Positions 1 to 64,000 of a stretch of DNA of 64,000 bases are shown piece after piece. Below the pieces are notes generated by a model. The model was not told the DNA's origin. It was given only the letters and a program-made list of their open reading frames with translations, and ran no database searches. The first letter of the stretch is position 1, and each line of letters opens with the position of its first letter. Source of the DNA: a bacterium BMS3Abin02 (lineage in GTDB: Bacteria; Actinomycetota; Acidimicrobiia; Spongiisociales; UBA4744); the NCBI GenBank assembly GCA_002897675.1, contig BDSU01000045.1:87282-151281 (forward strand), given 5' to 3'. The position numbers were made by a program, and so were the translations under genes.

Positions 1-2
1 TT

Positions 3-773
3 CTCGCCGGCGCGTGGCTGCTGCTGCGGATCGCCCGGCGACGTGGGTTCGACACGGAACGACTCCAGTCGGTCCTGACATGGGCCTTGGTGGGTGCGTT
101 GATCGGTGCACCGCTGCTGACCGTGCCGGCGCGCCTGTTCGATCCGGGATTCGGAATCCGTGACCTCTTCTCGTCGATGTCCATTCTCGGAGGGATGACC
201 GGGGGCATCGTGGGCGGTTGGATCAGGATGAGGATGCTCTCCATGCCCTTTCTGCCGGTCATCGACATGGCGGCTCCCGGTCTTGCCCTGGGGACCGTGA
301 TCGGTCGGCTCGGGGACCTGGCGATCGTGGAACACCTCGGCAGGCGCACGTCCTTCTTCCTCGGCTATGCGGTGAAGCCTGGATACGATCTCGCACCACA
401 GCACAATGCACTCGAGTGCACGACATCGCAGGCCGTCGACGGCATCTGCGGCATCTATCACCCCACCGCGCTCTACGATTTGTTCGGGGCGCTGGTGCTC
501 CTCGGCGTGCTGCTGTGGCTCGGCAAGCGCTGGCAGACCCGGCATTACGGGCAGCTCTTCGCCGTCTGGATGGCGTGGTACGGATTCCAGCGGTTCTTCG
601 TCGATTTCACACGGGCAGGTGGACCCAACATCGACCAGATGGTCGGTGGCGTCACCTGGAGTCAGGTGACCGGGTTCGGTGCCGGACTGGCCGGTCTGAC
701 CCTGCTTTGGGTTCTCTGGCGACGGATGCCCGTGGTCAGCGCCGAGCAGGATGACGTGTACACGAGCGTCTGA
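3..773 (+). CDS. lgt: Prolipoprotein diacylglyceryl transferase, 5' truncated
   Basis: Transfers the diacylglyceryl group from phosphatidylglycerol to the lipobox cysteine of prolipoproteins at the membrane. The frame is open to the left window edge, so the true start lies outside; the TTG at 87 is internal. Visible family motifs are GRLGDLAIVEHLGR, YHPTALYDL and RFFVDFTRAGG, matching the Lgt signature, HPxxLYE-like and RFxxEFxR segments. Several hydrophobic helices are seen. The 3' end is intact with a TGA stop. A lipoprotein substrate candidate lies in this window at 51679. No downstream gene is close enough to be clearly co-transcribed. Confidence 0.9.
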   Translation, partial: LAGAWLLLRIARRRGFDTERLQSVLTWALVGALIGAPLLTVPARLFDPGFGIRDLFSSMSILGGMTGGIVGGWIRMRMLSMPFLPVIDMAAPGLALGTVIGRLGDLAIVEHLGRRTSFFLGYAVKPGYDLAPQHNALECTTSQAVDGICGIYHPTALYDLFGALVLLGVLLWLGKRWQTRHYGQLFAVWMAWYGFQRFFVDFTRAGGPNIDQMVGGVTWSQVTGFGAGLAGLTLLWVLWRRMPVVSAEQDDVYTSV

Positions 774-1020
774 GATGCCCCGTCTGCGTGAGTGAAGTGG
801 CCGGTCGTTCAGGAGGATCCTCGGCGTGCGTCGGCTTGCGCGGCGCCGGTCGCCGACACGAGGGTTTCGAGTCTTGCGGGCCGTCGCGGGCGCATCTCGC
901 GCTTCTCACGATCGTGGACGCCGGGTCGTGTTCGAGGGTCATCTGACAGCATGGGCTGCAGGCGGTCTCGCAGCGAGGTGCTTCCCCCGCGCTCTCTCGC
1001 AGGTACCGGCATATCAGCAC
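774..1020. other. Intergenic stretch, nothing recognised
   Basis: Between lgt and the MerR-type promoter at 1021. Short open frames here have no ribosome site or family resemblance. I see no terminator or RNA gene. Confidence 0.5.
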
Positions 1021-1052
1021 TTGACATTCCCCCCGACTGGAAGATGTACGTT
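1021..1052 (+). promoter_or_regulatory. MerR-type promoter A (secreted protein and cytochrome b)
   Basis: TTGACA at 1021-1026, then exactly 20 bp, then TACGTT at 1047-1052. The spacer carries the dyad TTCC-N7-TGGAAG. A 19-20 bp spacer with a central dyad is the hallmark of promoters activated by MerR-family proteins through DNA distortion. Three more promoters in this window have the same sequence plan. Confidence 0.8.
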
Positions 1053-1141
1053 GTCGACGCGAAATACGGCGCGCCGTCGCGTGTCTGCGCGGTCTGGCGT
1101 GCGAAGAAGCACGTGAAGGGTTGTGTGGAAAGGGAGGCGAG

Positions 1142-1618
1142 GTGGGACCGAAGAAACTCCTCGGGTCACTGGCACTGATGGCACTGGTGCTGGCATTGGC
1201 CCTGTGGCCGATGACTCCGGCGTTCGCGCATGGAGGTGAAGAAGGAGGCGAAGAGCAGAGCTCCGTCGAGCTTACCGAGCAGGCCTTGGGGATTCTGATC
1301 AGCCTGCCGCAGGCCTCCGATGAGGCGCTCGAACGGGTCGAAGCCGCGGTGAAGGCAGAGATCGAGGAACCGACCGGAGATCTTGACGTCGGGTTGCTCG
1401 AAGAGGCCGGTGCGGCCCTCGAAGAAGGTGACGTCCGGCGGGCGACGAACCTGCTCGAACTCGTACTGGACGACGATCCAAACGCTCCGAGGCAGGAACA
1501 GAAAGTCGAGAGCGGCTTTCGCACCCCATCGGGTGGTGACGCGGCTGCTCTCGTAGTCGCCGTCCTCATGGGAGTGGCCGGGATCGCGCTGGTGCGACAG
1601 AGGAAGGAGGCGCACTGA
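1142..1618 (+). CDS. Secreted, C-terminally anchored protein upstream of cytochrome b
   Basis: A 158-aa protein I cannot assign to a family. It has a signal peptide (about residues 1-30, ending PAFAHG), a short HGGEEGGEE segment right after cleavage, an acidic helical middle part, and a C-terminal membrane helix near residues 132-150 followed by RQRKEAH. The GTG at 1142 is chosen because AGGGAGG lies 4-5 nt upstream; the longer frame from 1121 has no ribosome site. Its stop overlaps the cytochrome b start (TGATG), so the two are translationally coupled. It is the first gene after MerR-type promoter A. A role in assembling or metallating the cytochrome complex is inference. Confidence 0.75.
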   Translation: MGPKKLLGSLALMALVLALALWPMTPAFAHGGEEGGEEQSSVELTEQALGILISLPQASDEALERVEAAVKAEIEEPTGDLDVGLLEEAGAALEEGDVRRATNLLELVLDDDPNAPRQEQKVESGFRTPSGGDAAALVVAVLMGVAGIALVRQRKEAH

Positions 1619-2682
1619 TGTCCCAGGCAGTTCGTTCCCACGGCGAGAAGAAACGCCATCCGTGGCTGGACGCGATCGATGAGCGTCTCGGCATCTCGGC
1701 GTTGCGTTACCCGGTCCCCCGGCATGCGAACTCGCTGGCGTGGAGCCTGGGAGGACTGACGCTGGCCGCACTGCTGATCCTGATTGTGACCGGAATCCTG
1801 CTCGCGCAGTTCTACACGCCCACCCCGGAGGCTGCCCGGGCGAGTGTGCTGCGGATCGAGACAGGTGTATCGCTGGGAAGTCTCCTGCGCGGGATTCACG
1901 TGTGGGCCGCGCAGGCGATGTTCGTGCTCGTGGTCGCTCACCTCGCCCGCATACTCATCACCGGCTCGTACAAGCGACCCCGCGAAGCCAACTGGCTGAT
2001 CGGACTTGCGCTCCTGGGCATGGTGGTTCTGTTGATATTCACCGGTTCCACCCTGCGTTGGGACCAGGAGGCGTTCGAGGCAGTGGAGCACAACACCCAG
2101 TTGGCCGGGTTGGCAGGTGCCCTTGGCACGTGGTTCACGGCACAGTTCGGTGCGGGCACCCCCTTGCTGACCCGTCTCTACCTGGCCCATGTGAGCTTCC
2201 TTCCCGCCGTCGTGTTCATCTTGCTGGTGATCCACTTTGCGCTCGTGAAGCGGCTCGGCGTGTCGGCACGGCCGGAAGTGCCGGTCGGTGAACCCGATCC
2301 GGATGAGGAGGTGCCGTTCACGACCCACGTGCGGCACCTAACCGGCTGGAGCCTGCTCTTGCTGGGAATCCTCGTCGCATTGGCTGCGACGACCGCGAAC
2401 CCGATCGGACCCGCGCCGGTTGCGGGCATCGAGGTCACCAAGCCCCTCTGGGTCTTCTTCTCGATCTACCAGTTTGAGAACTGGTTTGGGATCGACGGGC
2501 TGGTCTGGGTGCCTGTCGCGCTGTTCCTGTTGTTGGCCGCTCTCCCGTTCCTGGACCGGTCACCGGAGCGACGTGCCACCCGGCGGCGTTGGGTCATGGG
2601 AGCGGCGCTCGTGATCTTCGGTCTCCTGGCGGTGTTCAGTGTGATCGTGGCGGTGTCCGCTCCGGGAGCCCACCTCCAGTGA
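1618..2682 (+). CDS. Cytochrome b/b6-type diheme membrane subunit
   Basis: Quinol-oxidising cytochrome b of a bc/b6f-like complex, 354 aa. Two histidine pairs with family spacing are seen: H-X13-H in HVWAAQAMFVLVVAH (about residues 95-110) and H-X14-H in HVSFLPAVVFILLVIH (about 190-206). These give the four axial ligands of hemes bL and bH. TKPLWVFFSIYQFENW near residue 280 corresponds to the PEW-loop and subunit IV region, although PEW itself is not kept. About eight membrane helices. It overlaps the preceding secreted protein by one base and lies in the MerR-type promoter A unit. Its Rieske partner is probably the gene at 13726, which has the same promoter type, but a second Rieske lies at 17203. 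No cytochrome c1 or c gene is adjacent. Confidence 0.88.
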   Translation: MSQAVRSHGEKKRHPWLDAIDERLGISALRYPVPRHANSLAWSLGGLTLAALLILIVTGILLAQFYTPTPEAARASVLRIETGVSLGSLLRGIHVWAAQAMFVLVVAHLARILITGSYKRPREANWLIGLALLGMVVLLIFTGSTLRWDQEAFEAVEHNTQLAGLAGALGTWFTAQFGAGTPLLTRLYLAHVSFLPAVVFILLVIHFALVKRLGVSARPEVPVGEPDPDEEVPFTTHVRHLTGWSLLLLGILVALAATTANPIGPAPVAGIEVTKPLWVFFSIYQFENWFGIDGLVWVPVALFLLLAALPFLDRSPERRATRRRWVMGAALVIFGLLAVFSVIVAVSAPGAHLQ

Positions 2683-2772
2683 GCAGGAGACGAAGCAACC
2701 CGGGCAAAGCCCTGGTGCGATGGTGAGCAGCCCGCAGGTGTGGCCGCGAGATCGTCCAAGAGAGGCGGAGAT

Positions 2773-3918
2773 GTGAGCGCCCGAGATCCCGAGTACACCA
2801 TCGTCGGTGCCGGGCCGGCCGGGCTCGTCGCCGCCTTGACTCTCGCTCGCGCCGACAAGAAGGTTCGAGTGTTGGATAAGGCCGACAGGGTAGGTCACCG
2901 TTTCTCGGGCGATTTTCAGGGTTTGGAGAACTGGTCACGGCGAGAGGACGCGCTCGAACGTCTGGCATGGCTCGGGGTCGAGCCGGCGTTTCGTCTCCGC
3001 CCGTTCCGTGAAGTCACCGTCTATGACCACAAGCTCCGACCTACTCTCGCTCGCACCGGTGAGCCACTCTTCTATCTGCTGTCGAGGGGGTCTGGACCGG
3101 GATCGCTCGACACCTCCCTCCTGAGCCAGGCCCGCCAGGCCGGTGTGGAGGTGCTGTTCGACTCGCCTGCTCGACATCCGATACGGGGAGACATCGTCAC
3201 GGTCGGGCCGCGGCTCGCGCACGCCATCGCCACGGGCTACCTGTTCGAGACGGATCTTCCTGACCAGGCCCACTGCATCATCGCCGAGGAAGTAGCGCCC
3301 GCGGCGTATGCGTATCTGTTGGTGTGGGACGGGCGCGCGACGCTCGCGACGTGCCTTTTCGCCGACGTGGACCGGGCTGCAGAGGTCCGTACGACCGCCG
3401 TCGAGGCATTCCAGCGGCTCGTTCCCGGACTCGACCTCGTCGATGCACGGCCATTCTCGGGGTACGGGGCGGTGTTTGCCCGAACGGTGTTCAACGATGC
3501 TGTGGGTCAACTCTACGCCGGGGAGGCAGCAGGGCTCCAGGATCCGGAGTGGGGGTTTGGCCTGTGGTACGCCATGGAGTCGGGTTGGCTCGCGGCCCGC
3601 TCCATCCTCGAAGGATTCGACTACGCCGCGGAAGCTTCCAGACGTTTCGAGCTGCGGCGGCGTTCGGGCTTCGCCAACCGTTTGTTCATCGAGCATGTTC
3701 CGCGAGTCATCGTCCCTGCTCTGGTGCGACGAGTTGCCTCATCGAGCATGCTGCGGGAGCGGTTGAGACGCCATTGGGCACCGAACAGGGCGAAGTCCGT
3801 GATCGCCTACGCCGGCCGGTCGAGGTTGCGCCGGTTCAGGACGGGCCGCACGGTGAGCAGCGAGCAGAAGTGGACCGTGTTGCGGAGGGTCGACCGCTCG
3901 ACACCGGGCGCCGTCTGA
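2773..3918 (+). CDS. FAD-dependent oxidoreductase, geranylgeranyl-reductase-like
   Basis: A 381-aa flavoprotein. Residues about 8-17 (TIVGAGPAGL) form the GxGxxG dinucleotide fold. GEAAGLQDPEWGFGLWYAME near residue 260 is the second FAD motif typical of the geranylgeranyl reductase / para-hydroxybenzoate hydroxylase superfamily. GTG at 2773 is preferred because a GGCGGAG site precedes it; a GTG at 2740 is an alternative. It follows cytochrome b by 90 bp and faces the complex I-like operon. The context suggests electron transfer to or from quinone, or quinone side-chain reduction, but the substrate is not readable from the sequence. Confidence 0.75.
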   Translation: MSARDPEYTIVGAGPAGLVAALTLARADKKVRVLDKADRVGHRFSGDFQGLENWSRREDALERLAWLGVEPAFRLRPFREVTVYDHKLRPTLARTGEPLFYLLSRGSGPGSLDTSLLSQARQAGVEVLFDSPARHPIRGDIVTVGPRLAHAIATGYLFETDLPDQAHCIIAEEVAPAAYAYLLVWDGRATLATCLFADVDRAAEVRTTAVEAFQRLVPGLDLVDARPFSGYGAVFARTVFNDAVGQLYAGEAAGLQDPEWGFGLWYAMESGWLAARSILEGFDYAAEASRRFELRRRSGFANRLFIEHVPRVIVPALVRRVASSSMLRERLRRHWAPNRAKSVIAYAGRSRLRRFRTGRTVSSEQKWTVLRRVDRSTPGAV

Positions 3919-4026
3919 CCGGCACGGCAGCGACGGAGATGCGATCTGGAGCATGTTCCGGGTGCGGCAGGTTCTGCCAATCTGCCATGGTCGCCCGCCC
4001 GAGCAACGATCCGTTTGAACAGGATC

Positions 4027-5469
4027 TCAACCTGGGAGCAGATGGACGAGTTGCCAGGCTCCGATGAGTGGTTGAGCCACTACGCCAACGAGGATGACAC
4101 CGGCGGCTGTGACCACGACCGTGGCGGCGGGGCGCCAATCCAAGACGGGTTGCGCTGCGAGGTGCTTGTCGATGTAGGCAGGGGCGATGACACGCAGGTA
4201 GTAGAAGAGGGAGATCGCCGAGTTGATCACGGTGACGACGGCGAGCCATGTGTAACCGGCGTCGATCACAGCACCCATGAGCAGCAGTTTCGCCGCGAAA
4301 CCACCCAGAGGGGGTATCCCCACGAAGGAGAGAAACCCTATCGCCAAGGCAGCGGCGAGCCAGGGGTGTGGGCCTGCGAGACCCCGGTACGATTCGCGAT
4401 CGGTGAGACCGCGAAGTTGGACGACCACACCGAACACTGCAATCGTCGCGAGGGCGTAGGCGACGAGGAACATGAGCAGGGAAGGGATCGCCAGATCGCT
4501 GCGGCCGAGGGCCACGATGGCCAGGAGCCCGTATCCTGCCTGTGAGACCGCCGACCAACCCAGCAGCCTTCGCACATCGGTCTGCCAGAGGGCCGCGAGG
4601 TTCCCCAGGGTCATGGTGGCCGCCGCCAAGATGGCTGTCAGCGGCCGCCATCCAAGCGCGGTATCAGGGATCACCATGACCAGGCGAGCCAGAAACACGA
4701 AGGCACCGATCTTGCCGACGATCATCAGGAATGGAGCCACGGGAGCCGGCGCGCCTTCTGCCACGTCCGGTACCCACGGGTGAACCGGGACGGCGCCCAA
4801 CTTGAAAGCTACGCCGATCATGATGAGACCGAAGCCGACGACGAGGGCGAGAGGATCTGCACCGACGAGACCGGCGCGAAGTCCGGTCAGCGTGGTGGTT
4901 CCGCCGAGTCCGAACAGGAATGCGACACCGTAGAGCGCCGCGCCGTTGGCGAGAGCGCCGAGGAGGAAGTACTTGATCCCGGCCTCGGAGGAGTTTCTCG
5001 ATCGCCGGTGAAACGCAGCCAGAGTGAAGCCGGTCACGGACGAGAGCAACATCGCCACGATGAATTCCATGAGGCTGGAGGCGCCCGCCAAGAGCACTGC
5101 TCCGAGAGTTCCGAAGAGCAGGATCGTGTAGTACTCGCCGTGACGGGCGTCCGACCTGAACCATTCGACCGAGAGGGCCACGGTGAAGATCGTCACGACG
5201 ATCAGCAAGAGGGTCGCCCATCTGCCGACGCCGTCGACGGCGAGTGTGTCGAAGAACGTGAGGCGAGGAGGTCCTGCCAGGTCCCGGCCCGCGAAGAAGC
5301 CGGCCGCGGCGAGTATCAGGGTGGCGAGCGCGCCGATCCACGCCTGGAACCGGCGCGGTGTGAACAGGGCAACCAGGAGGATCGCGATCGCACCTCCGGC
5401 GAGCGTCAACTCGGGGAGAACGTCCCCGAGGAAGCGCACCATCTGGGCACCGATGTCGACTTCAGCCAT
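4027..5469 (-). CDS. nuoN: Complex I-like antiporter subunit NuoN
   Basis: 480-aa polytopic membrane protein (about 14 helices) of the Mrp/complex I antiporter family. KLGAVPVHPWVPDVAEGAP carries the conserved channel lysine and the broken-helix segment, and SLMEFIVAML carries the conserved glutamate. It translocates protons in normal complex I. The start lies one base after the nuoM stop. It is the last gene of the YHS-nuoA-BD-HJKLMN operon. It ends about 108 bp from the convergent FAD gene, and I see no clear terminator there. Confidence 0.93.
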   Translation of the reverse strand: MAEVDIGAQMVRFLGDVLPELTLAGGAIAILLVALFTPRRFQAWIGALATLILAAAGFFAGRDLAGPPRLTFFDTLAVDGVGRWATLLLIVVTIFTVALSVEWFRSDARHGEYYTILLFGTLGAVLLAGASSLMEFIVAMLLSSVTGFTLAAFHRRSRNSSEAGIKYFLLGALANGAALYGVAFLFGLGGTTTLTGLRAGLVGADPLALVVGFGLIMIGVAFKLGAVPVHPWVPDVAEGAPAPVAPFLMIVGKIGAFVFLARLVMVIPDTALGWRPLTAILAAATMTLGNLAALWQTDVRRLLGWSAVSQAGYGLLAIVALGRSDLAIPSLLMFLVAYALATIAVFGVVVQLRGLTDRESYRGLAGPHPWLAAALAIGFLSFVGIPPLGGFAAKLLLMGAVIDAGYTWLAVVTVINSAISLFYYLRVIAPAYIDKHLAAQPVLDWRPAATVVVTAAGVILVGVVAQPLIGAWQLVHLLPG

Positions 5470-5470
5470 G

Positions 5471-6946
5471 TCAACCGCCCACGATGGCTTGGCTGAGTGA
5501 GTTGACCACGTTGACCAGCCATGCAGGAGCTATCCCGATGACGACGACGAGCACGAGAGCCGGGGTGAGCGCGACGATTTCCGACCATCCGAGGTCCGTC
5601 CAGCCCGTCCAGCGTTCCGGCAGCGGACCGAGGAAGACCTGCTGCAACATCCTCAGGAACAGCGCGGCAGTGAGGACGATCCCGAGGAGGCCGATTGCCG
5701 CCAGCCACGGGAACACGCCGAGGGTGCCGGCGAAGATCTGGAACTCGGCGACGAATCCGGCAAGGCCTGGCAGCCCCAGGCTCGCGAAAGCTGCGAGCAT
5801 CATCGCTCCGGTGAGTGCCGGTGCCCGAGACGCGAGTCCTCCGAATTCCCCCATCTCATACGTGCGACCGCGGGCGAGTATCGAACCCGACAGGAGGAAC
5901 ATGCTGCCGGTGATGAGACCGTGGGCGACCATCTCCACGGTGGCCCCGGTCAGCGCGAGGGACCGGGCGGAGTCCGCTCCGACGAATGCCGCGCCGACCG
6001 ACACACCGAGAATGACGTAGCCCATGTGGTTGACCGACGTGTAGGCAATGAGCCGTTTCAGGTTGGTCTGAGCCATGGCGACCAGCGCTCCATACACGAT
6101 GCTGACAACCGCGATGACACCAAGGGGGAAGGCAAACCTGTCGAAGGTGCCGGGCATCATCTGGAGAAGTACGCGGATGAACCCGTACGTCCCCATCTTC
6201 AGCAGTACGCCGGCGAGGATCGCGGAGGCGGGTGCCGGGGCGTCGACATGGGCGGGAGGAAGCCAGGTGTGGAACGGCACCAGTGGCGCCTTGATGGCGA
6301 AGCCGAGAGCGATCGCCCAGAAGATGAGTGTCGAGGCAAGCCCCGCAGCCGGGAGTGGCTGGGTGCGGATGATCTCGATCATGTCGAATGTGCGGGGCGA
6401 CGTGTTCAGGTAGATGCCGAGAATGCCAAGCAACAATGCCAGGGATCCGACGAGCGTGTAGAGGAAGAACTTGAGCGCAGAACGCTGCGCGTCGCCGTGT
6501 CCCCAGATGCCGATGAGGAAGTACATTCCCACCAGTGAGAGGTCGAAGAACACGAAGAAGAGGATCAGATCCAAGGCGAGAAAGAGGCCCAGTGAAGCCG
6601 TCTCGAGGAAGAGGAAGGCCGCGTAGTACTGGCGGGCCTTGCCGCGCAGGTCGGCTGGGAAGATCATCGAGATGGTGAACAGCAGCGCCGACATCGCCAG
6701 CAGCGGCAAGGAGAGGCCGTCGATGCCGACCTGATAGGTCACTCCGATCGACGTGATCCACGGAGCCGATTCGATGAGTTGGAAACCGATTCCGCCCTTG
6801 AACATGGTCCACGCCGCGACGATGATGCCCAGTGGCACGAGGCTCACTGCCACAGCCGTCCAGCGGGCGAGCTGGGGTCGATCCTTCGGGAAAGCGAGCA
6901 GGGCTGCTGCTGCGATCACGGGAAGGAAGATGGCGATACTGAGCAT
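5471..6946 (-). CDS. nuoM: Complex I-like antiporter subunit NuoM
   Basis: 491-aa antiporter-like subunit. KAPLVPFHTWLPPAHVDAP holds the channel lysine and broken helix. FVFFDLSLVGMYFLIGIWG matches the region around the essential helix-5 glutamate of NuoM, but the acidic residue is Asp rather than Glu. Length is normal for NuoM. It begins 4 bp after the nuoL stop and ends one base before nuoN. Confidence 0.93.
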   Translation of the reverse strand: MLSIAIFLPVIAAAALLAFPKDRPQLARWTAVAVSLVPLGIIVAAWTMFKGGIGFQLIESAPWITSIGVTYQVGIDGLSLPLLAMSALLFTISMIFPADLRGKARQYYAAFLFLETASLGLFLALDLILFFVFFDLSLVGMYFLIGIWGHGDAQRSALKFFLYTLVGSLALLLGILGIYLNTSPRTFDMIEIIRTQPLPAAGLASTLIFWAIALGFAIKAPLVPFHTWLPPAHVDAPAPASAILAGVLLKMGTYGFIRVLLQMMPGTFDRFAFPLGVIAVVSIVYGALVAMAQTNLKRLIAYTSVNHMGYVILGVSVGAAFVGADSARSLALTGATVEMVAHGLITGSMFLLSGSILARGRTYEMGEFGGLASRAPALTGAMMLAAFASLGLPGLAGFVAEFQIFAGTLGVFPWLAAIGLLGIVLTAALFLRMLQQVFLGPLPERWTGWTDLGWSEIVALTPALVLVVVIGIAPAWLVNVVNSLSQAIVGG

Positions 6947-6950
6947 TGTT

Positions 6951-8867
6951 CTACCTCCAGAGAACGGTCACGAAGACGATGAGTGCGGCGCCGATCACAA
7001 GGATCGTGTAGTAGTGGTAGGACATGCCGGTTTGGAGCTTTCGACTCTTCTCGCCGGCGATGCCGATTCCGAGGGCGATCCCTTCGACGGTGCCGTCGAC
7101 GGCGTCATCGTCCACGAGTCGTGATGTGTCTGCCGTGCGCAGTACGCCACCGGCCGTTACGTGCACGACGCCATCGATGACGCGTTCTGCTCTCCTCCGC
7201 AAGGCGGCCGACACGGCGCCGACGGTGCGAGCGGTGCCCAGCACGAGCGCGTCCACGACGGAGCGGTCTGTGAATCCGAGGCCCTTGGACAGGCGGAGCA
7301 CCGGGTCGACGATGACGACCCGTCCCGCGGTCGGCAGACCCCACCAGTCGGCCACTCTGGCACGGAGACGATCGGGAATCCCGAGGTCGACGAGCCGTCG
7401 GTATTTCCAGAGGACGGCGACGGTCGCCAGCCCGAGAGCGATGCTTCCCAGGGATGCCCACAGTTCCCATGGTTTTCCTCCGGCGAGGCGGCCCGACGTC
7501 ACTGTCTCCAGAAGGCTCTCTCCGCCAGGAAGCCACAGTGCACCGAGGAGCAACGTGATCGTGGCGAGTGTGCCGAGCGCAAGCAGCTCGCCGGCTCCCG
7601 GACGTTCGCCCTTGGTCCGGGTGGAGCCGGGTCCGTAACCGAGCATGTGGAGGCGACTCGCGTACAGGGCGGACAGGAGTCCGGCCACCACCGTTCCTGC
7701 TCCGACCCAGACGCCGGTGTCGAAGGCCGCTGCGAGGACGGTTTCTTTGGTGAAGGCGCCGCCCAGCGGTGGGATGGCGGCCAACGCAGCCGTACCGATA
7801 CCGAACAGGATCGCCACCTTCGGCAAGGCGGAGCCGAGGCGGAGCTTGCCGAGATCCAGCGTGCCTCCCGTGTGAAGTGCCACGCCCGCACCGAGGAACA
7901 GGAGCGCTTTGAAGAAGGCGTGCGCTGTGAGCTGCCCCATGCCGGCTGCGGTGAAACCGGCGCCGATCGCTATCAGCATCAAGCCGTACTGGGCGGACGT
8001 CGAGCCGGCCAGCGCTTTCTTGAAGTCGGTCTGGATGAGTGCCACGACGCCGCCGGCCAGCGCAGTGACCAGACCAAGTCCGATGACGGTCGGCGGGAAC
8101 CACGGGACTTGCGAGAAGATCGGCTGAAGCCGGATGAGTGCATAGGCACCCGCTGCGACCATCGTCGCCGAGTGCAGCAGTGCCGACACCGGAGAGGGTC
8201 CGGCCATCGCCGAGAACAACCAGGGAGAGAAGGGAACCTGGGCGGACTTCGCTGCGGCCGCCACGAGCACCCCGCCGGCGGCGACGGCCATCCAGCGGGG
8301 GTCGGATGAAACGGCGAGGTCGGCGTACCGAAAGCTGCCTGTCGCTGCGAAGGCGGCACCGGCAGCCACGTACAGCCCCAGGTCCCCGAAGCGCGTTGTG
8401 ATGAATGCCTCTTTCGCCAAACGGGGGCGGTTCGGGTCGCGCCATTCGTGACCGATGAGCGACCAGGACGCCGCACCGACCAGTTCCCATCCGATGAGCA
8501 AGGTCAGGAAATCGGCGGCGATCACCAGCAGCTCCATCGCACCGACGAAGGCGACCATGAGCCCAAGGAGGCGGGCGAGCGCGGGATCTCGGCGGAGGCT
8601 GGCCGCGGTGAAACCCACGATCGGCAGCGCCACCAACGGCACGAGCACCACCATGAGACGGGCGGCGCCTTCGACGGACAGTTCGAGCGCGATACCTGCA
8701 CCCCAGTCCCAGGATGCCGTCGAACTCGCGACCGCCGCCAGCACGGCGGCTGCGAGTGCCCCTGCGAGTGCGACGAGGGCGATGGGGCCGAGGAGTCTGC
8801 GCCGCCGTCGAAGCAGGAACACGATGGCGGCACCTGCTACCGGCACGAAGACTGGCAACCAGGCCAT
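6951..8867 (-). CDS. nuoL: Complex I-like antiporter subunit NuoL
   Basis: 638-aa distal antiporter-like subunit. IGWELVGAASWSLIGHEW has the conserved glutamate, KSAQVPFSPWLFSAMAGPSP the channel lysine, and HAFFKALLFLGAGVALH the downstream Lys/His helix. The extra C-terminal part fits the lateral helix of NuoL. The start at 8867 is set by an ATGA overlap with the nuoK stop; the frame upstream of it only shadows nuoK. All channel residues I can place are kept, so the membrane arm looks competent for ion translocation. Confidence 0.93.
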   Translation of the reverse strand: MAWLPVFVPVAGAAIVFLLRRRRRLLGPIALVALAGALAAAVLAAVASSTASWDWGAGIALELSVEGAARLMVVLVPLVALPIVGFTAASLRRDPALARLLGLMVAFVGAMELLVIAADFLTLLIGWELVGAASWSLIGHEWRDPNRPRLAKEAFITTRFGDLGLYVAAGAAFAATGSFRYADLAVSSDPRWMAVAAGGVLVAAAAKSAQVPFSPWLFSAMAGPSPVSALLHSATMVAAGAYALIRLQPIFSQVPWFPPTVIGLGLVTALAGGVVALIQTDFKKALAGSTSAQYGLMLIAIGAGFTAAGMGQLTAHAFFKALLFLGAGVALHTGGTLDLGKLRLGSALPKVAILFGIGTAALAAIPPLGGAFTKETVLAAAFDTGVWVGAGTVVAGLLSALYASRLHMLGYGPGSTRTKGERPGAGELLALGTLATITLLLGALWLPGGESLLETVTSGRLAGGKPWELWASLGSIALGLATVAVLWKYRRLVDLGIPDRLRARVADWWGLPTAGRVVIVDPVLRLSKGLGFTDRSVVDALVLGTARTVGAVSAALRRRAERVIDGVVHVTAGGVLRTADTSRLVDDDAVDGTVEGIALGIGIAGEKSRKLQTGMSYHYYTILVIGAALIVFVTVLWR

Positions 8868-9172
8868 CAGTTTCGAAGCCTCTTCAGCTTCTCGGTGATG
8901 TCGGCTTTCCGTGCCCTGTACACGTTCGCCACCAGCGCGAAGCCGATCGCCGCCTCGATGGCCATGGCCGTCATGACCACGATCACGAGGAGTTGCCCCT
9001 CCGGGTTGCCGCCTGTGGAACCCCACCAGAAGGCCACGACGGCCAAGATGGTGGCGTTCAGCATCAGCTCGAGTCCCATCATGATCATGACGAAGGACTG
9101 CTGACTGAGGGCACCGTAGATACCGACGCCGAAGATGGCGGCCGCCACGACGAGGAGTGCTTCGAGGCTCAT
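8867..9172 (-). CDS. nuoK: Complex I-like subunit NuoK
   Basis: 101 aa, three membrane helices. Both membrane glutamates of the family are visible, in MMGLELMLNA and AMAIEAAIGF. Its start overlaps the nuoJ stop and its stop overlaps the nuoL start (ATGA), showing tight translational coupling. Normal length for NuoK. Confidence 0.93.
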   Translation of the reverse strand: MSLEALLVVAAAIFGVGIYGALSQQSFVMIMMGLELMLNATILAVVAFWWGSTGGNPEGQLLVIVVMTAMAIEAAIGFALVANVYRARKADITEKLKRLRN

Positions 9173-9729
9173 CGGCCCACCCCTACTTCGAGTGGGGGCT
9201 CTTCAGAGCCCTGATCGGCGTCGCCGTACCGTCCGCGATAGGAAACGAGAGCGATCGCTCCGATCATGACGGCGAGGAGCGCCACGCCGGCAGATTCGAA
9301 CACCAACATCGATGGCCCGAGGAGTTCCTGGCCAAGGGGAACGATGGGCGGCCCGACGATATTTGCCGGGCGATCCGGGAAATTGGCGAAGAGGCCGACG
9401 GCGGCCAGCGCAAGGAACGAGCCCACGCCCGAGAGGATTGCCGTGCGGTGCTGGTGCACCATGAGCATCGGGTTCAGACCGGCCGGGTTCATCATGAACA
9501 TCACCATGAAGATGGCCATGATGGTCATCTCCCCGGCCATCATCAGGATGAGGATGAGGCCGAGGAATTGCGCATTGAGGGTGACGAGGATGGCTCCGAC
9601 GGCCACGAACGACGCCATCAACCAGTAGGCCGCCCGCACCATCGAGTCGGTGACGAACACGAGGATCGCCGTGATCACGGCCATCGCCGAGAACGCCCAA
9701 AAGAGCACGTCGAGCCATCCGATGCTCAC
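9169..9729 (-). CDS. nuoJ: Complex I-like subunit NuoJ
   Basis: 186 aa with five predicted membrane helices. GTG at 9729 is chosen because it overlaps the nuoH stop as GTGA and puts the first helix at the N-terminus; the longer frame is antisense to nothing useful and lies inside nuoH. The helix-3 region, usually with a conserved tyrosine and small residues, reads LILILMMAGEMTIMAIF here, so the usual tyrosine is replaced and a glutamate appears. This is the helix that flips during normal complex I turnover, so the change fits a non-standard machine. Confidence 0.88.
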   Translation of the reverse strand: MSIGWLDVLFWAFSAMAVITAILVFVTDSMVRAAYWLMASFVAVGAILVTLNAQFLGLILILMMAGEMTIMAIFMVMFMMNPAGLNPMLMVHQHRTAILSGVGSFLALAAVGLFANFPDRPANIVGPPIVPLGQELLGPSMLVFESAGVALLAVMIGAIALVSYRGRYGDADQGSEEPPLEVGVGR

Positions 9730-10646
9730 AGCGTCAACGCTCCTGACACGAAGACGTCCACGAGCGCCAGGGGCAGGAGTACCAGCCAGCCGAACTTCAC
9801 CACGTTCTCCATTCTCGGTCGAGCGGTCTGATGGCCGAACCAGATCATGACGGTCAGCAGGGCGACCGTCTTGAGAATCGACCATGCCCAGCCGGGGAGC
9901 CAAGGACCGAGGGGGCCACCCAGGAATGCGGCCGATCCCATGACGGCGGCCGACACGAGGAGTGCGGCTCTCGCCGTCCGCCACGCGAGCAGTGCCGTTC
10001 CCGACGTTTCCGCCTGTGAGCCACCTGCGAGGTCGACGGCGTCAGGATGGTGGAAGGGTCCCCAGAACGTGAATCCGAGTGCAGTGAGGAGGTAGATGGG
10101 AAGGCCGAGCGGCTGGCGGAGCACGTTCCAGAGCTCCGCCTGGGAGCCGATGATCACCCCAACGGAGAGGGATTCCGCGGGTATGGCCGTTGTAATGAGC
10201 ACGAGGGAGAAGGGGATTCCCATGGAGAGGGCCAATGCTGCAAACCGATAGCCGCCGATCACCGAAAAGATCGAGTTCGCCGACCATCCGTGCAGGAAGA
10301 CCGCCACCATCACCTGTACGAGGGCGGCACCGAAGAGGACGATGCCGACGGGCACGTCGGCGATGGCGAGCCCCGGGGTGAGGGGGATCGCGGTGAAGGC
10401 GACGGCGGCGAGACCGGCGAGCAAGGCCGGCGCCAGCGCCCAGGCCTCCCGGTCGGGCCGTTCGGTGACGGTCCTGCGTTGTGACATGAGGAGCGCAACG
10501 CTGCGGAAGGGGTCGAGGAGGAGGCGACCGACGCGCTCGGGGCTTCGGGCGGTGATGCCGGCAAAGAGACGATCGAGCACCGAGACGATGTACACGCCGC
10601 CGGTGAGGACTCCGCCCGTGAAGAGAATTGCAGCTCCCGGATTCAC
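9726..10646 (-). CDS. nuoH: Divergent complex I-like subunit NuoH
   Basis: 306 aa, about eight membrane helices. ERVGRLLLDPFRSVAL corresponds to the RVGPxGLLQPxADxxKL segment of NuoH, and VVKFGWLVLLPLALV to its last helix. Departures are marked: GGYRFAALALSMGIPFSL has Gly-Ile where typical NuoH has the functional Glu of (S/T)xE, and the acidic FDxxEAE loop reads HHPDAVDLAGGSQAE. GTG at 10646 overlaps the stop of the B/D fusion. In complex I this subunit lines the quinone tunnel; the losses match loss of quinone residues in the neighbouring fusion. Confidence 0.85.
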   Translation of the reverse strand: MNPGAAILFTGGVLTGGVYIVSVLDRLFAGITARSPERVGRLLLDPFRSVALLMSQRRTVTERPDREAWALAPALLAGLAAVAFTAIPLTPGLAIADVPVGIVLFGAALVQVMVAVFLHGWSANSIFSVIGGYRFAALALSMGIPFSLVLITTAIPAESLSVGVIIGSQAELWNVLRQPLGLPIYLLTALGFTFWGPFHHPDAVDLAGGSQAETSGTALLAWRTARAALLVSAAVMGSAAFLGGPLGPWLPGWAWSILKTVALLTVMIWFGHQTARPRMENVVKFGWLVLLPLALVDVFVSGALTL

Positions 10647-11935
10647 GCAGCGTCCTCTTCGTCGGTGTCTGGGGTGCCTGCGATCGCCTCGGCGGGGTCC
10701 ACATCGAGGCTCGCCAGACAGGTTACGGCGTCTCCCCACTCCAGACCGGTCAGGAGGGCGGGCAGGAGCTCGAGCATCCGGCTCGAGGGCGTTGGTGCTC
10801 CTTCTTCCAGCCGTCCGCGGGGTCCTTCGACGACGCCCTCGCCGAAGGCGCGTCGATCTCTGCCTTGCGTGACGAGCTCGAGAGATTGTGTGATCTCTGC
10901 GAGCCTCTGTCTCCAGCGAGAACGAGGATCGCCGCCGTCGAACGTGATGGGTGAGAAACCGAGGCTTCGGTAGGTGGGGTCCTCCAACCTGGCATCGTCG
11001 GGACGGCCGCCTGCTCTGGCGACGGGACCGAGGCCCCCCGTCAATGATGGATCGACGCGGCCTGCCGAACCGAGTCCCCAGGCGAAGGCACCGCTTCTTC
11101 GGACCGTGCGAGCCATCGCGTCGACGGCGTCACCGTCTTGTGGCGTCAGTCGTTCGGCGAGTCGTAGGGCCCGGAGTCCCGCGGCTCCGAGCCCCTGGAG
11201 ACGCAGCGCCTCGGCCAGCCATCTGAGATGGTGCCGGGCGCGGGCCAATTCGACGTCGGCGATGGGGACCGGGCGGTCCAGGGCTTCTCTGAACGGGGGG
11301 GCGATGGCGGCGGTCACCGTGGTCGGGCCTACAGAGGCCTCCTGGATGATGTCGCCTTGGAAGGTCACACGCAGCGTCAATCCTGCCGGGAACGCAGGAA
11401 GCCACGGTCCCAACGTCACCGGAAGGCGGTCGAGTTGGATGCCATCCCGGTCTGGCCCGCGTTCGGCCATCGGGCGCCCATAGGGGACACCTCCGGTCAT
11501 GCCCTTGCCGCCCTGACCGTACGGTCCGACGTTTCGCCACTCGGCCGGTTCGACGTCCGGTAGCAGTGGCTCTTCGGAGCGAAGCATGCCATGGAGGAGA
11601 GCGCCGTGGAGCTTCACGATGGTGTCGACGAGTTCATCGATGTCTCCGGAAACGACGTGTTCTCCGGGAAGACCTTCGCGTGTGGTCGCGCCCCACTGGA
11701 CGGTCAGGCGAGGGGGTGACATCTGGTCGTGGACGCGACGGAGGGCAGCCACACCCGCATCCGTGAACGTTCCTGCCACCAACAGGATGTTCGCGGGCCG
11801 GGGTGTGTCCAGCATGCTGATCTCGTTTCGCAGGCGTAGCTTCTGCACGTCGTCGCGTGCGCCGGTCCCTCCCACGGCGAATACGGGAACGCGAGCTCGG
11901 GCGGCGGCGCCGGTCAAGAGACCCCTCAGGCCCAT
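10643..11935 (-). CDS. NuoB-NuoD-like fusion lacking Fe-S and quinone-site residues
   Basis: 430-aa soluble protein in the place of NuoB, C, D and I. Residues about 15-125 follow NuoB: PANILLVAGTFTDAG, then RRVHDQMSPPRLTVQWG, then HGALLHGMLRS, where NuoB has its cluster-binding CC, C and PGCPP motifs. None of these cysteines is present; the only Cys is residue 406. Residues about 168-355 follow NuoD: LGPWLPAFPAGLTL sits where GPQHPSTHG normally is, and LTGGLGPVARAGGRPDD plus RWRQRLAEITQSLELV match NuoD's later motifs. So it lacks cluster N2 and the quinone His. The last 75 residues are an unrecognised acidic tail. Start ATG overlaps the nuoA end by 10 bp. Confidence 0.78.
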   Translation of the reverse strand: MGLRGLLTGAAARARVPVFAVGGTGARDDVQKLRLRNEISMLDTPRPANILLVAGTFTDAGVAALRRVHDQMSPPRLTVQWGATTREGLPGEHVVSGDIDELVDTIVKLHGALLHGMLRSEEPLLPDVEPAEWRNVGPYGQGGKGMTGGVPYGRPMAERGPDRDGIQLDRLPVTLGPWLPAFPAGLTLRVTFQGDIIQEASVGPTTVTAAIAPPFREALDRPVPIADVELARARHHLRWLAEALRLQGLGAAGLRALRLAERLTPQDGDAVDAMARTVRRSGAFAWGLGSAGRVDPSLTGGLGPVARAGGRPDDARLEDPTYRSLGFSPITFDGGDPRSRWRQRLAEITQSLELVTQGRDRRAFGEGVVEGPRGRLEEGAPTPSSRMLELLPALLTGLEWGDAVTCLASLDVDPAEAIAGTPDTDEEDAA

Positions 11936-12279
11936 TCGAACCCTCGTTCCCGCCAGGCGTACACGATCCCTACGACCAGGATCAGGATGAACATCAGCAT
12001 CTCGACCAGCGAGACGAGTCCCTCCTTTACGAACACGACTGCCCACGGGTACATGAAGACCATCTCCATGTCGAAAGCCAGGAACAGCAAGGCCATCGCG
12101 TAGTAGCGGATGTGGAACCGGTTCCACGCGTGGAAATCCGGTTCCACACCCCCGGCGGATGGAACGCGCTCGGGTGCGGTCGTCAGCACGGGGTTGAGCC
12201 GATCGCCCACCCATCGGGTGCTGACGACGGCAAGCCCGGCTGCCAGGAACACCACGAGCGCAGCTCCGAGAGACGCCAT
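11926..12279 (-). CDS. nuoA: Complex I-like subunit NuoA
   Basis: 117 aa, three membrane helices. WNRFHIRYYAMALLFLAFDM and EMVFMYPWAVVF are strongly conserved NuoA segments, with the Asp and Glu kept. The loop normally reading ECGxEP is SAGGVEP here, so the conserved loop cysteine is gone. Starts one base after the YHS gene stop and overlaps the B/D fusion, so it belongs to the same operon. Confidence 0.92.
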   Translation of the reverse strand: MASLGAALVVFLAAGLAVVSTRWVGDRLNPVLTTAPERVPSAGGVEPDFHAWNRFHIRYYAMALLFLAFDMEMVFMYPWAVVFVKEGLVSLVEMLMFILILVVGIVYAWRERGFEWA

Positions 12280-12280
12280 G

Positions 12281-12427
12281 TCAGGCTGTGTAGTCTTCGG
12301 GGTTCTCGTCGAACTCTTCTTTGCAGTCGTTCGAGCAGAAGTAGTAGGTCTTGTCGTCGTGTACGCTCGTACCGACGGCGTCGTCCATTTCGATGGTCAT
12401 CCCGCAGACCGGGTCTGTCGCTTTCAT
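12281..12427 (-). CDS. YHS-domain protein, 48 aa
   Basis: A complete 48-aa YHS domain. It opens with KATDPVCGMTIEM and continues TYYFCSNDCKEEFDENPEDY, the DPVCGM...YYFCSxxCxxxFxxxPxxY pattern. YHS domains occur in metal chaperones, P-type ATPases and metal sensor proteins; the Cys residues probably bind a metal such as copper. GGAGGAG precedes the ATG. It is the first gene of the complex I-like operon and ends one base before nuoA. A metal-delivery or metal-sensing role for the operon is inference. Confidence 0.85.
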   Translation of the reverse strand: MKATDPVCGMTIEMDDAVGTSVHDDKTYYFCSNDCKEEFDENPEDYTA

Positions 12428-12450
12428 CTCGTGCTCCTCCGCATTCCATG

Positions 12451-12470
12451 GCCGCCGACCCAGCGGCGGC
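12451..12470 (-). other. Leader hairpin before the YHS ribosome site
   Basis: GCCGCCG-ACCCAG-CGGCGGC is a perfect 7-bp stem with a 6-nt loop, about 24 nt before the YHS start in the leader from promoter B. There is no T-run, so it is not a standard terminator. It may affect translation. Confidence 0.4.
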
Positions 12471-12613
12471 CAACCATTCGTTTCACTCTATCCGGTAGTC
12501 GTGGGGTCTCGTAGCTCTCCTGAATCCTTTCTCGAACTCACCTCCTTGTGCGTGCCGACCCACCCATCTCCGGGTCGGAGCGGCCGTGTTGGGTCGGTGT
12601 TCAAGTCGGTGTC

Positions 12614-12645
12614 TTTCTACACCTTCCATCCGCCTGGAATGTCAA
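12614..12645 (-). promoter_or_regulatory. MerR-type promoter B (YHS and complex I-like operon)
   Basis: On the minus strand TTGACA (12645-12640), a 20-bp spacer with TTCC-N7-TGGAAG, then TAGAAA (12619-12614). Transcription would run left into the YHS gene through a leader of about 180 nt. Confidence 0.8.
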
Positions 12646-13003
12646 GCGGGCCGTTTGGAATCATGGTTCCTTTCTCGATCTGCATGGATGTGCAGGACGT
12701 ATCCGCTCCCTGCCGGTTCTGTCGGTTACGTGGCGCGTCGCCGGAATGCGCAGGCACCAGGGAGGTGGAAACCCGCACTTCGCATTTCAGGTGACTGGAT
12801 CGGATGGGTGCGGAGCATCGGGATGGAAGACCGAATGAGTGATGACCTGAACGCGCCGTTGATGACGTCCCGCGAGTGTATCGGTCGGCAGACCGGTGGC
12901 CCGCTTGGCTCGCGCCGCGCCGATGAAAAGCTACACGAGAGGTTGGTGCAGGAGGCCGCCGAAGGTCCTTGCCTTCGAGGCATGCCGGTGGGTCTCGGTG
13001 TCG
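12646..13003. other. Intergenic stretch, nothing recognised
   Basis: Between promoter B and the end of the DUF3105 gene. Open frames here lack ribosome sites and family motifs. I see no RNA gene or repeat. Confidence 0.5.
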
Positions 13004-13606
13004 TCAGGAGGCCTCGTCGACTTGGTTCGGGCATGGAACGCCGCGTTCGGGACCGTTTCCCGCGTACCGGTCATAAAAGGCTTTCAGAGCGGCGTGGTCT
13101 CCGGTTTGAAGACCGAGTCGCTTCGTCCAGGCGGTGAGCACGATCGGCTCGTCCATCCCTGAGCGAGGAGCAACGATGATGTGGCTCCCTTCATCGCGTC
13201 CGAACGTTTCGAGCGCGTCCCGCTCCGATGGGTCGATGTCGGGTGAGTACTGAAGCATGACGACACCGTGTTCCAGGTCATGTAGCTGCACGACCGTCGG
13301 GATCTCCTGGCGATAGATGCCGCAGGCTGCGGATTGGGCGCTGTGCGGGCCGCTGGTCGCCGGGTCGGAGTCGTAAGAGGGTGTGGGAGCGGCCGGGTCG
13401 ATATGTGAGCGACCTTGATCGGCGAATGACTGCACGCCGGATACTTCGGCGGGTCCGGGCCGGGTGACGGCAAAGGCGATAGCGCCGATGAGCAGGGCAC
13501 CGACGGCTGCGGAAACGAGTATGCGACGGTTCCTCTGTCTCTTCCGGGCGGCAAGGCGGCGGGCAAGTGCTTCAGCCTGTTTCTTGGATTGGTTGCGCCT
13601 GACCAT
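13004..13606 (-). CDS. DUF3105 membrane-anchored protein
   Basis: 200 aa. A basic N-terminus (residues 1-27) precedes one membrane helix at about 28-48, then an extracytoplasmic DUF3105 domain. The family pattern is visible as DPATSGPHSAQSAACGIYR, VQLHDLEHGVVMLQYSPD and VPCPNQ. DUF3105 is common in actinobacteria and its biochemical role is not known to me; the conserved His and Cys residues could bind metal. It lies 119 bp downstream of the Rieske gene in the same direction and may be read from promoter D. Confidence 0.8.
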   Translation of the reverse strand: MVRRNQSKKQAEALARRLAARKRQRNRRILVSAAVGALLIGAIAFAVTRPGPAEVSGVQSFADQGRSHIDPAAPTPSYDSDPATSGPHSAQSAACGIYRQEIPTVVQLHDLEHGVVMLQYSPDIDPSERDALETFGRDEGSHIIVAPRSGMDEPIVLTAWTKRLGLQTGDHAALKAFYDRYAGNGPERGVPCPNQVDEAS

Positions 13607-13725
13607 CGCTGCTCCTGTTGGTGGTCGTGTGCCACGGCCGCAACATAGCCGACGACGGAATCTACAAGGGCAGGATCAATCGATCTTGGCGACTCCTCGA
13701 GGCGGGTTTCGGACTCCGCGATTCC

Positions 13726-14229
13726 TCAAGCGTCCTCCGTGCCCTCGCATTTCGGGCCTCGCACGGGTTCATCGATCGTCTCTGGGCCATGAGGAGGCCC
13801 TGTGATCACGGAACCGGTGTCCACTTCGACGACGCCGTCGACGATCTGCATCGAGAAGCGATCCAAACCACGTGGGGCCGGGCCCTCTCGCCACTCTCCC
13901 ACGCGGTTGAATACCGAGCCGTGACACGGGCATTCGAACTCACCGGAAGAATCGCACCACGGCACTCTGCATCCGAGATGTGGGCATTTCCACCAGAGTG
14001 CCACTGCCTCACCTTTGTCGGTCGTGAGGTACCCGCGCATCGCAGGCACTTCGGTGACGTTGTCTATCGGCACGCTGTCTGCAGGCCCCGCACTCACTTT
14101 CGTTCCGAACCCACTGGCGTTCGACGGCTTGAACATGTCCCAAGTCGTCCAGGCGGCGGCGACACTTACCAGTCCGAATCCCCACTTCCAGGCTCTCACC
14201 AGGAGGTCTCTGCGGTTGATCTTGCTCAT
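13726..14229 (-). CDS. Rieske [2Fe-2S] protein under MerR-type promoter D
   Basis: 167 aa. CPHLGC and CPCHGSVF supply the two Cys and two His ligands of a high-potential Rieske cluster, and the Cys of each box that forms the disulfide is present. An N-terminal helix (about residues 10-30, after NRRDLLVRAWKW) anchors it in the membrane. ATG at 14229 is chosen because ACAGGAGGAACAAC precedes it. It would be the electron acceptor from the cytochrome b at 1618, and both genes have the same unusual promoter. Its leader is about 255 nt and carries a hairpin and a possible short ORF. Confidence 0.9.
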   Translation of the reverse strand: MSKINRRDLLVRAWKWGFGLVSVAAAWTTWDMFKPSNASGFGTKVSAGPADSVPIDNVTEVPAMRGYLTTDKGEAVALWWKCPHLGCRVPWCDSSGEFECPCHGSVFNRVGEWREGPAPRGLDRFSMQIVDGVVEVDTGSVITGPPHGPETIDEPVRGPKCEGTEDA

Positions 14230-14312
14230 TGTTGTTCCTCCTGTTCCTTCCGGTGAGGAGGCCGGCGGTCCTGGGTCGGCAGTCGATGAAAGGCAGTGGC
14301 GTTCTCTTGCTT

Positions 14313-14420
14313 TCACGTCTTGCTGCGGTACATGCCATGACTGGCGACCGTGCGGTTGTCGACTGGTCGTTCACTCCGTCCTGGCGGGGAGGCAGCCTCG
14401 GTGGCCGGCTTGGGCACCAT
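14313..14420 (-). CDS. Possible 35-aa leader ORF upstream of the Rieske gene
   Basis: Starts MVPKPATEAASPPGRSERPV and ends before the Rieske ribosome site. GGCGAGGGAA precedes its ATG. It lies wholly in the leader from promoter D. No family resemblance and no conservation data, so it may not be translated. Confidence 0.25.
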   Translation of the reverse strand: MVPKPATEAASPPGRSERPVDNRTVASHGMYRSKT

Positions 14421-14458
14421 TTCCCTCGCCTGTTCCTCCAGTCTGTAGCGCGCCGAGT

Positions 14459-14480
14459 CCGTTCAAATCCGTATGAACGG
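14459..14480 (-). other. Inverted repeat at the 5' end of the Rieske leader
   Basis: CCGTTCA-N8-TGAACGG, a perfect 7-bp stem about 12 nt after the promoter D -10 box. It would fold at the very start of the transcript or serve as a protein site. Confidence 0.4.
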
Positions 14481-14491
14481 TTCTCCTATCC

Positions 14492-14523
14492 CTTATACAC
14501 CCTCTACCCGAGGGGAATGTCAA
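14492..14523 (-). promoter_or_regulatory. MerR-type promoter D (Rieske)
   Basis: Minus strand TTGACA (14523-14518), 20-bp spacer, TATAAG (14497-14492). The right half of the dyad is weaker (TAGAGG in place of TGGAAG) and the -10 is better than in the other three. Confidence 0.78.
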
Positions 14524-14692
14524 GCGGTGGATCGTCATGATCGGGCGCCGCGCGTCGAGGCGGCGCGAGTGAGGACGCCGATTCCCTGCGCCCTCATGGC
14601 TTGGTTCGAAGGCATCTCCGATGCCGTCGACAGGCTCCGCTCCAGCCCGGCAGCACGGGTATGCGGTTGTGCGGGACGACCTTCGGTGTGAG

Positions 14693-15160
14693 TCACGCTC
14701 CATGGGTGTGGCGTGCCGGCCGCTTGTGGACGTGCCGGGAGGCCGTGGCCCCTTTGACCGACTCGTGATGAATGATGGTCTGACAACGGTTGGGGTCCGT
14801 GCACTTGGACGGGTCGAGGTTCCGAGCATGCTCGGCCAATTCGGCGAGTTGTCGTCGGGTTTTCTTCAGAGCCTTGATGTGAGCGTCCAAGTCGTGCATG
14901 TGGCGCTCGAGTAGATCGAGCACGTGGTGGCAGGTTGTTTCGCCTTTGTCGCGGAGATCGAGGATCGAGGCGATCTCCGCGAGTGTCAGACCGGTGGCCT
15001 GGGCATCTCTGATGAACAGCAGTCGATCGACGGATCCTTTCTCATAGACACGGTATCCGTTGGGAGCCCGGCGAGGAGCCGGGAGGAGGCCTATGTCCTC
15101 GTAGTACCGGATTGCCTTGGTCGAGACCCTGGCATGCTGGGCGAGTTCTCCGATCTTCAT
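14693..15160 (-). CDS. MerR-family metal-responsive regulator
   Basis: 155 aa. The N-terminal winged helix starts MKIGELAQHARVSTKAIRYY and continues EDIGLLPAPRRAPNGYRVYE, typical MerR. A long dimerisation helix follows. Cys77, Cys120 and Cys126 sit in TTCHHV and DPSKCTDPNRC; a Cys at the position-77 equivalent is typical of sensors of divalent ions (ZntR, CadR, PbrR), while CueR-type sensors have Ser. The His-rich tail HVHKRPARHTHGA may add binding. ATG at 15160 is preferred since MKIGEL is the family start and a TATGAT box lies 12 nt upstream, so the mRNA is probably leaderless. It is the likely activator of promoters A-D. Confidence 0.9.
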   Translation of the reverse strand: MKIGELAQHARVSTKAIRYYEDIGLLPAPRRAPNGYRVYEKGSVDRLLFIRDAQATGLTLAEIASILDLRDKGETTCHHVLDLLERHMHDLDAHIKALKKTRRQLAELAEHARNLDPSKCTDPNRCQTIIHHESVKGATASRHVHKRPARHTHGA

Positions 15161-15200
15161 GTCACCATCATATCGTCCCGACCCTCCAGTGGGATGGAAG
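15160..15200 (-). promoter_or_regulatory. merR promoter with a matching dyad
   Basis: TATGAT (15172-15167) lies 12 nt before the merR ATG. At 15200-15183 the minus strand reads CTTCC-ATCCCAC-TGGAGG, close to the TTCC-N7-TGGAAG dyad of promoters A-D but further upstream relative to the -10. This fits autoregulation. Confidence 0.5.
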
Positions 15201-15241
15201 TAGCGGTTTGGGAGGCGGCCAGGAGTTCGTCGGCCTCGCTC

Positions 15242-15273
15242 TTGACATTCCAGCCACCTGGAAGGTGTACGTT
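15242..15273 (+). promoter_or_regulatory. MerR-type promoter C (20-aa Cys peptide)
   Basis: TTGACA (15242-15247), 20-bp spacer TTCC-N7-TGGAAG plus GTG, TACGTT (15268-15273). It reads away from merR. Its dyad is the most symmetric of the four. Confidence 0.8.
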
Positions 15274-15302
15274 GGCGTGAATTGAATGAAGGAGGTGAGT
15301 GG

Positions 15303-15365
15303 ATGAAGCGCTTCACAGTTCCGCGTGTCGCTCATTGTTCCGACGGCTGCACCGTCGAGTCCTGA
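15303..15365 (+). CDS. 20-aa peptide with two cysteines
   Basis: MKRFTVPRVAHCSDGCTVES, preceded by AAGGAGGTGAGTGG, an ideal ribosome site 7 nt from the ATG. It begins about 23 nt after the expected start of transcription from promoter C. HC-x3-C could bind a metal ion. A strong hairpin at 15385-15420 follows the stop, which suggests a short monocistronic mRNA. Function unknown; it could be a metal-binding peptide, a toxin or a leader. Too short for normal gene finding. Confidence 0.55.
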   Translation: MKRFTVPRVAHCSDGCTVES

Positions 15366-15384
15366 GCACGACTCGAAACTGCTT

Positions 15385-15420
15385 GGCGTGGCCGGGATCC
15401 TGCGAATCCCGGGCCACGCC
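15385..15420 (+). terminator. Strong stem-loop after the 20-aa peptide
   Basis: GGCGTGGCC-GGGAT, loop CCTGCGA, ATCCC-GGGCCACGCC: about 14 pairs with one bulge. No T-run follows, as is common for high-GC actinobacterial terminators. It could also attenuate reading into blaI. Confidence 0.5.
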
Positions 15421-15619
15421 GCCACCGAGCCATCCACCTGGGGCAACTCGGGGGAGTTCGTCAATGTGGCTGCCGGCAAGACCGGCCGAACGGAGTGGGC
15501 CGAGAGGGCCTGTCGAGGTACGCTGTTCGGCGTAGCAGCAAGGTGTCGGTGATCCTGTGTCGCCTCGGGTCGTCGCGAGGGGCGGGCCGGCACATCGGCA
15601 AGAGGGAAGGACGGACGGG

Positions 15620-15973
15620 GTGGCCAGAGAACCCATTCTCGAGAATGCTGTCATGCTGATGCTTTGGCAGGAGGAAGGTCCTCTGACACCGCGTCAGGTG
15701 AAGTCTCGGTTGGACGAGACCCATCCAGTGGCATACACGACGGCGATGACTGTCCTGATGCGATTGTGGAAGAAGGGTCTCCTCCGCCGCTATCGGGTGG
15801 GACGAGCATACGCGTACGCCCCGACCGTGGGTCAGGCCCAGCATGCCGCTCAACGCATGGAAGGGATCCTCAGGGAAGTGAACGAACGGGCAGTCGCGTT
15901 GGGTCGGTTTGTGGAGCGACTTTCGTCGTCGGACCGGGAGGAGCTGATGCGGATTCTGAGTGCCGGTGACTGA
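15620..15973 (+). CDS. blaI: BlaI/MecI/CopY-family transcriptional repressor
   Basis: 117 aa. The winged helix is seen in ILENAVMLMLWQEEGPLTPR, then VAYTTAMTVLMRLWKKGLLRR, the BlaI pattern of YTTVxTxLxRLxxKGLxxR, followed by the C-terminal dimerisation and cleavage helix. GTG at 15620 gives the usual length; the frame upstream has no family match. Its end overlaps the M56 protease gene by 14 bp, the classic blaI-blaR pairing. Probable operators lie on four nearby promoters, so its targets here look like Rieske and cytochrome c maturation genes rather than a beta-lactamase; none is seen in the window. Confidence 0.88.
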   Translation: MAREPILENAVMLMLWQEEGPLTPRQVKSRLDETHPVAYTTAMTVLMRLWKKGLLRRYRVGRAYAYAPTVGQAQHAAQRMEGILREVNERAVALGRFVERLSSSDREELMRILSAGD

Positions 15974-16901
15974 GGTCTTGTTCGCCGCAGCCCTGGCGTT
16001 GCTCGGCGTGCCGCTCTTGTTGAGCCGTTCGGGGCGTCGTATCGGCGCCGCCGAACGTACACGGTTGATGGCCGTATCGCTCGGCGCAGGAGTGGTGTTC
16101 CTCGAGTTGAGTCTTGCGCTCACGGCGTTGCCGACCGTGCTGCGCGTATTCCATCTGAGCGGCCTGGCCTCTGTGTGTGAACGGCTTGTCGGGCCCGTGT
16201 TCGGTGGTGGGCAGATTGTTGGAGGGGTCGCGCTCGTCTTGGCTCTGCTCCTGCCCGCATCGGCGATCATGACAAGTCTGAAGTGTCGGACGCGGCAGGA
16301 GCGTTTGCGGGCCGATCCTTGGGTGGGGACGCATCGGCCGTATGGCAAGCATGAGTTGGTCGTGCTGCCTTCGGCAGCGATGGTGGCGATCAGTGTTCCC
16401 GGCCGGCCCGGGCAGGTGATTCTGTCGCAAGGGCTTCTCGATGCTCTGACACCGGCAGAGTTGGACGCGGTGATTCGGCATGAGGGGGCGCACCTCGATT
16501 TCCGGCACTCGAGGTATCTCCTGCTCGCTGCCGTCGTGCAGTGCACCGTCGGATGGTTCCCGATGGTCCGTAGGTGCGTGTGCTGTCTCCGACTGTCGGT
16601 GGAAGAGTGGGCTGATGCGATTGCGGTTCGAGATCTGGGCACCAGCAGACCTGTCGTAGATGCTTTGCGCTCGTTTGTGTTTGCCTCGCTCTCCCCTCGA
16701 GTGGCTTCATTCTCCGCCGCCGAGACGATCGGCGAACGTCTCGAGGCTCTTGAACATGGCGAACCGCGCAAGGCGCCGCTGGCTCGTCTGATGGCCTATT
16801 CGCTGGTCGTGCTGCTGTCGCTGGGAGCCGGCGGATCCCTGGTGACGTGGGCAGCGCACGCTCGCGAGTTGGCCGCGATGACACCGTATTGTCCTCTCTA
16901 G
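15960..16901 (+). CDS. M56-family BlaR1-like membrane metalloprotease
   Basis: 313 aa. Membrane helices near the N-terminus, at about residues 75-100, mid-protein and at about 275-295. AVIRHEGAHLDFRHSR carries the zinc HExxH (HEGAH), and SVEEWADAIAVRDLG supplies the third-ligand region. There is no penicillin-binding sensor domain, as in Mycobacterium Rv1845c-type proteins, so the inducer is not obviously a beta-lactam. By analogy it would cleave the BlaI-type repressor on receiving a membrane signal. The start GTG at 15960 overlaps blaI; a GTG at 15966 is possible. Confidence 0.85.
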   Translation: MPVTEVLFAAALALLGVPLLLSRSGRRIGAAERTRLMAVSLGAGVVFLELSLALTALPTVLRVFHLSGLASVCERLVGPVFGGGQIVGGVALVLALLLPASAIMTSLKCRTRQERLRADPWVGTHRPYGKHELVVLPSAAMVAISVPGRPGQVILSQGLLDALTPAELDAVIRHEGAHLDFRHSRYLLLAAVVQCTVGWFPMVRRCVCCLRLSVEEWADAIAVRDLGTSRPVVDALRSFVFASLSPRVASFSAAETIGERLEALEHGEPRKAPLARLMAYSLVVLLSLGAGGSLVTWAAHARELAAMTPYCPL

Positions 16902-17141
16902 AGTCGGGCCCGCCCCCGGCTTCGCCATACTCCGCCCGACGTGTGCTGCGCTCTCTCGGGGGAGAAAGCGGCCGCTTCGCTCCCGGGGCGACGAACAGAC
17001 GCCATGCCCACCCCGCGGTCTCGCATCGACCCGAGGTCGTGATACGAAGCACGAAACACCACCCAACAGACTCCTGGAACGTGTGCAGATGTCTCTCTCG
17101 GCGAACGGACCGGTGCGGTTTGCAGCGTCTTGCGGAATCGT
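16902..17141. other. Intergenic stretch with a hairpin and a degenerate repeat
   Basis: Holds an imperfect GC hairpin centred on AAGCGGCCGCTT (about 16962-16990), possibly the blaR terminator, and repeat copy 17015-17055. No gene is seen. Confidence 0.45.
17015..17055 (+). repeat. Degenerate intergenic repeat, copy 1
   Basis: About 41 bp with core GATACGAAGCA, about 78% identical to 52281-52321 and related to 29397-29436 and 54048-54085, all on the plus strand and intergenic. Confidence 0.5.
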
Positions 17142-17170
17142 TTGACAAGAACGACATGCTGTCGTAGTAG
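17142..17170 (+). promoter_or_regulatory. Promoter and BlaI-type operator before the second Rieske
   Basis: TTGACA (17142-17147), 17-bp spacer, TAGTAG (17165-17170). The operator-like ACATG-CTGTC-GTAGT (17154-17168) overlaps spacer and -10, a repressing position. One half-site matches the other three copies better than the other. Confidence 0.6.
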
Positions 17171-17202
17171 GCTTTTGTCGAGGAGTGAGAGAGGAGGCAA
17201 CG

Positions 17203-17691
17203 GTGAGCGACTCGATCCGTCGACGTACATTCCTTCGCAGGGCGATCACTGTCATTGTCGCCGGAATCGGCGCCGTGTTCGGGGCATCGGCGGTCGCGTA
17301 CGTCGTGCCGTCGAAGCAATCCGACGCACGCGACGAGTGGCTCCCGTTGGGTACGACAAGAACCGTCGAGCTCGGTGAGCCAACCCTGTTCAAGGCTTCG
17401 GTTGAGCTTACGACGGGCTGGAGGACCACGACCGACGATGTAGCCGTCTACGTGAAGACGGACGATGGGCGTGACTTCATCGGCATGTCGAACATCTGTA
17501 CGCATCTGGGATGTCGAGTGCGATGGGTGAAGGATCGGAGACAGTTCTACTGTCCGTGCCATGCCGGCGTCTATGACGAGAACGGAAACGTCGTCTCGGG
17601 TCCGCCGCCGCGCCCGCTGGATCGCTATGAACTCGCCGTGGAAGGCGAGGAGATCGACTTTCTGCCCGATCCGATAAAACAGTCGGGTTGA
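17203..17691 (+). CDS. Second Rieske [2Fe-2S] protein (QcrA-like)
   Basis: 162 aa. CTHLGC and CPCHAGVYD give the cluster ligands. An N-terminal helix (about residues 10-33, after RRRTFLRR, twin-arginine-like) anchors it. GTG at 17203 is used because GAGGAGGCAACG precedes it. It differs clearly from the Rieske at 13726 and has a different promoter type, with a BlaI-like operator over the -10. It sits at the head of the cytochrome c maturation genes, so it may serve a c-type cytochrome-containing bc complex whose cytochrome b is elsewhere, or share the one at 1618. Confidence 0.9.
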   Translation: MSDSIRRRTFLRRAITVIVAGIGAVFGASAVAYVVPSKQSDARDEWLPLGTTRTVELGEPTLFKASVELTTGWRTTTDDVAVYVKTDDGRDFIGMSNICTHLGCRVRWVKDRRQFYCPCHAGVYDENGNVVSGPPPRPLDRYELAVEGEEIDFLPDPIKQSG

Positions 17692-17975
17692 TCTGTGTTC
17701 GATGAGAGGTGCACGGTCGCCGAGATGTGTGTCATGTGTCGCTCGGCAGAGTCCTGGTGTTGTGAAGACGCGCTCCAGGAGGCCATCTCCGGGGAATGAC
17801 CTGTGAAGTCCGCCGGACGAGCGAATGTATGTGGCATCTGACGAGAAGCCGTCCTTGGCCTCATCGACGAAGCCGGCCCGTTGGGTCACGCTCGGCGCAT
17901 GGCGCGTCAGCCGCAGGGGAGGCACGAGAAGGGTTGTAGGGGGAGCTGCCGTCGGCTGAGCCGCCGGGTGTGACG
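17692..17975. other. Intergenic stretch, possible tiny Cys-rich ORF
   Basis: Between Rieske 2 and ccdA. A 24-codon frame at 17725-17799 starts MCVMCRSAESWCCEDAL, with CxxC and CC, but has no clear ribosome site; I do not call it a gene. Nothing else is recognised. Confidence 0.35.
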
Positions 17976-17990
17976 ACTACACTTCGTCGT
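17976..17990 (+). promoter_or_regulatory. BlaI-type operator and -10 before ccdA
   Basis: ACTAC-ACTTC-GTCGT. The -10 TACACT (17978-17983) lies within it, and the ccdA ATG is 16 nt from the -10 start, giving an almost leaderless mRNA. Confidence 0.6.
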
Positions 17991-17993
17991 TGC

Positions 17994-18722
17994 ATGGCAG
18001 ACCTGATACTCCCGGTTCTCGCTTTGATAGCCGGCATCGTCTCCTTCAGTTCTCCATGCAGTCTGCCGCTGATTCCCGGGTATCTGTCATACATGTCGGC
18101 GCTACCGGTCGATGATCTCGGTAATCGTGCCGCGCGGTCGACGATCCTGAAGGCAGCGTTGCTCTTCGTCGGGGGCTTCACCGTCGTGTTCACCGCTCTC
18201 GGGGCGTCATTTGCGCTCGTGGGGTCCCTCTTCTTGAGGAACGTCGATCTCATTACCCGAATAGCGGGTGTCGGGATCATCGTGATGGGACTCGCCATGT
18301 TGGGTGTCCTTCGGATTCCCGGGTATCACCGGGAACTCCGTGTGAACATGACGCGGGCTCCACGAGGGTTGAAGGGAGCTTTCCCAATGGGAATGGCCTT
18401 TGCGGTCGGTTGGACACCATGCATCGGTCCGATTCTCGCCACGATCCTCACAGTGGCAGGCGCAAGCCAGACGGTCGTGTGGGGGGCCGCGCTCCTTGCG
18501 ATCTACTCCCTCGGGTTGGGTATTCCCTTCGTACTGGTGGCACTGGGGTTCCAGCGCGCTCGAGGTTCACTGACGTGGCTGAAGCGGAACGGCAGGCGAG
18601 TGGAGATCGTGGGCGGTTCGATGCTCATCGCGGTCGGGGTGATGTTCACCTCGGGGATCTGGCGGGCCATCTTCATCCCTCTTCAGAGCGCGTTCGCTCG
18701 ACTTGGCTGGCCCCCGATCTGA
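17994..18722 (+). CDS. ccdA: CcdA-family thiol-disulfide transmembrane electron carrier
   Basis: 242 aa, six membrane helices. SSPCSLPLIPGYLSY and GWTPCIGPIL carry the two redox-active cysteines of CcdA/DsbD-beta. It carries electrons from cytoplasmic thioredoxin across the membrane to an extracytoplasmic thioredoxin, here probably the TlpA/ResA-like protein at 21621, to reduce apocytochrome c cysteines. ATG at 17994 is chosen; no ribosome site is visible but a -10 box is 16 nt upstream. First gene of the CcdA-CcmF-CcmH group. Confidence 0.92.
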   Translation: MADLILPVLALIAGIVSFSSPCSLPLIPGYLSYMSALPVDDLGNRAARSTILKAALLFVGGFTVVFTALGASFALVGSLFLRNVDLITRIAGVGIIVMGLAMLGVLRIPGYHRELRVNMTRAPRGLKGAFPMGMAFAVGWTPCIGPILATILTVAGASQTVVWGAALLAIYSLGLGIPFVLVALGFQRARGSLTWLKRNGRRVEIVGGSMLIAVGVMFTSGIWRAIFIPLQSAFARLGWPPI

Positions 18723-18778
18723 GCCATCTCTCCGTGTCGCGTGGGATCCCCGTCAGTTCGGCAGGCCTGGATTCGACT

Positions 18779-18793
18779 ACTACGCTGCGTCGT
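18779..18793 (+). promoter_or_regulatory. BlaI-type operator and -10 before the ccmF unit
   Basis: ACTAC-GCTGC-GTCGT within the near-palindrome TACTACGCTGCGTCGTA. The -10 TACGCT (18781-18786) is inside it; an ATG lies 13 nt from the -10 start. Confidence 0.65.
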
Positions 18794-18874
18794 ATGCAAC
18801 GTTCGGCCGAGTCCGGTGTGTTGAAGTTTTCCAGCACCGGTCTCATGGTCTGTGATCTTCAACGGAGACGGTGA
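18794..18874 (+). CDS. Possible 26-aa leaderless ORF preceding ccmF
   Basis: Reads MQRSAESGVLKFSSTGLMVC followed by DLQRRR. Its ATG is 13 nt after a TACGCT -10 start, the spacing of a leaderless mRNA, and abuts the BlaI-type operator. Its TGA overlaps the next ATG (TGATG). No family match. Function unknown; it may couple translation into ccmF. Confidence 0.4.
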   Translation: MQRSAESGVLKFSSTGLMVCDLQRRR

Positions 18875-18969
18875 TGGCACAACTCATGGGCGCGATGAGA
18901 AGAACTATCGAGGTTGATGAATTCGCTGCAGCGTTTCGGTTTCGACGTAGTGGAGGGCGACGGTCGTGA
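18874..18969 (+). CDS. Possible 31-aa ORF overlapping the ccmF start
   Basis: Begins MAQLMGAMRRTIEVDEFAAA and ends in RFRRSGGRRS. It starts inside the stop of the preceding ORF and ends in a GTGA overlap with ccmF, so it bridges the leaderless start and ccmF. Basic C-terminus. It is too short to be CcmE and no heme-binding His is seen. Could be a coupling ORF only. Confidence 0.4.
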   Translation: MAQLMGAMRRTIEVDEFAAAFRFRRSGGRRS

Positions 18970-21002
18970 CCGCCATCGTCGGCTATCTGGCCATTCTCGT
19001 CTCGCTCGCCTCCGCTGTCTGGCTGGTGGTTGCCGGGTTCCGTGGCATGTTGAGACCCGCGGCAGCAGTCGCGTCGCGGCTGAAGTGGCCCGTGTACGGC
19101 CTCGTCGGTGGTGCCGTGGTTGCGATGGCCAGTCTCGAAGTCGCTCTCCTCAGTGACGACTTTTCGATCAGCTATGTGGCAAACAACTCCACCAGCTCGA
19201 CTCCGCTCCTCTACAAGGCGGCGTCGGCCTGGGGAGCGCTGCAAGGCAGCATCGTTCTGTGGGGCCTGGTTCTGGCAGTGTTCACTCTCACCGTCTACTG
19301 GGGCCTCGCTCGCAGAGAAGGTCCCGATCCTCTCGGTGCGGGCGCGCTGGCTGTGTTGGGCATCGTCTCGATGTACTTCTTCGCGCTCATGGCCAGTATT
19401 TCCAATCCTTTCGCCGTCTGCGTCATGCCTGCTTCGGTCGGCTGTCTTCAGGCCAGCAACGTGCCTTGGGCCACGGCCCGTGCGGCTCTCGAGGGGCGGG
19501 GTCCTAATCCTTTGCTCCAGAATCACCCACTGATGGCCGTCCATCCTCCGACGCTGTATATCGGATACGTAGGGCTGACTGTTCCGTTCGCGTTCGCGAT
19601 GTCTGCACTCATGCGGGGCTCCAGCGGCACAGAGTGGTTGCGCCGGACTCGGTCATGGACGCTGGTCACCTGGATGTTCCTCACTCTGGGCATTGTTGTT
19701 GGTGGGCTCTGGTCCTATGAGGTACTCGGTTGGGGTGGCTTCTGGGCCTGGGATCCGGTGGAGAATGCTTCATTCCTTCCCTGGTTGGTCGCCACGGCCT
19801 TCTTGCACTCCTCGGTGGTGCAGGCGCGTCGCGGCATGTTGCAGGCCTGGAACTTCATTCTCGTCATTGCAGCGTTCGCTCTGACCATCCTCGGTACCTT
19901 CCTCACGCGGTCGGGTGTGATCAACTCGGTTCACGCCTTCAGCCAGTCTCCGATCGGGCCGGCTCTCCTCTGGTTTCTCATGGTCGTGCTGGTGGCGTCG
20001 TTCGGCCTTTTCGCCGCCAGGGTGCACTTGGTCGCCTCGTCTCCACGCCTGGACTCGTTGGCAAGTCGGGAAGGCGTGTTTCTCGGCAACAACCTTCTGC
20101 TGACCGTGTTTGCCTTCATCGTGCTGACGGGGACCCTCTATCCGATGATTGTCGAGGCGATTACCGGTGACAAGGTCGGCGTTGGTCGTCCGTTCTTCGA
20201 CCGTATGGCGATCCCTCTCTCATTTGGGTTGCTGCTGGCCATGGGGATCGGGCCGGTGACGCCCTATCGTGCGGCAAAAGGGTCCGTCGTTTGGGAGCGG
20301 ATTCGCGTCCCGATTCGAGCTGCGTTGGGGGTGACGGCCGTCCTGGTCGTGTTCGGCTATCGCAACCCCTACCTGTTGACGAGTGTCCTCACAGCGACGT
20401 TTGTGATGGCAGTGATCGTTCGATATCTGTTCGTATCGGCGCGCAAAGTCGCGAACCGGCACGAGATGTCGCTTCCTTCCGCGATTCTGCGCGTCATGCG
20501 AAATGATACGAGCTACTGGGGAGGACAGATTTCCCATGTGGGTGTTGCCTTGCTCGCGATCGGCATCGCCTTCTCCGCCAACCTGGCGGTGGACACAAGT
20601 GCAGTCCTGTCTCCCGGAGACACTGTGTCGGTCGCAGGATTCGACCTGACGTACGCTCAGCGCTTCGAGCGGCAGGAACCGAATCGCAGTGTCACGGGCG
20701 CTCGCATCGAAGTCTCGAGAGACGGAAGGTTGGTTTCGGTGCTGGAACCGCGCCTCAACCAATATCCGCAATCTCTCGACTCGGTCGCGACGCCGGATAT
20801 CGATGCGACGCTGCGGGGAGATCTGTATCTGTCGCTGAAGAGCCTCGACGATCAGAAAGTGACCATTCGCGTCTTCTGGTTTCCGCTCATCTGGTTGGTC
20901 TGGGTGGGTGGCTTTGTCATCGCGATCGCGGCTCTGTGGTCCCGGCTCGTCAAGAAACCTGAGCAAGACCGCGCGAATGTGAGGAGGACGGAGAGTGTTT
21001 AG
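18966..21002 (+). CDS. ccmF: Cytochrome c heme lyase subunit CcmF
   Basis: 678 aa, about 15 membrane helices. GWGGFWAWDPVENASFLPW is the tryptophan-rich WWD heme-handling domain, with conserved His residues in the flanking loops (HPPTLYIGY, FLHSSV). It attaches heme to CxxCH apocytochromes with CcmH. GTG at 18966 has GGAGGG upstream and lies in a GTGA overlap with a 31-aa ORF. The stop overlaps ccmH by 8 bp. CcmA, B, C and E are not in the window. Confidence 0.95.
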   Translation: MTAIVGYLAILVSLASAVWLVVAGFRGMLRPAAAVASRLKWPVYGLVGGAVVAMASLEVALLSDDFSISYVANNSTSSTPLLYKAASAWGALQGSIVLWGLVLAVFTLTVYWGLARREGPDPLGAGALAVLGIVSMYFFALMASISNPFAVCVMPASVGCLQASNVPWATARAALEGRGPNPLLQNHPLMAVHPPTLYIGYVGLTVPFAFAMSALMRGSSGTEWLRRTRSWTLVTWMFLTLGIVVGGLWSYEVLGWGGFWAWDPVENASFLPWLVATAFLHSSVVQARRGMLQAWNFILVIAAFALTILGTFLTRSGVINSVHAFSQSPIGPALLWFLMVVLVASFGLFAARVHLVASSPRLDSLASREGVFLGNNLLLTVFAFIVLTGTLYPMIVEAITGDKVGVGRPFFDRMAIPLSFGLLLAMGIGPVTPYRAAKGSVVWERIRVPIRAALGVTAVLVVFGYRNPYLLTSVLTATFVMAVIVRYLFVSARKVANRHEMSLPSAILRVMRNDTSYWGGQISHVGVALLAIGIAFSANLAVDTSAVLSPGDTVSVAGFDLTYAQRFERQEPNRSVTGARIEVSRDGRLVSVLEPRLNQYPQSLDSVATPDIDATLRGDLYLSLKSLDDQKVTIRVFWFPLIWLVWVGGFVIAIAALWSRLVKKPEQDRANVRRTESV

Positions 21003-21396
21003 CTCCAGACTGCCGGGCACGCTTCTGACGTTGCTGTTGGCGGTCGTCGTCATCGTCGGCTTCGCTCTGGGAGATCCGACCCCGGAAAACCGGGCGCTCG
21101 CCATTGGACGCCGGATCATGTGCCCTGTGTGCCAGGGCGAGTCCATCGCCACGTCTCCATCCGAGACTGCCAGAGCGATGATGGACGTCGTGGAGGAAAA
21201 AGTCGCCGCAGGCGAGACCGATGAGCAGATCATCGCGTATTTCGAGGCCGCCTACGGAGAGGCGATCCTGCTCGATCCACCTTTTTCAGGGAAGACGCTG
21301 ATTGTGTGGTTGCTCCCCATTCCGGTCGTTGCGATCGGCATCTGGATGGCCGTCTCTCGACGGCGTCGCGACACGACACCTGTGCACGGGCCGTGA
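20995..21396 (+). CDS. ccmH: Cytochrome c biogenesis protein CcmH
   Basis: 133 aa. An N-terminal helix (residues about 8-26), then RRIMCPVCQGESIATSPSET with the CPVCQ redox motif that handles apocytochrome thiols, and a C-terminal helix (about 103-122). This two-helix CcmH form is normal. GTG start lies inside the ccmF end. Confidence 0.93.
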   Translation: MFSSRLPGTLLTLLLAVVVIVGFALGDPTPENRALAIGRRIMCPVCQGESIATSPSETARAMMDVVEEKVAAGETDEQIIAYFEAAYGEAILLDPPFSGKTLIVWLLPIPVVAIGIWMAVSRRRRDTTPVHGP

Positions 21397-21528
21397 AGGC
21401 ACGACGCTCCCGCCTGGGGGAGCGCGCGGGCTGGTGGGAGGAGGACTGTCGAAACCGTGTCGGGCGGGAATGGCGGCGTGGACCCATGGGGTGATCCCCT
21501 TTTCGGTTCGGCGCAGAGGCAGTCTGCT

Positions 21529-21543
21529 ACTACGATCTGTAGG
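21529..21543 (+). promoter_or_regulatory. BlaI-type operator and -10 before tlpA
   Basis: ACTAC-GATCT-GTAGG. The -10 TACGAT (21531-21536) is inside it at the same offset as at 17978 and 18781. The leader to the ATG is about 75 nt. Confidence 0.6.
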
Positions 21544-21620
21544 ACATTGAAGGAACGGGACCCGCAAGACGTGAACCGTTGCGGACCTTATCCGCACCTG
21601 TGGCTCGTCGAGGGAGATCC

Positions 21621-22301
21621 ATGAGCCCCGAATCCAAGCAACCCGAGGGGGAGGCACAGCAGGATGGTGCCACGCCGCTCGAGGTTGGGAGTGAGCCGGT
21701 TGCGCCGCGTCCGCCACGTGTTCGGTATGCACGGTGGGCCGCAGTGCTCGTCGCACTTGCCGGCATCGTGCTGGGAGTCGTCTTCGGAAGCCGGTTCGGG
21801 ATAGATCCCAGCTTGGTGAAGTCGCCGCTCCTCGGAAAGCAGGCTCCCGCGTTTGATCTTCCCTACCTCGAGAAGGAGGGGACCCTGTCGCTGGAGAGTC
21901 TCAGAGGCCAGATCGTCGTGGTGAACTTCTGGGCATCATGGTGTGTGGCCTGTCGAGCCGAACACGATGACTTGGTGAGGACGGCGCTGAGGTATGAGGA
22001 CAAGGGCGTTCGTTTCGTGGGCATCGTGTTCCAGGACAAGCCAGAAGAGGCGATCCGGTTTCTGGACGAAATGGGCCGCGGGTACGACAGCGTGACGGAC
22101 GAAGGCTCGCGTGTGGCGATCGAGTACGGCGTCTACGGCATTCCCGAGACCTTCTTCATCGACTCGGAGGGGACCGTGGTAGCGAAGATCGTCGGTGAGT
22201 CCAACATCGGGCTCCTGAGCTCCACGCTGGACACAATGCTCCGAGGGGAAGTACCCGAGTCGAGGAAGGGTGGCAATCTCCAGGCCCCGCCAGGCTCGTA
22301 G
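21621..22301 (+). CDS. Membrane-anchored thioredoxin, TlpA/ResA-like
   Basis: 226 aa. A Pro-rich cytoplasmic N-terminus, one helix at about residues 38-58, then a thioredoxin fold with active site FWASWCVACRAEHDDL and the cis-Pro region VYGIPETFFID. It would accept electrons from CcdA and reduce apocytochrome c. ATG at 21621 follows GAGGGAG by 5-6 nt; the frame upstream to 21579 lacks one. Last gene of the BlaI-type-controlled group. Confidence 0.88.
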   Translation: MSPESKQPEGEAQQDGATPLEVGSEPVAPRPPRVRYARWAAVLVALAGIVLGVVFGSRFGIDPSLVKSPLLGKQAPAFDLPYLEKEGTLSLESLRGQIVVVNFWASWCVACRAEHDDLVRTALRYEDKGVRFVGIVFQDKPEEAIRFLDEMGRGYDSVTDEGSRVAIEYGVYGIPETFFIDSEGTVVAKIVGESNIGLLSSTLDTMLRGEVPESRKGGNLQAPPGS

Positions 22302-22407
22302 CGCGACTGTGCGTCAGATGTCTTCGGGCTTCGAGAGATCTCGGCACCGACGGATCATGGAGTATCTCGCAGGTCGGAAGGTCGTGCACGCGAGTCGTGT
22401 GGCATCG

Positions 22408-22540
22408 AGTGCCTCGACCGCCGACCTTTGCGGTGTTCTGCCGGCCAGGAACGCCGAGTAGCCCCCCCTCCCCCCCGGTTCTTGCGTGAGCCGGCTGCCC
22501 ATAGCGCGGGCGGCCTCACGCAAGAAGGGTTGGGTGCGCC
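22408..22540 (+). repeat. 133-bp structured intergenic repeat, copy 1
   Basis: Highly similar to 34227-34358. Contains TTCTTGCGTGAG (22479-22490) and its exact complement CTCACGCAAGAA (22515-22526), a 12-bp stem with a 24-nt loop, and a C-run before it. Follows the tlpA end by about 107 bp. The rest of 22302-22645 holds no gene I can support. Confidence 0.75.
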
Positions 22541-22645
22541 ATTACAGAAGCTTTACCGAGCCATCGGACGTTCCTTGATGCCGATCCGCTTGGCTGTGCC
22601 TCAACAGACAAGACAGAGTGGGAGACGGACACCATCCGGATCCCG

Positions 22646-23095
22646 ATGAGCGGGAAGGACATGATGATCATGAAGAAGAGATACCTGGCAGCGGGGGCCG
22701 TGATCCTCGGTTTGCTCGTGACGCCGGTCGTTGCCCTGGCGCTGTCCACCCCACCGGTCTCGACTCCCGGCACCATTCCGACGGGCATCGGGCATGAGGA
22801 GACGGATGAGATGCACGACTCGGTCTGGAACGGTGACGGCGCCGGCGATGAGTGCTCGGACGAGATGCACGCTTCGATGTGGGGCGCCGATGGCGTGCAG
22901 TCGGAAGAATGGATGGATGAGATGCACGACTCGATCCGGAACGATGACGGCACCGGCCATGAGGAGATGGACGAGATGCATGAATCCATGTGGGGCGCGG
23001 ACGCTTCCGGCCACGGCTCGATGATGGGCTCCGGCTATCGCAGCGGATCAGCGTCGGGTCATGGCAACGGTGGTGGCATGCGTGGCGGCCGGTAA
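22646..23095 (+). CDS. Secreted Met/His-repeat protein, probably metal-binding
   Basis: 149 aa (143 from the ATG at 22664, which is nearer the GGGAAGG site). A signal peptide ends around VALALS. Four repeats of about 12 residues at 20-23-residue spacing follow: DEMHDSVWNGDG, DEMHASMWGADG, DEMHDSIRNDDG, DEMHESMWGADA. The end is Gly/His/Met-rich. Repeated Met-His pairs in an oxidising compartment suggest Cu(I)/Cu(II) or similar binding. Upstream of a two-component system whose sensor loop is also Met-rich, so the two probably serve the same metal. No known family recognised. Confidence 0.65.
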   Translation: MSGKDMMIMKKRYLAAGAVILGLLVTPVVALALSTPPVSTPGTIPTGIGHEETDEMHDSVWNGDGAGDECSDEMHASMWGADGVQSEEWMDEMHDSIRNDDGTGHEEMDEMHESMWGADASGHGSMMGSGYRSGSASGHGNGGGMRGGR

Positions 23096-23158
23096 CGGCG
23101 GCCCTCATATGTGCGAATCGGTCGGGCGCGGGAGATCCTGCGCCCTACCATCGTTGTC

Positions 23159-23851
23159 ATGAATGGAAAGCGGATCCTCGTCATCGACGATGAGGAAGAC
23201 CTCCGAACCATGCTGTCCTCCTACCTCGCTGCCGGCGGTTTCGAGGTGACGGAGGCGACCGACGGCAGGCAGGGACTCGCTCTGCTCGCGTCTCGGGACT
23301 TTGATCTCGTCGTCCTCGATGTCGGTCTTCCGGGCCTCGACGGATTCGAGGTGCTCCGTGAGCTACGGATTGCGTCCGATATCCCGGTCATCATGCTGAC
23401 CGCACGGACCGAAGAGGTCGATCGGGTCGTTGGATTGACGGTTGGCGCCGACGACTACGTGACGAAACCCTTCTCACCGAGGGAACTCACCGCCCGCATC
23501 GCCGCCGTGCTTCGGAGAGCCCGATCCATTCACGGACGCGGCGATCTGCTCGAGTTCGAAGGCCTTCGCATCGACGTCGGAGCCAGGGAGGTGTTCTGCG
23601 AAGGCCGGCCCGTGGAACTCAGCGCGCTCGAGTTCGACCTCCTCGTGACTCTCGCTCGCGCGCCCCGGAGGGTGTTTACCCGAGATCAGCTCATGGAACA
23701 GGTATGGGGCGGCGACTTCTTCTTGATGGACCGAGTCGTCGACGTGCACATCTCCAACCTGAGGAAGCGCCTCGGGGACAGTTCCGCCGATCCCCGCTTC
23801 ATCGCTACGGTTCGCGGCGTCGGCTACAAGTTCGTCGGCGAGTCGCCATGA
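23159..23851 (+). CDS. OmpR/PhoB-family response regulator
   Basis: 230 aa. REC domain residues 1-118: acidic pair in VIDDEEDL, phospho-Asp in LVVLDVGLPGLDG, Thr in MLTART, Lys in VTKPFSP. Winged helix residues about 130-228 with RDQLMEQVWG and DVHISNLRKRLG. ATG at 23159 is 13 nt after TACCAT, so probably leaderless. Its stop overlaps the kinase start (ATGA). Confidence 0.93.
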   Translation: MNGKRILVIDDEEDLRTMLSSYLAAGGFEVTEATDGRQGLALLASRDFDLVVLDVGLPGLDGFEVLRELRIASDIPVIMLTARTEEVDRVVGLTVGADDYVTKPFSPRELTARIAAVLRRARSIHGRGDLLEFEGLRIDVGAREVFCEGRPVELSALEFDLLVTLARAPRRVFTRDQLMEQVWGGDFFLMDRVVDVHISNLRKRLGDSSADPRFIATVRGVGYKFVGESP

Positions 23852-25005
23852 CGCGGCCGTTCGGCAGTCTCCGCACCAGGCTCATGGCGTCGTATCTCGT
23901 CGTGGTCCTGATCGGAGCGGTCACTTTGGTCATGATGGTCGAGCTGCTGGCCCCTGCCTACTTCGAAGGCGACGTTCGAAGCATGAACGAGATGATGATG
24001 GCCCCGGACATGACGATGGATGGCATGATATCGGGCCAGGACATGCCGGACATGTCTCACGGGTTTCTCACGCCAACCGTCGAGCAGGGTCTCCGCGACG
24101 CGTTTGCCGGCTCGCTGCGCCGTGCCCTCGTCGTGGCGCTCCTCGTCGCCGGGCTCGCCGGGATGGCGATAGCGTCCTTCGCGACGCGGCGAATCCTTGC
24201 TCCGCTGGCATCTGTCCGCAGGGTGACGCGTCGCATGGCCGGTGGGTCGTACGAGGAACGGGTGGAACTCCCTGCCGAGGTCGAACTGGCGGCGGTTGCT
24301 CAGGACGTCAACGCACTGGCACAGGCCCTCGACGAGACGGAACAGCGGCGGGTGAGGCTCATCTCGGAGGTCGCCCATGAACTCCGAACCCCGCTCACCA
24401 CAATCGAGGGATACGTCGAAGGGCTCCTCGACGGTGTTTTCGAGCCGACACCGGAGATGCTCGCGGCCTGGGATCGGGAGATTCGGCGGCTCAAACGGCT
24501 GACCGAGGATCTGGGTGCCCTGTCCCGGGCAGAGGAGGGCGCCCAGCCATTGGACTTCGAGGAACTCGATGTGACGGAGCTCGTCGGCCAGGTGATCGAG
24601 CGCCTGCGGGGCCAGTTCGAGGTCAAGGGTGTCACGGTCGAAATCGAGAGGGGTGAGGAACTGAGGGTCCGAGGCGATCGCGATCGACTTTCACAGGTCT
24701 TCATCAACGTGATCGGCAACGCGCTCGCCTACACGCCACCGGGCGGGCAGGTGTCCGTCGACATCCGATCCGAGGGCCCGGACGCGCTTGTCCGAGTGAC
24801 GGATACCGGACTCGGCCTGACCTCCGAACAACAGACTCAGGTGTTCGAGCGCTTCTATCGGGCGGATCACTCGGTGCCCGGTGGCACCGGCATCGGCCTG
24901 ACGATCGCACGAGGTATCGCCCGACAACACGGCGGAGATATCACGGCGACGTCCACCGGGCTCGGAGAGGGTGCGACGTTCGTGATCAGGATTCCATTGG
25001 TCTGA
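23848..25005 (+). CDS. Sensor histidine kinase with Met-rich sensor loop
   Basis: 385 aa. Helices at about residues 10-32 and 92-112 flank an extracytoplasmic loop with MNEMMMAPDMTMDGM and DMPDMSHGF, resembling copper or silver sensing loops. HAMP follows, then the H-box EVAHELRTPLT, N-box NVIGNALAYTPPGG, and G-boxes DTGLGL and GTGIGL. Phosphorylates the regulator at 23159. Target genes are not shown by sequence; the Met/His-repeat protein just upstream is the best candidate. Confidence 0.92.
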   Translation: MTRPFGSLRTRLMASYLVVVLIGAVTLVMMVELLAPAYFEGDVRSMNEMMMAPDMTMDGMISGQDMPDMSHGFLTPTVEQGLRDAFAGSLRRALVVALLVAGLAGMAIASFATRRILAPLASVRRVTRRMAGGSYEERVELPAEVELAAVAQDVNALAQALDETEQRRVRLISEVAHELRTPLTTIEGYVEGLLDGVFEPTPEMLAAWDREIRRLKRLTEDLGALSRAEEGAQPLDFEELDVTELVGQVIERLRGQFEVKGVTVEIERGEELRVRGDRDRLSQVFINVIGNALAYTPPGGQVSVDIRSEGPDALVRVTDTGLGLTSEQQTQVFERFYRADHSVPGGTGIGLTIARGIARQHGGDITATSTGLGEGATFVIRIPLV

Positions 25006-25029
25006 CCCGAGAAGGAGAACCGGCGGTGC

Positions 25030-26952
25030 TCAGCGGGAGAGCCTCGTCCCGTTGGCGATCACTGCAATCTCCGAGAGTTCGTGGGCGAGCACTGCGGCCG
25101 GAAGGGACAGGAGACCGGCGAGCGCTGCGGGGATCAGCACCGTCAGCAGGACGAGGGCCATGGCGATATTCTGAGCCACGACTCGTCGGGTTCGCCGTCC
25201 GATGGCGAACGCGTCGATGAGTTTGGTGAGATCGTCGGCCATCAGTGCCACGTCGGCGGCTTCGAGTGCTACGTCGGACCCGGCCGTACCCATCGCAATG
25301 CCCACCGAGGCAGCAGCCAGCGCGGGGGCGTCGTTGACGCCGTCGCCGACCATGGCGGCGTGCTGGTGGCGTTCTACGAGGCGGTTGATGGCAGCCGCCT
25401 TGTCCGATGGAGAAAGCCCTGCCAGCACCTCGTCCAGACCGAGATCTTCGGCAATGGCTTGGGCCGTCCGAGGATTGTCCCCGGTGAGCATGACGAGATG
25501 GTCCACGAATGCACGGAGGTCGCGAAGCGTTTCGGCGACACCGGGCCGGAGCTCATCGGCGATGCCGATCACCGCAAGAGGCTCACGGTCCCGTGTCAAC
25601 ACGACGGCAGTCGCGCCGGATGCTTCCAGATCGGTGACGATGTCGCTGGTGACGGGAATGCCCAGGCGAGTCAGATAGCTCGGCGACCCGATGACGTAGA
25701 CGGACCCGTCGATCGTCGCACGGGCTCCCGCGCCTGGTGCAGTCTGGAAATCCGACACGGCCGGAAGGTTCAGGTCGCGCCCACGCGCCGCGGAGACGAT
25801 GGCGCGCGCCAGCGGGTGCTCCGAGGAGCGTTCGATGCCGGCCGCAATGGTCAAGGCATCATCTTCGGAGATGGTCGTGAGCGGGACCACGGTGGTCACC
25901 CGTGGCTCTCCACGAGTCAGCGTGCCGGTCTTGTCCAGTGCCACCGCCCGCACCTGGGCAAGCTCTTCGAGGTAGACGCCCCCTTTGATCAGCACGCCTC
26001 GGCGGGCGGCGTTGCCGATGGCGGCTACGTAGGTCACCGGAATCGAGATGACCAGGGCGCAGGGTGCGGCGGCGACCAGCACGATGGCCGACCGTTCCGC
26101 CCATCTTGCCCACTCGCCGGTCGCGAGCCCACCCACGAGCATGACCCCCGCGCCCATGGCGAGCACGGCCGGCGAGTAGTGACGGGTGAACCGCTCCATG
26201 AACCGCTGTCCATGGCCCTTCTGTTCCTGGGCCTCCTTGACGAGACGAACGATGGCCGACAGCGTGTTGTCCGCGAAACTGGCCGTCGCTTCGACCACGA
26301 GCGCTCCTTGTGCATTCGTGGTTCCCGCGTACACCCGGGAACCGGGCGATTTCTCCATCGGCATGGATTCACCGGTGATCGCCGCTTCGTTCACTGCCGA
26401 GAAGCCCTCGACGACCACACCGTCGGTCGCCACGTTCTGACCTGGCCGAACGAGGAAGCGATCCCGGACTTGGAGCTGTTCGATGGCGATGTCGGCTTCG
26501 GTCCCGTCGGGATCGATTCGTGTGACGATCCTGGGCGCCAGGTCGAAGAGCGCCTCGATCGCCCGGCGGGAGCGTTCCTCCGTGAAGGATTCCAGAGCTT
26601 CGGATATCGAGTAGAGAAAAGCCAGGGTGGCGGCCTCCCCCCACTCGCCGAGGATCCCGGCAACGACGGCGGCGACGGTCATCAGCAGCTCGATGTCGAT
26701 CCGGTGCTCTTCGATCAGTTCCTCCAGCGCCTCGGTGGCGAAGAATCGCCCTCCGGCGACGAGGGCGAGCACGTACAGGCCGGAGCTCAGCAGAGCCGGT
26801 GCACCGAGGCGCCCGGCGGCGAAGCCCGTGGCAAGGAGGAGGCCCGACGAGAGTGACCATCGCACGGGACGCGATTTCCACAGTGCGCGCAGTCGGATGC
26901 GGTGGGACGCGGTGTGGACGGATTGTGACCATCTGGGATCCGGATGGTCCAT
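25030..26952 (-). CDS. P1B-type heavy-metal ATPase with APC motif
   Basis: 640 aa. Phosphorylation loop DKTGTLTRG, TGES in ITGESMPMEK, hinge GDGVNDAPAL. The membrane ion motif is APC (VAAAPCALVIS) where most heavy-metal pumps have CPC or SPC. The last helix carries HELSEIAVIANGTRL. No N-terminal CxxC domain. The motif set is nearest the P1B-4-like group (Co/Zn/Cd/Fe export), but substrate is uncertain. ATG at 26952 overlaps the CDF stop (ATGA). Third gene of the ArsR-CDF-ATPase operon. Confidence 0.9.
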   Translation of the reverse strand: MDHPDPRWSQSVHTASHRIRLRALWKSRPVRWSLSSGLLLATGFAAGRLGAPALLSSGLYVLALVAGGRFFATEALEELIEEHRIDIELLMTVAAVVAGILGEWGEAATLAFLYSISEALESFTEERSRRAIEALFDLAPRIVTRIDPDGTEADIAIEQLQVRDRFLVRPGQNVATDGVVVEGFSAVNEAAITGESMPMEKSPGSRVYAGTTNAQGALVVEATASFADNTLSAIVRLVKEAQEQKGHGQRFMERFTRHYSPAVLAMGAGVMLVGGLATGEWARWAERSAIVLVAAAPCALVISIPVTYVAAIGNAARRGVLIKGGVYLEELAQVRAVALDKTGTLTRGEPRVTTVVPLTTISEDDALTIAAGIERSSEHPLARAIVSAARGRDLNLPAVSDFQTAPGAGARATIDGSVYVIGSPSYLTRLGIPVTSDIVTDLEASGATAVVLTRDREPLAVIGIADELRPGVAETLRDLRAFVDHLVMLTGDNPRTAQAIAEDLGLDEVLAGLSPSDKAAAINRLVERHQHAAMVGDGVNDAPALAAASVGIAMGTAGSDVALEAADVALMADDLTKLIDAFAIGRRTRRVVAQNIAMALVLLTVLIPAALAGLLSLPAAVLAHELSEIAVIANGTRLSR

Positions 26953-27857
26953 CAGCAGGGCGCGTCCTCGCATCCTTCGTGTGTATCGGGTTCCACCTGG
27001 AGCGTGGCGTGCGTAATGCCGTATTCCTCCTTCAGGAGGTCCCGAGCCTGATCGAGAACCGGGTGCGAATCCAGCTTCTGGTCGATCATGAGGTGCGCCG
27101 ACGCAACATTCATGTCAGAGGTGAGGGTCCACACGTGCAGGTCGTGAACATCGATGACACCAGGCAGGATGCGGAGCCGCTCGCGCATCTCATTGACGGA
27201 GATCTCGGTCGGGGCGGCCTCGATGAGAACGCGGATGGCCTTGCGCCCGAGACGCCAGGCTCGGGGAATGATGAACAGGCCGATTGCAGCGCCGAACAAA
27301 GGATCCGCGTACAGCCACCCCGTGTAGCGCAGGATGAGCGCGGCGGCGATGACGCCGACGGAGCCGATTGCGTCCGCCATGACTTCCAGGAAGGCGCCCT
27401 CCAGGTTGAGGCTCTCCTTCGCTCCTTTCCGAAGCAACAACCACGACACGATGTTCACGATGAGGCCAAGGATGGCCACGATCAACATCGGTCCGCTCAT
27501 CACCTTGGTCGGGTCCTCGAGTCGTTTTGCCGCTTCCACGAGTACGTAGGCTCCAACACCCAGAAGCAGCACGGAGTTGGCGAGCGCCGCGAGGATCTCG
27601 AGCCGGTACACCCCGTAGGTCAGGTTGCCGGAGCTTTCGACTCGCGTCGCCGCGATGATTGCTGCGAGCGACATCCCGAGTCCCACGGCATCGGTGGCCA
27701 TGTGACCTGCGTCCGACAGCAGCGCCAATGATCCGGACACCACAGCCGTGATCGCCTCCACGATCATGAAGACGACGACCAGTCCGAAGGTGACCCACAG
27801 GCGCCCAATGTATTTTCTGCCGGCCGTGACGGACGCGTGAGTGTGCCCTGTGCTCAT
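26952..27857 (-). CDS. Cation diffusion facilitator (CDF) metal exporter
   Basis: 301 aa, six helices and a C-terminal cytoplasmic domain. Helix 2 has LSDAGHMATDAVG, the HxxxD half of the zinc site. Helix 5 reads FLEVMADAIGSVGV, so the usual His of the second HxxxD is Glu, which may shift selectivity. The C-terminal domain has DVHDLHVWTL and ASAHLMI, normal for CzcD/ZitB. Starts in an ATGA overlap with the ArsR stop. Confidence 0.92.
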   Translation of the reverse strand: MSTGHTHASVTAGRKYIGRLWVTFGLVVVFMIVEAITAVVSGSLALLSDAGHMATDAVGLGMSLAAIIAATRVESSGNLTYGVYRLEILAALANSVLLLGVGAYVLVEAAKRLEDPTKVMSGPMLIVAILGLIVNIVSWLLLRKGAKESLNLEGAFLEVMADAIGSVGVIAAALILRYTGWLYADPLFGAAIGLFIIPRAWRLGRKAIRVLIEAAPTEISVNEMRERLRILPGVIDVHDLHVWTLTSDMNVASAHLMIDQKLDSHPVLDQARDLLKEEYGITHATLQVEPDTHEGCEDAPC

Positions 27858-28222
27858 GATGTGTGCGTGTGTCGGTAGTGCTCGCCCGCAACGTCGAGCA
27901 GGAGACGGATGTGTGTGTCCGCGAGGCGGTAGTAGACGATCCGTCCTTCCTTCCGGTAGGTGACCAGGGCGGCGGCTCGGAGTTGGCGAAGTTGGTGGCT
28001 CGTTGCCGATTCGCTGAGCCCAACGAGGCCGGCCAGGTCGCCGACGCAGAGCTCGCCGGCCTCGAGAAGCGCGTAGATCAGGCGAACCCGTGCGGGGTCT
28101 GAGAGGAGTTTGAATTGATCGGCCAGCGCCCTCGCCCCGGGGAGGCTTGGAAGGCGATCCTGGACGTCGGCGACCCGCTCTGGATGAAGGAATCGCGGTC
28201 GTGGAGATGAGGCATCGAGCAT
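27854..28222 (-). CDS. ArsR/SmtB-family metal-sensing repressor (CzrA-like)
   Basis: 122 aa. Winged helix with LSDPARVRLIYALL, ELCVGDLAGLVGLSESATSH and QLRQLRAAALV. The C-terminal helix DTHIRLLLDVAGEHYRH has Asp, His, His, His at offsets 0, 2, 13 and 16, exactly the alpha-5 zinc/cobalt site of CzrA. ATG at 28222 is preferred over GTG at 28267 since the operator lies between them. It represses this operon until metal binds. Confidence 0.9.
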   Translation of the reverse strand: MLDASSPRPRFLHPERVADVQDRLPSLPGARALADQFKLLSDPARVRLIYALLEAGELCVGDLAGLVGLSESATSHQLRQLRAAALVTYRKEGRIVYYRLADTHIRLLLDVAGEHYRHTHTS

Positions 28223-28252
28223 GGTGCGGGAGACGTTAGGAAGAACAACACC

Positions 28253-28274
28253 TGAATACAAGTTCACATATTCA
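28253..28274 (-). promoter_or_regulatory. ArsR/SmtB-type operator
   Basis: TGAATA-N10-TATTCA, a perfect 6-bp inverted repeat in an AT-rich patch, like SmtB/CzrA operators. It sits 30-50 bp before the arsR ATG. Confidence 0.7.
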
Positions 28275-28459
28275 TATATCTGGCCACAACCGGTAGCGGC
28301 ATCGAGGATGTCGTCGGCGATCGCCCTGCTTGCCTGATACGAGCACCGGTTCTGCGCAGGCGGGCGACGTGTCCGCCAGGTCTATCGACGCCGCATACCC
28401 GAGAGTTCGGCGATGGACATCGACTCGGTCACCGAAGGGGACGGACTAGCGTTCCGGCG

Positions 28460-29371
28460 ATGAGCATTCCACAATCACCAGGCTGGTTCCGCAAGGCAAT
28501 CGCCATGGAGCCCGAAGAGCACACGATCGATGTCGACGGCTGCCCCATCCACTACCTGGGCTGGGGTGATCTCGACATGCCTGGGCTCGTATTCGTCCAT
28601 GGTGGCGCGGCTCATGCCCACTGGTGGAGCCATCTCGCCCCGCTGTTCACCGAACGGTGGCATGTGGTGGCACTCGATCTTTCCGGTCATGGTGACAGCG
28701 GGAGGCACTCGGAATATTCGAGGGAGGTGTGGTCGCGTGAGGTCATGGCGGTGGCAGCCGATGCAGGATTCCCCGGCCCGCCGGTCGTGGTGGGCCACAG
28801 CCTCGGCGGCATGGTCATCATCGAGACGGCTGCAGCGTTCGGGGATGATCTGGCGGGCGCGGTGATCGTCGACACACCGGTGCGCCGGCCGGACCCCGAA
28901 TCCGAGCAGGCCGCGCGCGGTCAGGCGTTCGTGTCTCTCGGGACCTATCCGGACCTCGAGAGCGCTCTCGCGCGATTCCGGCTGATTCCGCCGCAACCGT
29001 GTGAGAACACCTTCATCGTCGACTTCATCGCGAGAAGGTCGCTACGCGAGACCCCGGACGGTTGGACGTGGAAGTTCGACCCTCGTATCTTCGATCAGGC
29101 CTATCGCCCACTGGGCGAACGGCTCCAGGCGATCACAACGAGAGTCGCGCTCTTTCGTGGTGAGTTCAGTGCGATCGTCCCACCGGACATCGCAGAGCAC
29201 ATGTACGACCTCATGGGCCACAACGCTCCGGTCGTGTCCATTCCTGAAGCACATCACCATCTCATCCTCGACCAGCCTCTGGCGTTCGTGGCGGCGCTGA
29301 GGACCCTGCTGGCCGACTGGGAGCACTCGATCCCGCGCCGGGGCGAGTCGCCGCCGACCCCGGGCCCGTAG
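28460..29371 (+). CDS. Alpha/beta hydrolase
   Basis: 303 aa. Oxyanion strand VFVHGGAAHAHWW, nucleophile elbow GHSLGG, and C-terminal EAHHHLILDQP with the catalytic His. Substrate unknown. ATG at 28460 lies 13 nt after TAGCGT, suggesting a leaderless mRNA. Stands alone between the metal operon and bcp. Confidence 0.85.
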   Translation: MSIPQSPGWFRKAIAMEPEEHTIDVDGCPIHYLGWGDLDMPGLVFVHGGAAHAHWWSHLAPLFTERWHVVALDLSGHGDSGRHSEYSREVWSREVMAVAADAGFPGPPVVVGHSLGGMVIIETAAAFGDDLAGAVIVDTPVRRPDPESEQAARGQAFVSLGTYPDLESALARFRLIPPQPCENTFIVDFIARRSLRETPDGWTWKFDPRIFDQAYRPLGERLQAITTRVALFRGEFSAIVPPDIAEHMYDLMGHNAPVVSIPEAHHHLILDQPLAFVAALRTLLADWEHSIPRRGESPPTPGP

Positions 29372-29396
29372 TCGGATCGGTCTCTGCTCCCGACCC

Positions 29397-29436
29397 GCGG
29401 CCTCGCGTCGACCTGAGGTACCTGGTACGAAGACGG
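29397..29436 (+). repeat. Degenerate intergenic repeat, copy 2
   Basis: Related to 17015-17055, about 75% by eye, with core GGTACGAAG. Confidence 0.4.
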
Positions 29437-29480
29437 CTCCGCAGCCTTCTAGTCTTGACCCGGAGAGGGAGGTATGAACA

Positions 29481-29936
29481 GTGCTGGAAACCGGTGACCA
29501 GGCGCCCAGGTTCGAACTCGCCGACGATGCAGGGAACACAGTCACACTCGATGGCTTCAGAGGCAGGCATCTCGTGGTGTACTTCTACCCCAAAGCCATG
29601 ACTCCCGGCTGCACGACCGAAGCGTGTGATTTCCGTGATCGCAGCGACCGCCTCCGCGAGGCGGGGTATGCGGTCGTTGGCATCAGCCCTGATCCCGCTT
29701 CGCGACTGGCGAAGTTCAAGGAGAAGGAGCACCTGAATTTCCCGCTGCTCTCGGACGAAGATCATGCGGTCGCCGAGGCGTACGGGGCATGGGGAACGAA
29801 GAAGAACTACGGCAGGGAGTACGAGGGAATCATTCGCTCCACGTTCGTCATCGGGCCCGACGGCACGGTGGTTCGGGTGTACCGAAACGTCCGCGCCAAG
29901 GGGCATGTCGAGCGGCTGATCGCAGAGATGCCATGA
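29481..29936 (+). CDS. bcp: Thioredoxin-dependent peroxiredoxin, Bcp type
   Basis: 151 aa. MTPGCTTEACDFRD holds the peroxidatic Cys and the resolving Cys four residues later, as in the alpha-helical resolving form of Bcp/PrxQ. Reduces peroxides using thioredoxin. GTG at 29481 is 8 nt after GGGAGG. The stop overlaps the next start (ATGA). Confidence 0.93.
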   Translation: MLETGDQAPRFELADDAGNTVTLDGFRGRHLVVYFYPKAMTPGCTTEACDFRDRSDRLREAGYAVVGISPDPASRLAKFKEKEHLNFPLLSDEDHAVAEAYGAWGTKKNYGREYEGIIRSTFVIGPDGTVVRVYRNVRAKGHVERLIAEMP

Positions 29937-31195
29937 GAGTCGTCGCGGTCATCGTCCTCGGGCTCCAGGTTCTGCTGATGCAGTCGGCACTGGCGGCCGA
30001 TACCACGTCACTTGCCGACCAGGCGGCATTTCGCCACTACGCCATCGAGGAGGGCGCACCCGTCGACGTCGACGCCATGGAGCAGCTCGTCACGGATCTT
30101 CCCGACACGCCGGCCCTCTACTTCGTGGCGCTCGCCGAAGATCCCCCGGAGGGTGCCGATGTGGTCGCCAGAGACATCCTCACGGCGCTGCCTGGCGGAA
30201 CCGTGATCGTGGTGACCCCAACCGATCTGGGGACTGTCAGCAGTGACTTTTCCGATGGACAGCTCAGCGACGCTCTCGACGCCGGCATCGATCTCTATGA
30301 CACCAGCTACGTCGAAGGTTTCCGAGCGTTTGCCAATGTCCTGACCGGCGCGCCGATGATCACGGCCACGGCTGCCGGCAGTTCCGGAGGCGGTGGTGCG
30401 GGAGTGCTCGTCCCGGTATTGCTGATCGGCGGTGTGATCGTTCTCGTGGTCGTGTTGATGAGAAAGGGGAAGAAAGGCGACGAGGAGATCGAGCGGCGCC
30501 GTGTCGAGGAGGCTCGCGACGAGATCAAGACGCAGCTCGACGCGATCGCGAACCGAATCATCGAACTGAGCGACCAGGTGTCGATCACCGCCAACGACGA
30601 GGCTACCGAGCACTATCGGGCCGCGACTACCACATTCGATGCTGCACAAGGCGCCTTCGAGAGCGCGGATACCCTTGCCGCCCTCGAGGATCTTTCCGAC
30701 CGGTTGGACCGGGCGCGCTGGCAGCTCGAAGCGGCCGACGCGATCAGCGAGGGCCGTTCCGCACCGCCGGAGCCGCAGGATCGCCCTTCGTCGTGTTTCT
30801 TCGACCCGGCGCACCGGGGTGGGACGGAGGAGGGGACCATCACGACGCCTGCCGGGGTGAAGATCGTGAGCGTCTGTCACGAATGTGCCGAGAAGCTTCG
30901 CAACGGGGAACGGCCGAGATCGCGCGACATTCTCGTCGGCGGCCGTCGCGTGCCCGCGCCCATGGCGCCGCGGTCGCACGGCGGTGGAGGGCTGGACTGG
31001 ATGGACGTGTTCCAGATGGCGGTGGCCGGCATGGGGACGGCGGCACAGTACCGAAGTCGCTCGCCGCGGCGGCGTGTCGGATCTTCTCGATCCCGTTCGA
31101 TCCGACGGACCGCCGTCATCCCACGTTCGAGGGTCTCCGTCGGACGGTCGGCGCCCTCGAAGATGACGGGTCGGGCACGCCGCAGACGGCGCTGA
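29933..31195 (+). CDS. Membrane protein with coiled coil and Cys-His metal-site domain
   Basis: 420 aa. Signal peptide (to about residue 22, ALAADTT), an extracytoplasmic alpha/beta domain (about 25-140), a Gly-rich linker, a helix at about 157-175, then a cytoplasmic coiled coil rich in Glu/Arg. Near residues 285-325, SSCFFDPAHRGG and SVCHECAEKLRNGE suggest a zinc site (C, H, CxxC). The last 50 residues are Arg/Ser-rich and basic. Overlaps bcp and precedes pspA by 38 bp, hinting at a membrane stress role. Related actinobacterial proteins exist but I know no function. Confidence 0.7.
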   Translation: MRVVAVIVLGLQVLLMQSALAADTTSLADQAAFRHYAIEEGAPVDVDAMEQLVTDLPDTPALYFVALAEDPPEGADVVARDILTALPGGTVIVVTPTDLGTVSSDFSDGQLSDALDAGIDLYDTSYVEGFRAFANVLTGAPMITATAAGSSGGGGAGVLVPVLLIGGVIVLVVVLMRKGKKGDEEIERRRVEEARDEIKTQLDAIANRIIELSDQVSITANDEATEHYRAATTTFDAAQGAFESADTLAALEDLSDRLDRARWQLEAADAISEGRSAPPEPQDRPSSCFFDPAHRGGTEEGTITTPAGVKIVSVCHECAEKLRNGERPRSRDILVGGRRVPAPMAPRSHGGGGLDWMDVFQMAVAGMGTAAQYRSRSPRRRVGSSRSRSIRRTAVIPRSRVSVGRSAPSKMTGRARRRRR

Positions 31196-31233
31196 CCACT
31201 TAGGATGGACACGCAGACAACAGGAGGAAAGTA

Positions 31234-31962
31234 GTGGGGTTCTTGAAACGACTTTGGGGGTACCTGGTGACGCTCTTTCGTGGTGCCGCGGAGCGGGCGA
31301 TGGACCCGGAGGTCGAAGTCGAGCAGGCGATGAACGAAGCCAGGCAGCAGGACCAGAAGCTCCGGAACCAGGCCGCCCAGGTGATCGCCCACCGTACGCA
31401 ACTCGAAGCCAGGATCGAGAGCGCCGCGGATGATCTCGGTGAGGCTCGGGAGATGGCCAAGCAGGCGTTGTTGAGAGCCGACAAGGCAAAGAAGGCAGGG
31501 GACACCGAGGCGGTCGGAAAATGGACCCGTGCAGCGCAGAGCCTCGCCATGAAGCTTCAGGCCGCGGAGAACAGTCTGGCCGGATTCAAGGAGCAGTACG
31601 GAGTGGCGGTCACGCAGGCCGAGAATGCAAAACGGGCAGTCGAACAGAACGCCATGCGGCTGCAGGAACTGGCCGCCAAGAAGATGGAACTGATCGGCCG
31701 CCTCCAGCAGGCGAAGATGCAGGAGGCTGTGAACAAGACGATCGAATCGATCTCTGCCTCCATGGAGGTTGATGCTCCGAGCCTCGACAGAGTGGAGGAG
31801 AAGATCACACAACGCCTGTCCCAGGCGAAAGCCAAGGCGGAACTGCGTGAGGCCACCCCTGAAGGTGCCGAGGCGGAGCTTCGTGAGGCGATATCGGTCA
31901 CACAGGCCGATGCAAAGCTGGAAGAACTACGTAAGGAACTCGGGCTCACCGAAGAGGCTTGA
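31234..31962 (+). CDS. pspA: PspA/IM30-family membrane-stress protein
   Basis: 242 aa, almost wholly coiled coil. The N-terminal amphipathic helix MGFLKRLWGYLVTLFRGAAE and the following MDPEVEVEQAMNEARQQ are typical PspA. It binds and stabilises damaged membranes as an ESCRT-III-like polymer. GTG start follows AGGAGGAAAGTA. The neighbour upstream may be its membrane partner. Confidence 0.9.
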   Translation: MGFLKRLWGYLVTLFRGAAERAMDPEVEVEQAMNEARQQDQKLRNQAAQVIAHRTQLEARIESAADDLGEAREMAKQALLRADKAKKAGDTEAVGKWTRAAQSLAMKLQAAENSLAGFKEQYGVAVTQAENAKRAVEQNAMRLQELAAKKMELIGRLQQAKMQEAVNKTIESISASMEVDAPSLDRVEEKITQRLSQAKAKAELREATPEGAEAELREAISVTQADAKLEELRKELGLTEEA

Positions 31963-32062
31963 TCCCAGCGTCGAGGCGGTGTGGTGGAGGCCGTCCCGCT
32001 CTCGCGTGGGGAGGCACATTCTCGACCGGTACACTTCCGCCTGCCCGCGTTGAAGGAGCAGG

Positions 32063-34201
32063 ATGGAACCTCGTCGCCGCCCGACTGCCAGCAGGGTCCT
32101 CGGCGCCCTCGCCGTCGTCACGTTCCTTGCAACACTGTTCCTCTGGTGGCTCGGCACGCTGCCCGGTCACTTCGTTCCAGCTGTCGGGAGAGTGATCTTC
32201 GGGGACATCCCCGACGCACTCATCGCTGTCTTCTACGTTGGAGTGGCGGCGTTTCTGGCGTTGAGCATCCATCTGTTCTCCCTGCGGGCCCGTAACTGGG
32301 AACGGGGCGCTTTTGAACGTCGTTGGGGGCAGTGGAAGGAACGGGTGCTGGCTCTCGACTCGGGTCTTCGCATGCGCACCCTTCTCGAGGAGCGTACCGC
32401 CGGGTGGATGCACGCGATGATCTATTGGGGATTCGTCGTCCTGTTCCTGGGCACGGTCATCCTCGAAATCGACCATCTCCTGCCGATGAGTCTGAAGTTC
32501 CTCCAGGGCGGCTTCTACCAGGGCTACTCGGCGGTGCTCGATGTGGCCGGCGTCGTGTTCGTGACAGGAGTGCTCTGGGCAGCCGTCCGTCGGTACGGAC
32601 AGCGCCCGTGGCGGCTGCGGTCCAAGACCAGGGACGAAGACGCCTGGATCCTGTTCACCCTTGCGATGATCGGAATCACCGGGCTTCTCGTCGAAGCGGC
32701 ACGGATCTCCCTCTCCGGGCGCCCATCCTTCGAGACGTGGTCGATCGTCGGCTACCCGCTGAGCTTTCTCTTTCCTGCTGCCGTGGCGCAGGCGTGGCAT
32801 CGGGCCTTGTGGGTCCTGCACGTCGTCTCGTTCGTCGGTTTCGTAGTGCTGCTGCCGACCACCAAACTGCGGCACATGCTCGTGTCTCCGGCCAACATGG
32901 CGCTCTCTCCACGCGAGCGAACCAAGGGAGCGATGCGAGAAATGCCGAACCTCATGGAGGTCGAGGACATCGAGACGGTTGGCGCCTCGGTCGTTGCAGA
33001 CTTCACGTGGAAGCAGTTACTCGACACCGATGCGTGCACCGTCTGCGGCCGGTGCATGTCGGTGTGTCCGGCCAACGTGACGGGCAAGCCGCTCGATCCC
33101 AGGGAGATCATCCTGAAACTCGGACAGGTGGCCACGGTGACCGGGTGCCCGGTCGTCTCTCCGACGGTCATGGCGGACGCCGCGATCACGATCACCGCAG
33201 ACAACGTCTTCGAGCGGATCAGCGCCGAGGAAGTGTGGACGTGCACGACGTGCCGCGCATGCGACGAGGTGTGTCCTGTGAACATCGAGATCGTCGACAA
33301 GATCCTCGACATGCGCCGATATCTGACCTTGATGGAGTCGGACTTCCCGTCAGAACTCGGCAAGACCTACCTGGCGCTCGAGAACCAGGGCAACCCATGG
33401 GGGATGGGCCGGCAGGATCGTGCGGCATGGACCAGACAACTCGACTTCGATGTCAAGATCTTGGGTGAAGACGGTGTGGAGAGCGCCGAATACCTGTACT
33501 GGGTCGGCTGTGCCGGGTCGTTCGACGATCGGAATCAGAAAGTGACCGTCGCCACCGCCAGGCTGCTCCACGAAGCCGGAGTGGACTTTGCCATTCTGGG
33601 CCCACGAGAAAAGTGCTCCGGCGACCCTGCCCGACGGTCCGGCAATGAGTACGTCTTCCAGCAGTTGGCGTTGGAGAACATCGAGACGATGAATGACTCG
33701 CGTGTGCGCAAGATCATCACCCAGTGCCCCCACTGCTTCAACACGCTCAAGAACGAATACCCGCAGTTCGGTGGCGACTATGAGCTGATCCACCACAGCG
33801 AACTGCTCTCGGCCCTCGTCGAAGAAGGAAGGCTGAGTCCCGAGCCGTCGGATGGGAAGAAGATCACCTATCACGATCCGTGCTACCTGGGCCGGTACAA
33901 CGACGTCTATGAAGCTCCCCGTTCCGTCGTCGGCACCGGGCTCGTCGAGATGGAGCGCTCGGAGAGCTCGTCCTTCTGCTGTGGCGCCGGTGGCGCCCAG
34001 TTCTGGATGGAGGATCGAGTCGGCAAGAAAGTGAACATCGAACGTGCGCAGGAGGCGATCGCCACCGGTGCAGAGGAGGTCGCGGTCGCCTGCCCGTTCT
34101 GTTTCATCATGATGGACGACGGTGTCAAGGAGTTGGGGAAGGAGATTCCCGTCAAGGACATCGCCCAGATCCTTTCCGAGCGGATCTTCCCCGGGAAGTA
34201 G
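32063..34201 (+). CDS. etfD: EtfD-like membrane Fe-S oxidoreductase
   Basis: 712 aa. Residues about 10-275 form a NarI/DsrM-like membrane domain with about six helices and possible heme His. Then two [4Fe-4S] motifs, CTVCGRCMSVCPAN and CTTCRACDEVCPVN (about residues 325-410), and two CCG domains with ITQCPHCFNTLKNEYP and SFCCGAGGAQFW. This matches Rv0338c/EtfD, which passes electrons from electron-transfer flavoprotein to menaquinone in beta-oxidation. The acyl-CoA dehydrogenase at 60631 would feed such a route. GAAGGAGCAGG precedes the ATG. Confidence 0.88.
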   Translation: MEPRRRPTASRVLGALAVVTFLATLFLWWLGTLPGHFVPAVGRVIFGDIPDALIAVFYVGVAAFLALSIHLFSLRARNWERGAFERRWGQWKERVLALDSGLRMRTLLEERTAGWMHAMIYWGFVVLFLGTVILEIDHLLPMSLKFLQGGFYQGYSAVLDVAGVVFVTGVLWAAVRRYGQRPWRLRSKTRDEDAWILFTLAMIGITGLLVEAARISLSGRPSFETWSIVGYPLSFLFPAAVAQAWHRALWVLHVVSFVGFVVLLPTTKLRHMLVSPANMALSPRERTKGAMREMPNLMEVEDIETVGASVVADFTWKQLLDTDACTVCGRCMSVCPANVTGKPLDPREIILKLGQVATVTGCPVVSPTVMADAAITITADNVFERISAEEVWTCTTCRACDEVCPVNIEIVDKILDMRRYLTLMESDFPSELGKTYLALENQGNPWGMGRQDRAAWTRQLDFDVKILGEDGVESAEYLYWVGCAGSFDDRNQKVTVATARLLHEAGVDFAILGPREKCSGDPARRSGNEYVFQQLALENIETMNDSRVRKIITQCPHCFNTLKNEYPQFGGDYELIHHSELLSALVEEGRLSPEPSDGKKITYHDPCYLGRYNDVYEAPRSVVGTGLVEMERSESSSFCCGAGGAQFWMEDRVGKKVNIERAQEAIATGAEEVAVACPFCFIMMDDGVKELGKEIPVKDIAQILSERIFPGK

Positions 34202-34226
34202 GTACGCGGCACCGGGAGGCCGGCGC

Positions 34227-34358
34227 AGTGCCTCGACCGGCAACCCTTGCGGTACCCTGCCGGCCAGGAACGCCGAGCAACTCCCTTCCCCCCGGTTCTT
34301 GCGTGAGCTGGTTGCCCATGGCACGGGGCGGCCTCACGCATGAAGGGTTGGGTGCGCC
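34227..34358 (+). repeat. 133-bp structured intergenic repeat, copy 2
   Basis: Follows the etfD stop by 25 bp. Same element as 22408-22540. Its 12-bp arms have one mismatch (TTCTTGCGTGAG against CTCACGCATGAA). Confidence 0.75.
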
Positions 34359-34476
34359 TCCGTTCAGACGCCCCTGCCTCGGCAACGACACACCGAACGC
34401 TGCCTGTCAGGGCACTAGTCACTGGGATGACACCCTGGTTGACTCCACGTTGTGACCGCACCCTGTAGTACGTTGA

Positions 34477-34498
34477 CCACTAATAGCGCTGATAGTGG
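34477..34498 (+). promoter_or_regulatory. 22-bp palindrome before the zinc-ribbon gene
   Basis: CCACTA-AT-AGCGCT-GA-TAGTGG, symmetric except for four bases, ending 8 bp before the ATG at 34506. Probably an operator. Confidence 0.5.
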
Positions 34499-34505
34499 AG
34501 TGACC

Positions 34506-34766
34506 ATGACACGTAGCTGCAAAGAGCACGACTTCGGAGACCCTGTTGGAGTCGGCGGGGGAATCGTTCGCCGCGCCTGCTCGCGCTGTGGCGCAGTCCA
34601 TCTCGATATCACCCGGCAGGAAGTACTCGTGAACTCGGGCCTCTTCCAGTCGGGTCGTGTCAAGTGGATGACCTGGGAACCTGCACCGGAAGCGCCGGTT
34701 CACCATGAACGCGGGTTCGGGAAAGCCCCGGGGGGACGCCGCAGAGTGGCAACGGTCATCGCGTAG
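34506..34766 (+). CDS. Small zinc-ribbon-like protein
   Basis: 86 aa. MTRSCKEHDFGDP and later RRACSRCGAVHLDIT give a C-x2-H and CxxC pair fitting a zinc ribbon. C-terminus basic. ATG at 34506 chosen since it follows the palindrome and the family-like part starts there. No function assigned. Confidence 0.6.
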   Translation: MTRSCKEHDFGDPVGVGGGIVRRACSRCGAVHLDITRQEVLVNSGLFQSGRVKWMTWEPAPEAPVHHERGFGKAPGGRRRVATVIA

Positions 34767-34797
34767 TTCTTGCTGCGGTCGCGATAGCCGGTTTCGA

Positions 34798-34896
34798 GTC
34801 ATCAGTCATCAGTTCTCGGTAAGTGGTCGATGCGGTGTCCTCTTGCCGGGAACGCTTCGACGGCTGACGGCTGACGGCTGACGGCTGACGGCTGAC
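34798..34896 (+). repeat. Heptamer repeats (TCATCAG, then GGCTGAC x5)
   Basis: GTCATCAGTCATCAGTTCTCGG at 34799-34820 and five perfect GGCTGAC units at 34862-34896. Both belong to a 7-bp-period family seen again near 41643 and 56931. Confidence 0.7.
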
Positions 34897-34902
34897 GGCC
34901 GG

Positions 34903-36351
34903 CTACTCCTGGACGACCTCCCATACCGCGCCGGTGCGGGGTGGCAGAGCCAACCGGACGATGTCGCGATCTGCGTTGACACCACCTTCGCCCCAGAGTG
35001 TCCGATAGTTCCCGGCGAGACCGTGGGTCTGGAACGATGCGGATGCCGCGCTGTCTCCGGCATTGACGGCGACGATGATCCTCTCGCCTTCTTTCACCCT
35101 GGAGAATGTGATCATGTGGTCCACCGCGGCGAGTGAGCGGTACTCGCCGTGGCGGAGTGATGGATGGTCGCGGCGAAGAGCGATCAAGGACCGGAACGTG
35201 GCCCGCAGATCGTGGTTCCACGCGTCTTCGTCGTTCCAGGGAAATGCACCGCGCGATTCCGGGTCCTTCCCACCTGTCATCGCGATCTCGTCCCCGTAGT
35301 AGATGCTCGGTGCGCCGGGGAAGGTGAACTGCAACAGGGCCGCAAGTTCGACCGAGGTCGTATCACCTCCGGAGACGGTCGATACCCGAGGCGTGTCATG
35401 TGATCCGAGCAGGGTGAGGTTCGCTTCCGCCGTATCCTTCGGGTAGGCGGCGATCAGTCTGTCGATGCGATCGCGATAGGCACTGGCATCCAGCGCCGGG
35501 GTGAGGGGATAGTTCTGGCCTGCGGCGAGGCTGTTCTTGATTCGGTATCCGGCCGTGAACGCGAGGGTGTATCCGGCAAAGAGGTAGTTCATCGTTCCGT
35601 CGAAACGGTCACCCTTGGCGATCCAATCGCTTGCGTCGTCCCAGATCTCGCCGACGATGTAGGCCTCGGGGTCGATCGTCTTCACTCGGGAACGGAACTC
35701 TTCCCAGAATCCCTCCGTCCTGATCTCCTGTGGTACGTCGAGTCTCCACCCGTCCGCACCTCGGCTGATCCAATGCTCGGCGACACCCATCAGGTACTCA
35801 CGTACCTCCGGGTTCTCCGTGTTGAGTTTCGGAAGTCCGCGAAGACCCCACCATGCCTCGTAGTTCGCAGGCAGATCCTCTTCATAGGGGTGCAGCGGCC
35901 AGCCCTCGATGAAGAACCAGTCCTTCCACGGGGAGGCCGGTCCGTTCTCCGCGACGTCGTGAAACGGGAAGAAGCCTCGGCTTGCATGGTTGAACACGCC
36001 GTCGAGAATCACCCTGATCCCTCGATCGTGGCAGGCTCCCAGGAGGGTGTCGAAGGCCTCGTCGCCTCCCAGCATGGGGTCGACCCTGTAGTAGTCGAAG
36101 GTGTGATACCGATGGTTGGTCGCCGACCAGAAGATCGGGTTGAGGTACACCGCCGTGATGCCGAGATCGGTCAGATAGTCGAGGTGCTCTTCGACACCGA
36201 GCAGGTCCCCACCCTTGTACCCGTGTACGGTCGGCGGCGATTCCCACGACTCGAGGTTCGATGGCTTGGCGACTCGCTCCGATCTTGCGAACCGATCGGG
36301 AAAGATCTGATAGAAGACGGCGTCGGAGACCCAGGACGGTGGTGTGTTCAT
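34903..36351 (-). CDS. GH13 alpha-glycosidase (neopullulanase/cyclomaltodextrinase-like)
   Basis: 482 aa from ATG 36351 (ATGs at 36372 and 36390 are possible). Alpha-amylase TIM barrel: VFYQIFPDRF, DGVFNHASRG (region I), DGWRLDVPQE with the Asp nucleophile, YIVGEIWDD with the acid/base Glu, and LLGSHDTPR with the third Asp. Hydrolyses alpha-1,4 glucans or maltodextrins. No signal peptide, so cytoplasmic. No sugar transporter adjacent. Confidence 0.88.
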   Translation of the reverse strand: MNTPPSWVSDAVFYQIFPDRFARSERVAKPSNLESWESPPTVHGYKGGDLLGVEEHLDYLTDLGITAVYLNPIFWSATNHRYHTFDYYRVDPMLGGDEAFDTLLGACHDRGIRVILDGVFNHASRGFFPFHDVAENGPASPWKDWFFIEGWPLHPYEEDLPANYEAWWGLRGLPKLNTENPEVREYLMGVAEHWISRGADGWRLDVPQEIRTEGFWEEFRSRVKTIDPEAYIVGEIWDDASDWIAKGDRFDGTMNYLFAGYTLAFTAGYRIKNSLAAGQNYPLTPALDASAYRDRIDRLIAAYPKDTAEANLTLLGSHDTPRVSTVSGGDTTSVELAALLQFTFPGAPSIYYGDEIAMTGGKDPESRGAFPWNDEDAWNHDLRATFRSLIALRRDHPSLRHGEYRSLAAVDHMITFSRVKEGERIIVAVNAGDSAASASFQTHGLAGNYRTLWGEGGVNADRDIVRLALPPRTGAVWEVVQE

Positions 36352-36549
36352 GTGCGATGGCGAGTCTTGCATGAGCGGTCGGTAACGCATAACGGGTGGC
36401 ACACGTTTCGCGCCCTGGTCTCCCAACTGCCCTGCACGGAGTTGTCGTGCTCTTGCCTGATCGCAGAAGGTGCGGTGTCCGGCGGGGATTCCGCGGGAGG
36501 ATCTGCCTGCCCGGATCGGATGCATGCGTCGAGCGCGTTTCCAACGGTC

Positions 36550-37581
36550 CTATCTGGAACGATGTGCTGCGATCGATCGCTGCACCGGTGCGACGTGCTC
36601 GATGAGTTGGCGGGGAGGGGCAGACGCCTGCCGTGCCGCTGCCCGGATGCTCGCGAGAGTCGGGATCAGGCCCGCAGGCTCCAAGCCGAGGGCTCGTCGC
36701 GCCTCTCCGGCTGTCGTGGCCGGGTCGTCTGCTCGATTGACCAGAGGTATCGGTGTGGGCCCCTGCCACGCGGCGACGAGCATCGAGGCACGCACGAGCC
36801 CGGTGGGGCCGGCGTCACAGACGAGCACGGCGGTGTTGGCCTGTCGCAGGATCGTCTCGCCCTGGGGCCATGGCCCCAGGTCTACGACGACGACATCGAA
36901 GGAGCCGAGCGCCGACCGAACGAGTTCCCAGCGGAGGGCGGCCGTGAGTGGACCTCCGTCGATGCCCGCGAGCACGGAGATGGGCCCGACGCTGCGAGCA
37001 CGGTCGTCAGGCAGTTCTCCGAAGGATCGGACGGCATCGAACGCGTCCGCGAGGCCAGGATGAGGACGAAGCCCGAGACGAATGCCAAGCGACGGTGGGT
37101 CGAGGTCGACGAGGAGCGTTCGGTGTTCTCGTGCGGCGCCCCACGCGATGGCGATGGAGATCTCGGTGCGTCCCGGCGCTCCCCTGGGACCGGTCACCGC
37201 GACGAGTGTGCCCTCGGGCGATGTCGGAGGAGTCGTGATCGAGAGTGCCTGGACGGTGCGGAGCAGCCGGAGCGCCGGAGTGTCGTCGGGAAGGATCGCG
37301 TCCGCGCCGGCCGTCTCGAAGAGCCGCTTCCCAGGCTCGTCGCCGGCAGGGTGAATTCCGACGACTCGAATCCCTCTGCGTCGCCACGCCTTCACGATGG
37401 CGGGGGAGATCCACGGTGTTTCCGATCCGGCCACGATGACGCTCGGCGAGCGGCGAGTGGCTTCTTCCGGCTCGTACGCTCGCGCGACGACCCGCACTGC
37501 CGCAGTTTCTCGAGCAAACGACACGAAGACTTCCTCCCAGGCACGGGCGGTGAGCACGGTTGCCACGGATGCACGACTCAT
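36550..37581 (-). CDS. CpaE/Ssd-like MinD-family ATPase with degenerate P-loop
   Basis: 343 aa. An N-terminal receiver-like region (1-100), then a ParA/MinD fold. The deviant Walker A reads VTGPRGAPGRTE, so the conserved lysines of KGGxGKS are lost or replaced. FDVVVVDLGPWP is the Walker B strand. Resembles mycobacterial Ssd (Rv3660c). No Tad pilus genes follow. Overlaps the 95-aa gene upstream (ATGA). Confidence 0.75.
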   Translation of the reverse strand: MSRASVATVLTARAWEEVFVSFARETAAVRVVARAYEPEEATRRSPSVIVAGSETPWISPAIVKAWRRRGIRVVGIHPAGDEPGKRLFETAGADAILPDDTPALRLLRTVQALSITTPPTSPEGTLVAVTGPRGAPGRTEISIAIAWGAAREHRTLLVDLDPPSLGIRLGLRPHPGLADAFDAVRSFGELPDDRARSVGPISVLAGIDGGPLTAALRWELVRSALGSFDVVVVDLGPWPQGETILRQANTAVLVCDAGPTGLVRASMLVAAWQGPTPIPLVNRADDPATTAGEARRALGLEPAGLIPTLASIRAAARQASAPPRQLIEHVAPVQRSIAAHRSR

Positions 37582-37865
37582 CGGAACTGTGCTTGCGTGA
37601 TGTGAAAGAGGGGGACCACCGACCCCTCGAGGGTTACATGATCCAGCCCGACTCCGGTGATGGTGCCGGCGACGATCGACCCTTCGACGGTGACGACGAT
37701 GGCGCTCTCCTGCCGGTCTTCTGCATCGAGGAAGCGATCTCGCAGCGTCCGCGTCCTCCTGTGGAGTGTTGCTGCGGCTTCCTGCTCGGCACCGAGGACC
37801 TCCTCGAACTGGGATCGGAGGCGGCGGGTCAGCTCAACGAGATCGGGATGTCGCAGCGGATCCAC
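37578..37865 (-). CDS. 95-aa conserved-looking protein upstream of the CpaE-like gene
   Basis: Not recognised. A helical N-terminus (LVELTRRLRSQFEEVLGAEQ), then a small beta-rich end (VTVEGSIVAGTITGVGLDHV). Coupled to the CpaE-like gene by an ATGA overlap. Its promoter is in the AT-rich divergent region. Confidence 0.6.
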   Translation of the reverse strand: MDPLRHPDLVELTRRLRSQFEEVLGAEQEAAATLHRRTRTLRDRFLDAEDRQESAIVVTVEGSIVAGTITGVGLDHVTLEGSVVPLFHITQAQFR

Positions 37866-37899
37866 CGTGCATCCTCCTCACAAGACACATATAACCATC

Positions 37900-37915
37900 G
37901 TTAGCAATTGTTAAC
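37900..37915. promoter_or_regulatory. GTTAGCAATTGTTAAC site in an AT-rich divergent promoter
   Basis: Near-palindrome between the genes at 37865 (minus) and 37996 (plus). It shares GTTAGCA(A/G)TTGT with the region upstream of the XRE regulator at 42876. On the plus side TAACCT at 37983 is 13 nt before the 37996 ATG. Confidence 0.5.
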
Positions 37916-37995
37916 ATAGACCAAAGACGATTAGCAAGCAAGTAGAAGAGGGGTCTTTCTTTCGCGTTCTGGGTGGGGCGGGTAACCTTGATTCG

Positions 37996-39039
37996 ATGTC
38001 GGTGTCTCGCAGTGTCTGTGTGGCCCTTGTTGCCACTGCCCTTCTCTTCGCCTCGCTTCCGGGCGGCGAGGCAGCGCTCGCGCAGACCAAGGGCGATGTC
38101 GACGAGGCTCGGCAAGAGGCGAACCGGGCGAAATCGGCACTCTCCGATGCGCAGCAGGTCGCCGATCAGGCGAATCTTGTTCGCTCCGGTGTCGAGGCCG
38201 ACCTGCTGTCCCGGCTCGATGCCGTCGAGCGGACCAGTGCCGATCTCGACGTGGTGTCCTCCAAGGTCATCGAGCTCCGTGGCCAGATCGAGGATGCAGA
38301 GCTGCTGGTCAGGTCACTGCGCACTTCGGCGGACGAACGAGCCGTGGAGGCATATATGAGTTCGTGGTCGACCGACATCGGCCTGGTTGTCCTCTCCGCC
38401 GATCTCACGCAGGCGCTCGTTCTCGAGGATGTCGCCGAGACGGCGCGCGAGGACGATCTGGCCCAGATCAACGAGCTGACGATCCAACGCCGCATCCTGA
38501 ACGAACTGCGCTCCGACCAGGAGTCGGAGCAGCAGCGGCTCAGGCGAATACAGGATGATCTGACATCCCAGGTCAACGTTCTCGAGCAGCTCTTCCTTCA
38601 GGCGGACGTGGAGGTTCGGGCGGCGTTTCTCGCGGTCGACGAATCCGATCGACAGTATCGGGCAGCCCGCAGCAAGGCAGTGGTTGCGCAGAGGGCGTAT
38701 GACGAGGCGCAGCGAAGGCTGCGTATCGGCAGAGGTGTGGAGCGATGGCGGCCTCTCGTCCAGAAGTACTTCCCGCCCGAACTCATCGATCAGGCTCTCG
38801 CCGTCATGTACTGCGAAAGTGGCGGAGATCCGGATGCGACGAATCCGCGTTCCAACGCCGCCGGCCTCTTCCAGTTTCTCAGGGGCACGTGGGCCATCGC
38901 CAGTGTTCGGGCCGGGTTTGGCGGATACAGCCGGTTGGACCCGGAGGCGAACATCGCTTCGGCCGCATGGCTCGTGGACTACTCCATTCGGACCCGCCAC
39001 CCCGCCGGGGCATGGGGCCACTGGTCCTGTAGGCCGTAG
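37996..39039 (+). CDS. Secreted coiled-coil lytic transglycosylase
   Basis: 347 aa. Signal peptide to about residue 30 (ALAQTKG), long coiled coil (32-235), then an SLT domain with ALAVMYCESGGDPDATNPRS and NAAGLFQFLRGTW, where the Glu is catalytic. Cleaves peptidoglycan; the coiled coil is like that of cell-division hydrolases. ATG lies 13 nt after TAACCT (leaderless). Confidence 0.85.
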   Translation: MSVSRSVCVALVATALLFASLPGGEAALAQTKGDVDEARQEANRAKSALSDAQQVADQANLVRSGVEADLLSRLDAVERTSADLDVVSSKVIELRGQIEDAELLVRSLRTSADERAVEAYMSSWSTDIGLVVLSADLTQALVLEDVAETAREDDLAQINELTIQRRILNELRSDQESEQQRLRRIQDDLTSQVNVLEQLFLQADVEVRAAFLAVDESDRQYRAARSKAVVAQRAYDEAQRRLRIGRGVERWRPLVQKYFPPELIDQALAVMYCESGGDPDATNPRSNAAGLFQFLRGTWAIASVRAGFGGYSRLDPEANIASAAWLVDYSIRTRHPAGAWGHWSCRP

Positions 39040-39043
39040 CGTC

Positions 39044-39244
39044 ATGGATCGTATCGAGATCAGTGGTGAGAAGGAATGGTTCTCTGTTGCCGATATCTGC
39101 GCGCACATGGAGGTGACCCCCTACGTGGTCACCTCCCTGTTGCGAGCGGGTGAGATTCCGGCTGTGAAGTTCGGCAGAGAATGGCGGGTAGCCAGGCGAG
39201 ACCTGGAGGATTGGATCAACGCGCAGCGCAGCCGCAATGCCTGA
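39044..39244 (+). CDS. Excisionase-family helix-turn-helix protein
   Basis: 66 aa. EWFSVADICAHMEVTPYVVT and FGREWRVARRDLEDWI match the HTH_17/excisionase fold. Five bases after the transglycosylase and overlapping the methyltransferase by 8 bp. No integrase nearby, so a chromosomal regulator rather than a phage relic. Confidence 0.8.
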   Translation: MDRIEISGEKEWFSVADICAHMEVTPYVVTSLLRAGEIPAVKFGREWRVARRDLEDWINAQRSRNA

Positions 39245-40433
39245 TCCGATCGAGTTCGTTCCTGACCGTTGGGCAAACGGAGGAGAGGTCGTCGGACGAT
39301 GGCAGGGCAAAGCCGTCTTCGTGCCCGACGCGTTGCCGGGCGAGCGGATTCGTGTCCGCATCGTACGAGAGAAGTCATCGTGGGCGCGCGGAGAACTCCT
39401 GGAGGTCCTCGAGCCGTCTCCGATGCGTACGGCGGCGCCATGTCCCGCGTTTGGCTCTTGCGGGGGATGCCAGTGGCAACACGTCTCCTACGATGCTCAG
39501 CTCGAGGCAAAACGGCAGATTGTCCAAGGGCAGCTCGAGCATCTCGGAGGAGTGGACGATCCCATGGTTCGAGAGACGGTTGCGCCAGGGGCGCCGTTCG
39601 GGTATCGAAACCGGATGACGTTTCACGTCGCAGGCGACCACCTCTCGATGTACCGCAGGCGGTCGAGGGATCCCGTGGCCATTCAACAGTGTCATCTCCT
39701 CGTTCCGGCTCTCACAGATCTCTTTGCCCGCCTCGACCCGGTCGAGGGTGTCCGGCAGGTGACGATCCGGAGCGGGACACGTACGGGCGACCTTCTCGCC
39801 GTCGTCGTGGGAGACATTCCCTCCGGCGCCGAGGCCTGGGGGGCCGCTGTCGCCCGGTCGGGCCGCGGCCGACTGCGAGCCGTCTTCGGTGAGCCTTTCA
39901 TCCGTGAGGAAGTGGCAGGCGCACGTTTCCGTATCTCCGGGGAGGCATTCTTCCAGGTGAACACGGACGGCGCGGAGGCCCTTGTTCGGCTCGTCGGCGA
40001 AGCTCTCGATCCTCGTTCCGACGACGTATTGATCGATGGCTACTCCGGTGTGGGTCTGTTCGGTGCAACGATCGGCCGTAAGGTTCGCAAGGTCATCGCC
40101 GTGGAATCCGACGCGAGAGCGCTCGGCGACCTTCGTCACAATCTCGGCGGCATACAGGCGCAGGTCGTCGGGCATCGCTTCGAGGCCGGAGTCGGAGGAG
40201 CGTGGGACATTGCCATCGTCGATCCACCTCGTGTCGGGCTCGGCAAGGGGGGAGTCGATGTGGTGGTCTCGGGAGGACCCCGGGCCGTCGCCTATGTGTC
40301 GTGCGATCCGGCGTCCCTCGCCCGGGATTCCCGATATCTCGCCGACCATGGATATCGACTGCAGTGGGCCACACCGGTCGACCTGTTTCCTCAGACGTTC
40401 CACATCGAGACGGTCGCCGTCTTCACGCGTTGA
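39237..40433 (+). CDS. TrmA/RumA-family RNA 5-methyluridine methyltransferase
   Basis: 398 aa. TRAM domain (1-60), [4Fe-4S] cysteines in PCPAFGSCGGCQWQHV and QQCHLL, SAM site DGYSGVGLFG, DPPRVGLGKG, nucleophile YVSCDPASLARD, and FPQTFHIETV. Methylates a uridine in tRNA or rRNA; which one is not clear. Confidence 0.92.
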   Translation: MPDPIEFVPDRWANGGEVVGRWQGKAVFVPDALPGERIRVRIVREKSSWARGELLEVLEPSPMRTAAPCPAFGSCGGCQWQHVSYDAQLEAKRQIVQGQLEHLGGVDDPMVRETVAPGAPFGYRNRMTFHVAGDHLSMYRRRSRDPVAIQQCHLLVPALTDLFARLDPVEGVRQVTIRSGTRTGDLLAVVVGDIPSGAEAWGAAVARSGRGRLRAVFGEPFIREEVAGARFRISGEAFFQVNTDGAEALVRLVGEALDPRSDDVLIDGYSGVGLFGATIGRKVRKVIAVESDARALGDLRHNLGGIQAQVVGHRFEAGVGGAWDIAIVDPPRVGLGKGGVDVVVSGGPRAVAYVSCDPASLARDSRYLADHGYRLQWATPVDLFPQTFHIETVAVFTR

Positions 40434-40480
40434 AGTCTCGTCGCCCGAGGAGGCTCGGGATCGGCGTATAGTCACGTCTC

Positions 40481-41077
40481 ATGCACATCGATGCTCTGAT
40501 CCTCGCCGCCGGCCCCTCGACGAGGCTGGGTGAGCCGAAGCAACTCCTCGACTGGGGAGGGCCGACGCTCCTCGGGCACGTGGTCGCGATGGTCTCGAGT
40601 TTCCCGATCGATGAGACGTGGGTCGTACTCGGTTCGGGGATCGAGGACATCCTCGAGCGTGTGGAGTTCGGCGATGCAGGGATCATCCAGAACCTCGAAT
40701 GGGAAGAGGGAATGGCGTCCTCGTTGAGGGTTGGTCTCGACACGATCGCGCGCGAAGCGAAAGCGGACGCCGTCTTGATCGTGCTGGGAGACCAGCCGGA
40801 GGTGGACCCGGAGGTCGTTCGGCAGCTCATCGACCGGTACGAGGAGACGGGAGCATGGGCCGTGATCCCCAAGTATCGCTATCAGCGCGGGAACCCGGCT
40901 CTCATCGATCGCGCCCTGTGGCCGCGGCTGATGAGTCTCGAAGGCGACCAAGGTGCACGTACGCTGCTTCAGGCCCATCCTGAATGGGTCGAGGAGGTAT
41001 GGTTCTCCTCCACCATTCCCAGAGATGTGGACACGGCCCGGGACGCGGAGGACCTCCACCCGGACCGGCACGGCTGA
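40481..41077 (+). CDS. MobA/MocA-like nucleotidyltransferase
   Basis: 198 aa. LILAAGPSTRLGEPKQLLDW is the nucleotide-binding signature and VLGDQPEV the metal-binding Asp. Similar to MocA, which makes molybdopterin cytosine dinucleotide. No other molybdenum cofactor gene is nearby. TATAGT lies 14 nt before the ATG (leaderless). Confidence 0.85.
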   Translation: MHIDALILAAGPSTRLGEPKQLLDWGGPTLLGHVVAMVSSFPIDETWVVLGSGIEDILERVEFGDAGIIQNLEWEEGMASSLRVGLDTIAREAKADAVLIVLGDQPEVDPEVVRQLIDRYEETGAWAVIPKYRYQRGNPALIDRALWPRLMSLEGDQGARTLLQAHPEWVEEVWFSSTIPRDVDTARDAEDLHPDRHG

Positions 41078-41234
41078 CTCGAGGTCTCTTCGTACTCTTT
41101 CAGCGCCGACCAAGGCGTGTCGATCCCGGCTCGAAGGCACACGAGGAAGCGATGGGTCATGTACGAACTTCCTGCGGGAGACGAGCGCGAAGGCTGCGAC
41201 ACTAGTCTGCGGCTCGAGGGAGAAAGGAATCTGG

Positions 41235-41639
41235 ATGGCGTCGATTGACGAACTCAGTGGGATCAGCGTGGTATCCGCCCGGAGTCTGCGGCGATCACGC
41301 GTACGGACCACGGAGGCACTGTTGAAGCGCGGACGCACGCGGCGGGGGCGACGTCAGCTGGCCGAAGAGACCGGGCTGATGGAGCGGCAGATCCTCCAGT
41401 GGGTGAATCGTGCGGATTTGATGCGCATCAGGGGCATAGGAGGAGAATACGCCGATCTCCTCGAGGCTTCGGGCGTCGACACCGTCAAGGAACTTCGTCG
41501 CAGGAACGCCGCCTCGCTGACGAACAAGATGATGCAGGTCAACGATGAGCGCAAGCTGGTTCGGCGACTCCCCACCGAAGGAATGGTCGCCCGTTGGATC
41601 AGCCTGGCAGCCGAGACGGAGCCGGTGATCAAGCGCTAG
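41235..41639 (+). CDS. DUF4332 helix-hairpin-helix protein
   Basis: 134 aa. LMRIRGIGGEYADLLEASGV and TVKELRRRNAASLTNKM form paired HhH motifs typical of DUF4332, with a basic first half (RRSRVRTTEALLKRGRTRRG). Possibly nucleic acid binding. ATG follows AGGGAGAAAGG. Ends before a bidirectional terminator. Confidence 0.75.
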   Translation: MASIDELSGISVVSARSLRRSRVRTTEALLKRGRTRRGRRQLAEETGLMERQILQWVNRADLMRIRGIGGEYADLLEASGVDTVKELRRRNAASLTNKMMQVNDERKLVRRLPTEGMVARWISLAAETEPVIKR

Positions 41640-41642
41640 AAG

Positions 41643-41667
41643 TCGTCAGTTCTCAGTCGTCAGCCGC
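41643..41667 (+). repeat. Heptamer-family repeat
   Basis: TCGTCAGTTCTCAGTCGTCAGCC, same family as 34798-34896 and 56931-56950. Confidence 0.5.
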
Positions 41668-41880
41668 CAGTCTGGCTCGCTTCGCTCGGCGGCACGTCGT
41701 ATCTCGTGCCGCGGCGGATGTTGATCCAAGACCGTGGGGCGAACGTCAGAGCTCCTGTTGGAGATCGAGCTGGAATCTGGAAACCGGGTGTCCGTCATCA
41801 GTCTGACGTGCGCGAAGCGTCACGCTCGCCCCACGATCGCGCTGCGGTCTTGGACACGGCATCGGGCACCTTTCGCGACA

Positions 41881-41914
41881 GCGGAGAGGGGAACCGGCCG
41901 GTTCCCCTCTCCGC
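41881..41914. terminator. Perfect 34-bp palindrome, bidirectional terminator
   Basis: GCGGAGAGGGGAACCGG and its exact reverse complement, with no loop bases between. Lies between the convergent DUF4332 and HbhA-like genes. Confidence 0.75.
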
Positions 41915-41929
41915 GAACCCGACTTCGGC

Positions 41930-42514
41930 TCAGGCAGCGGTCGTGGTCGTCTTCGCTGCGGGTTTCTTGGCCGCGGTGGTGGTCTTCTTGGCTGCCGGCT
42001 TCTTGGCAGTGGTCGTCTTCGCTGCGGGTTTCTTGGCCGCGGTGGTGGTCTTCTTGGCTGCCGGCTTCTTGGCAGGAGTCGTTTTCGCTGCGGGTTTCTT
42101 GGCCGCGGTGGTGGTCTTCTTGGCTGCAGCCGGCTTGGGTGAGGGTTCCTCGACGACCTCGATTCTCTGTGGTGTCGTGGGAGTTGGACGGAAGGAGTTC
42201 CGCCACGACTGCAGGATGTCGTCGAGATGCTCGCGCAGCTTGCCGACCTGCTCCTGAATCTGATCGAGGTCCACACGTCCCGCGAGGTCGTCTACGAGTT
42301 CCTCGACACCTTCGCGTTCCCTGATTCGCTCGATGAGCTTCTCGCCCTCGGCGGCCCAGGCGTCGAGCTCCTTGGTGAGCTCTTCGTTCATCCGATCACG
42401 AAGATCATGAACCTTGCCCGAGACGTCGGTGATCCGCTCGGTGAAACGGCGAGCGGTGACGACCGGCGCACCGACTGCTGCGTAGAGTATCTTCTTGGAT
42501 GTCTCGATGATCAT
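41930..42514 (-). CDS. HbhA-like coiled-coil protein with Lys/Ala/Thr repeat tail
   Basis: 194 aa. N-terminal segment (1-25), coiled coil (25-110), then a tail with repeats of KKPAAKTTT and KKTTTAAKKPAAK. The DNA of the tail repeats in units near 63 bp. It resembles mycobacterial HbhA (Rv0475), which binds heparin-like glycans with its Lys/Ala/Pro tail, and histone H1-like proteins. The regulator upstream is like Rv0474, which supports the match. Adhesion or DNA binding cannot be separated here. Confidence 0.75.
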   Translation of the reverse strand: MIIETSKKILYAAVGAPVVTARRFTERITDVSGKVHDLRDRMNEELTKELDAWAAEGEKLIERIREREGVEELVDDLAGRVDLDQIQEQVGKLREHLDDILQSWRNSFRPTPTTPQRIEVVEEPSPKPAAAKKTTTAAKKPAAKTTPAKKPAAKKTTTAAKKPAAKTTTAKKPAAKKTTTAAKKPAAKTTTTAA

Positions 42515-42876
42515 GATGGTTCCTCCTCTTCCTGGACGTACGTTCGGTAGATGTCCAGGAGTACACGCTTTTGTCGCTGGGTCAATTGAACGTCCGACTC
42601 GACGGCTTCAACCACCGACGGTGGGTGAAAGCCCTCGTCGAGCAGACCGGCCCGTTGGTAGAGCGACTCGGCCTGGATCGACAGCCCACGGGCGATCGAC
42701 TTGAGGATCTCCGCGGACGGCTTGCGCAGCCCGCGTTCGATCTGACTGAGATAAGGGTTCGAGATTCCGGCGCGATCGGCCAACTTCCGCAGCGAAATGT
42801 TCGCCCGTTCGCGCTGCTGGCGTATGAACGCACCAAGATCGACACCCCGACGCTCTTCCTTCGGTCCTTTGCTCAT
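42511..42876 (-). CDS. XRE-family regulator (Rv0474-like)
   Basis: 121 aa. LGAFIRQQRERANISLRKLA, then DRAGISNPYLSQIERGLRKP, a clear Cro/C1 helix-turn-helix, and an acidic tail YVQEEEEPS. ATG at 42876 rather than 42894. Its stop overlaps the HbhA-like start. Confidence 0.88.
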   Translation of the reverse strand: MSKGPKEERRGVDLGAFIRQQRERANISLRKLADRAGISNPYLSQIERGLRKPSAEILKSIARGLSIQAESLYQRAGLLDEGFHPPSVVEAVESDVQLTQRQKRVLLDIYRTYVQEEEEPS

Positions 42877-42877
42877 G

Positions 42878-42904
42878 GCTAACAGTATAGGCACAACTGC
42901 TAAC
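42878..42904 (-). promoter_or_regulatory. Twin GTTAGC sites before the XRE gene
   Basis: Minus strand GTTAGCAGTTGTGCC followed by TATACT and GTTAGCC: two GTTAGC 21 bp apart, flanking a TATACT -10. Likely autoregulatory. Confidence 0.5.
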
Positions 42905-42917
42905 TACTGCAAGCAGT

Positions 42918-44087
42918 CTAGAAGATGGTGGTTCGCGTCGACAGGATGCGATCGATCTCTGTTTGGATCGTGTCTCTGACGTGCTCGGTGATCTCGAGGA
43001 TGGCCATGCGATCGGGATGATCGGTGACCGGACCGGGATCGACGGGTGCAAGAAAGTGGATGCGCCAGTGGACGGGGAGTGGGATCGGATTGAGCCATAC
43101 GGCGATCTCATCGACGCGTTGCTCGGGAAAGGCGAGACGGACGAGTTGCGCCAGCTTGCGGGAAGTGAAGAGCGCAGGGTGCACTTCCTCGGACCCGACG
43201 ATGGCCACCGGCACGATCGGCGCGCCGGTTCTCATGGCGAGATGGACAAAGCCACCCCTGCCGAATCTGCGAAGCCGATATGCTTCCGACATCGGTTTCT
43301 GGAAGCCGCGGACACCCTCGGGAAAGACACCGAGAAGACAACCGTGGTCCAGAACCCAGCCGGCGTCCTCCGGTGCAGCAAATGCCGCTCCGGCCTTTCG
43401 ATACAGGTGTGAGAGCGCAGGGAGCATGTTGAAGATCTCGGTTGCGACGACCCGGAGCCGTCGAGGTATGGGGCTCTCGTTGGCCACGGCGAGAGAGAGC
43501 ATGAAACCGTCGTACGGTAGGGCGGCGCCTCCGTGGTTGGCTGCGAGAACCGCAGGGCCGGTTGTCGGCACTTGCTCGATCCCGGACACTTCGACGCGAA
43601 AGTAGTCGTAGTAGAGGTAGTTGCCGAGGTGCCAGGCCATCTCTGCCACGACGGGATCGAGCCCGAGTGCGTCGATGTCGTAGGAGGCGAGGAGGAGGTG
43701 TCGGACCAGTGCCGGCCACGTGTCGAACCCGAGCTTTCCGAGTGCGGGAAGCGAGATGTTCGAGATGTCGACTCCTCCATGGAGGGAACATCGGTGTTCT
43801 TCCTTGACGACCGGCAGGCCACACGTGAATCTCTCTGCGGTCGAGAAGTCGCAGAGTATCTTGCCGTCGACCATGTCCGCGAACCGTTTCTGGGCTGCGC
43901 TGCGTCGATCAGACACTCGGGGCTTCTGGATCGAAGGGAGCGGTCGGGTCGTCTCGGCGGCGCGGAGTGACCGCGCGACGGCAGCGACCAGATCCTCCTT
44001 CAGCATCTTCGAGCGTCCGGTGATCTCGAGCGAACGGGCGAGAGAGCGGAGCTGTTCGACCGGCAGCCGCCGCAGCAACGTTTCCAT
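42918..44087 (-). CDS. PlsC-like acyltransferase with N-terminal SAP-like domain
   Basis: 389 aa. Residues 1-45 look like a SAP/LEM-type helix-extension-helix (ARSLEITGRSKMLKEDLVAA). The acyltransferase part has AANHGGAALPYDGF (the HxD block), and GVFPEGVRGFQKP (block III). Probably acylates a glycerophospholipid. Downstream neighbour is the XRE gene, same strand. Confidence 0.8.
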   Translation of the reverse strand: METLLRRLPVEQLRSLARSLEITGRSKMLKEDLVAAVARSLRAAETTRPLPSIQKPRVSDRRSAAQKRFADMVDGKILCDFSTAERFTCGLPVVKEEHRCSLHGGVDISNISLPALGKLGFDTWPALVRHLLLASYDIDALGLDPVVAEMAWHLGNYLYYDYFRVEVSGIEQVPTTGPAVLAANHGGAALPYDGFMLSLAVANESPIPRRLRVVATEIFNMLPALSHLYRKAGAAFAAPEDAGWVLDHGCLLGVFPEGVRGFQKPMSEAYRLRRFGRGGFVHLAMRTGAPIVPVAIVGSEEVHPALFTSRKLAQLVRLAFPEQRVDEIAVWLNPIPLPVHWRIHFLAPVDPGPVTDHPDRMAILEITEHVRDTIQTEIDRILSTRTTIF

Positions 44088-44987
44088 TCAGGAACTCCGT
44101 CCGTAGCCCGCGAGGACCGTCTCTCTGCAGTTTCTGTCGGGCCGGAATCCGAGAATCTCCGTGCGTGCCCTCGGATCGACCACTCGCCCGTGGCGAAACA
44201 GGCGGACGAGGTGTTCGGGAAGGCCAGAAGCCGGCAGCTCGGACGTTCTCACGATCCTGCGGAAACAGCGCTCGGGGAGCGGCCGGGGAATTCGCCTCCC
44301 AAGTCGCAAGGTTCGGCTCAGATACGTCTGGCCGTCCGCCGCCACATCGAACGTGCCGGGGATCGGATGCGCGAGGGCATGCTCGAGCACCCGGACTGCG
44401 TCGTCCTCGTGCAGGAATTGAAGGCGAGGGTCGTAGCCGAGGATGGTGGGAACGACACGGCGAGTCAGAAAACGGCTGAGAGCGTTGTCGATCGCCTCCC
44501 CGAAGATCGGGGCGAACCGCAGGATGGTCACCGTGATGTCCGGGCGCTCCTCTGTGAAGGAACCGGCAGAGGCTTCCATGTCTCTGAGGGCGCTCTCATA
44601 TGGTGCAGAGTCGCCGGTCGAGCGGGTCTCGGTCGCAAGCACGGATGGCAGCCGCGGGCTGGTCCCATGAGCTGCGAGATCGGAGCGAATGATCAGCCGT
44701 CTGACTGTCGAGAGGCGGCTGAGCGCGCCGAGCAGTGTCTGTGTCGCGATCGGGATCGTGCTCGTTGCCCGGTGGACGGTCTGTAGATGTATGACCGTGG
44801 TGGGGGCGAGATCAACAACACGATTCGCGAACTCGAGCGTGTCGAGGCGCGTCTGATGAAAAACCGCAGGGATGTGGGTCTTGATGTCGTCGATACCGAT
44901 GATCGTTGTGTCGGCGTGGCGACTGAGGCGCCGGACCAGTCCGGCGCCTGTCCAGGTAGCCGCTCCGGTGACCAGGATGCGTTCCAC
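44088..44987 (-). CDS. NAD-dependent epimerase/dehydratase-family protein
   Basis: 299 aa. ERILVTGAATWTGAGLVRRL is the Rossmann nucleotide site. The YxxxK motif is not obvious (SAPYESALRD), so it may be a non-catalytic SDR or a different reaction. GTG at 44987 is 12 nt after TACACT, leaderless. Its stop overlaps nothing but is one base from the acyltransferase start. Confidence 0.75.
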   Translation of the reverse strand: MERILVTGAATWTGAGLVRRLSRHADTTIIGIDDIKTHIPAVFHQTRLDTLEFANRVVDLAPTTVIHLQTVHRATSTIPIATQTLLGALSRLSTVRRLIIRSDLAAHGTSPRLPSVLATETRSTGDSAPYESALRDMEASAGSFTEERPDITVTILRFAPIFGEAIDNALSRFLTRRVVPTILGYDPRLQFLHEDDAVRVLEHALAHPIPGTFDVAADGQTYLSRTLRLGRRIPRPLPERCFRRIVRTSELPASGLPEHLVRLFRHGRVVDPRARTEILGFRPDRNCRETVLAGYGRSS

Positions 44988-45033
44988 ATGTGGAGTGTAG
45001 GGGCGGTCGAGGTACCGTTTCCCAGTACCATCT

Positions 45034-45279
45034 ATGGCTGTGGACGCCATCATTGTGCAGCAGGCGATGGACGAGGATCCCGACAGCCTCCTTGTGCTCG
45101 CAGATGAAGTGGCCGAGGATGCCCGCTGCACGGGGGCACTCGTCGGTGTGGATGATGAGGGCGCAATACTCGTTACCATTTGGGACTCCGGTGCCGTCGG
45201 CGAGGTGGAAGAGGGATTCAGGGCCGTGTACGGCGACAGGGTGCGGAGGATGCAACTAGTCGACCCGAGGGTCGGGTGA
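45034..45279 (+). CDS. 81-aa protein of unknown function
   Basis: Acidic, MAVDAIIVQQAMDEDPDSLL start, beta-rich middle (TGALVGVDDEGAILVTIW). Divergent from the epimerase by 46 bp and 4 bp before DAHP synthase. Not recognised. Confidence 0.6.
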   Translation: MAVDAIIVQQAMDEDPDSLLVLADEVAEDARCTGALVGVDDEGAILVTIWDSGAVGEVEEGFRAVYGDRVRRMQLVDPRVG

Positions 45280-45283
45280 GTCG

Positions 45284-46297
45284 ATGATCATTGTGATGAA
45301 GAAGGACGCACGTCCCGAGCAGGTCGAGGCCGTTGCCGGCCGGGTTCGATCGGCAGGTGCGGAGCCTCACATATCCAAGGGGCAGGTCAGGACCCTGATC
45401 GGCGCGGTCGGCAACCTCGACGCGGTGCGCCAGATACCGTGGGAAGCGGTGCCGGGCGTGGCTCGAACGGTGTCCGTCACAAAGCCGCTCCGATTCGTCG
45501 GTCGTGACCTCCAGGAGGAGAGCACGGTCATCGAGGTCGGTGGGCACCGTATCGGCGGCGGGACGCTCACGATCGTCGCCGGTCCATGTGCCGTCGAGAA
45601 TCGCGATCAATTGCTGCGTGCGGGAGAGGCCGTCAAGGCGGCCGGTGCCCACATCCTGCGCGGCGATGCATTCAAGCCGCGCACCTCCCCCTACTCGTTC
45701 CAGGGACTTGGTGAAGAGGGACTCGAACTCATGGCGGCTGCCCGTGAAACACTGGAGATGCCGTTCGCTGCCGAGGTGCTGGACCCTCGCGATGTCACCA
45801 TGGTCGCCTCCTACGCCGACATCGTCCGGATCGGCTCTCGGAACATGGCCAACTTCCCGCTCCTTCGCGAAGTCGGTCGCCAGGACCGGCCGGTTCAGCT
45901 CAAGCGCGGTTTCACCGCGACCATCGAAGAGTGGCTGGACGCCGCGGAGTACATCTACAAGGAAGGCAACCACCAGATCATGCTGGTGGAACGGGGCATC
46001 CGGACGTTCGAGACGGCCGCACGCAACACGCTCGACATCACCGCTGTCCCTGTCGTCCAGTCGATGAGCCATCTGCCGGTCTTCGTCGATCCGTCGCATG
46101 CGTCGGGGAAACGGTCGTTGGTCGCCCCGCTGACACGCGCCGCGGTTGCCGCCGGTGCCGACGGAGTCATGATCGATGTGCATCCAGAGCCTGAGTTGGC
46201 GCTGGTCGACGGATCCCAGGCACTTCTGCCGGAGGAGTTCGCCGAGCTGATGGACGACGTTCGCCGCCTCGCCGCAGTGCTCGACCGAACGCTGTAG
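45284..46297 (+). CDS. aroF: 3-deoxy-7-phosphoheptulonate synthase (DAHP synthase)
   Basis: 337 aa. First shikimate-pathway step: phosphoenolpyruvate plus erythrose 4-phosphate. Residues 1-75 form a ferredoxin-like regulatory domain as in Thermotoga-type class I-beta enzymes. Then IVAGPCAVENRDQL, RGDAFKPRTSPYSFQG, LKRGFTATIEEW and PVFVDPSHASGKR, with metal-binding Cys, His, Glu and Asp. Confidence 0.93.
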   Translation: MIIVMKKDARPEQVEAVAGRVRSAGAEPHISKGQVRTLIGAVGNLDAVRQIPWEAVPGVARTVSVTKPLRFVGRDLQEESTVIEVGGHRIGGGTLTIVAGPCAVENRDQLLRAGEAVKAAGAHILRGDAFKPRTSPYSFQGLGEEGLELMAAARETLEMPFAAEVLDPRDVTMVASYADIVRIGSRNMANFPLLREVGRQDRPVQLKRGFTATIEEWLDAAEYIYKEGNHQIMLVERGIRTFETAARNTLDITAVPVVQSMSHLPVFVDPSHASGKRSLVAPLTRAAVAAGADGVMIDVHPEPELALVDGSQALLPEEFAELMDDVRRLAAVLDRTL

Positions 46298-46344
46298 CCC
46301 GCCGGGTGACGCGTGGCACGTGGGATCGCGGGGCGTCGAAGTCC

Positions 46345-47532
46345 CTACTCGCCGACCCAGTTGCACGACAGCATCCCCATCAAGGTTGCTGCTCCTGCGA
46401 GGACCCCCGTCTCGATTGCCCTCTCGTCGACATCGAACCGCGACGAGTGTAGATCTACCGGATCCCTGCCCTCCGACGCGGCACCGAGACGGAACATCGC
46501 ACCCGGGATGTCTTCCAGGTAGGCGGAGAAATCCTCGGCCCCCATGCTTGGCTGCGTCGCAACGACGGAGTGTGGTCCAAGAATCTGACCAACGGCGAAT
46601 CTGGCTTCCGAGATCGTGTGTTCATCGTTGATGACCGGGGCGATACCGGTTGCATACCGGACGGTGACGGTCGCACCGGTCGGTGAGGCGATCTCGTGGA
46701 CGAGTTGGTCGACGAGCTTCGGCATCCGCTCCCACACCTCGCGTCCCAACGTTCGCGCCGTACCGCGCAACTCGATCTTGGAAGGGATGACGTTGTCGGC
46801 AGTTCCACCATGGATGGATCCGAAGACGACGACGAGAGGCACCCGGCTGTCGATCAGGCGGTCCAGCAGTGGGGGCAGTTCGGTGATGATTCTCCCCGCC
46901 GTGTAGACCGTATCCGCGGTGAGGTGCGGTCGTGCCGTGTGTCCACCGGGCCCTTCCACGGTGATGTGAAACTGATCCGACGACGCCGTGATCGGTCCGG
47001 CACGGAAGCCGATCTTGCCGGCCAGAAGCGCCGGATCCACATGGAACGCGATGATCGAGTCGGTACCGTCGAGGAGTCCTTCGTCGATCAGGTCCTGTGC
47101 GCCGCCGGGGAACTGCTCCTCGGCGGGCTGGAAGATGAAGCGGGCCGTGCCGTCGAGCGCTTCCAGTTTGGATAGCACGACGGCGATGCCCACGGCGATG
47201 GCGCTGTGTACGTCGTGTCCACACGCGTGCATGAGGCCGGGGTTCTGTGACTCGAAGGGAAGCCCCGTCTTCTCTTGGATCGGGAGCGCATCGATGTCGG
47301 CGCGAAAAGCGACGATGGGACCGCCGGCCCCCACATCGACGACAAGGCCCGTTCTTGCAGGCCGGACTCGCGGTTCGAGGCCGGCGTCGGCGAGGATCCC
47401 GGCGATGTACTGGGTCGTCGCAAACTCCTGGTGTCCGATCTCGGGATACTGATGGATGTGGTGTCGTGTTTCGACGGCGAGGTGGATGACCTCTTCAACA
47501 ACGGACCTGAGATGTTGCGGGGTGCAGTTCAT
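46345..47532 (-). CDS. M20-family amidohydrolase
   Basis: 395 aa. HACGHDVHSAIAVG and FQPAEEQFPGGAQDLIDEG are the di-metal motifs of N-acyl amino acid and IAA-amide hydrolases; EGPGGHTARPH marks the dimerisation domain and MGAEDFSAYLE the C-terminal ligand. Removes acyl groups from amino acids. Confidence 0.92.
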   Translation of the reverse strand: MNCTPQHLRSVVEEVIHLAVETRHHIHQYPEIGHQEFATTQYIAGILADAGLEPRVRPARTGLVVDVGAGGPIVAFRADIDALPIQEKTGLPFESQNPGLMHACGHDVHSAIAVGIAVVLSKLEALDGTARFIFQPAEEQFPGGAQDLIDEGLLDGTDSIIAFHVDPALLAGKIGFRAGPITASSDQFHITVEGPGGHTARPHLTADTVYTAGRIITELPPLLDRLIDSRVPLVVVFGSIHGGTADNVIPSKIELRGTARTLGREVWERMPKLVDQLVHEIASPTGATVTVRYATGIAPVINDEHTISEARFAVGQILGPHSVVATQPSMGAEDFSAYLEDIPGAMFRLGAASEGRDPVDLHSSRFDVDERAIETGVLAGAATLMGMLSCNWVGE

Positions 47533-47545
47533 GGTGGCAGAGATG

Positions 47546-48892
47546 CTATCGCATCGAATCGTGGTAGAAACCGGTCTCGACCAGCCTTCTGGCTCGTCTC
47601 GTCAACCGGCGGTACTCCTCACGGAGCGCAGACCGGGGAGCTTCCTCGTACCCGAGTGAGCGTCCCAGGCGGACTCCCTGCACACCATCGGTCGGGAGTG
47701 CATCGGCCGGCTTCCCCAACTGAAGGTACAGGCGGTTGCGGACTCTGGCGCAGAACCGATATGCCGAAATCATCGTGTAGGCCTGCTCTGCCGTGAGGAT
47801 GCCGGCTCGAGCGAGTTCCTTCAGTGCAGGGATCGTCCCTTCGGTACGCAGCGCAGGTTCCCTTCCGCCGTGGCGAAGCTGGAGAAGCTGCGTGAAGAAC
47901 TCGATGTCGGTCAGACCTCCCGGTCCGAGCTTCAGGTGAAAGGCCGCGTCGTGCGGGAGCCGCTCGTGTTCGATGCGGGCTTTCATGGTGCGGATGTTGC
48001 GGATGGTGTCTGGGGGGAGTGTTTCGGGGTAGACGTGGGGGGTGATGAGGGTGATGAAGGCTGCTCCGAGGGTGGGGTCGCCTGCTGCCGGTCTGGCTTT
48101 GATGAGGGATTGGTATTCCCAGGTGGCGGCCCATCGGTCGTAGTAGGCGGCGTAGGAGTCGAGGCTGCGGGCGAGAGGGCCGTTGCGTCCTTCGGGACGC
48201 AGGTCGGTGTCGACGCGGTACGCGATGCCGTCTGCGGTGACGTCGGCGAGGGCGGCGACGAATCCGGCGGCGATCTGGTTGGCGTAGCTTCGGGTGAGGT
48301 CCGGGTCGGTTCCGGTGGGGGTGTCGTAGACGAAGAGGACGTCGATGTCGGATGCGTAGTTGAGTTCTTGGGCGCCCCACTTGCCCATCGCGATGACACT
48401 GAAGGGGATCTCGGGCAGTGTCCGGTAGCGGGAATCGCTGCGGGTGTGGTCGGTGGCGATCGTGAGGGCGGCTTGGGCGGCGGCGTCGGCGGTATCGGCG
48501 AGTTCGCGACCGACCGTGGGCATGTCCGCCAGACCGAGCAGGTCCCGCACCGCAGTCCGCACCAACCGACCCTGCACAAACCGACGCAACGCGCTCTTGT
48601 CGAGCGCCTCGGGCACTTCGGCAGGACCGTCGCGAAAGGACGCCAACCAGTCGGGGTGTGTGCTCAACATGGTCGGGATCGCCCTGCTTGCCGCGAAGAC
48701 GGCGACGAAGGCGCCGCGGAGCTCAGGGTCACTACCGGCGAACTCGGCCAAGGCGGTGTTGGCCTCGAGGAAGTTCAGGAGATGCTCGGCCTCGGCATCC
48801 GGGTCATGGGCGCGCTGTAGCGTCAGGAGCAGTGTCTCCGCATCCGCCCAGCCGACGGCGTCGAGACGCTCCAGTGTGCGTCCGGTGATCAT
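47546..48892 (-). CDS. GlnE-like adenylyltransferase, single-domain form
   Basis: 448 aa. VIAMGKWGAQELNYASDIDV is the GlnE nucleotidyltransferase signature (GxGKxGxxELxYxSDxD), followed by YRVDTDLRPEGRNGPLARSL and KLGPGGLTDIEFFTQLLQL. Known GlnE proteins are about 950-1000 aa with two such domains, one adding and one removing AMP from glutamine synthetase; only one is here. ATG at 48892 lies 13 nt after TATCGT. The start looks natural, so I read it as a half-length form, not a fragment. Confidence 0.8.
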   Translation of the reverse strand: MITGRTLERLDAVGWADAETLLLTLQRAHDPDAEAEHLLNFLEANTALAEFAGSDPELRGAFVAVFAASRAIPTMLSTHPDWLASFRDGPAEVPEALDKSALRRFVQGRLVRTAVRDLLGLADMPTVGRELADTADAAAQAALTIATDHTRSDSRYRTLPEIPFSVIAMGKWGAQELNYASDIDVLFVYDTPTGTDPDLTRSYANQIAAGFVAALADVTADGIAYRVDTDLRPEGRNGPLARSLDSYAAYYDRWAATWEYQSLIKARPAAGDPTLGAAFITLITPHVYPETLPPDTIRNIRTMKARIEHERLPHDAAFHLKLGPGGLTDIEFFTQLLQLRHGGREPALRTEGTIPALKELARAGILTAEQAYTMISAYRFCARVRNRLYLQLGKPADALPTDGVQGVRLGRSLGYEEAPRSALREEYRRLTRRARRLVETGFYHDSMR

Positions 48893-49020
48893 GCACCCGA
48901 CGATAGAGCGTCGGCTCGCTTGACGAGCGTATCGGGTATTCGGTAGCAGTCTCGTCAATGCCAGCCGCATCTGGTGTGGCCAGCATTGATGAGAGTGGGG
49001 GATCTCCTAGGCTTGCGACC

Positions 49021-50739
49021 ATGACCGACACCCTTCGTATCTCAGGGGCTCAACTCGATCTCGTCGTCGGGGACATCGAGGGCAACAGTTCCCGGATCGC
49101 CGATGCCATGCGGTGGGCGGAGGGCCAAGACGCAGACGTCCTGCTCCTCCCTGAACTGGCCGTGACCGGCTACCCGCCCGAGGATCTGCTACTCCGAGCC
49201 GGTTTCGTCGATGAGAACCTGCAGGCCGTGCGCTCCCTGGCGCGTGAAGCAGGTCGGACAGTCACCATCGTCGGTTTCGCCGACCCCGTCGATACACCTT
49301 CGGACGTCCTCGACGATGCCGTCGTGCGGGTTGTGGCCAACGCGGCAGCAATCCTGTGTGAAGGGAAGATCAAGGGCGTCTATCACAAGGTGCTGCTACC
49401 CAACTACGCGGTCTTCGACGAAGATCGCTACTTCCTGCGAGGCCTCGATCCGGACCAGGTCTGGCTCGTGTCCGGCATCCCCGTCGGAGTGTCGATATGC
49501 GAGGATATCTGGGTGCCGGAAGGCCCGCCTGCACATCAGGCGGATGCGGGAGCACGGATCCTGCTGAACATCAACGCTTCGCCCTACCACATGGACAAGG
49601 CAGAAGAACGTGCTTCGTTGCTGTCGGCACAGGCGGTCCGTTCGGGTGTCCCGGTGGCATACATGAATATGGTCGGAGGCCAGGATGAGCTGGTGTTCGA
49701 AGGCGACAGCATGATCTTCGCCGCCGACGGTGATCTGCTCTACCGTGCAGCGGAGTTCGAGGAAGAGCGGTTTGTCGTCGACGTGCCACTGCCGCCGCCG
49801 AAGACCATCAACGGTCGCCTCGTAGAGGTTCGCGGCGGGAAACTACCCAAACGGACACCACGGCAACCGCCGGTGAGTCCTGCACGTATCGAACCCGAAG
49901 AGGCGGAGATCTACGCAGCGCTCATGACGGGGCTGCGGGACTATGTACACAAGAACGGGTTTCAGAATGTCGTGCTCGGGCTGTCGGGTGGTATCGACTC
50001 GGCGCTCGTCGCGGCCATCGCGGCGGACGCACTCGGTCCCGAACACGTGCGCGGGGTTGCGATGCCCACACGGTTCAGTTCTGAGGGGTCGGTCATCGAC
50101 GCGCGCGATCTGGCAGAGCGGCTCGGTATCCGCATCGATCTGATCGCGATCGACGACATCTTCTCGGTATACCTCGACGCACTCGGGCCTGTCTTCGAAG
50201 GCACCGAGTTCGGCGTCGCCGAGGAGAACCTGCAGGCCCGGATTCGGGGTGCCATCGTGATGGGGATCTCGAACAAGTTTGGGGAGATGGTCGTGGCGAC
50301 CGGCAACAAGTCTGAGATGGCCGTCGGATACGCCACCCTCTATGGCGACATGGCGGGCGGGTTTGCGGTTCTCAAGGATGTCCTCAAGACCCTCGTGTAC
50401 CGCCTCGCCGAGTGGCGCAATCGGGATCGAGAGGTGATTCCGCGTTCGATCATCACGAAGGCACCGTCGGCCGAGCTGCGGCCAGACCAGAAGGACACCG
50501 ACTCGCTGCCTCCCTACGAGATCCTCGATCCGATCTTGGAGCGCTATGTGGAACAGGACCTGTCGATCGAAGAGATCGTAGGTGACGGGTTCGATCGTGA
50601 CATCGTCGTTCGGATCGCCCGCATGGTCGACTGCAACGAGTACAAGCGCCGCCAGGCCGCTCCCGGTGTACGGATCACGCGAAAGGCGTTCGGCAAGGAT
50701 CGGAGGCTCCCGATCACGAACCGTTACCGACGCTGCTGA
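49021..50739 (+). CDS. nadE: Glutamine-dependent NAD+ synthetase
   Basis: 572 aa. N-terminal nitrilase-like glutaminase with LLPELAVTGY (Glu), KVLLPNYAVF (Lys) and GVSICEDIW (Cys). C-terminal synthetase with LGLSGGIDSALVAA P-loop and ATGNKSEMAVGY. Converts deamido-NAD to NAD. ATG lies 13 nt after TAGGCT, leaderless. Confidence 0.95.
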   Translation: MTDTLRISGAQLDLVVGDIEGNSSRIADAMRWAEGQDADVLLLPELAVTGYPPEDLLLRAGFVDENLQAVRSLAREAGRTVTIVGFADPVDTPSDVLDDAVVRVVANAAAILCEGKIKGVYHKVLLPNYAVFDEDRYFLRGLDPDQVWLVSGIPVGVSICEDIWVPEGPPAHQADAGARILLNINASPYHMDKAEERASLLSAQAVRSGVPVAYMNMVGGQDELVFEGDSMIFAADGDLLYRAAEFEEERFVVDVPLPPPKTINGRLVEVRGGKLPKRTPRQPPVSPARIEPEEAEIYAALMTGLRDYVHKNGFQNVVLGLSGGIDSALVAAIAADALGPEHVRGVAMPTRFSSEGSVIDARDLAERLGIRIDLIAIDDIFSVYLDALGPVFEGTEFGVAEENLQARIRGAIVMGISNKFGEMVVATGNKSEMAVGYATLYGDMAGGFAVLKDVLKTLVYRLAEWRNRDREVIPRSIITKAPSAELRPDQKDTDSLPPYEILDPILERYVEQDLSIEEIVGDGFDRDIVVRIARMVDCNEYKRRQAAPGVRITRKAFGKDRRLPITNRYRRC

Positions 50740-50808
50740 GTCGATGGACCTCATACCCGGTACCTGGATCCGACCTGCTCGCAGACGGTGGTACCTATCC
50801 TTGTGGAC

Positions 50809-51636
50809 ATGCGCGTACTCATCGACGGGCGAGCGGTCGGCGCAGCCGACGCTGCGATCTCGGTGTTCGATCATGGCCTGCTGCGGGGCGACGGATGCTT
50901 CGAGGCTCTGCGTGCCTATCGAGGATCGACATTCGCCCTCGGTCCTCACCTGGACCGGCTGGTGGCGAGTGCCGCTCTGCTGCACATGGATCTGCCTTCG
51001 CGCGAAGAGATGGAAGGTTGGATCCGAGCGGTCGCTCGAGACGGAGGCGACTGCACGGTTCGGATCGTTGCGACCAGGGGAGGATTCGATCCCGACGTGA
51101 ACGCCGCCCCGCGCGTTGTCGTCCTCTGGGAACCCATCCCGGAGCTTCCAGAGTATCTGTGCGTCCTGCCGCTGGAGGCGCCGTGGCATTCCGACGGGGC
51201 GCCGTCGGAGCTCACGGGAGCGAAGACGCTCTCCTACGCGCCCAACATGGCGGCGAACCGTGCCGCCAGGCTCGCCGGGTTCGACGATGCCCTGCTCCAT
51301 GGGCGTTCGGGTCGAATCCTGGAAGGCCCGACATTCTGTGTCGCCTGGGTGGTCGACGGTGTGTTGGAGACGCCGTCTCTGGATCTCGGGATCCTTGCCT
51401 CGATCACCCGTGGGGCGACGCTTCATGAAGCTGCGCGTGCCGGCATCGGAGTTCGCGAGGGACACTTCGGTTTGGATCGTCTCGACGATGCAGACGAGGT
51501 GATGGCTCTGTCGACGGTAAAAGAGGTCAAACCGGTCGTGCGAGTGGGGGAACGCCGATTCGCGCCGGGCTCGGTCACCGAACTTCTCGCACGGCGCTAC
51601 CGAAACCGCGTGGAAACCGCACTGGCAAACGGCTGA
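50809..51636 (+). CDS. Class IV PLP aminotransferase / aminodeoxychorismate lyase-like
   Basis: 275 aa. FDHGLLRGDGCFEALR is the class IV start; GAKTLSYAPNMAANR carries the PLP lysine; RILEGPTFCVAW the cofactor-binding strand. Could be branched-chain aminotransferase, D-amino acid aminotransferase or PabC. ATG lies 13 nt after TATCCT. Confidence 0.87.
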   Translation: MRVLIDGRAVGAADAAISVFDHGLLRGDGCFEALRAYRGSTFALGPHLDRLVASAALLHMDLPSREEMEGWIRAVARDGGDCTVRIVATRGGFDPDVNAAPRVVVLWEPIPELPEYLCVLPLEAPWHSDGAPSELTGAKTLSYAPNMAANRAARLAGFDDALLHGRSGRILEGPTFCVAWVVDGVLETPSLDLGILASITRGATLHEAARAGIGVREGHFGLDRLDDADEVMALSTVKEVKPVVRVGERRFAPGSVTELLARRYRNRVETALANG

Positions 51637-51678
51637 GTTGCGGTAGCGTAGGGTCGAACCGAAGGAAGGAGTGAGCCA

Positions 51679-52158
51679 GTGAGACGCCTCATCCCCCTTC
51701 TCGCACTCGCAATGATCCTTGCGGCCTGCAGCAAAGGGACAGAGCCGGATCTGACGACGACGACGAGGGTGGCTCCCCCGACGACGACCGTCACGACCGT
51801 TGCCTCCACCACGACGGCGGCGCAACCGTCTGCCTCCACCAGCACCACATCCGGCAGCCTGCCGGGCTACACGGTCGTGGCGGGAAGTGCGGGCGGCATC
51901 CTCGTGGTGCTCCTGGATCCTGGCAACTACAGCGACATCGACATTCGGAACGTCGTCGACGACGCGATCGAGCGATTCACCCCGGTCGAGCTCCATGTCG
52001 TCGACTCTCGAGAGGCAGCGGATCTCGTCCTCGTCGAGAACCCTACCGAGGATCAGCAGAAGATCCTGGACGAACATCAGTTTGCGCGGGTCATCGGCGA
52101 TCAGCTCGAGTTCCTTGGCCCGTATGCGTCTTCAGGCTCGGTGAGCATCGGATCTTGA
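51679..52158 (+). CDS. Lipoprotein with Thr-rich linker
   Basis: 159 aa. Lipobox LAAC at residues about 14-18, Thr/Ser-rich linker to residue 60, and a small alpha/beta domain (GILVVLLDPGNYSDIDIRN). GTG start follows GAAGGAAGGAG. Unknown function. Confidence 0.8.
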   Translation: MRRLIPLLALAMILAACSKGTEPDLTTTTRVAPPTTTVTTVASTTTAAQPSASTSTTSGSLPGYTVVAGSAGGILVVLLDPGNYSDIDIRNVVDDAIERFTPVELHVVDSREAADLVLVENPTEDQQKILDEHQFARVIGDQLEFLGPYASSGSVSIGS

Positions 52159-52280
52159 TCCCCAGGAGCTTTCTTTGCTTCCCCTCGCAGGGGAAGTGGC
52201 GGAGGTGAGGAACGCGCCGAGGTCGATGGGGTAGAGAATCCTCACAACCGCATCGTGTCGCCGGCGTGTCCTCCCGCCCT

Positions 52281-52321
52281 GCGGTCCCGCATCGCCGCTG
52301 CGTCGCGATACGAGGCATGAA
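52281..52321 (+). repeat. Degenerate intergenic repeat, copy 3
   Basis: About 78% identical to 17015-17055 by eye. The rest of 52159-52422 holds no gene I can support. Confidence 0.5.
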
Positions 52322-52422
52322 GCGCGTGAGTGGAGGGAATCTTCGAGTCTGCACGTTGCTGCAGCACCGGCTCTGCTCAACTTTCGCGCCGAGTATGACG
52401 ATAGAGGCCCCAGGAGGTAGCG

Positions 52423-54000
52423 CTGGAACCGAGAGTCCTGCTCGTTGACGGCGACCTGGTGAGCAGAAGTGCTTCATCTCGGATACTCGCTCAGGCGGGG
52501 ATCGACGTCGTTGGTCATGCCGGGAGTGCCGAAGAGGCGCTCCAAGTGGCGCGCCTGACCCTTCCCACGGTAGTGGTCGTGGATGCCGGCCTGTCGGGCG
52601 CACAGGAACTCGTCGGCAAGCTGCGATCGTCCCTGGAGACCCGGTTGGAAGTCATAGCCGCGAGCGGCTTCGGAAGTGTGGACGGAATCGGAAAGATGGT
52701 CCTCTCGGGCGCTTCCGCGTTCATAGTCAAGGGCAAGCCTTCCGACCTCGTCGCCGGCGTCCGATCCGTCTCCGTCGGATCCGGCCTCCTTTCGGCCGAG
52801 GCCAGCGCCCCGGTGCTACGAGAGGTTCGGAAACTGTACGAGCGCGAACGAACCCGTAACGAGCGTCTCGAGAAAGCTGTGCACAGGCTGCAGACACTTT
52901 CGGTCACCGACCCGCTCACCGGGCTCAAGAACCATGGGTTCTTCTTTGATCGCCTCGGAGAGGAACTCGAACGGGCGCGGCGCTACGAACGCCCCCTCGC
53001 CGTGATCATCGCCGACATCGACGATTTCAAGGCGATCAACGACATGTACGGGCATGCCGTCGGAGATCGGGTCCTCCGTTCGCTCGGCGAGGCATTTCGC
53101 GGCCGCCTCCGCGAGGTCGACATTGCATGTCGAATCGGGGGCGAGGAGTTCGGGTTCGCGTTGCCGGAGACCGATGAGACGGGAGCAGTGCAGGTTGCCG
53201 AACGACTGCTCGTATCCGTCGAGCATCTCGACCTTCCAGAGGCAGGCTTCGTCACGCTCAGCATCGGCATCTCCGTGTTTCCGACCCATGCCGACAATCA
53301 GGAGGAACTGGTCGAATCCGCGGACATGGCTCTGTATCAAGCGAAACACGAAGGCAAGAACTGTGTACGGGTCGCAGGGCGCAGCCTGCTGACGACGGAA
53401 GTGACGCGCACGCGCCCTGTGATGGCACCGGTCGTTGATGCTTTGATCGGAGTCCTCCGTCTTCGCTCACCCAGCCTCTTCGATCGGTCGACGAAGGTTG
53501 CGGAAGTCGTCACTTCGATCAGTGGGGAACTCGGGCTGAGCGTCGCCCGGACCGGACGTGCGCGCGTGGCGGCGATGCTTCACGACATCGGGATGGTCGG
53601 CGTCCCCGATTCGATCCTGCTGAAACCCGGTCCGCTCGAGCCTTCGGAATGGGAGGTCGTCCGGCGGCATCCGCACAGCAGCATCGAATTGATCGCCGGA
53701 TCGGTGCACCCCGAGGTGATTCAGGCCGTGCTGACACACCACGAGCGGATGGACGGCTCCGGATACCCGAACGGTGTGTCAGGCGCCTCGATCCCGCTGC
53801 TCGGTCGTGTCCTGCACACGGCCGACGCGTTCGTGGCGATGATCTCGACCCGTCCTCAGAAGGCCGCCATGACTTCGCAAGAGGCCATCGCGACGATGCA
53901 CTCTCTGGCAGGCACCGATTTCGACTCCGATGCCGTCGATGCGCTCGAGCGGGCGTTCGTGAGATCCGACTTCGCGCCCCTGCGTCTCGTGGTGGGCTAG
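52423..54000 (+). CDS. REC-GGDEF-HD-GYP cyclic-di-GMP protein, probable CTG start
   Basis: 525 aa. REC domain (1-115): RVLLVDGDL, VVVVDAGLSG with the phospho-Asp, and VKGKPS. Coiled linker, then GGDEF (about 155-310) with DPLTGLKNHGFFFDRL, DIDDFKAIN and intact RIGGEEFGF. HD-GYP (about 335-520) with MLHDIGMVGVPDSIL, RRHPHSS and HHERMDGSGYP. So it has parts to make and break c-di-GMP. The CTG at 52423 follows AGGAGG by 5 nt and is needed for the first REC strand; the next start, GTG 52459, cuts it off. Confidence 0.85.
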   Translation: MEPRVLLVDGDLVSRSASSRILAQAGIDVVGHAGSAEEALQVARLTLPTVVVVDAGLSGAQELVGKLRSSLETRLEVIAASGFGSVDGIGKMVLSGASAFIVKGKPSDLVAGVRSVSVGSGLLSAEASAPVLREVRKLYERERTRNERLEKAVHRLQTLSVTDPLTGLKNHGFFFDRLGEELERARRYERPLAVIIADIDDFKAINDMYGHAVGDRVLRSLGEAFRGRLREVDIACRIGGEEFGFALPETDETGAVQVAERLLVSVEHLDLPEAGFVTLSIGISVFPTHADNQEELVESADMALYQAKHEGKNCVRVAGRSLLTTEVTRTRPVMAPVVDALIGVLRLRSPSLFDRSTKVAEVVTSISGELGLSVARTGRARVAAMLHDIGMVGVPDSILLKPGPLEPSEWEVVRRHPHSSIELIAGSVHPEVIQAVLTHHERMDGSGYPNGVSGASIPLLGRVLHTADAFVAMISTRPQKAAMTSQEAIATMHSLAGTDFDSDAVDALERAFVRSDFAPLRLVVG

Positions 54001-54047
54001 AGCCAACAGAGACCGGCTGCCGGCCTCCAGTGGTCATGCTCGCTCTA

Positions 54048-54085
54048 CGGTCTTGCAGCGCCGCGGGCCGCGGTACGAAGCATGC
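54048..54085 (+). repeat. Degenerate intergenic repeat, copy 4
   Basis: Core GGTACGAAGCATG, related to 17015-17055. Confidence 0.4.
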
Positions 54086-54100
54086 GAGCGAAGTGAGCCT

Positions 54101-55480
54101 CTACAGCAACAGGCTCGCGACCAAGAGGAAGCCCCCGAAGCCGGTCAGGTCCGTGATCGTCGTCACGAAGAGGTTCGATCCCAGTGCAGGATCGAATCCG
54201 AGTCTGCGAAGGGCGAGGGGGAGGGCTGATCCCGCAAGGCCTGCGACGATGAGGTTGGCCAGGACACTGATGAAGATGACGAGGCCGATGTGCGGGTCCT
54301 TCAGGAGGGCTGCGGCAATCAGCCCCGAGAGCGTTGCGGTCAGGATCCCATTGGAAAACCCGAGGGCGAGTTCTCTGGTGATGACGCGGACGGTTCTGTT
54401 GGGGGAGATGTCGTGTGTCGCGAGGCCACGAATCACGACAGCGAGGCTCATCGCGCCGCTGTCGCCGCCGATCCGGGCGACGAGTGGCATCAACGAGGCG
54501 AGCAGTGGTGCGGCGGCGATCTGAGTCTGGAAAGTGGCGACGACCAACGACACGGTGCCCGAGAGGGCCAGATCGAGGAACAGCCAGGGCATCCGCATGC
54601 GGATCGAACGCCGGACCGGCGTGAAGACGGTCTCTTCACCACCGGCACCCATGGCAACCGCGAAGTCCTCGCCGGCTTCCTGCTCGACGGCGTCGATGAC
54701 TTCGTCGACGGTGACTATTCCAAGAAGTCGATCGTCGAAGTCGACGACGGGGACGCTGAAGAGGTTGTACCGCCGGGCGAGTTCGACCAGTTCCTCACGG
54801 TCTGTCGGCGGGGTCACTTTGACAGGGTTGTGCACCATCACCTCGTCGAGGCCGTCGCCGGGTCGGGCGAACACGAGTTCGCGAAACGACAAGACGCCGA
54901 CGAGGCGACCGGAGTCGTCGACCACGTAGACGTACGAAAGGTCCTCGATTTCCTCGTGTAGCTGACGGATGCGCTCGATCGCCTCTCCGGCGGTGAGTCC
55001 GACCGGCAGCGTCGCAACGCGCAGCGTCATGAGACCGCCGGCAGAGTCGGACGGGTAGGAAAGGAGGTGACGGATCGCCTCAGCGGTTTTTTCGGCGACG
55101 GCCGACAGGATGTGTTCCTTGTGCTCGGGCTCGAGTGCACCGATCAGGTCGGCTGCTTGAGCCGGCGGCATGGCCTCGATGAGCGACGCTGCCCTTATCG
55201 CGGTGACCTCTTCGAGAACGTCGGCAGCCAGATCGTCCTGCATCTCTTCGAGAATGTCCGCAGCTTCGGGCGGAAGGAGATTGCGAATCAGATCGGCAGC
55301 CGCCTCGTCGCCCAGTTCCTCGAGGATGTCCGCTGCGTCGTGAGGGTCGGCTTGAGCGAGTTCGGCCCACTCGTCGGTGTGGGAGTCGAGATAGGCTTCG
55401 ACCTCCTCGGGCTTCTTCCGGGCGCGCGAAGCGAGCCGTTGTGCGAGTTCACGTGGGCGCGGCAATCGCTTCTTCTCCAT
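54101..55480 (-). CDS. mgtE: MgtE-family magnesium transporter
   Basis: 459 aa. N-domain of superhelical repeats (DAADILEELGDEAAADLI), CBS pair (about 140-260), then five helices with the pore residues ARIGGDSGAMSLAV and GFDPALGSNLFVTTITD. Mg2+ bound between the cytoplasmic domains gates the pore. Full length. Confidence 0.94.
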   Translation of the reverse strand: MEKKRLPRPRELAQRLASRARKKPEEVEAYLDSHTDEWAELAQADPHDAADILEELGDEAAADLIRNLLPPEAADILEEMQDDLAADVLEEVTAIRAASLIEAMPPAQAADLIGALEPEHKEHILSAVAEKTAEAIRHLLSYPSDSAGGLMTLRVATLPVGLTAGEAIERIRQLHEEIEDLSYVYVVDDSGRLVGVLSFRELVFARPGDGLDEVMVHNPVKVTPPTDREELVELARRYNLFSVPVVDFDDRLLGIVTVDEVIDAVEQEAGEDFAVAMGAGGEETVFTPVRRSIRMRMPWLFLDLALSGTVSLVVATFQTQIAAAPLLASLMPLVARIGGDSGAMSLAVVIRGLATHDISPNRTVRVITRELALGFSNGILTATLSGLIAAALLKDPHIGLVIFISVLANLIVAGLAGSALPLALRRLGFDPALGSNLFVTTITDLTGFGGFLLVASLLL

Positions 55481-55521
55481 GGGTCCTCCGGGCTGATGCT
55501 CAGGCTACTTGGTGGTGCCGC

Positions 55522-56001
55522 TCAGTCGCCGTCGAACGGACGGATTCCTGCGATGACGACCGTGAAGACGCCTCCGGGCGCCGCATAGGAGACCTCGTCA
55601 CCGACGGCGGCGTCCATGAGTGCTGCACCGAGAGGGCCACCGGGGGAGGCCAGGAACACCCCGGGGATCTTGTTCTCCGGCGTTGCGATGAGATACTCGG
55701 TTTCGTCGCCGTCTTCGTCGACGACCATGACGAGCGAGCCGATCTCCACTTTGTCGGTGGCTCCGACTTCACGAACCTCGGCGTGGTCGATGATCTGGCG
55801 GACCTTGAGGATCCGGGCCTCCATCATCCCCTGCTCGTTCTTGGCGGCGTCGTAGTCGGCGTTCTCTCTGATATCGCCGTGAGAACGCGCTTCCGCGATG
55901 CGCTCCGAGGCGAGAAGACGGCCTTCGCCTTCGAGGTACTCCAGTTCGTCGAGGAGCCTGCGATGAGCCGCCGGGGTGAGCCAGATTGTTTCGCCCGTCA
56001 T
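55522..56001 (-). CDS. greA: Transcription elongation factor GreA
   Basis: 159 aa. Coiled-coil finger with SHGDIRENADYDAAKNEQGM, where the acidic tip stimulates RNA polymerase cleavage, then an FKBP-like domain (SPGGPLGAALMDAAVGDEV). ATG at 56001; the upstream frame is antisense to the EamA gene. Confidence 0.93.
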   Translation of the reverse strand: MTGETIWLTPAAHRRLLDELEYLEGEGRLLASERIAEARSHGDIRENADYDAAKNEQGMMEARILKVRQIIDHAEVREVGATDKVEIGSLVMVVDEDGDETEYLIATPENKIPGVFLASPGGPLGAALMDAAVGDEVSYAAPGGVFTVVIAGIRPFDGD

Positions 56002-56020
56002 GGCCGGGCAGCATAGCGAG

Positions 56021-56917
56021 ATGCAGTCGGTACCGATGAAGCGCTCTGCGCTGTGGTTTGCACTCTCCGCCGCCCTGTTGTGGGGCGTGAGTGGCACCGT
56101 TGCGGCGGATGTGTTCGACAAGGTTCCGCCTCCTCGTGTCGCGGAGGTGCGGGCCCTTGTGGCGGCACTGTTCCTTCTTCCGTATGCCGGCCTACGAGGG
56201 CGGCTCCGGACCCAGGGCAACGGATTGTGGCTGGTTCTGTTCGGGCTCACGCTTGCAGCGGTGCATGTCACGTACTACTGGGCCATCGATGGCCTGGGCG
56301 TCGGCCCCGGTGTGACCGTGCAGTTCCTGGCCCCGATTCTCGTGCTCTTCTGGATGCGTTTCGCAGAGCGTCGCCCCGTTGCCTTCGGTGTCTGGGCCGC
56401 GGCCGTTGGAGCCGTTGCCGGCCTGGTGATGGTGACGCGTGCCTGGGAGGCCATCTCCGTGGACGGGTGGGCGCTTGCAGCCGGACTTGCCTCCGCGTTC
56501 ACGTTCGCCACCTACCTGCTGATGGGGGAACGGCTTGGGCGGCGCATCGGTGCGGTCACGACCCTCACGTACGGATTCGTCGTCGCAGCCGTGTTCTGGC
56601 TCGTTGTCCAGCCGCTGTGGACGTTCCCGCGGGCGCTGGACGCGAAGGACATCTCCGAACTCGTCTGGGTTGGTCTCGGGGGCACGATGGTGCCGTTTCT
56701 GTTCGAGATGGCGGCGCTCCGGAGAGCTGCTGCAGCCTTGGTGGGCCTGGTTGCGACGGCCGAGCCGGTCATCGCCGCCGTGACGGCCTGGATATTCCTC
56801 AGCCAGGCATTGACGCTGGTGCAGATCGCCGGCGGGGTTGCCGTGCTCGGCGCGGTCATCTTCGTTCAGCGCCGGGGAGTTGCAGAGATCGAGGCTCCGA
56901 TGCAGCCGGGACGATAG
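56021..56917 (+). CDS. EamA/DMT-family transporter
   Basis: 298 aa, ten helices in two EamA repeats. LWGVSGTVAADVF opens repeat 1 and TFATYLLMGERLG repeat 2. Substrate unknown. ATG at 56021; ATG 56036 is an alternative. Divergent from greA with only 19 bp between starts. Confidence 0.87.
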   Translation: MQSVPMKRSALWFALSAALLWGVSGTVAADVFDKVPPPRVAEVRALVAALFLLPYAGLRGRLRTQGNGLWLVLFGLTLAAVHVTYYWAIDGLGVGPGVTVQFLAPILVLFWMRFAERRPVAFGVWAAAVGAVAGLVMVTRAWEAISVDGWALAAGLASAFTFATYLLMGERLGRRIGAVTTLTYGFVVAAVFWLVVQPLWTFPRALDAKDISELVWVGLGGTMVPFLFEMAALRRAAAALVGLVATAEPVIAAVTAWIFLSQALTLVQIAGGVAVLGAVIFVQRRGVAEIEAPMQPGR

Positions 56918-56930
56918 AGGGCGGCGACCA

Positions 56931-56950
56931 GTTCTCAGTCATCGGTAAGG
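56931..56950 (+). repeat. Heptamer-family repeat
   Basis: CAGTTCTCAGTCATCGGTAAG, close to 34809-34823 and 41647-41660. Confidence 0.45.
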
Positions 56951-57053
56951 CACGCGACGGACCCGTGTCTCGTGACTGTCGACCGGCTGCTGACCGAGGA
57001 CCGGTTGCCCGTTGCCGGCGGTCTGCCAGACTGGCGGTCCAAGGAGGTGACGC

Positions 57054-58103
57054 GTGGCGGAGAAACTGACTGCCTTCTCGCACGGCAGCGGCTGAGCATG
57101 CAAGCTCGGTCCTGACGAGCTGGCGCAGGTCTTGCGCCGACTACACAACCACCCGGTGACCTTCCATCCGGACCTTGTCGTCGGGTTACATCTGGCCGAT
57201 GACGCCGGCGTGTTCCGCATGTCCGATGGCACGCTGTTGCTCCAGACCGTCGACTACTTCACGCCCGTCGTCGACGATGCCTTCGACTGGGGGCGCATCG
57301 CCGCGTCCAACGCACTGTCCGACATCTACGCGATGGGTGGCACGCCGCTCACCGCCATGCAGCTCATCGGCTGGCCTCGAGGCAAGCTCTCCTTCGGCAT
57401 TCTCGACGATGTGATCGCCGGCGGGGTCGAGATCCTCCAGCAGGCAGGGTGTGTTCTCATCGGCGGGCATTCGGTCGACGATCCCGAGCCCAAGTACGGG
57501 TTCGCAGTGAGCGGTACTGTCGAAGAGAAGAACCTCGTGATGAATCGGGGAGCGCAGCCGGGTGATGCACTCGTGTTGACCAAGCCGTTGGGTATCGGTG
57601 TGATCGCCACCGCACTCAAGGCCGGGCGTGCTCCGGAGGATGTCATTTCCGAAGCAGTCTCCATGATGGTGACGCTCAACGACGGTGCGGCGAGGGCGAT
57701 GAACCGCGTTGGCGTCCATGCAGGCACCGACGTGACCGGTTTCGGGCTGCTGGGACACCTCTCCGAGATGCTCGTGGCGTCGAAGGTGGGGGCGAGGATT
57801 CGCGCCACCGATGTTCCATTGATGGGAGGGCTTCGTCCGTTGGCCGAGGCGGGCCTGTTCTCTGGCGGGAGCGGCAGGAACCTCGATGCGGTCCGTCCGG
57901 CTCTGGTCGTCGAGGGGGTCGACGATACGAGCATTCGGATTCTCGCCGACGCCCAGACGAGTGGCGGGCTGCTCATGGCAGTTGCACTCGAGCGTCTCGA
58001 TGCGATGCTCGATGCGCTTGCCGAGGAGCGCACACCGGCGGCGGCCGTCATCGGGGAGATCGTCGAAGACGACCACGCGTCGATCGTGGTGACTCGGTCT
58101 TGA
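57054..58103 (+). CDS. selD: Selenide, water dikinase (SelD) with in-frame UGA selenocysteine
   Basis: 349 aa if UGA (57093-57095) is read as Sec14. The N-terminus reads MAEKLTAFSHGSG, UGA, ACKLGPDELAQVL; the SelD family has Cys or Sec followed by G/A-C-K exactly here. Downstream LADDAGVFRMSDGT, TVDYFTPVVDD, GGHSVDDPEPKYG and DVTGFGLLGHLSEM are SelD motifs. GTG at 57054 follows AAGGAGGTGACGC. Makes selenophosphate from selenide and ATP. The stop overlaps the MFS start. Simple ORF calls would begin at 57132 and lose the active site. Confidence 0.92.
57103..57138 (+). promoter_or_regulatory. SECIS-like hairpins after the selD UGA
   Basis: AGCTCG-GTCCTGA-CGAGCT (stem 6 bp, 7 nt after the UGA), then GGCGCA-GGTCT-TGCGCC (stem 6 bp). 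The GGUCU apical loop on GCA/UGC is the loop sequence I recall from the E. coli fdhF SECIS. Either could bind SelB. Confidence 0.65.
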
Positions 58104-59290
58104 GCCGAGAATCGTTGCAGGGCCATCAGGAGTGGGTGCTGGCGACCGCAGTGGGGCTGGTGATGACGGGAGCGAGTCTCGTCGCGCCGATCCTGCCGCT
58201 CTACGCTCTCGAGTTCGGTGTCAGCTACACGGCGGCCGGGGCCCTCATCACCGGATTCGCCGTGGCAAGGCTGTCGTTCGACATGCTCGGAGGTGTGGCC
58301 GGTGACCGGTTCGGCGCCCGCCGCGTCACGATGAGTGGTGCGATCCTCATCGCAGTCGCCGGTGTCACCGCAGCGCTGGCACCCTCGTATTGGGTGCTGC
58401 TCCTGTCCCGCTTCATCGAAGGCGTCGGATCGGCGTTGTTCACCACGGCGGCGTTCCAGTTCCTCGTCCAGATCACCGAGCGATCCCGGCTCGGCCGTGC
58501 AACCGCGCTCTTCCAGACGGGAATGCTGGTTGGCTTTGCCATCGGTCCGTTCGCCGGCGGCTACCTCGCCGAACTTGGCGACTTCAGGACGCCGTTCTGG
58601 GCATACGCGGCGTTCGGAGTGCTGGTCGCCGTCATCTCCAGGCTCTTGATCACCGATGTCCCCTCATCTGGCCGGACGATCGGCGAGGTGTTCCGTGCCG
58701 CGGGAAGCCTCCTGCGCAAGCGTGAGATTCGTGTCCTGGCGTTGGTCGCATTCGCGCTGTTCGTCATGCGGTCCGGAGCACGGATCACCCTGTTCCCTCT
58801 CTACGGCAACAAGGTCGTCGGACTGGACCCGGCTTCGATCGGAACGATCCTCAGCGTGTCGGCCGTTGTCAACCTGCTCGTCGTCAACTTCGTGGGGCGA
58901 ATGGTCGACAGGGTCGGGAGGAAACCGGTTGCAATCTGGGGGCTGGTTGCGTCGGCGTTCGCGACGGCGGCGTATGGCATGTTCGGCACGTTCACTTCTC
59001 TGATGGTCGTGTCCGCGGTTTTCGGGATCGCCTCGGGTGTTGCTTCGATTCCGCCGCCCACGATGGTTGGCGACCTCGCTCCCGAAGGGTCGGAAGGATC
59101 CGCGGTCGGCTTGTACAAGATGGCAGGCGACCTGGGTTTTGTCGTCGGTCCTCTCATGGTTGGGGCGATCGCCGACGCTGGAGCGTTCTCCATAGGTTTC
59201 GCGGCCAGCGGCGCGATACTTCTGGTCGCCGCCGGTGCAATGCTCACCATCGGGGAGACTGGAAGGAAACTCGGGAAGGGCTCGTCGTGA
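58100..59290 (+). CDS. Major facilitator superfamily transporter
   Basis: 396 aa, 12 helices. GVAGDRFGARRVTMSGAIL and GRMVDRVGRKPVAIWG are the two cytoplasmic MFS loops. Substrate unknown. TTG start overlaps the selD stop (TTGA), and the stop is 4 bp inside the ferredoxin start, so selD-MFS-ferredoxin-hydrolase look like one operon. Confidence 0.88.
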   Translation: MSRESLQGHQEWVLATAVGLVMTGASLVAPILPLYALEFGVSYTAAGALITGFAVARLSFDMLGGVAGDRFGARRVTMSGAILIAVAGVTAALAPSYWVLLLSRFIEGVGSALFTTAAFQFLVQITERSRLGRATALFQTGMLVGFAIGPFAGGYLAELGDFRTPFWAYAAFGVLVAVISRLLITDVPSSGRTIGEVFRAAGSLLRKREIRVLALVAFALFVMRSGARITLFPLYGNKVVGLDPASIGTILSVSAVVNLLVVNFVGRMVDRVGRKPVAIWGLVASAFATAAYGMFGTFTSLMVVSAVFGIASGVASIPPPTMVGDLAPEGSEGSAVGLYKMAGDLGFVVGPLMVGAIADAGAFSIGFAASGAILLVAAGAMLTIGETGRKLGKGSS

Positions 59291-59700
59291 CGAGACTCGA
59301 CAAGATCGCAGGGGCGCTCTCGATCGGAGGATTGCAGCGGCACATCTTCCTCTGTACCCAGCAGGCCACGCCCCGCTGCTCAACCTGCGAAGAGAGCGCC
59401 GAAGTGTGGCGTTTCCTGAAGAGGCGGCTCAAGGAACTCGGCCTCACGAGCGCCCCCGCTCCGTGGCGCGGCGACTTCGGTGTCGAACCCGATACTCCGC
59501 GAGGCGCCGGCACGGTGCTGCGCTCGAAGGTCGACTGTTTTCGCATCTGCGAGCAAGGGCCGATCGCTGTCGTCTACCCCGAGGGGACCTGGTATCACTC
59601 CGTCACGGTCGAGGTGATGGACCGCATCATCGTCGAGCATCTGATTCGGGGCGTGCCGGTGGAAGAGTTCGTATTCATGACCGATCGGCTGGGAGTGTGA
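59287..59700 (+). CDS. Thioredoxin-fold [2Fe-2S] ferredoxin
   Basis: 137 aa. HIFLCTQQATPRCSTCEES and VDCFRICEQGPIAVVYPEG give the four cluster cysteines in the shethna-type thioredoxin-like ferredoxin pattern; WYHSVTVEVMDRIIVEHLI is the family end. Overlaps the MFS gene. Partner unknown; next to selD it may serve selenium or redox metabolism. Confidence 0.87.
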   Translation: MTRLDKIAGALSIGGLQRHIFLCTQQATPRCSTCEESAEVWRFLKRRLKELGLTSAPAPWRGDFGVEPDTPRGAGTVLRSKVDCFRICEQGPIAVVYPEGTWYHSVTVEVMDRIIVEHLIRGVPVEEFVFMTDRLGV

Positions 59701-59701
59701 C

Positions 59702-60607
59702 GTGAAGCTGCTGAGAAGCGTCGGTCTCGGATGGCTGGTCTGGCGTCTGCTCGGTCCCGATACGCCGCCGCGCTACTCCGGGCCGCAGCGGCACCCGCTA
59801 CGCCTGCCGGGCCGGACGGTGTTCGTCGGGGATCGGGAGGTGTTCGTTCGGAAGACCGGACCGGACGATGCTCCGGCGCTGGTGTTGCTGCACGGCCTTG
59901 GGCTCGACTCGATGCTGGCGTGGTACCGGCTCATCCCTCTGCTCGCCGAACGGTTCCGGATCGTGTCCATCGACCTGTATGGTGCCGGCAAGACCGACAA
60001 GGGACGCGACGCGTTCGAGATCGCCGACATGGCGGACCAGGTCGCCGGCGCGTTGGGTGCGCTGGGAATCGGCCAGGCCACCGTGGCCGGCTACTCGATG
60101 GGCGGTGCCGTCGCCCAAGAACTCGCACACCGACATCCACATCTCGTGGAGCGGTTGGTGCTCATCGCCACGCTCGCTCATCACCCGCCGGCGTGGCGGT
60201 GGGGACGTACGATCATAGGGGTGGCCGGCCGGGCACTCGAGCGGATCAGCAGGGTCGAGGTGTCGTGGGTCTGGTACCGGTATCTGCTGCGGGTCGGTGC
60301 AGTCGACCCGAGCAGCGAGCGCTGGCTGTGGGAGACGCGCATGAACCGTGATCCGGAGATGCAGTACCGCTCTATGTTCGCGCTGCTGCGATTTGACAGT
60401 CGGCGGTGGTTGGGACGGCTGAACGTTCCCGCGCTGGTGGTCATCCCACAGTCGGATCAGCTGGTACTGCCGGCATGGCAGCGAGAGATGGCCACGCTGC
60501 TCCGGGACTCGACGGTGGTGGAGGTGCCCGGCGCTCGCCACGAGCTACCGATGACGCATCCCGATCAGGTCGCCGAGGCGGTCGGGAGGTTCGCCGCGGC
60601 TCAGTGA
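59702..60607 (+). CDS. Alpha/beta hydrolase
   Basis: 301 aa. VLLHGLGLDSMLAWYRLIP, nucleophile GYSMGG, Asp in VIPQSDQL and His in GARHELPM. Begins one base after the ferredoxin stop. Substrate unknown. Confidence 0.86.
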   Translation: MKLLRSVGLGWLVWRLLGPDTPPRYSGPQRHPLRLPGRTVFVGDREVFVRKTGPDDAPALVLLHGLGLDSMLAWYRLIPLLAERFRIVSIDLYGAGKTDKGRDAFEIADMADQVAGALGALGIGQATVAGYSMGGAVAQELAHRHPHLVERLVLIATLAHHPPAWRWGRTIIGVAGRALERISRVEVSWVWYRYLLRVGAVDPSSERWLWETRMNRDPEMQYRSMFALLRFDSRRWLGRLNVPALVVIPQSDQLVLPAWQREMATLLRDSTVVEVPGARHELPMTHPDQVAEAVGRFAAAQ

Positions 60608-60630
60608 TCGCCGGCAGAGACGAGACCGGG

Positions 60631-61794
60631 TCAGCGACCGAGGAGCTTGGCCATCACGACCCGCTGGATCTGGTTGGTTCCCTCGTAGATCTGGGTGATC
60701 TTCGCGTCGCGCATCATGCGCTCTGCCGGGTAGTCCCTCACATACCCGTAGCCACCGAGTATCTGCACCGCATCGGTCGTGACGTACATGGCAGTGTCCG
60801 ATGCGAACGCCTTCGCGGCAGCGGCCACGTAAGTGAGCTGCGCATCCTTGCGGTCGATCATCGTATGCGCCTCGTAGACGAGATGCCGCGCCGCTCTCGT
60901 CTGCATGTCCATGTCGGCGAGCATGAAGCCGATCGCCTGGTTGTCGATGATGCGGCGGCCGAACTGCTTGCGCTCCTTGGCATAGTCGCGGGCGAGCTCG
61001 AACGCGCCTTGGGCGATGCCGAGCGCCTGGGCTGCGATGCCGGGGCGTGAACGGTCCAGCGTCATCATGGCGATCTTGAATCCCTCGCCCTCTTCGCCAA
61101 CGAGGTTCCTTGCAGAGATACGCACGTCGTCGAGGGTCAGCTCTCCGGTCGGGGAGCCGTGCAACCCCATCTTGTGCTCATACCTCGTGACCTCGAATCC
61201 AGGCGTGTCGGCGGGGACGATGAAACACGATATGCCGCGATGGCCGGCATCGGGATTGGTCTTGGCGAAGATCGTGTAGACGGTGGCGACCCCGGCGTTC
61301 GAGATGAAGCGCTTGCCGCCGTTGAGCACCCACTCGTCGCCGTCGCGGACGGCCTTCGTTCGCATCGCTGCGACGTCCGATCCCGCCCCTGGTTCGGTGA
61401 GGCCGTACGCGGCCTGTTCCTCACCCGCGATGATCTTGGGGATCCATGCGAGCTTCTGCTCGGAAGTGCCTCTGAGCAGGACCGGGATCATGCCCAGCTT
61501 GTTCAGCAGCGGGATCATCACTGCGGATGCACTGACTCTGGACATCTCTTCAACGAGGATCGCCTGGGTGATCGAGTCGGCTCCGGCGCCGCCGGCGTCC
61601 TCTGGGAACATCACGGAGAGAAGGTCGGCCTTGACCATCTCTCTGTGGAGATCGGCAGGGTACTCGTCCGTTGCGTCGATCTCCTCTGCGCGAGGAGCGA
61701 TCTTGTCTTCGGAGAACCGCCGGACCATCGCTCGGAAGTCGTCGTGGACTTCAGAGAGTCGATACGGATCGTTCACGATGTCTTCTTGGTGCAT
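60631..61794 (-). CDS. Acyl-CoA dehydrogenase
   Basis: 387 aa. YGLTEPGAGSDVAAMRTKA and RFISNAGVATVY bind FAD and substrate; QILGGYGYVRDYPAERMMRD and IYEGTNQIQR carry the catalytic Glu of the short-chain group. First step of beta-oxidation; passes electrons to electron-transfer flavoprotein, for which the EtfD-like protein at 32063 would be the membrane outlet. Starts within the end of a 31-aa membrane ORF. Confidence 0.94.
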   Translation of the reverse strand: MHQEDIVNDPYRLSEVHDDFRAMVRRFSEDKIAPRAEEIDATDEYPADLHREMVKADLLSVMFPEDAGGAGADSITQAILVEEMSRVSASAVMIPLLNKLGMIPVLLRGTSEQKLAWIPKIIAGEEQAAYGLTEPGAGSDVAAMRTKAVRDGDEWVLNGGKRFISNAGVATVYTIFAKTNPDAGHRGISCFIVPADTPGFEVTRYEHKMGLHGSPTGELTLDDVRISARNLVGEEGEGFKIAMMTLDRSRPGIAAQALGIAQGAFELARDYAKERKQFGRRIIDNQAIGFMLADMDMQTRAARHLVYEAHTMIDRKDAQLTYVAAAAKAFASDTAMYVTTDAVQILGGYGYVRDYPAERMMRDAKITQIYEGTNQIQRVVMAKLLGR

Positions 61795-61868
61795 GTCAGG
61801 ATTCCCGCCTGTTTGGCAAGCCAGATCCCGACGCCGATGAGAACGAGGAAGAACAGCAGCTTCTTCAT
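61773..61868 (-). CDS. 31-aa single-helix membrane peptide
   Basis: MKKLLFFLVLIGVGIWLAKQ, then AGILTCTKKTS. Overlaps the acyl-CoA dehydrogenase start by 22 bp. A longer start at 61895 is possible. Recalls DLW-39-type actinobacterial small proteins. Weak ribosome site AAAGG. Confidence 0.5.
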   Translation of the reverse strand: MKKLLFFLVLIGVGIWLAKQAGILTCTKKTS

Positions 61869-62008
61869 GGAGAACGCCTTTCTCTCGGGATGCATCATAG
61901 AGGCTGCATCGGTCGGGCCGACCGACGCAGCCCGGCCCTTCTTGGCCGGCGCACCCGAGAGCCGTGTCCAGGCACCGGGTACGAGGGTTCGGGGCTCGTG
62001 CCCTGCCG

Positions 62009-64000
62009 TCAGCCGGCTGTCCCCGGCAACAGCTTCAGATGCTCCTTCGATGCTGCCACGACGGTGTCACGGTCCCAGTACAGCGGAGCCGTCTCACCCG
62101 TGGCCCACCGTTGGATCATGTCGTCGTAGTGGGGGGAATACGCGTGGCCGGACTGGCCGGTCGTGTGGATTGCCGTCGACGCGTCGAAATCGGAGAAGTC
62201 GATCACCATGCGCATCGAGGGGAGTGCGACGACTTCGTACCCCTTCTCGACGAGCCAACTCGTCGCATTCACCATGTCGGTGCCGCCCGGGACCTTGAAC
62301 GGTCCTCGGTTGAACAGCATTTCGATTGGCGCGATTCCGGACTTACCGAACGTCTGATTCACGAACGTCGCCGTGTGCAGGTCGCCCCACTGCCACGAAG
62401 CGGGGTCTCCGAGCGTGTCGTTCAGCTCGTTCCAGGCTGCCAGCAGTGCCCCTTCCAGGATATCGTCCCGTGTCTCCACCGCCGAGGTGGTCTGGTCGTC
62501 CCACCAGATGTTTGTCGGATCGTCGAGGATCCGACGGATCGCTTCGAGTGAAGAGTCCCTGCCCGACGGGCGCAAGTCCTTCGGCAGGTCGTCGTTGTAG
62601 ACCAAGATCAACAGGTTTTTCCACACGGCTCCGAAGAGCGCGGCCCCCTGGCTGTCGACATCGAAGCGGTACTCGCCGTCGTCACCCGCCCAGGACTCCA
62701 GGATTGCCTGGGCTTGTCGAACTTGCGGGACACCGGAAGCGAGTCCGACCAGGCGGGGTATGAGTACGTCGGCGTGGATGCTGGCGGCGTCGAACTGCAT
62801 GGCGCGCACGTCATCAGGGCTGATGGACGTTCCTGCTTCCCGGATCATGTCGACGATTCGCTGCGCTCGCGTCCCGTATGCCCAGTCGCGGGCCAGGAAA
62901 GGGCCGACACCGGGGCGGGTCACTGCGTTGTTCGCGGTGACGATGAAGCCTTCGGGCGGGTCGAAACTCGAAGGAAGCTGGTCGAAGGGGATGAATCCCG
63001 TCCACTCGTACGTATCCGTCCATCCGGGGACGGGCATCCGCCCGTCGCCGTTGGCTCGAATCGGGATCCTTCCGGGAGACTGATACCCGATGTGGCCGTC
63101 GACGTCCGCGTAGATGAAGTTCTGTGACGGGACGTCCCACAGTCGCAGAGCGTCCCGGAACTCGTCCCAGTTGGCGGCGCGGTCGATTGCCACGACCGAT
63201 TCCAGTATTCGCGATGGTTCGAGCGCCGTCCAGCGTAGAGCGATCGCATAGGGTTCGGGGAGCGGAATGTCGGTCTTCTCGTCGAAGTCTTCGAGGCGTC
63301 CGTAGACGCCGGAGATGATCGGACCGTGGCGGGTCACCCGGACGTTCATCTGTACGGGTTCACCCCCGGCGACGTCGATGGTCTCGATGCGGCTGTCCGC
63401 ATCCACCCATTCGCCGTTGACTTCGTATTGATTCTGGTCGTCTGGATTGATCTTCTCCACATAGAGATCCTGCACGTCCGCGGCGAGGTTGGTCACACCC
63501 CATGCGATGTTGGCGTTGTGGCCGATGACGACCCCCGGGGCGCCCAGGAGGGAGAAGCCGGCGACCTCGTAGGGACAGGTGTCCGATACGGTCGTGCAAT
63601 GCAGACCCGTCTCGTACCAGACGGAGGGCATCTGGATGCCGAGGTGCGGGTCGTTCGCCAGGATCGGCTTGCCGGTGGAGGTCAGGGATCCGGAGATCAC
63701 CCAGTTGTTCGAGCCTATGTCCGAACCGACCGGCCCCGTGAGTCGATCGATGAGATCGATCGTGTCTGCGGTGCGGGCGAGGAGATCCTGCGCCTCGTCG
63801 GGCAGTTCCGGGGCGGCGGTGCTTGCCGCCGAAACTCCGAAGTCGGGGACGATGACGGGGCGATCTTCCGGATACGGGGGGTACAGGTCGTCGACGCGAT
63901 CACCGATCAACTTGGATACCTCAGCCCGATAGATCTCCAGATCCATGTTGGAGCGCAGGTCCCATGCCATCACCTTCGCCCAGACGAGGCTGTCGACGGG
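62009..64000 (-). CDS. Penicillin acylase-family hydrolase, 5' truncated
   Basis: At least 663 aa; the frame is open to the right window edge. The Ntn nucleophile is Ser in GSNNWVISGSLTSTGKP, after which the precursor is cleaved into alpha and beta chains; ILANDPHLGIQMPSVWYE, APGVVIGHNANIAWGVTN and VTRHGPIIS are family motifs. Cleaves amides, often N-acyl homoserine lactones or beta-lactams. The signal peptide lies outside the window. Confidence 0.9.
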   Translation of the reverse strand, partial: PVDSLVWAKVMAWDLRSNMDLEIYRAEVSKLIGDRVDDLYPPYPEDRPVIVPDFGVSAASTAAPELPDEAQDLLARTADTIDLIDRLTGPVGSDIGSNNWVISGSLTSTGKPILANDPHLGIQMPSVWYETGLHCTTVSDTCPYEVAGFSLLGAPGVVIGHNANIAWGVTNLAADVQDLYVEKINPDDQNQYEVNGEWVDADSRIETIDVAGGEPVQMNVRVTRHGPIISGVYGRLEDFDEKTDIPLPEPYAIALRWTALEPSRILESVVAIDRAANWDEFRDALRLWDVPSQNFIYADVDGHIGYQSPGRIPIRANGDGRMPVPGWTDTYEWTGFIPFDQLPSSFDPPEGFIVTANNAVTRPGVGPFLARDWAYGTRAQRIVDMIREAGTSISPDDVRAMQFDAASIHADVLIPRLVGLASGVPQVRQAQAILESWAGDDGEYRFDVDSQGAALFGAVWKNLLILVYNDDLPKDLRPSGRDSSLEAIRRILDDPTNIWWDDQTTSAVETRDDILEGALLAAWNELNDTLGDPASWQWGDLHTATFVNQTFGKSGIAPIEMLFNRGPFKVPGGTDMVNATSWLVEKGYEVVALPSMRMVIDFSDFDASTAIHTTGQSGHAYSPHYDDMIQRWATGETAPLYWDRDTVVAASKEHLKLLPGTAG

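Follow-up and report, generated by a model that had tools for sequence, protein, structure and literature searches.

Antiporter-like subunits work without redox chemistry in the Mrp-type Na+/H+ antiporters. In respiratory complex I, the E-channel is built from NuoA, NuoJ, NuoK and a part of NuoH (PMC10212512). The third transmembrane helix (TM3) of NuoJ is a hinge whose tyrosine meets the central axis, and the loop between TM3 and TM4 meets the TM1-2 loop of NuoA at the Q cavity (PMC10212512). The Ehr and Mbx-type hydrogenase-related complexes are complex I relatives in which catalytic residues of the large subunit have been lost (PMC6349859). Marinobacter atlanticus has been reported to have a co-expressed nuoADHJKL cassette inside a copper operon, for which copper redox was suggested as the energy source (PMC8233155, 2021). 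In the HME-RND copper exporter CusA, a methionine ladder is thought to be the route of Cu(I) (PMC7558416).

The operon described here was found in a stretch of 64,000 nucleotides (the window) of contig BDSU01000045.1 from the bacterium BMS3Abin02. With respiratory complex I it shares homologous A, B, D, H, J, K, L, M and N subunits, their order A-B-D-H-J-K-L-M-N, and the Lys/Glu/His paths of the antiporter subunits. It differs in that B and D are fused (BD), C, E, F, G and I are absent, there are no Fe-S ligands or quinone motif, Tyr59 of NuoJ has become Met, a methionine ladder is present in A, J and K, and a glutamate of NuoN has been lost. Mrp antiporters have neither a NuoH/A/J-type E-channel with a BD cap nor a methionine ladder. 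With CusA the likeness would be one of working principle only, a proton-driven Cu(I) path along a methionine ladder (PMC7558416); CusA has another fold and is a trimer of a single polypeptide.

Lost catalytic-site residues of the large subunit are shared with Ehr and Mbx. These come from group 4 hydrogenases, whereas the window complex has NuoA and a BD closest to NuoD and NuoB. On fold and gene content, the complex falls outside Ehr: NuoA is present, and the top fold matches are to NuoD and not to hydrogenase large subunits. An Ehr or hydrogenase origin is disfavored by this and by the profile matches to NuoD and NuoB. Unlike Ehr, the window complex has no conserved oxidoreductase partner genes among the called neighbors. 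What the Marinobacter cassette shares is its complex I-like character and a place among copper resistance genes, with which that cassette is co-expressed. Compared by its description, it differs in lacking M and N and in being explained by copper redox, and the accessible text makes no mention of redox-site loss or methionines (PMC8233155). The two are likely the same system. No other report of a copper-linked complex I cassette was found in a literature search that left most subscription journals outside its coverage.

A complex I-like operon with a fused BD subunit

The operon A-BD-H-J-K-L-M-N lies on the minus strand from 12279 to 4027, and its neighboring genes overlap or are 1-4 nt apart. 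A YHS-domain ORF precedes nuoA, which gives the tight minus-strand array YHS-A-BD-H-J-K-L-M-N:

12281 to 12427, minus strand: YHS-domain ORF of 48 amino acids (Cys metal-binding type; Pfam YHS 5.7e-12), 1 nt upstream of nuoA
11926 to 12279, minus strand: NuoA-like subunit (Pfam Oxidored_q4 3.1e-26), with Met71, Met73, Met76 and His56 gained and the loop Glu and Cys lost
10643 to 11935, minus strand: NuoB-NuoD fusion (BD) of 430 amino acids, with its ATG at 11935 and its stop ending at 10643, without Fe-S cysteines and without HPxxHG
9726 to 10646, minus strand: NuoH-like subunit (Pfam NADHdh 3.5e-43), with E. coli E228 kept, E241 replaced by Arg and D63 lost
9169 to 9729, minus strand: NuoJ-like subunit with the methionine ladder (Pfam Oxidored_q3 3.1e-20)
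8867 to 9172, minus strand: NuoK-like subunit (Pfam Oxidored_q2 1.1e-17), with Met29 and Met70 invariant and Glu35 and Glu73 kept
6951 to 8867, minus strand: NuoL-like antiporter subunit (Pfam), with the Glu/Lys/His ion path intact
5471 to 6946, minus strand: NuoM-like antiporter subunit (Pfam), with Asp135 in place of Glu
4027 to 5469, minus strand: NuoN-like antiporter subunit (Pfam), with the TM5 Glu lost (Leu141) and the lysines kept

Pfam matches cover all seven membrane subunits and BD, which places each of them in the complex I superfamily by homology. Genes C, E, F, G and I are missing from the window operon and likewise from the operons of its relatives. This gene content, with one 430-aa protein standing in place of B, C, D and I, is what a preliminary description of the sequence had reported. 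The limits it gave for BD were also right, and the strand is minus. YHS-like ORFs lie directly upstream of nuoA at loci L018, L027/L101, L038/L086, L073 and L082 as well.

BD is a NuoB-NuoD fusion, with a likeness to both proteins far beyond chance. When a profile of 49 BD sequences was compared with profiles of 17 canonical NuoB and 17 canonical NuoD sequences from the same phylum, NuoB was matched at E 1.7e-8 and NuoD at E 2.7e-20 over residues 162-414. Pfam gave Complex1_49kDa at 6.7e-8 and a weak 20-kDa domain, and phmmer against PDB chains gave NuoB (1.8e-5) and NuoD (0.007). The AlphaFold2 model of BD has a pLDDT of 90.4, and its top Foldseek matches are NuoD chains of complex I (E 3.9e-9). 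The preliminary description had read the protein as NuoB followed by NuoD and had suggested comparing it with both by profile and fold. Profiles, Pfam and fold uphold that reading: both proteins were matched by profile, and NuoD also by AlphaFold2 and Foldseek.

The redox sites have been lost from BD. All four N2 Fe-S cysteines (CC, C, PGCPP), invariant in the 17 canonical NuoB sequences, are missing, as is the quinone motif HPxxHG, which is invariant in canonical NuoD (GPQHPxTHG has become GPWLPAFPAG). Both losses had been noticed beforehand and hold against the canonical sets. The BD sequence evolves faster than the membrane subunits of the same operons. Its most conserved stretch is the following:

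11471 to 11545, minus strand: inter-domain linker of BD, EWRNVGPYGQGGKGMTGGVPYGRP, conserved yet predicted to be disordered (pLDDT about 45)

At the linker position (GPYGQGGKGMTGGVPYGRP in the window BD), the BD proteins of Rubrobacter and alphaproteobacteria carry a heavy-metal-binding domain (HMBD; match at 9.5e-15) followed by His/Met-rich runs. The window's own BD subfamily has neither the HMBD nor the His-rich linker. A short BD subfamily of about 345-370 aa was also seen (L035, L112, L114-L118), in which the BD profile matches only to about residue 297; several of its members have CsoR, ArsR or CopY-type regulators upstream of nuoA.

Retained ion paths and gained methionines

For each membrane subunit, residues were compared in an alignment of 57-74 relatives and 19-23 canonical proteins. 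The antiporter paths are kept in NuoL, NuoM and most of NuoN. In E. coli numbering, NuoL retains E144, K229, H254, K342 and K399, NuoM retains K234, K265, H348 and E407, and NuoK retains E36 and E72. E144 of NuoM is mostly Asp (Asp135 in the window). NuoN retains its lysines and has lost its TM5 Glu, E. coli E133 being Leu in 47 of 57 sequences. The TM5 Glu and the TM7/8/12 Lys/Glu that mark the antiporter subunits of complex I are kept in NuoL and NuoM, with Asp for Glu in most NuoM; the exception is the TM5 Glu of NuoN.

The E-channel glutamates and the NuoJ TM3 Tyr of complex I were not found as a complete set, since Tyr59 of NuoJ is Met in 71 of 72 relatives and E241 of NuoH is Arg. NuoH has also lost D63, and its E157 is Gly in the window; the E228 equivalent is kept in 73 of 74. 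NuoA retains D79 and E81 of E. coli (D70 and E72 in the window) and has lost its loop Cys and Glu. These results largely agree with the preliminary description, which had listed the NuoA loop Cys and the NuoJ helix-3 Tyr as lost and NuoM as having Asp for Glu. Two of its statements need narrowing. The loss of the conserved Glu from NuoH applies to E241 and E157 but not to E228, and the retention of channel Lys and Glu in L, N and K applies to L, K and the NuoN lysines but not to the NuoN TM5 Glu. It had also missed that the Met in place of the NuoJ Tyr is part of a methionine ladder:

9454 to 9573, minus strand: NuoJ TM3 and TM3-4 loop, with Met63, 64, 68, 71, 75, 79, 80, 88 and 90, Glu67 and His92 near-invariant in 72 relatives and absent in 20 canonical sequences
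12052 to 12069, minus strand: core of NuoA TM2, DMEMVFM, with Met71, Met73 and Met76 around the retained D70 and E72

Met occupies 11 of the 21 near-invariant columns of NuoJ, in an alignment whose sequences share as little as 27% identity (binomial 1.8e-7 even with the Met rate of the family itself as background). These are residues 30, 63, 64 (the equivalent of E. coli Tyr59), 68, 71, 75, 79, 80, 88, 90 and 141; Glu67 and His92 are gained as well. NuoJ TM3 comprises residues 53-77 in the AlphaFold2 prediction, and on a helical wheel M64, M68, M71, M75 and M79 fall inside an arc of 80 degrees, on the helix face that Tyr59 occupied. In NuoA, Met71 is present in 69 of 72 relatives and Met73 and Met76 in all 72, where canonical proteins have V, A or L; His56 is an invariant gain (72 relatives against 19 canonical sequences). 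NuoK has Met29 and Met70 in all 70 relatives and Met31 in 66 of them.

Met content in relatives compared with canonical proteins is 8.2 vs 2.6% for NuoJ, 5.8 vs 2.2% for NuoA and 8.4 vs 4.3% for NuoK. This is a 2-3 fold rise. As an internal control, the H, L, M and N subunits encoded in these operons show no such increase. The Met gain is confined to A, J and K, the three small E-channel subunits, and the E-channel has thus acquired soft-metal ligands. Judged from the structure of the E-channel and Q cavity in complex I, homology puts the new Met and His residues around the former Q cavity and along the former E-channel. A continuous Met path may, by the same homology, run through the assembled complex.

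Distribution and copper neighborhood

With a limit of E 1e-8, BD was detected in 9 genomes out of 138 in the order and in 11 out of 395 in the class. A profile search detected it in 36 of 397 genomes from the phylum at E up to 1e-15, and in 4 of 151 from the Chloroflexota. A single-sequence scan of genome contigs with BD gave no match, and an alignment-based scan gave 40 loci on 40 named contigs. The operon is present in Actinomycetota, Chloroflexota and Pseudomonadota, and at loci with enough sequence its genes stand in the order A-BD-H-J-K-L-M-N, for which the preliminary description had proposed to look. It is often on plasmids, whose hosts are Halomonas, Roseovarius, Roseivivax, Sulfitobacter, Paracoccus, Thioclava, Nitratireductor, Acuticoccus, Arthrobacter FB24, Rhodococcus, Rubrobacter and Mycobacterium. 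In a NuoH+NuoM tree, all 56 sequences from such operons lie on one side of a branch with 100% SH-aLRT and make up a single clade. Plasmids of Mycobacterium avium, M. intracellulare and M. paragordonae encode a NuoJ of the same type. Two copies of the operon occur in one genome at L033 and L034, and likewise at L025 and L024. Further M- and N-like fragments lie past the operon at L096:17466-19974, possibly a partial tandem duplication.

The host genome has a full nuo cluster on contig C24, including E, F, G and I and with its own membrane arm; whether such a cluster existed had been raised earlier. A second cluster on C46 (L004), A-B-C-D-H-I-J-K-L-M-N without E/F/G, also has its own membrane arm. 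Because of these clusters, NADH oxidation is independent of the window operon.

The copper link of the operon family is strong. CsoR lies within 10 kb of the operon at 18 of 40 loci, against 0.54 expected from the genome-wide CsoR count, and at 4 of 24 loci outside Rubrobacteraceae, against 0.28 expected; because the genomes are related, the Poisson tails serve only as an indication. Among genes called around 72 loci, P1B-ATPases are near 29, CsoR near 16 and multicopper oxidases near 10, with ArsR, MerR and CopY-type regulators and YHS ORFs near others. Outside Rubrobacteraceae, P1B-ATPases within 10 kb show a modest, weakly significant excess (3 seen, 0.61 expected), and the copper claim therefore does not rest on them. 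The recurrent neighbors are CsoR, CueR, CopA, CopZ and multicopper oxidase. A Pfam tally of 123 neighbors at non-Rubrobacter loci gave P1B-ATPase, HMA, CsoR, CopY-type repressor, multicopper oxidase, CopD and MerR amid many unrelated genes.

Of the 11 plasmid loci whose annotation could be used, 8 have copper or heavy-metal genes close by (Halomonas, Arthrobacter, Rubrobacter tropicus, M. paragordonae, Nitratireductor, Acuticoccus, Roseovarius and Roseivivax). Of the other three, Rhodococcus has a CopY/M56 pair, and Paracoccus and Thioclava have none within range. In Rubrobacter tropicus, CopA-CsoR-CopZ-nuoA-BD-HJKLMN all run in one direction. CueR and a P-type ATPase are directly downstream of the operon in Roseivivax, CueR is about 1 kb upstream in Acuticoccus, and a multicopper oxidase is directly upstream in Arthrobacter. 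Halomonas has copABCD, Roseovarius copAB and Nitratireductor a copper oxidase/CopD nearby. In M. paragordonae, ArsR and a metal P-type ATPase come after the operon.

Some lineages show strong copper synteny. In the lineage of the window it is diffuse, and the nearest metal genes there, the YHS ORF and those below, are less copper-specific than those of relatives:

14693 to 15160, minus strand: MerR-family metalloregulator of CadR-PbrR/CueR type, a possible regulator (NCBIfam CadR-PbrR 2.2e-31 and CueR 4.4e-26, below curated cut-offs)
15557 to 16901, plus strand: pair of a CopY/BlaI-type regulator and an M56/M48-type peptidase, also near the operon at other loci
25030 to 28222, minus strand: heavy-metal island with a P1B-type ATPase (Zn/Cd family), a CDF transporter and an ArsR/SmtB regulator, 13-16 kb from the operon

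Rieske, CcdA, CcmF, CcmH and thioredoxin-like genes are found at 17185-22301 (plus strand), and cytochrome c biogenesis genes recur near several operon relatives. Just before a two-component system, at 22661-23095 (plus strand), is a small protein with repeated Met/His-rich motifs (DEMHDSVW, DEMHASMW, DEMHESMW) and no Pfam family.

Proposed function and alternatives

The operon may encode a complex I-derived complex without redox chemistry that handles a soft metal, most likely Cu(I), as a cofactor-free, gradient-driven translocator; we are evenly divided on this reading. Slightly more tentative, at just under an even chance, is its specific form, in which the Q chamber and E-channel have been rebuilt as a methionine-lined Cu(I) path powered by the three antiporter-like subunits. 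The complex would then be a secondary-active copper transporter spread on plasmids across phyla. The near-invariant Met residues of NuoJ TM3, NuoA TM2 and NuoK would suit the working principle of a Cu(I) ladder.

We infer transport, its direction and its coupling as follows. Cu(I) from the cytoplasm, delivered by CopZ or the BD linker, would enter the former quinone chamber, move stepwise up the methionine ladder through the former E-channel and exit on the outer side. Entry of H+ (or Na+) through L/M/N/K would drive the cycle, with NuoJ TM3 acting as a moving gate as in complex I. The net result would be gradient-driven Cu(I) export, for detoxification or for supply to extracytoplasmic copper proteins. 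Export is preferred because of the metal-binding additions on the cytoplasmic BD and the resistance genes among the neighbors. Counting against it, CopA is already encoded at many loci, where the need for a second exporter would have to be explained.

Another possible explanation, though an unlikely one, is a copper-gated ion channel or antiporter. Cu(I) bound to the methionines and the BD linker would open or close H+/Na+ flow through L/M/N, guarding pH or membrane potential under metal stress, and no metal would cross. Retained ion-path residues, absent redox parts, metal ligands and copper neighbors all fit such a channel, and the homologous Mrp complexes are cation antiporters. However, the Met residues span all of NuoJ TM3 and continue into NuoA, NuoK and the loops, which exceeds what one sensing site needs.

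We consider it rather improbable that the complex imports copper or supplies it for cuproenzyme maturation instead of exporting it for detoxification. CcdA, CcmF/CcmH and thioredoxin-like genes are found repeatedly around several of the loci, that of the window among them, and copper oxidases and cupredoxins are nearby. The neighbors are mostly resistance genes (CsoR/CueR with CopA/CopZ), however, and it is the cytoplasmic BD that bears the metal-binding domain and the His/Met runs, as export predicts.

The chance is small that the membrane arm pumps ions with electrons from Cu(I) as the driving force, as proposed for the Marinobacter cassette from co-localization and co-expression (PMC8233155). 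The BD family has neither Fe-S ligands nor HPxxHG and so no evident electron path or acceptor, and Met favors copper staying as Cu(I).

The preliminary description had suggested that the membrane arm still moves ions and that its driver, or what it gates, is perhaps the cytochrome b, Rieske and FAD proteins encoded next to it. The first part of this stands: the arm is decoupled from NADH:quinone chemistry and keeps the residues of the ion path in L, M, K and most of N. The second part is very improbable and was rejected. In the window such genes border the operon, as FAD and Rieske genes do elsewhere in its genus, but this synteny is not conserved outside the genus, and a cytochrome b relative is near only 4 of 72 loci. 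The recurrent partners in three phyla are copper and metal genes, and the gained residues are metal ligands. A decaying, functionless nuo duplicate would explain the many lost complex I residues and is dismissed, since the operon is intact and its new residues are invariant across three phyla and on plasmids.

Because the redox parts are lost, a row of Met is conserved and copper-resistance genes recur, the complex probably moves copper ions and not electrons. If it does transport copper, it would be the first complex I machine put to this use. Such genes are currently annotated as NADH-quinone oxidoreductase or hypothetical protein, and they would represent a widespread copper-resistance system, carried on plasmids by marine and soil hosts and by mycobacteria. 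It has long been asked how a reaction in the Q cavity of complex I is coupled to ions moving 100-200 angstroms away. A natural version with the redox input gone and a metal path instead would part the E-channel and antiporter machine from quinone chemistry, and coupling could then be tested with a simple ionic substrate.
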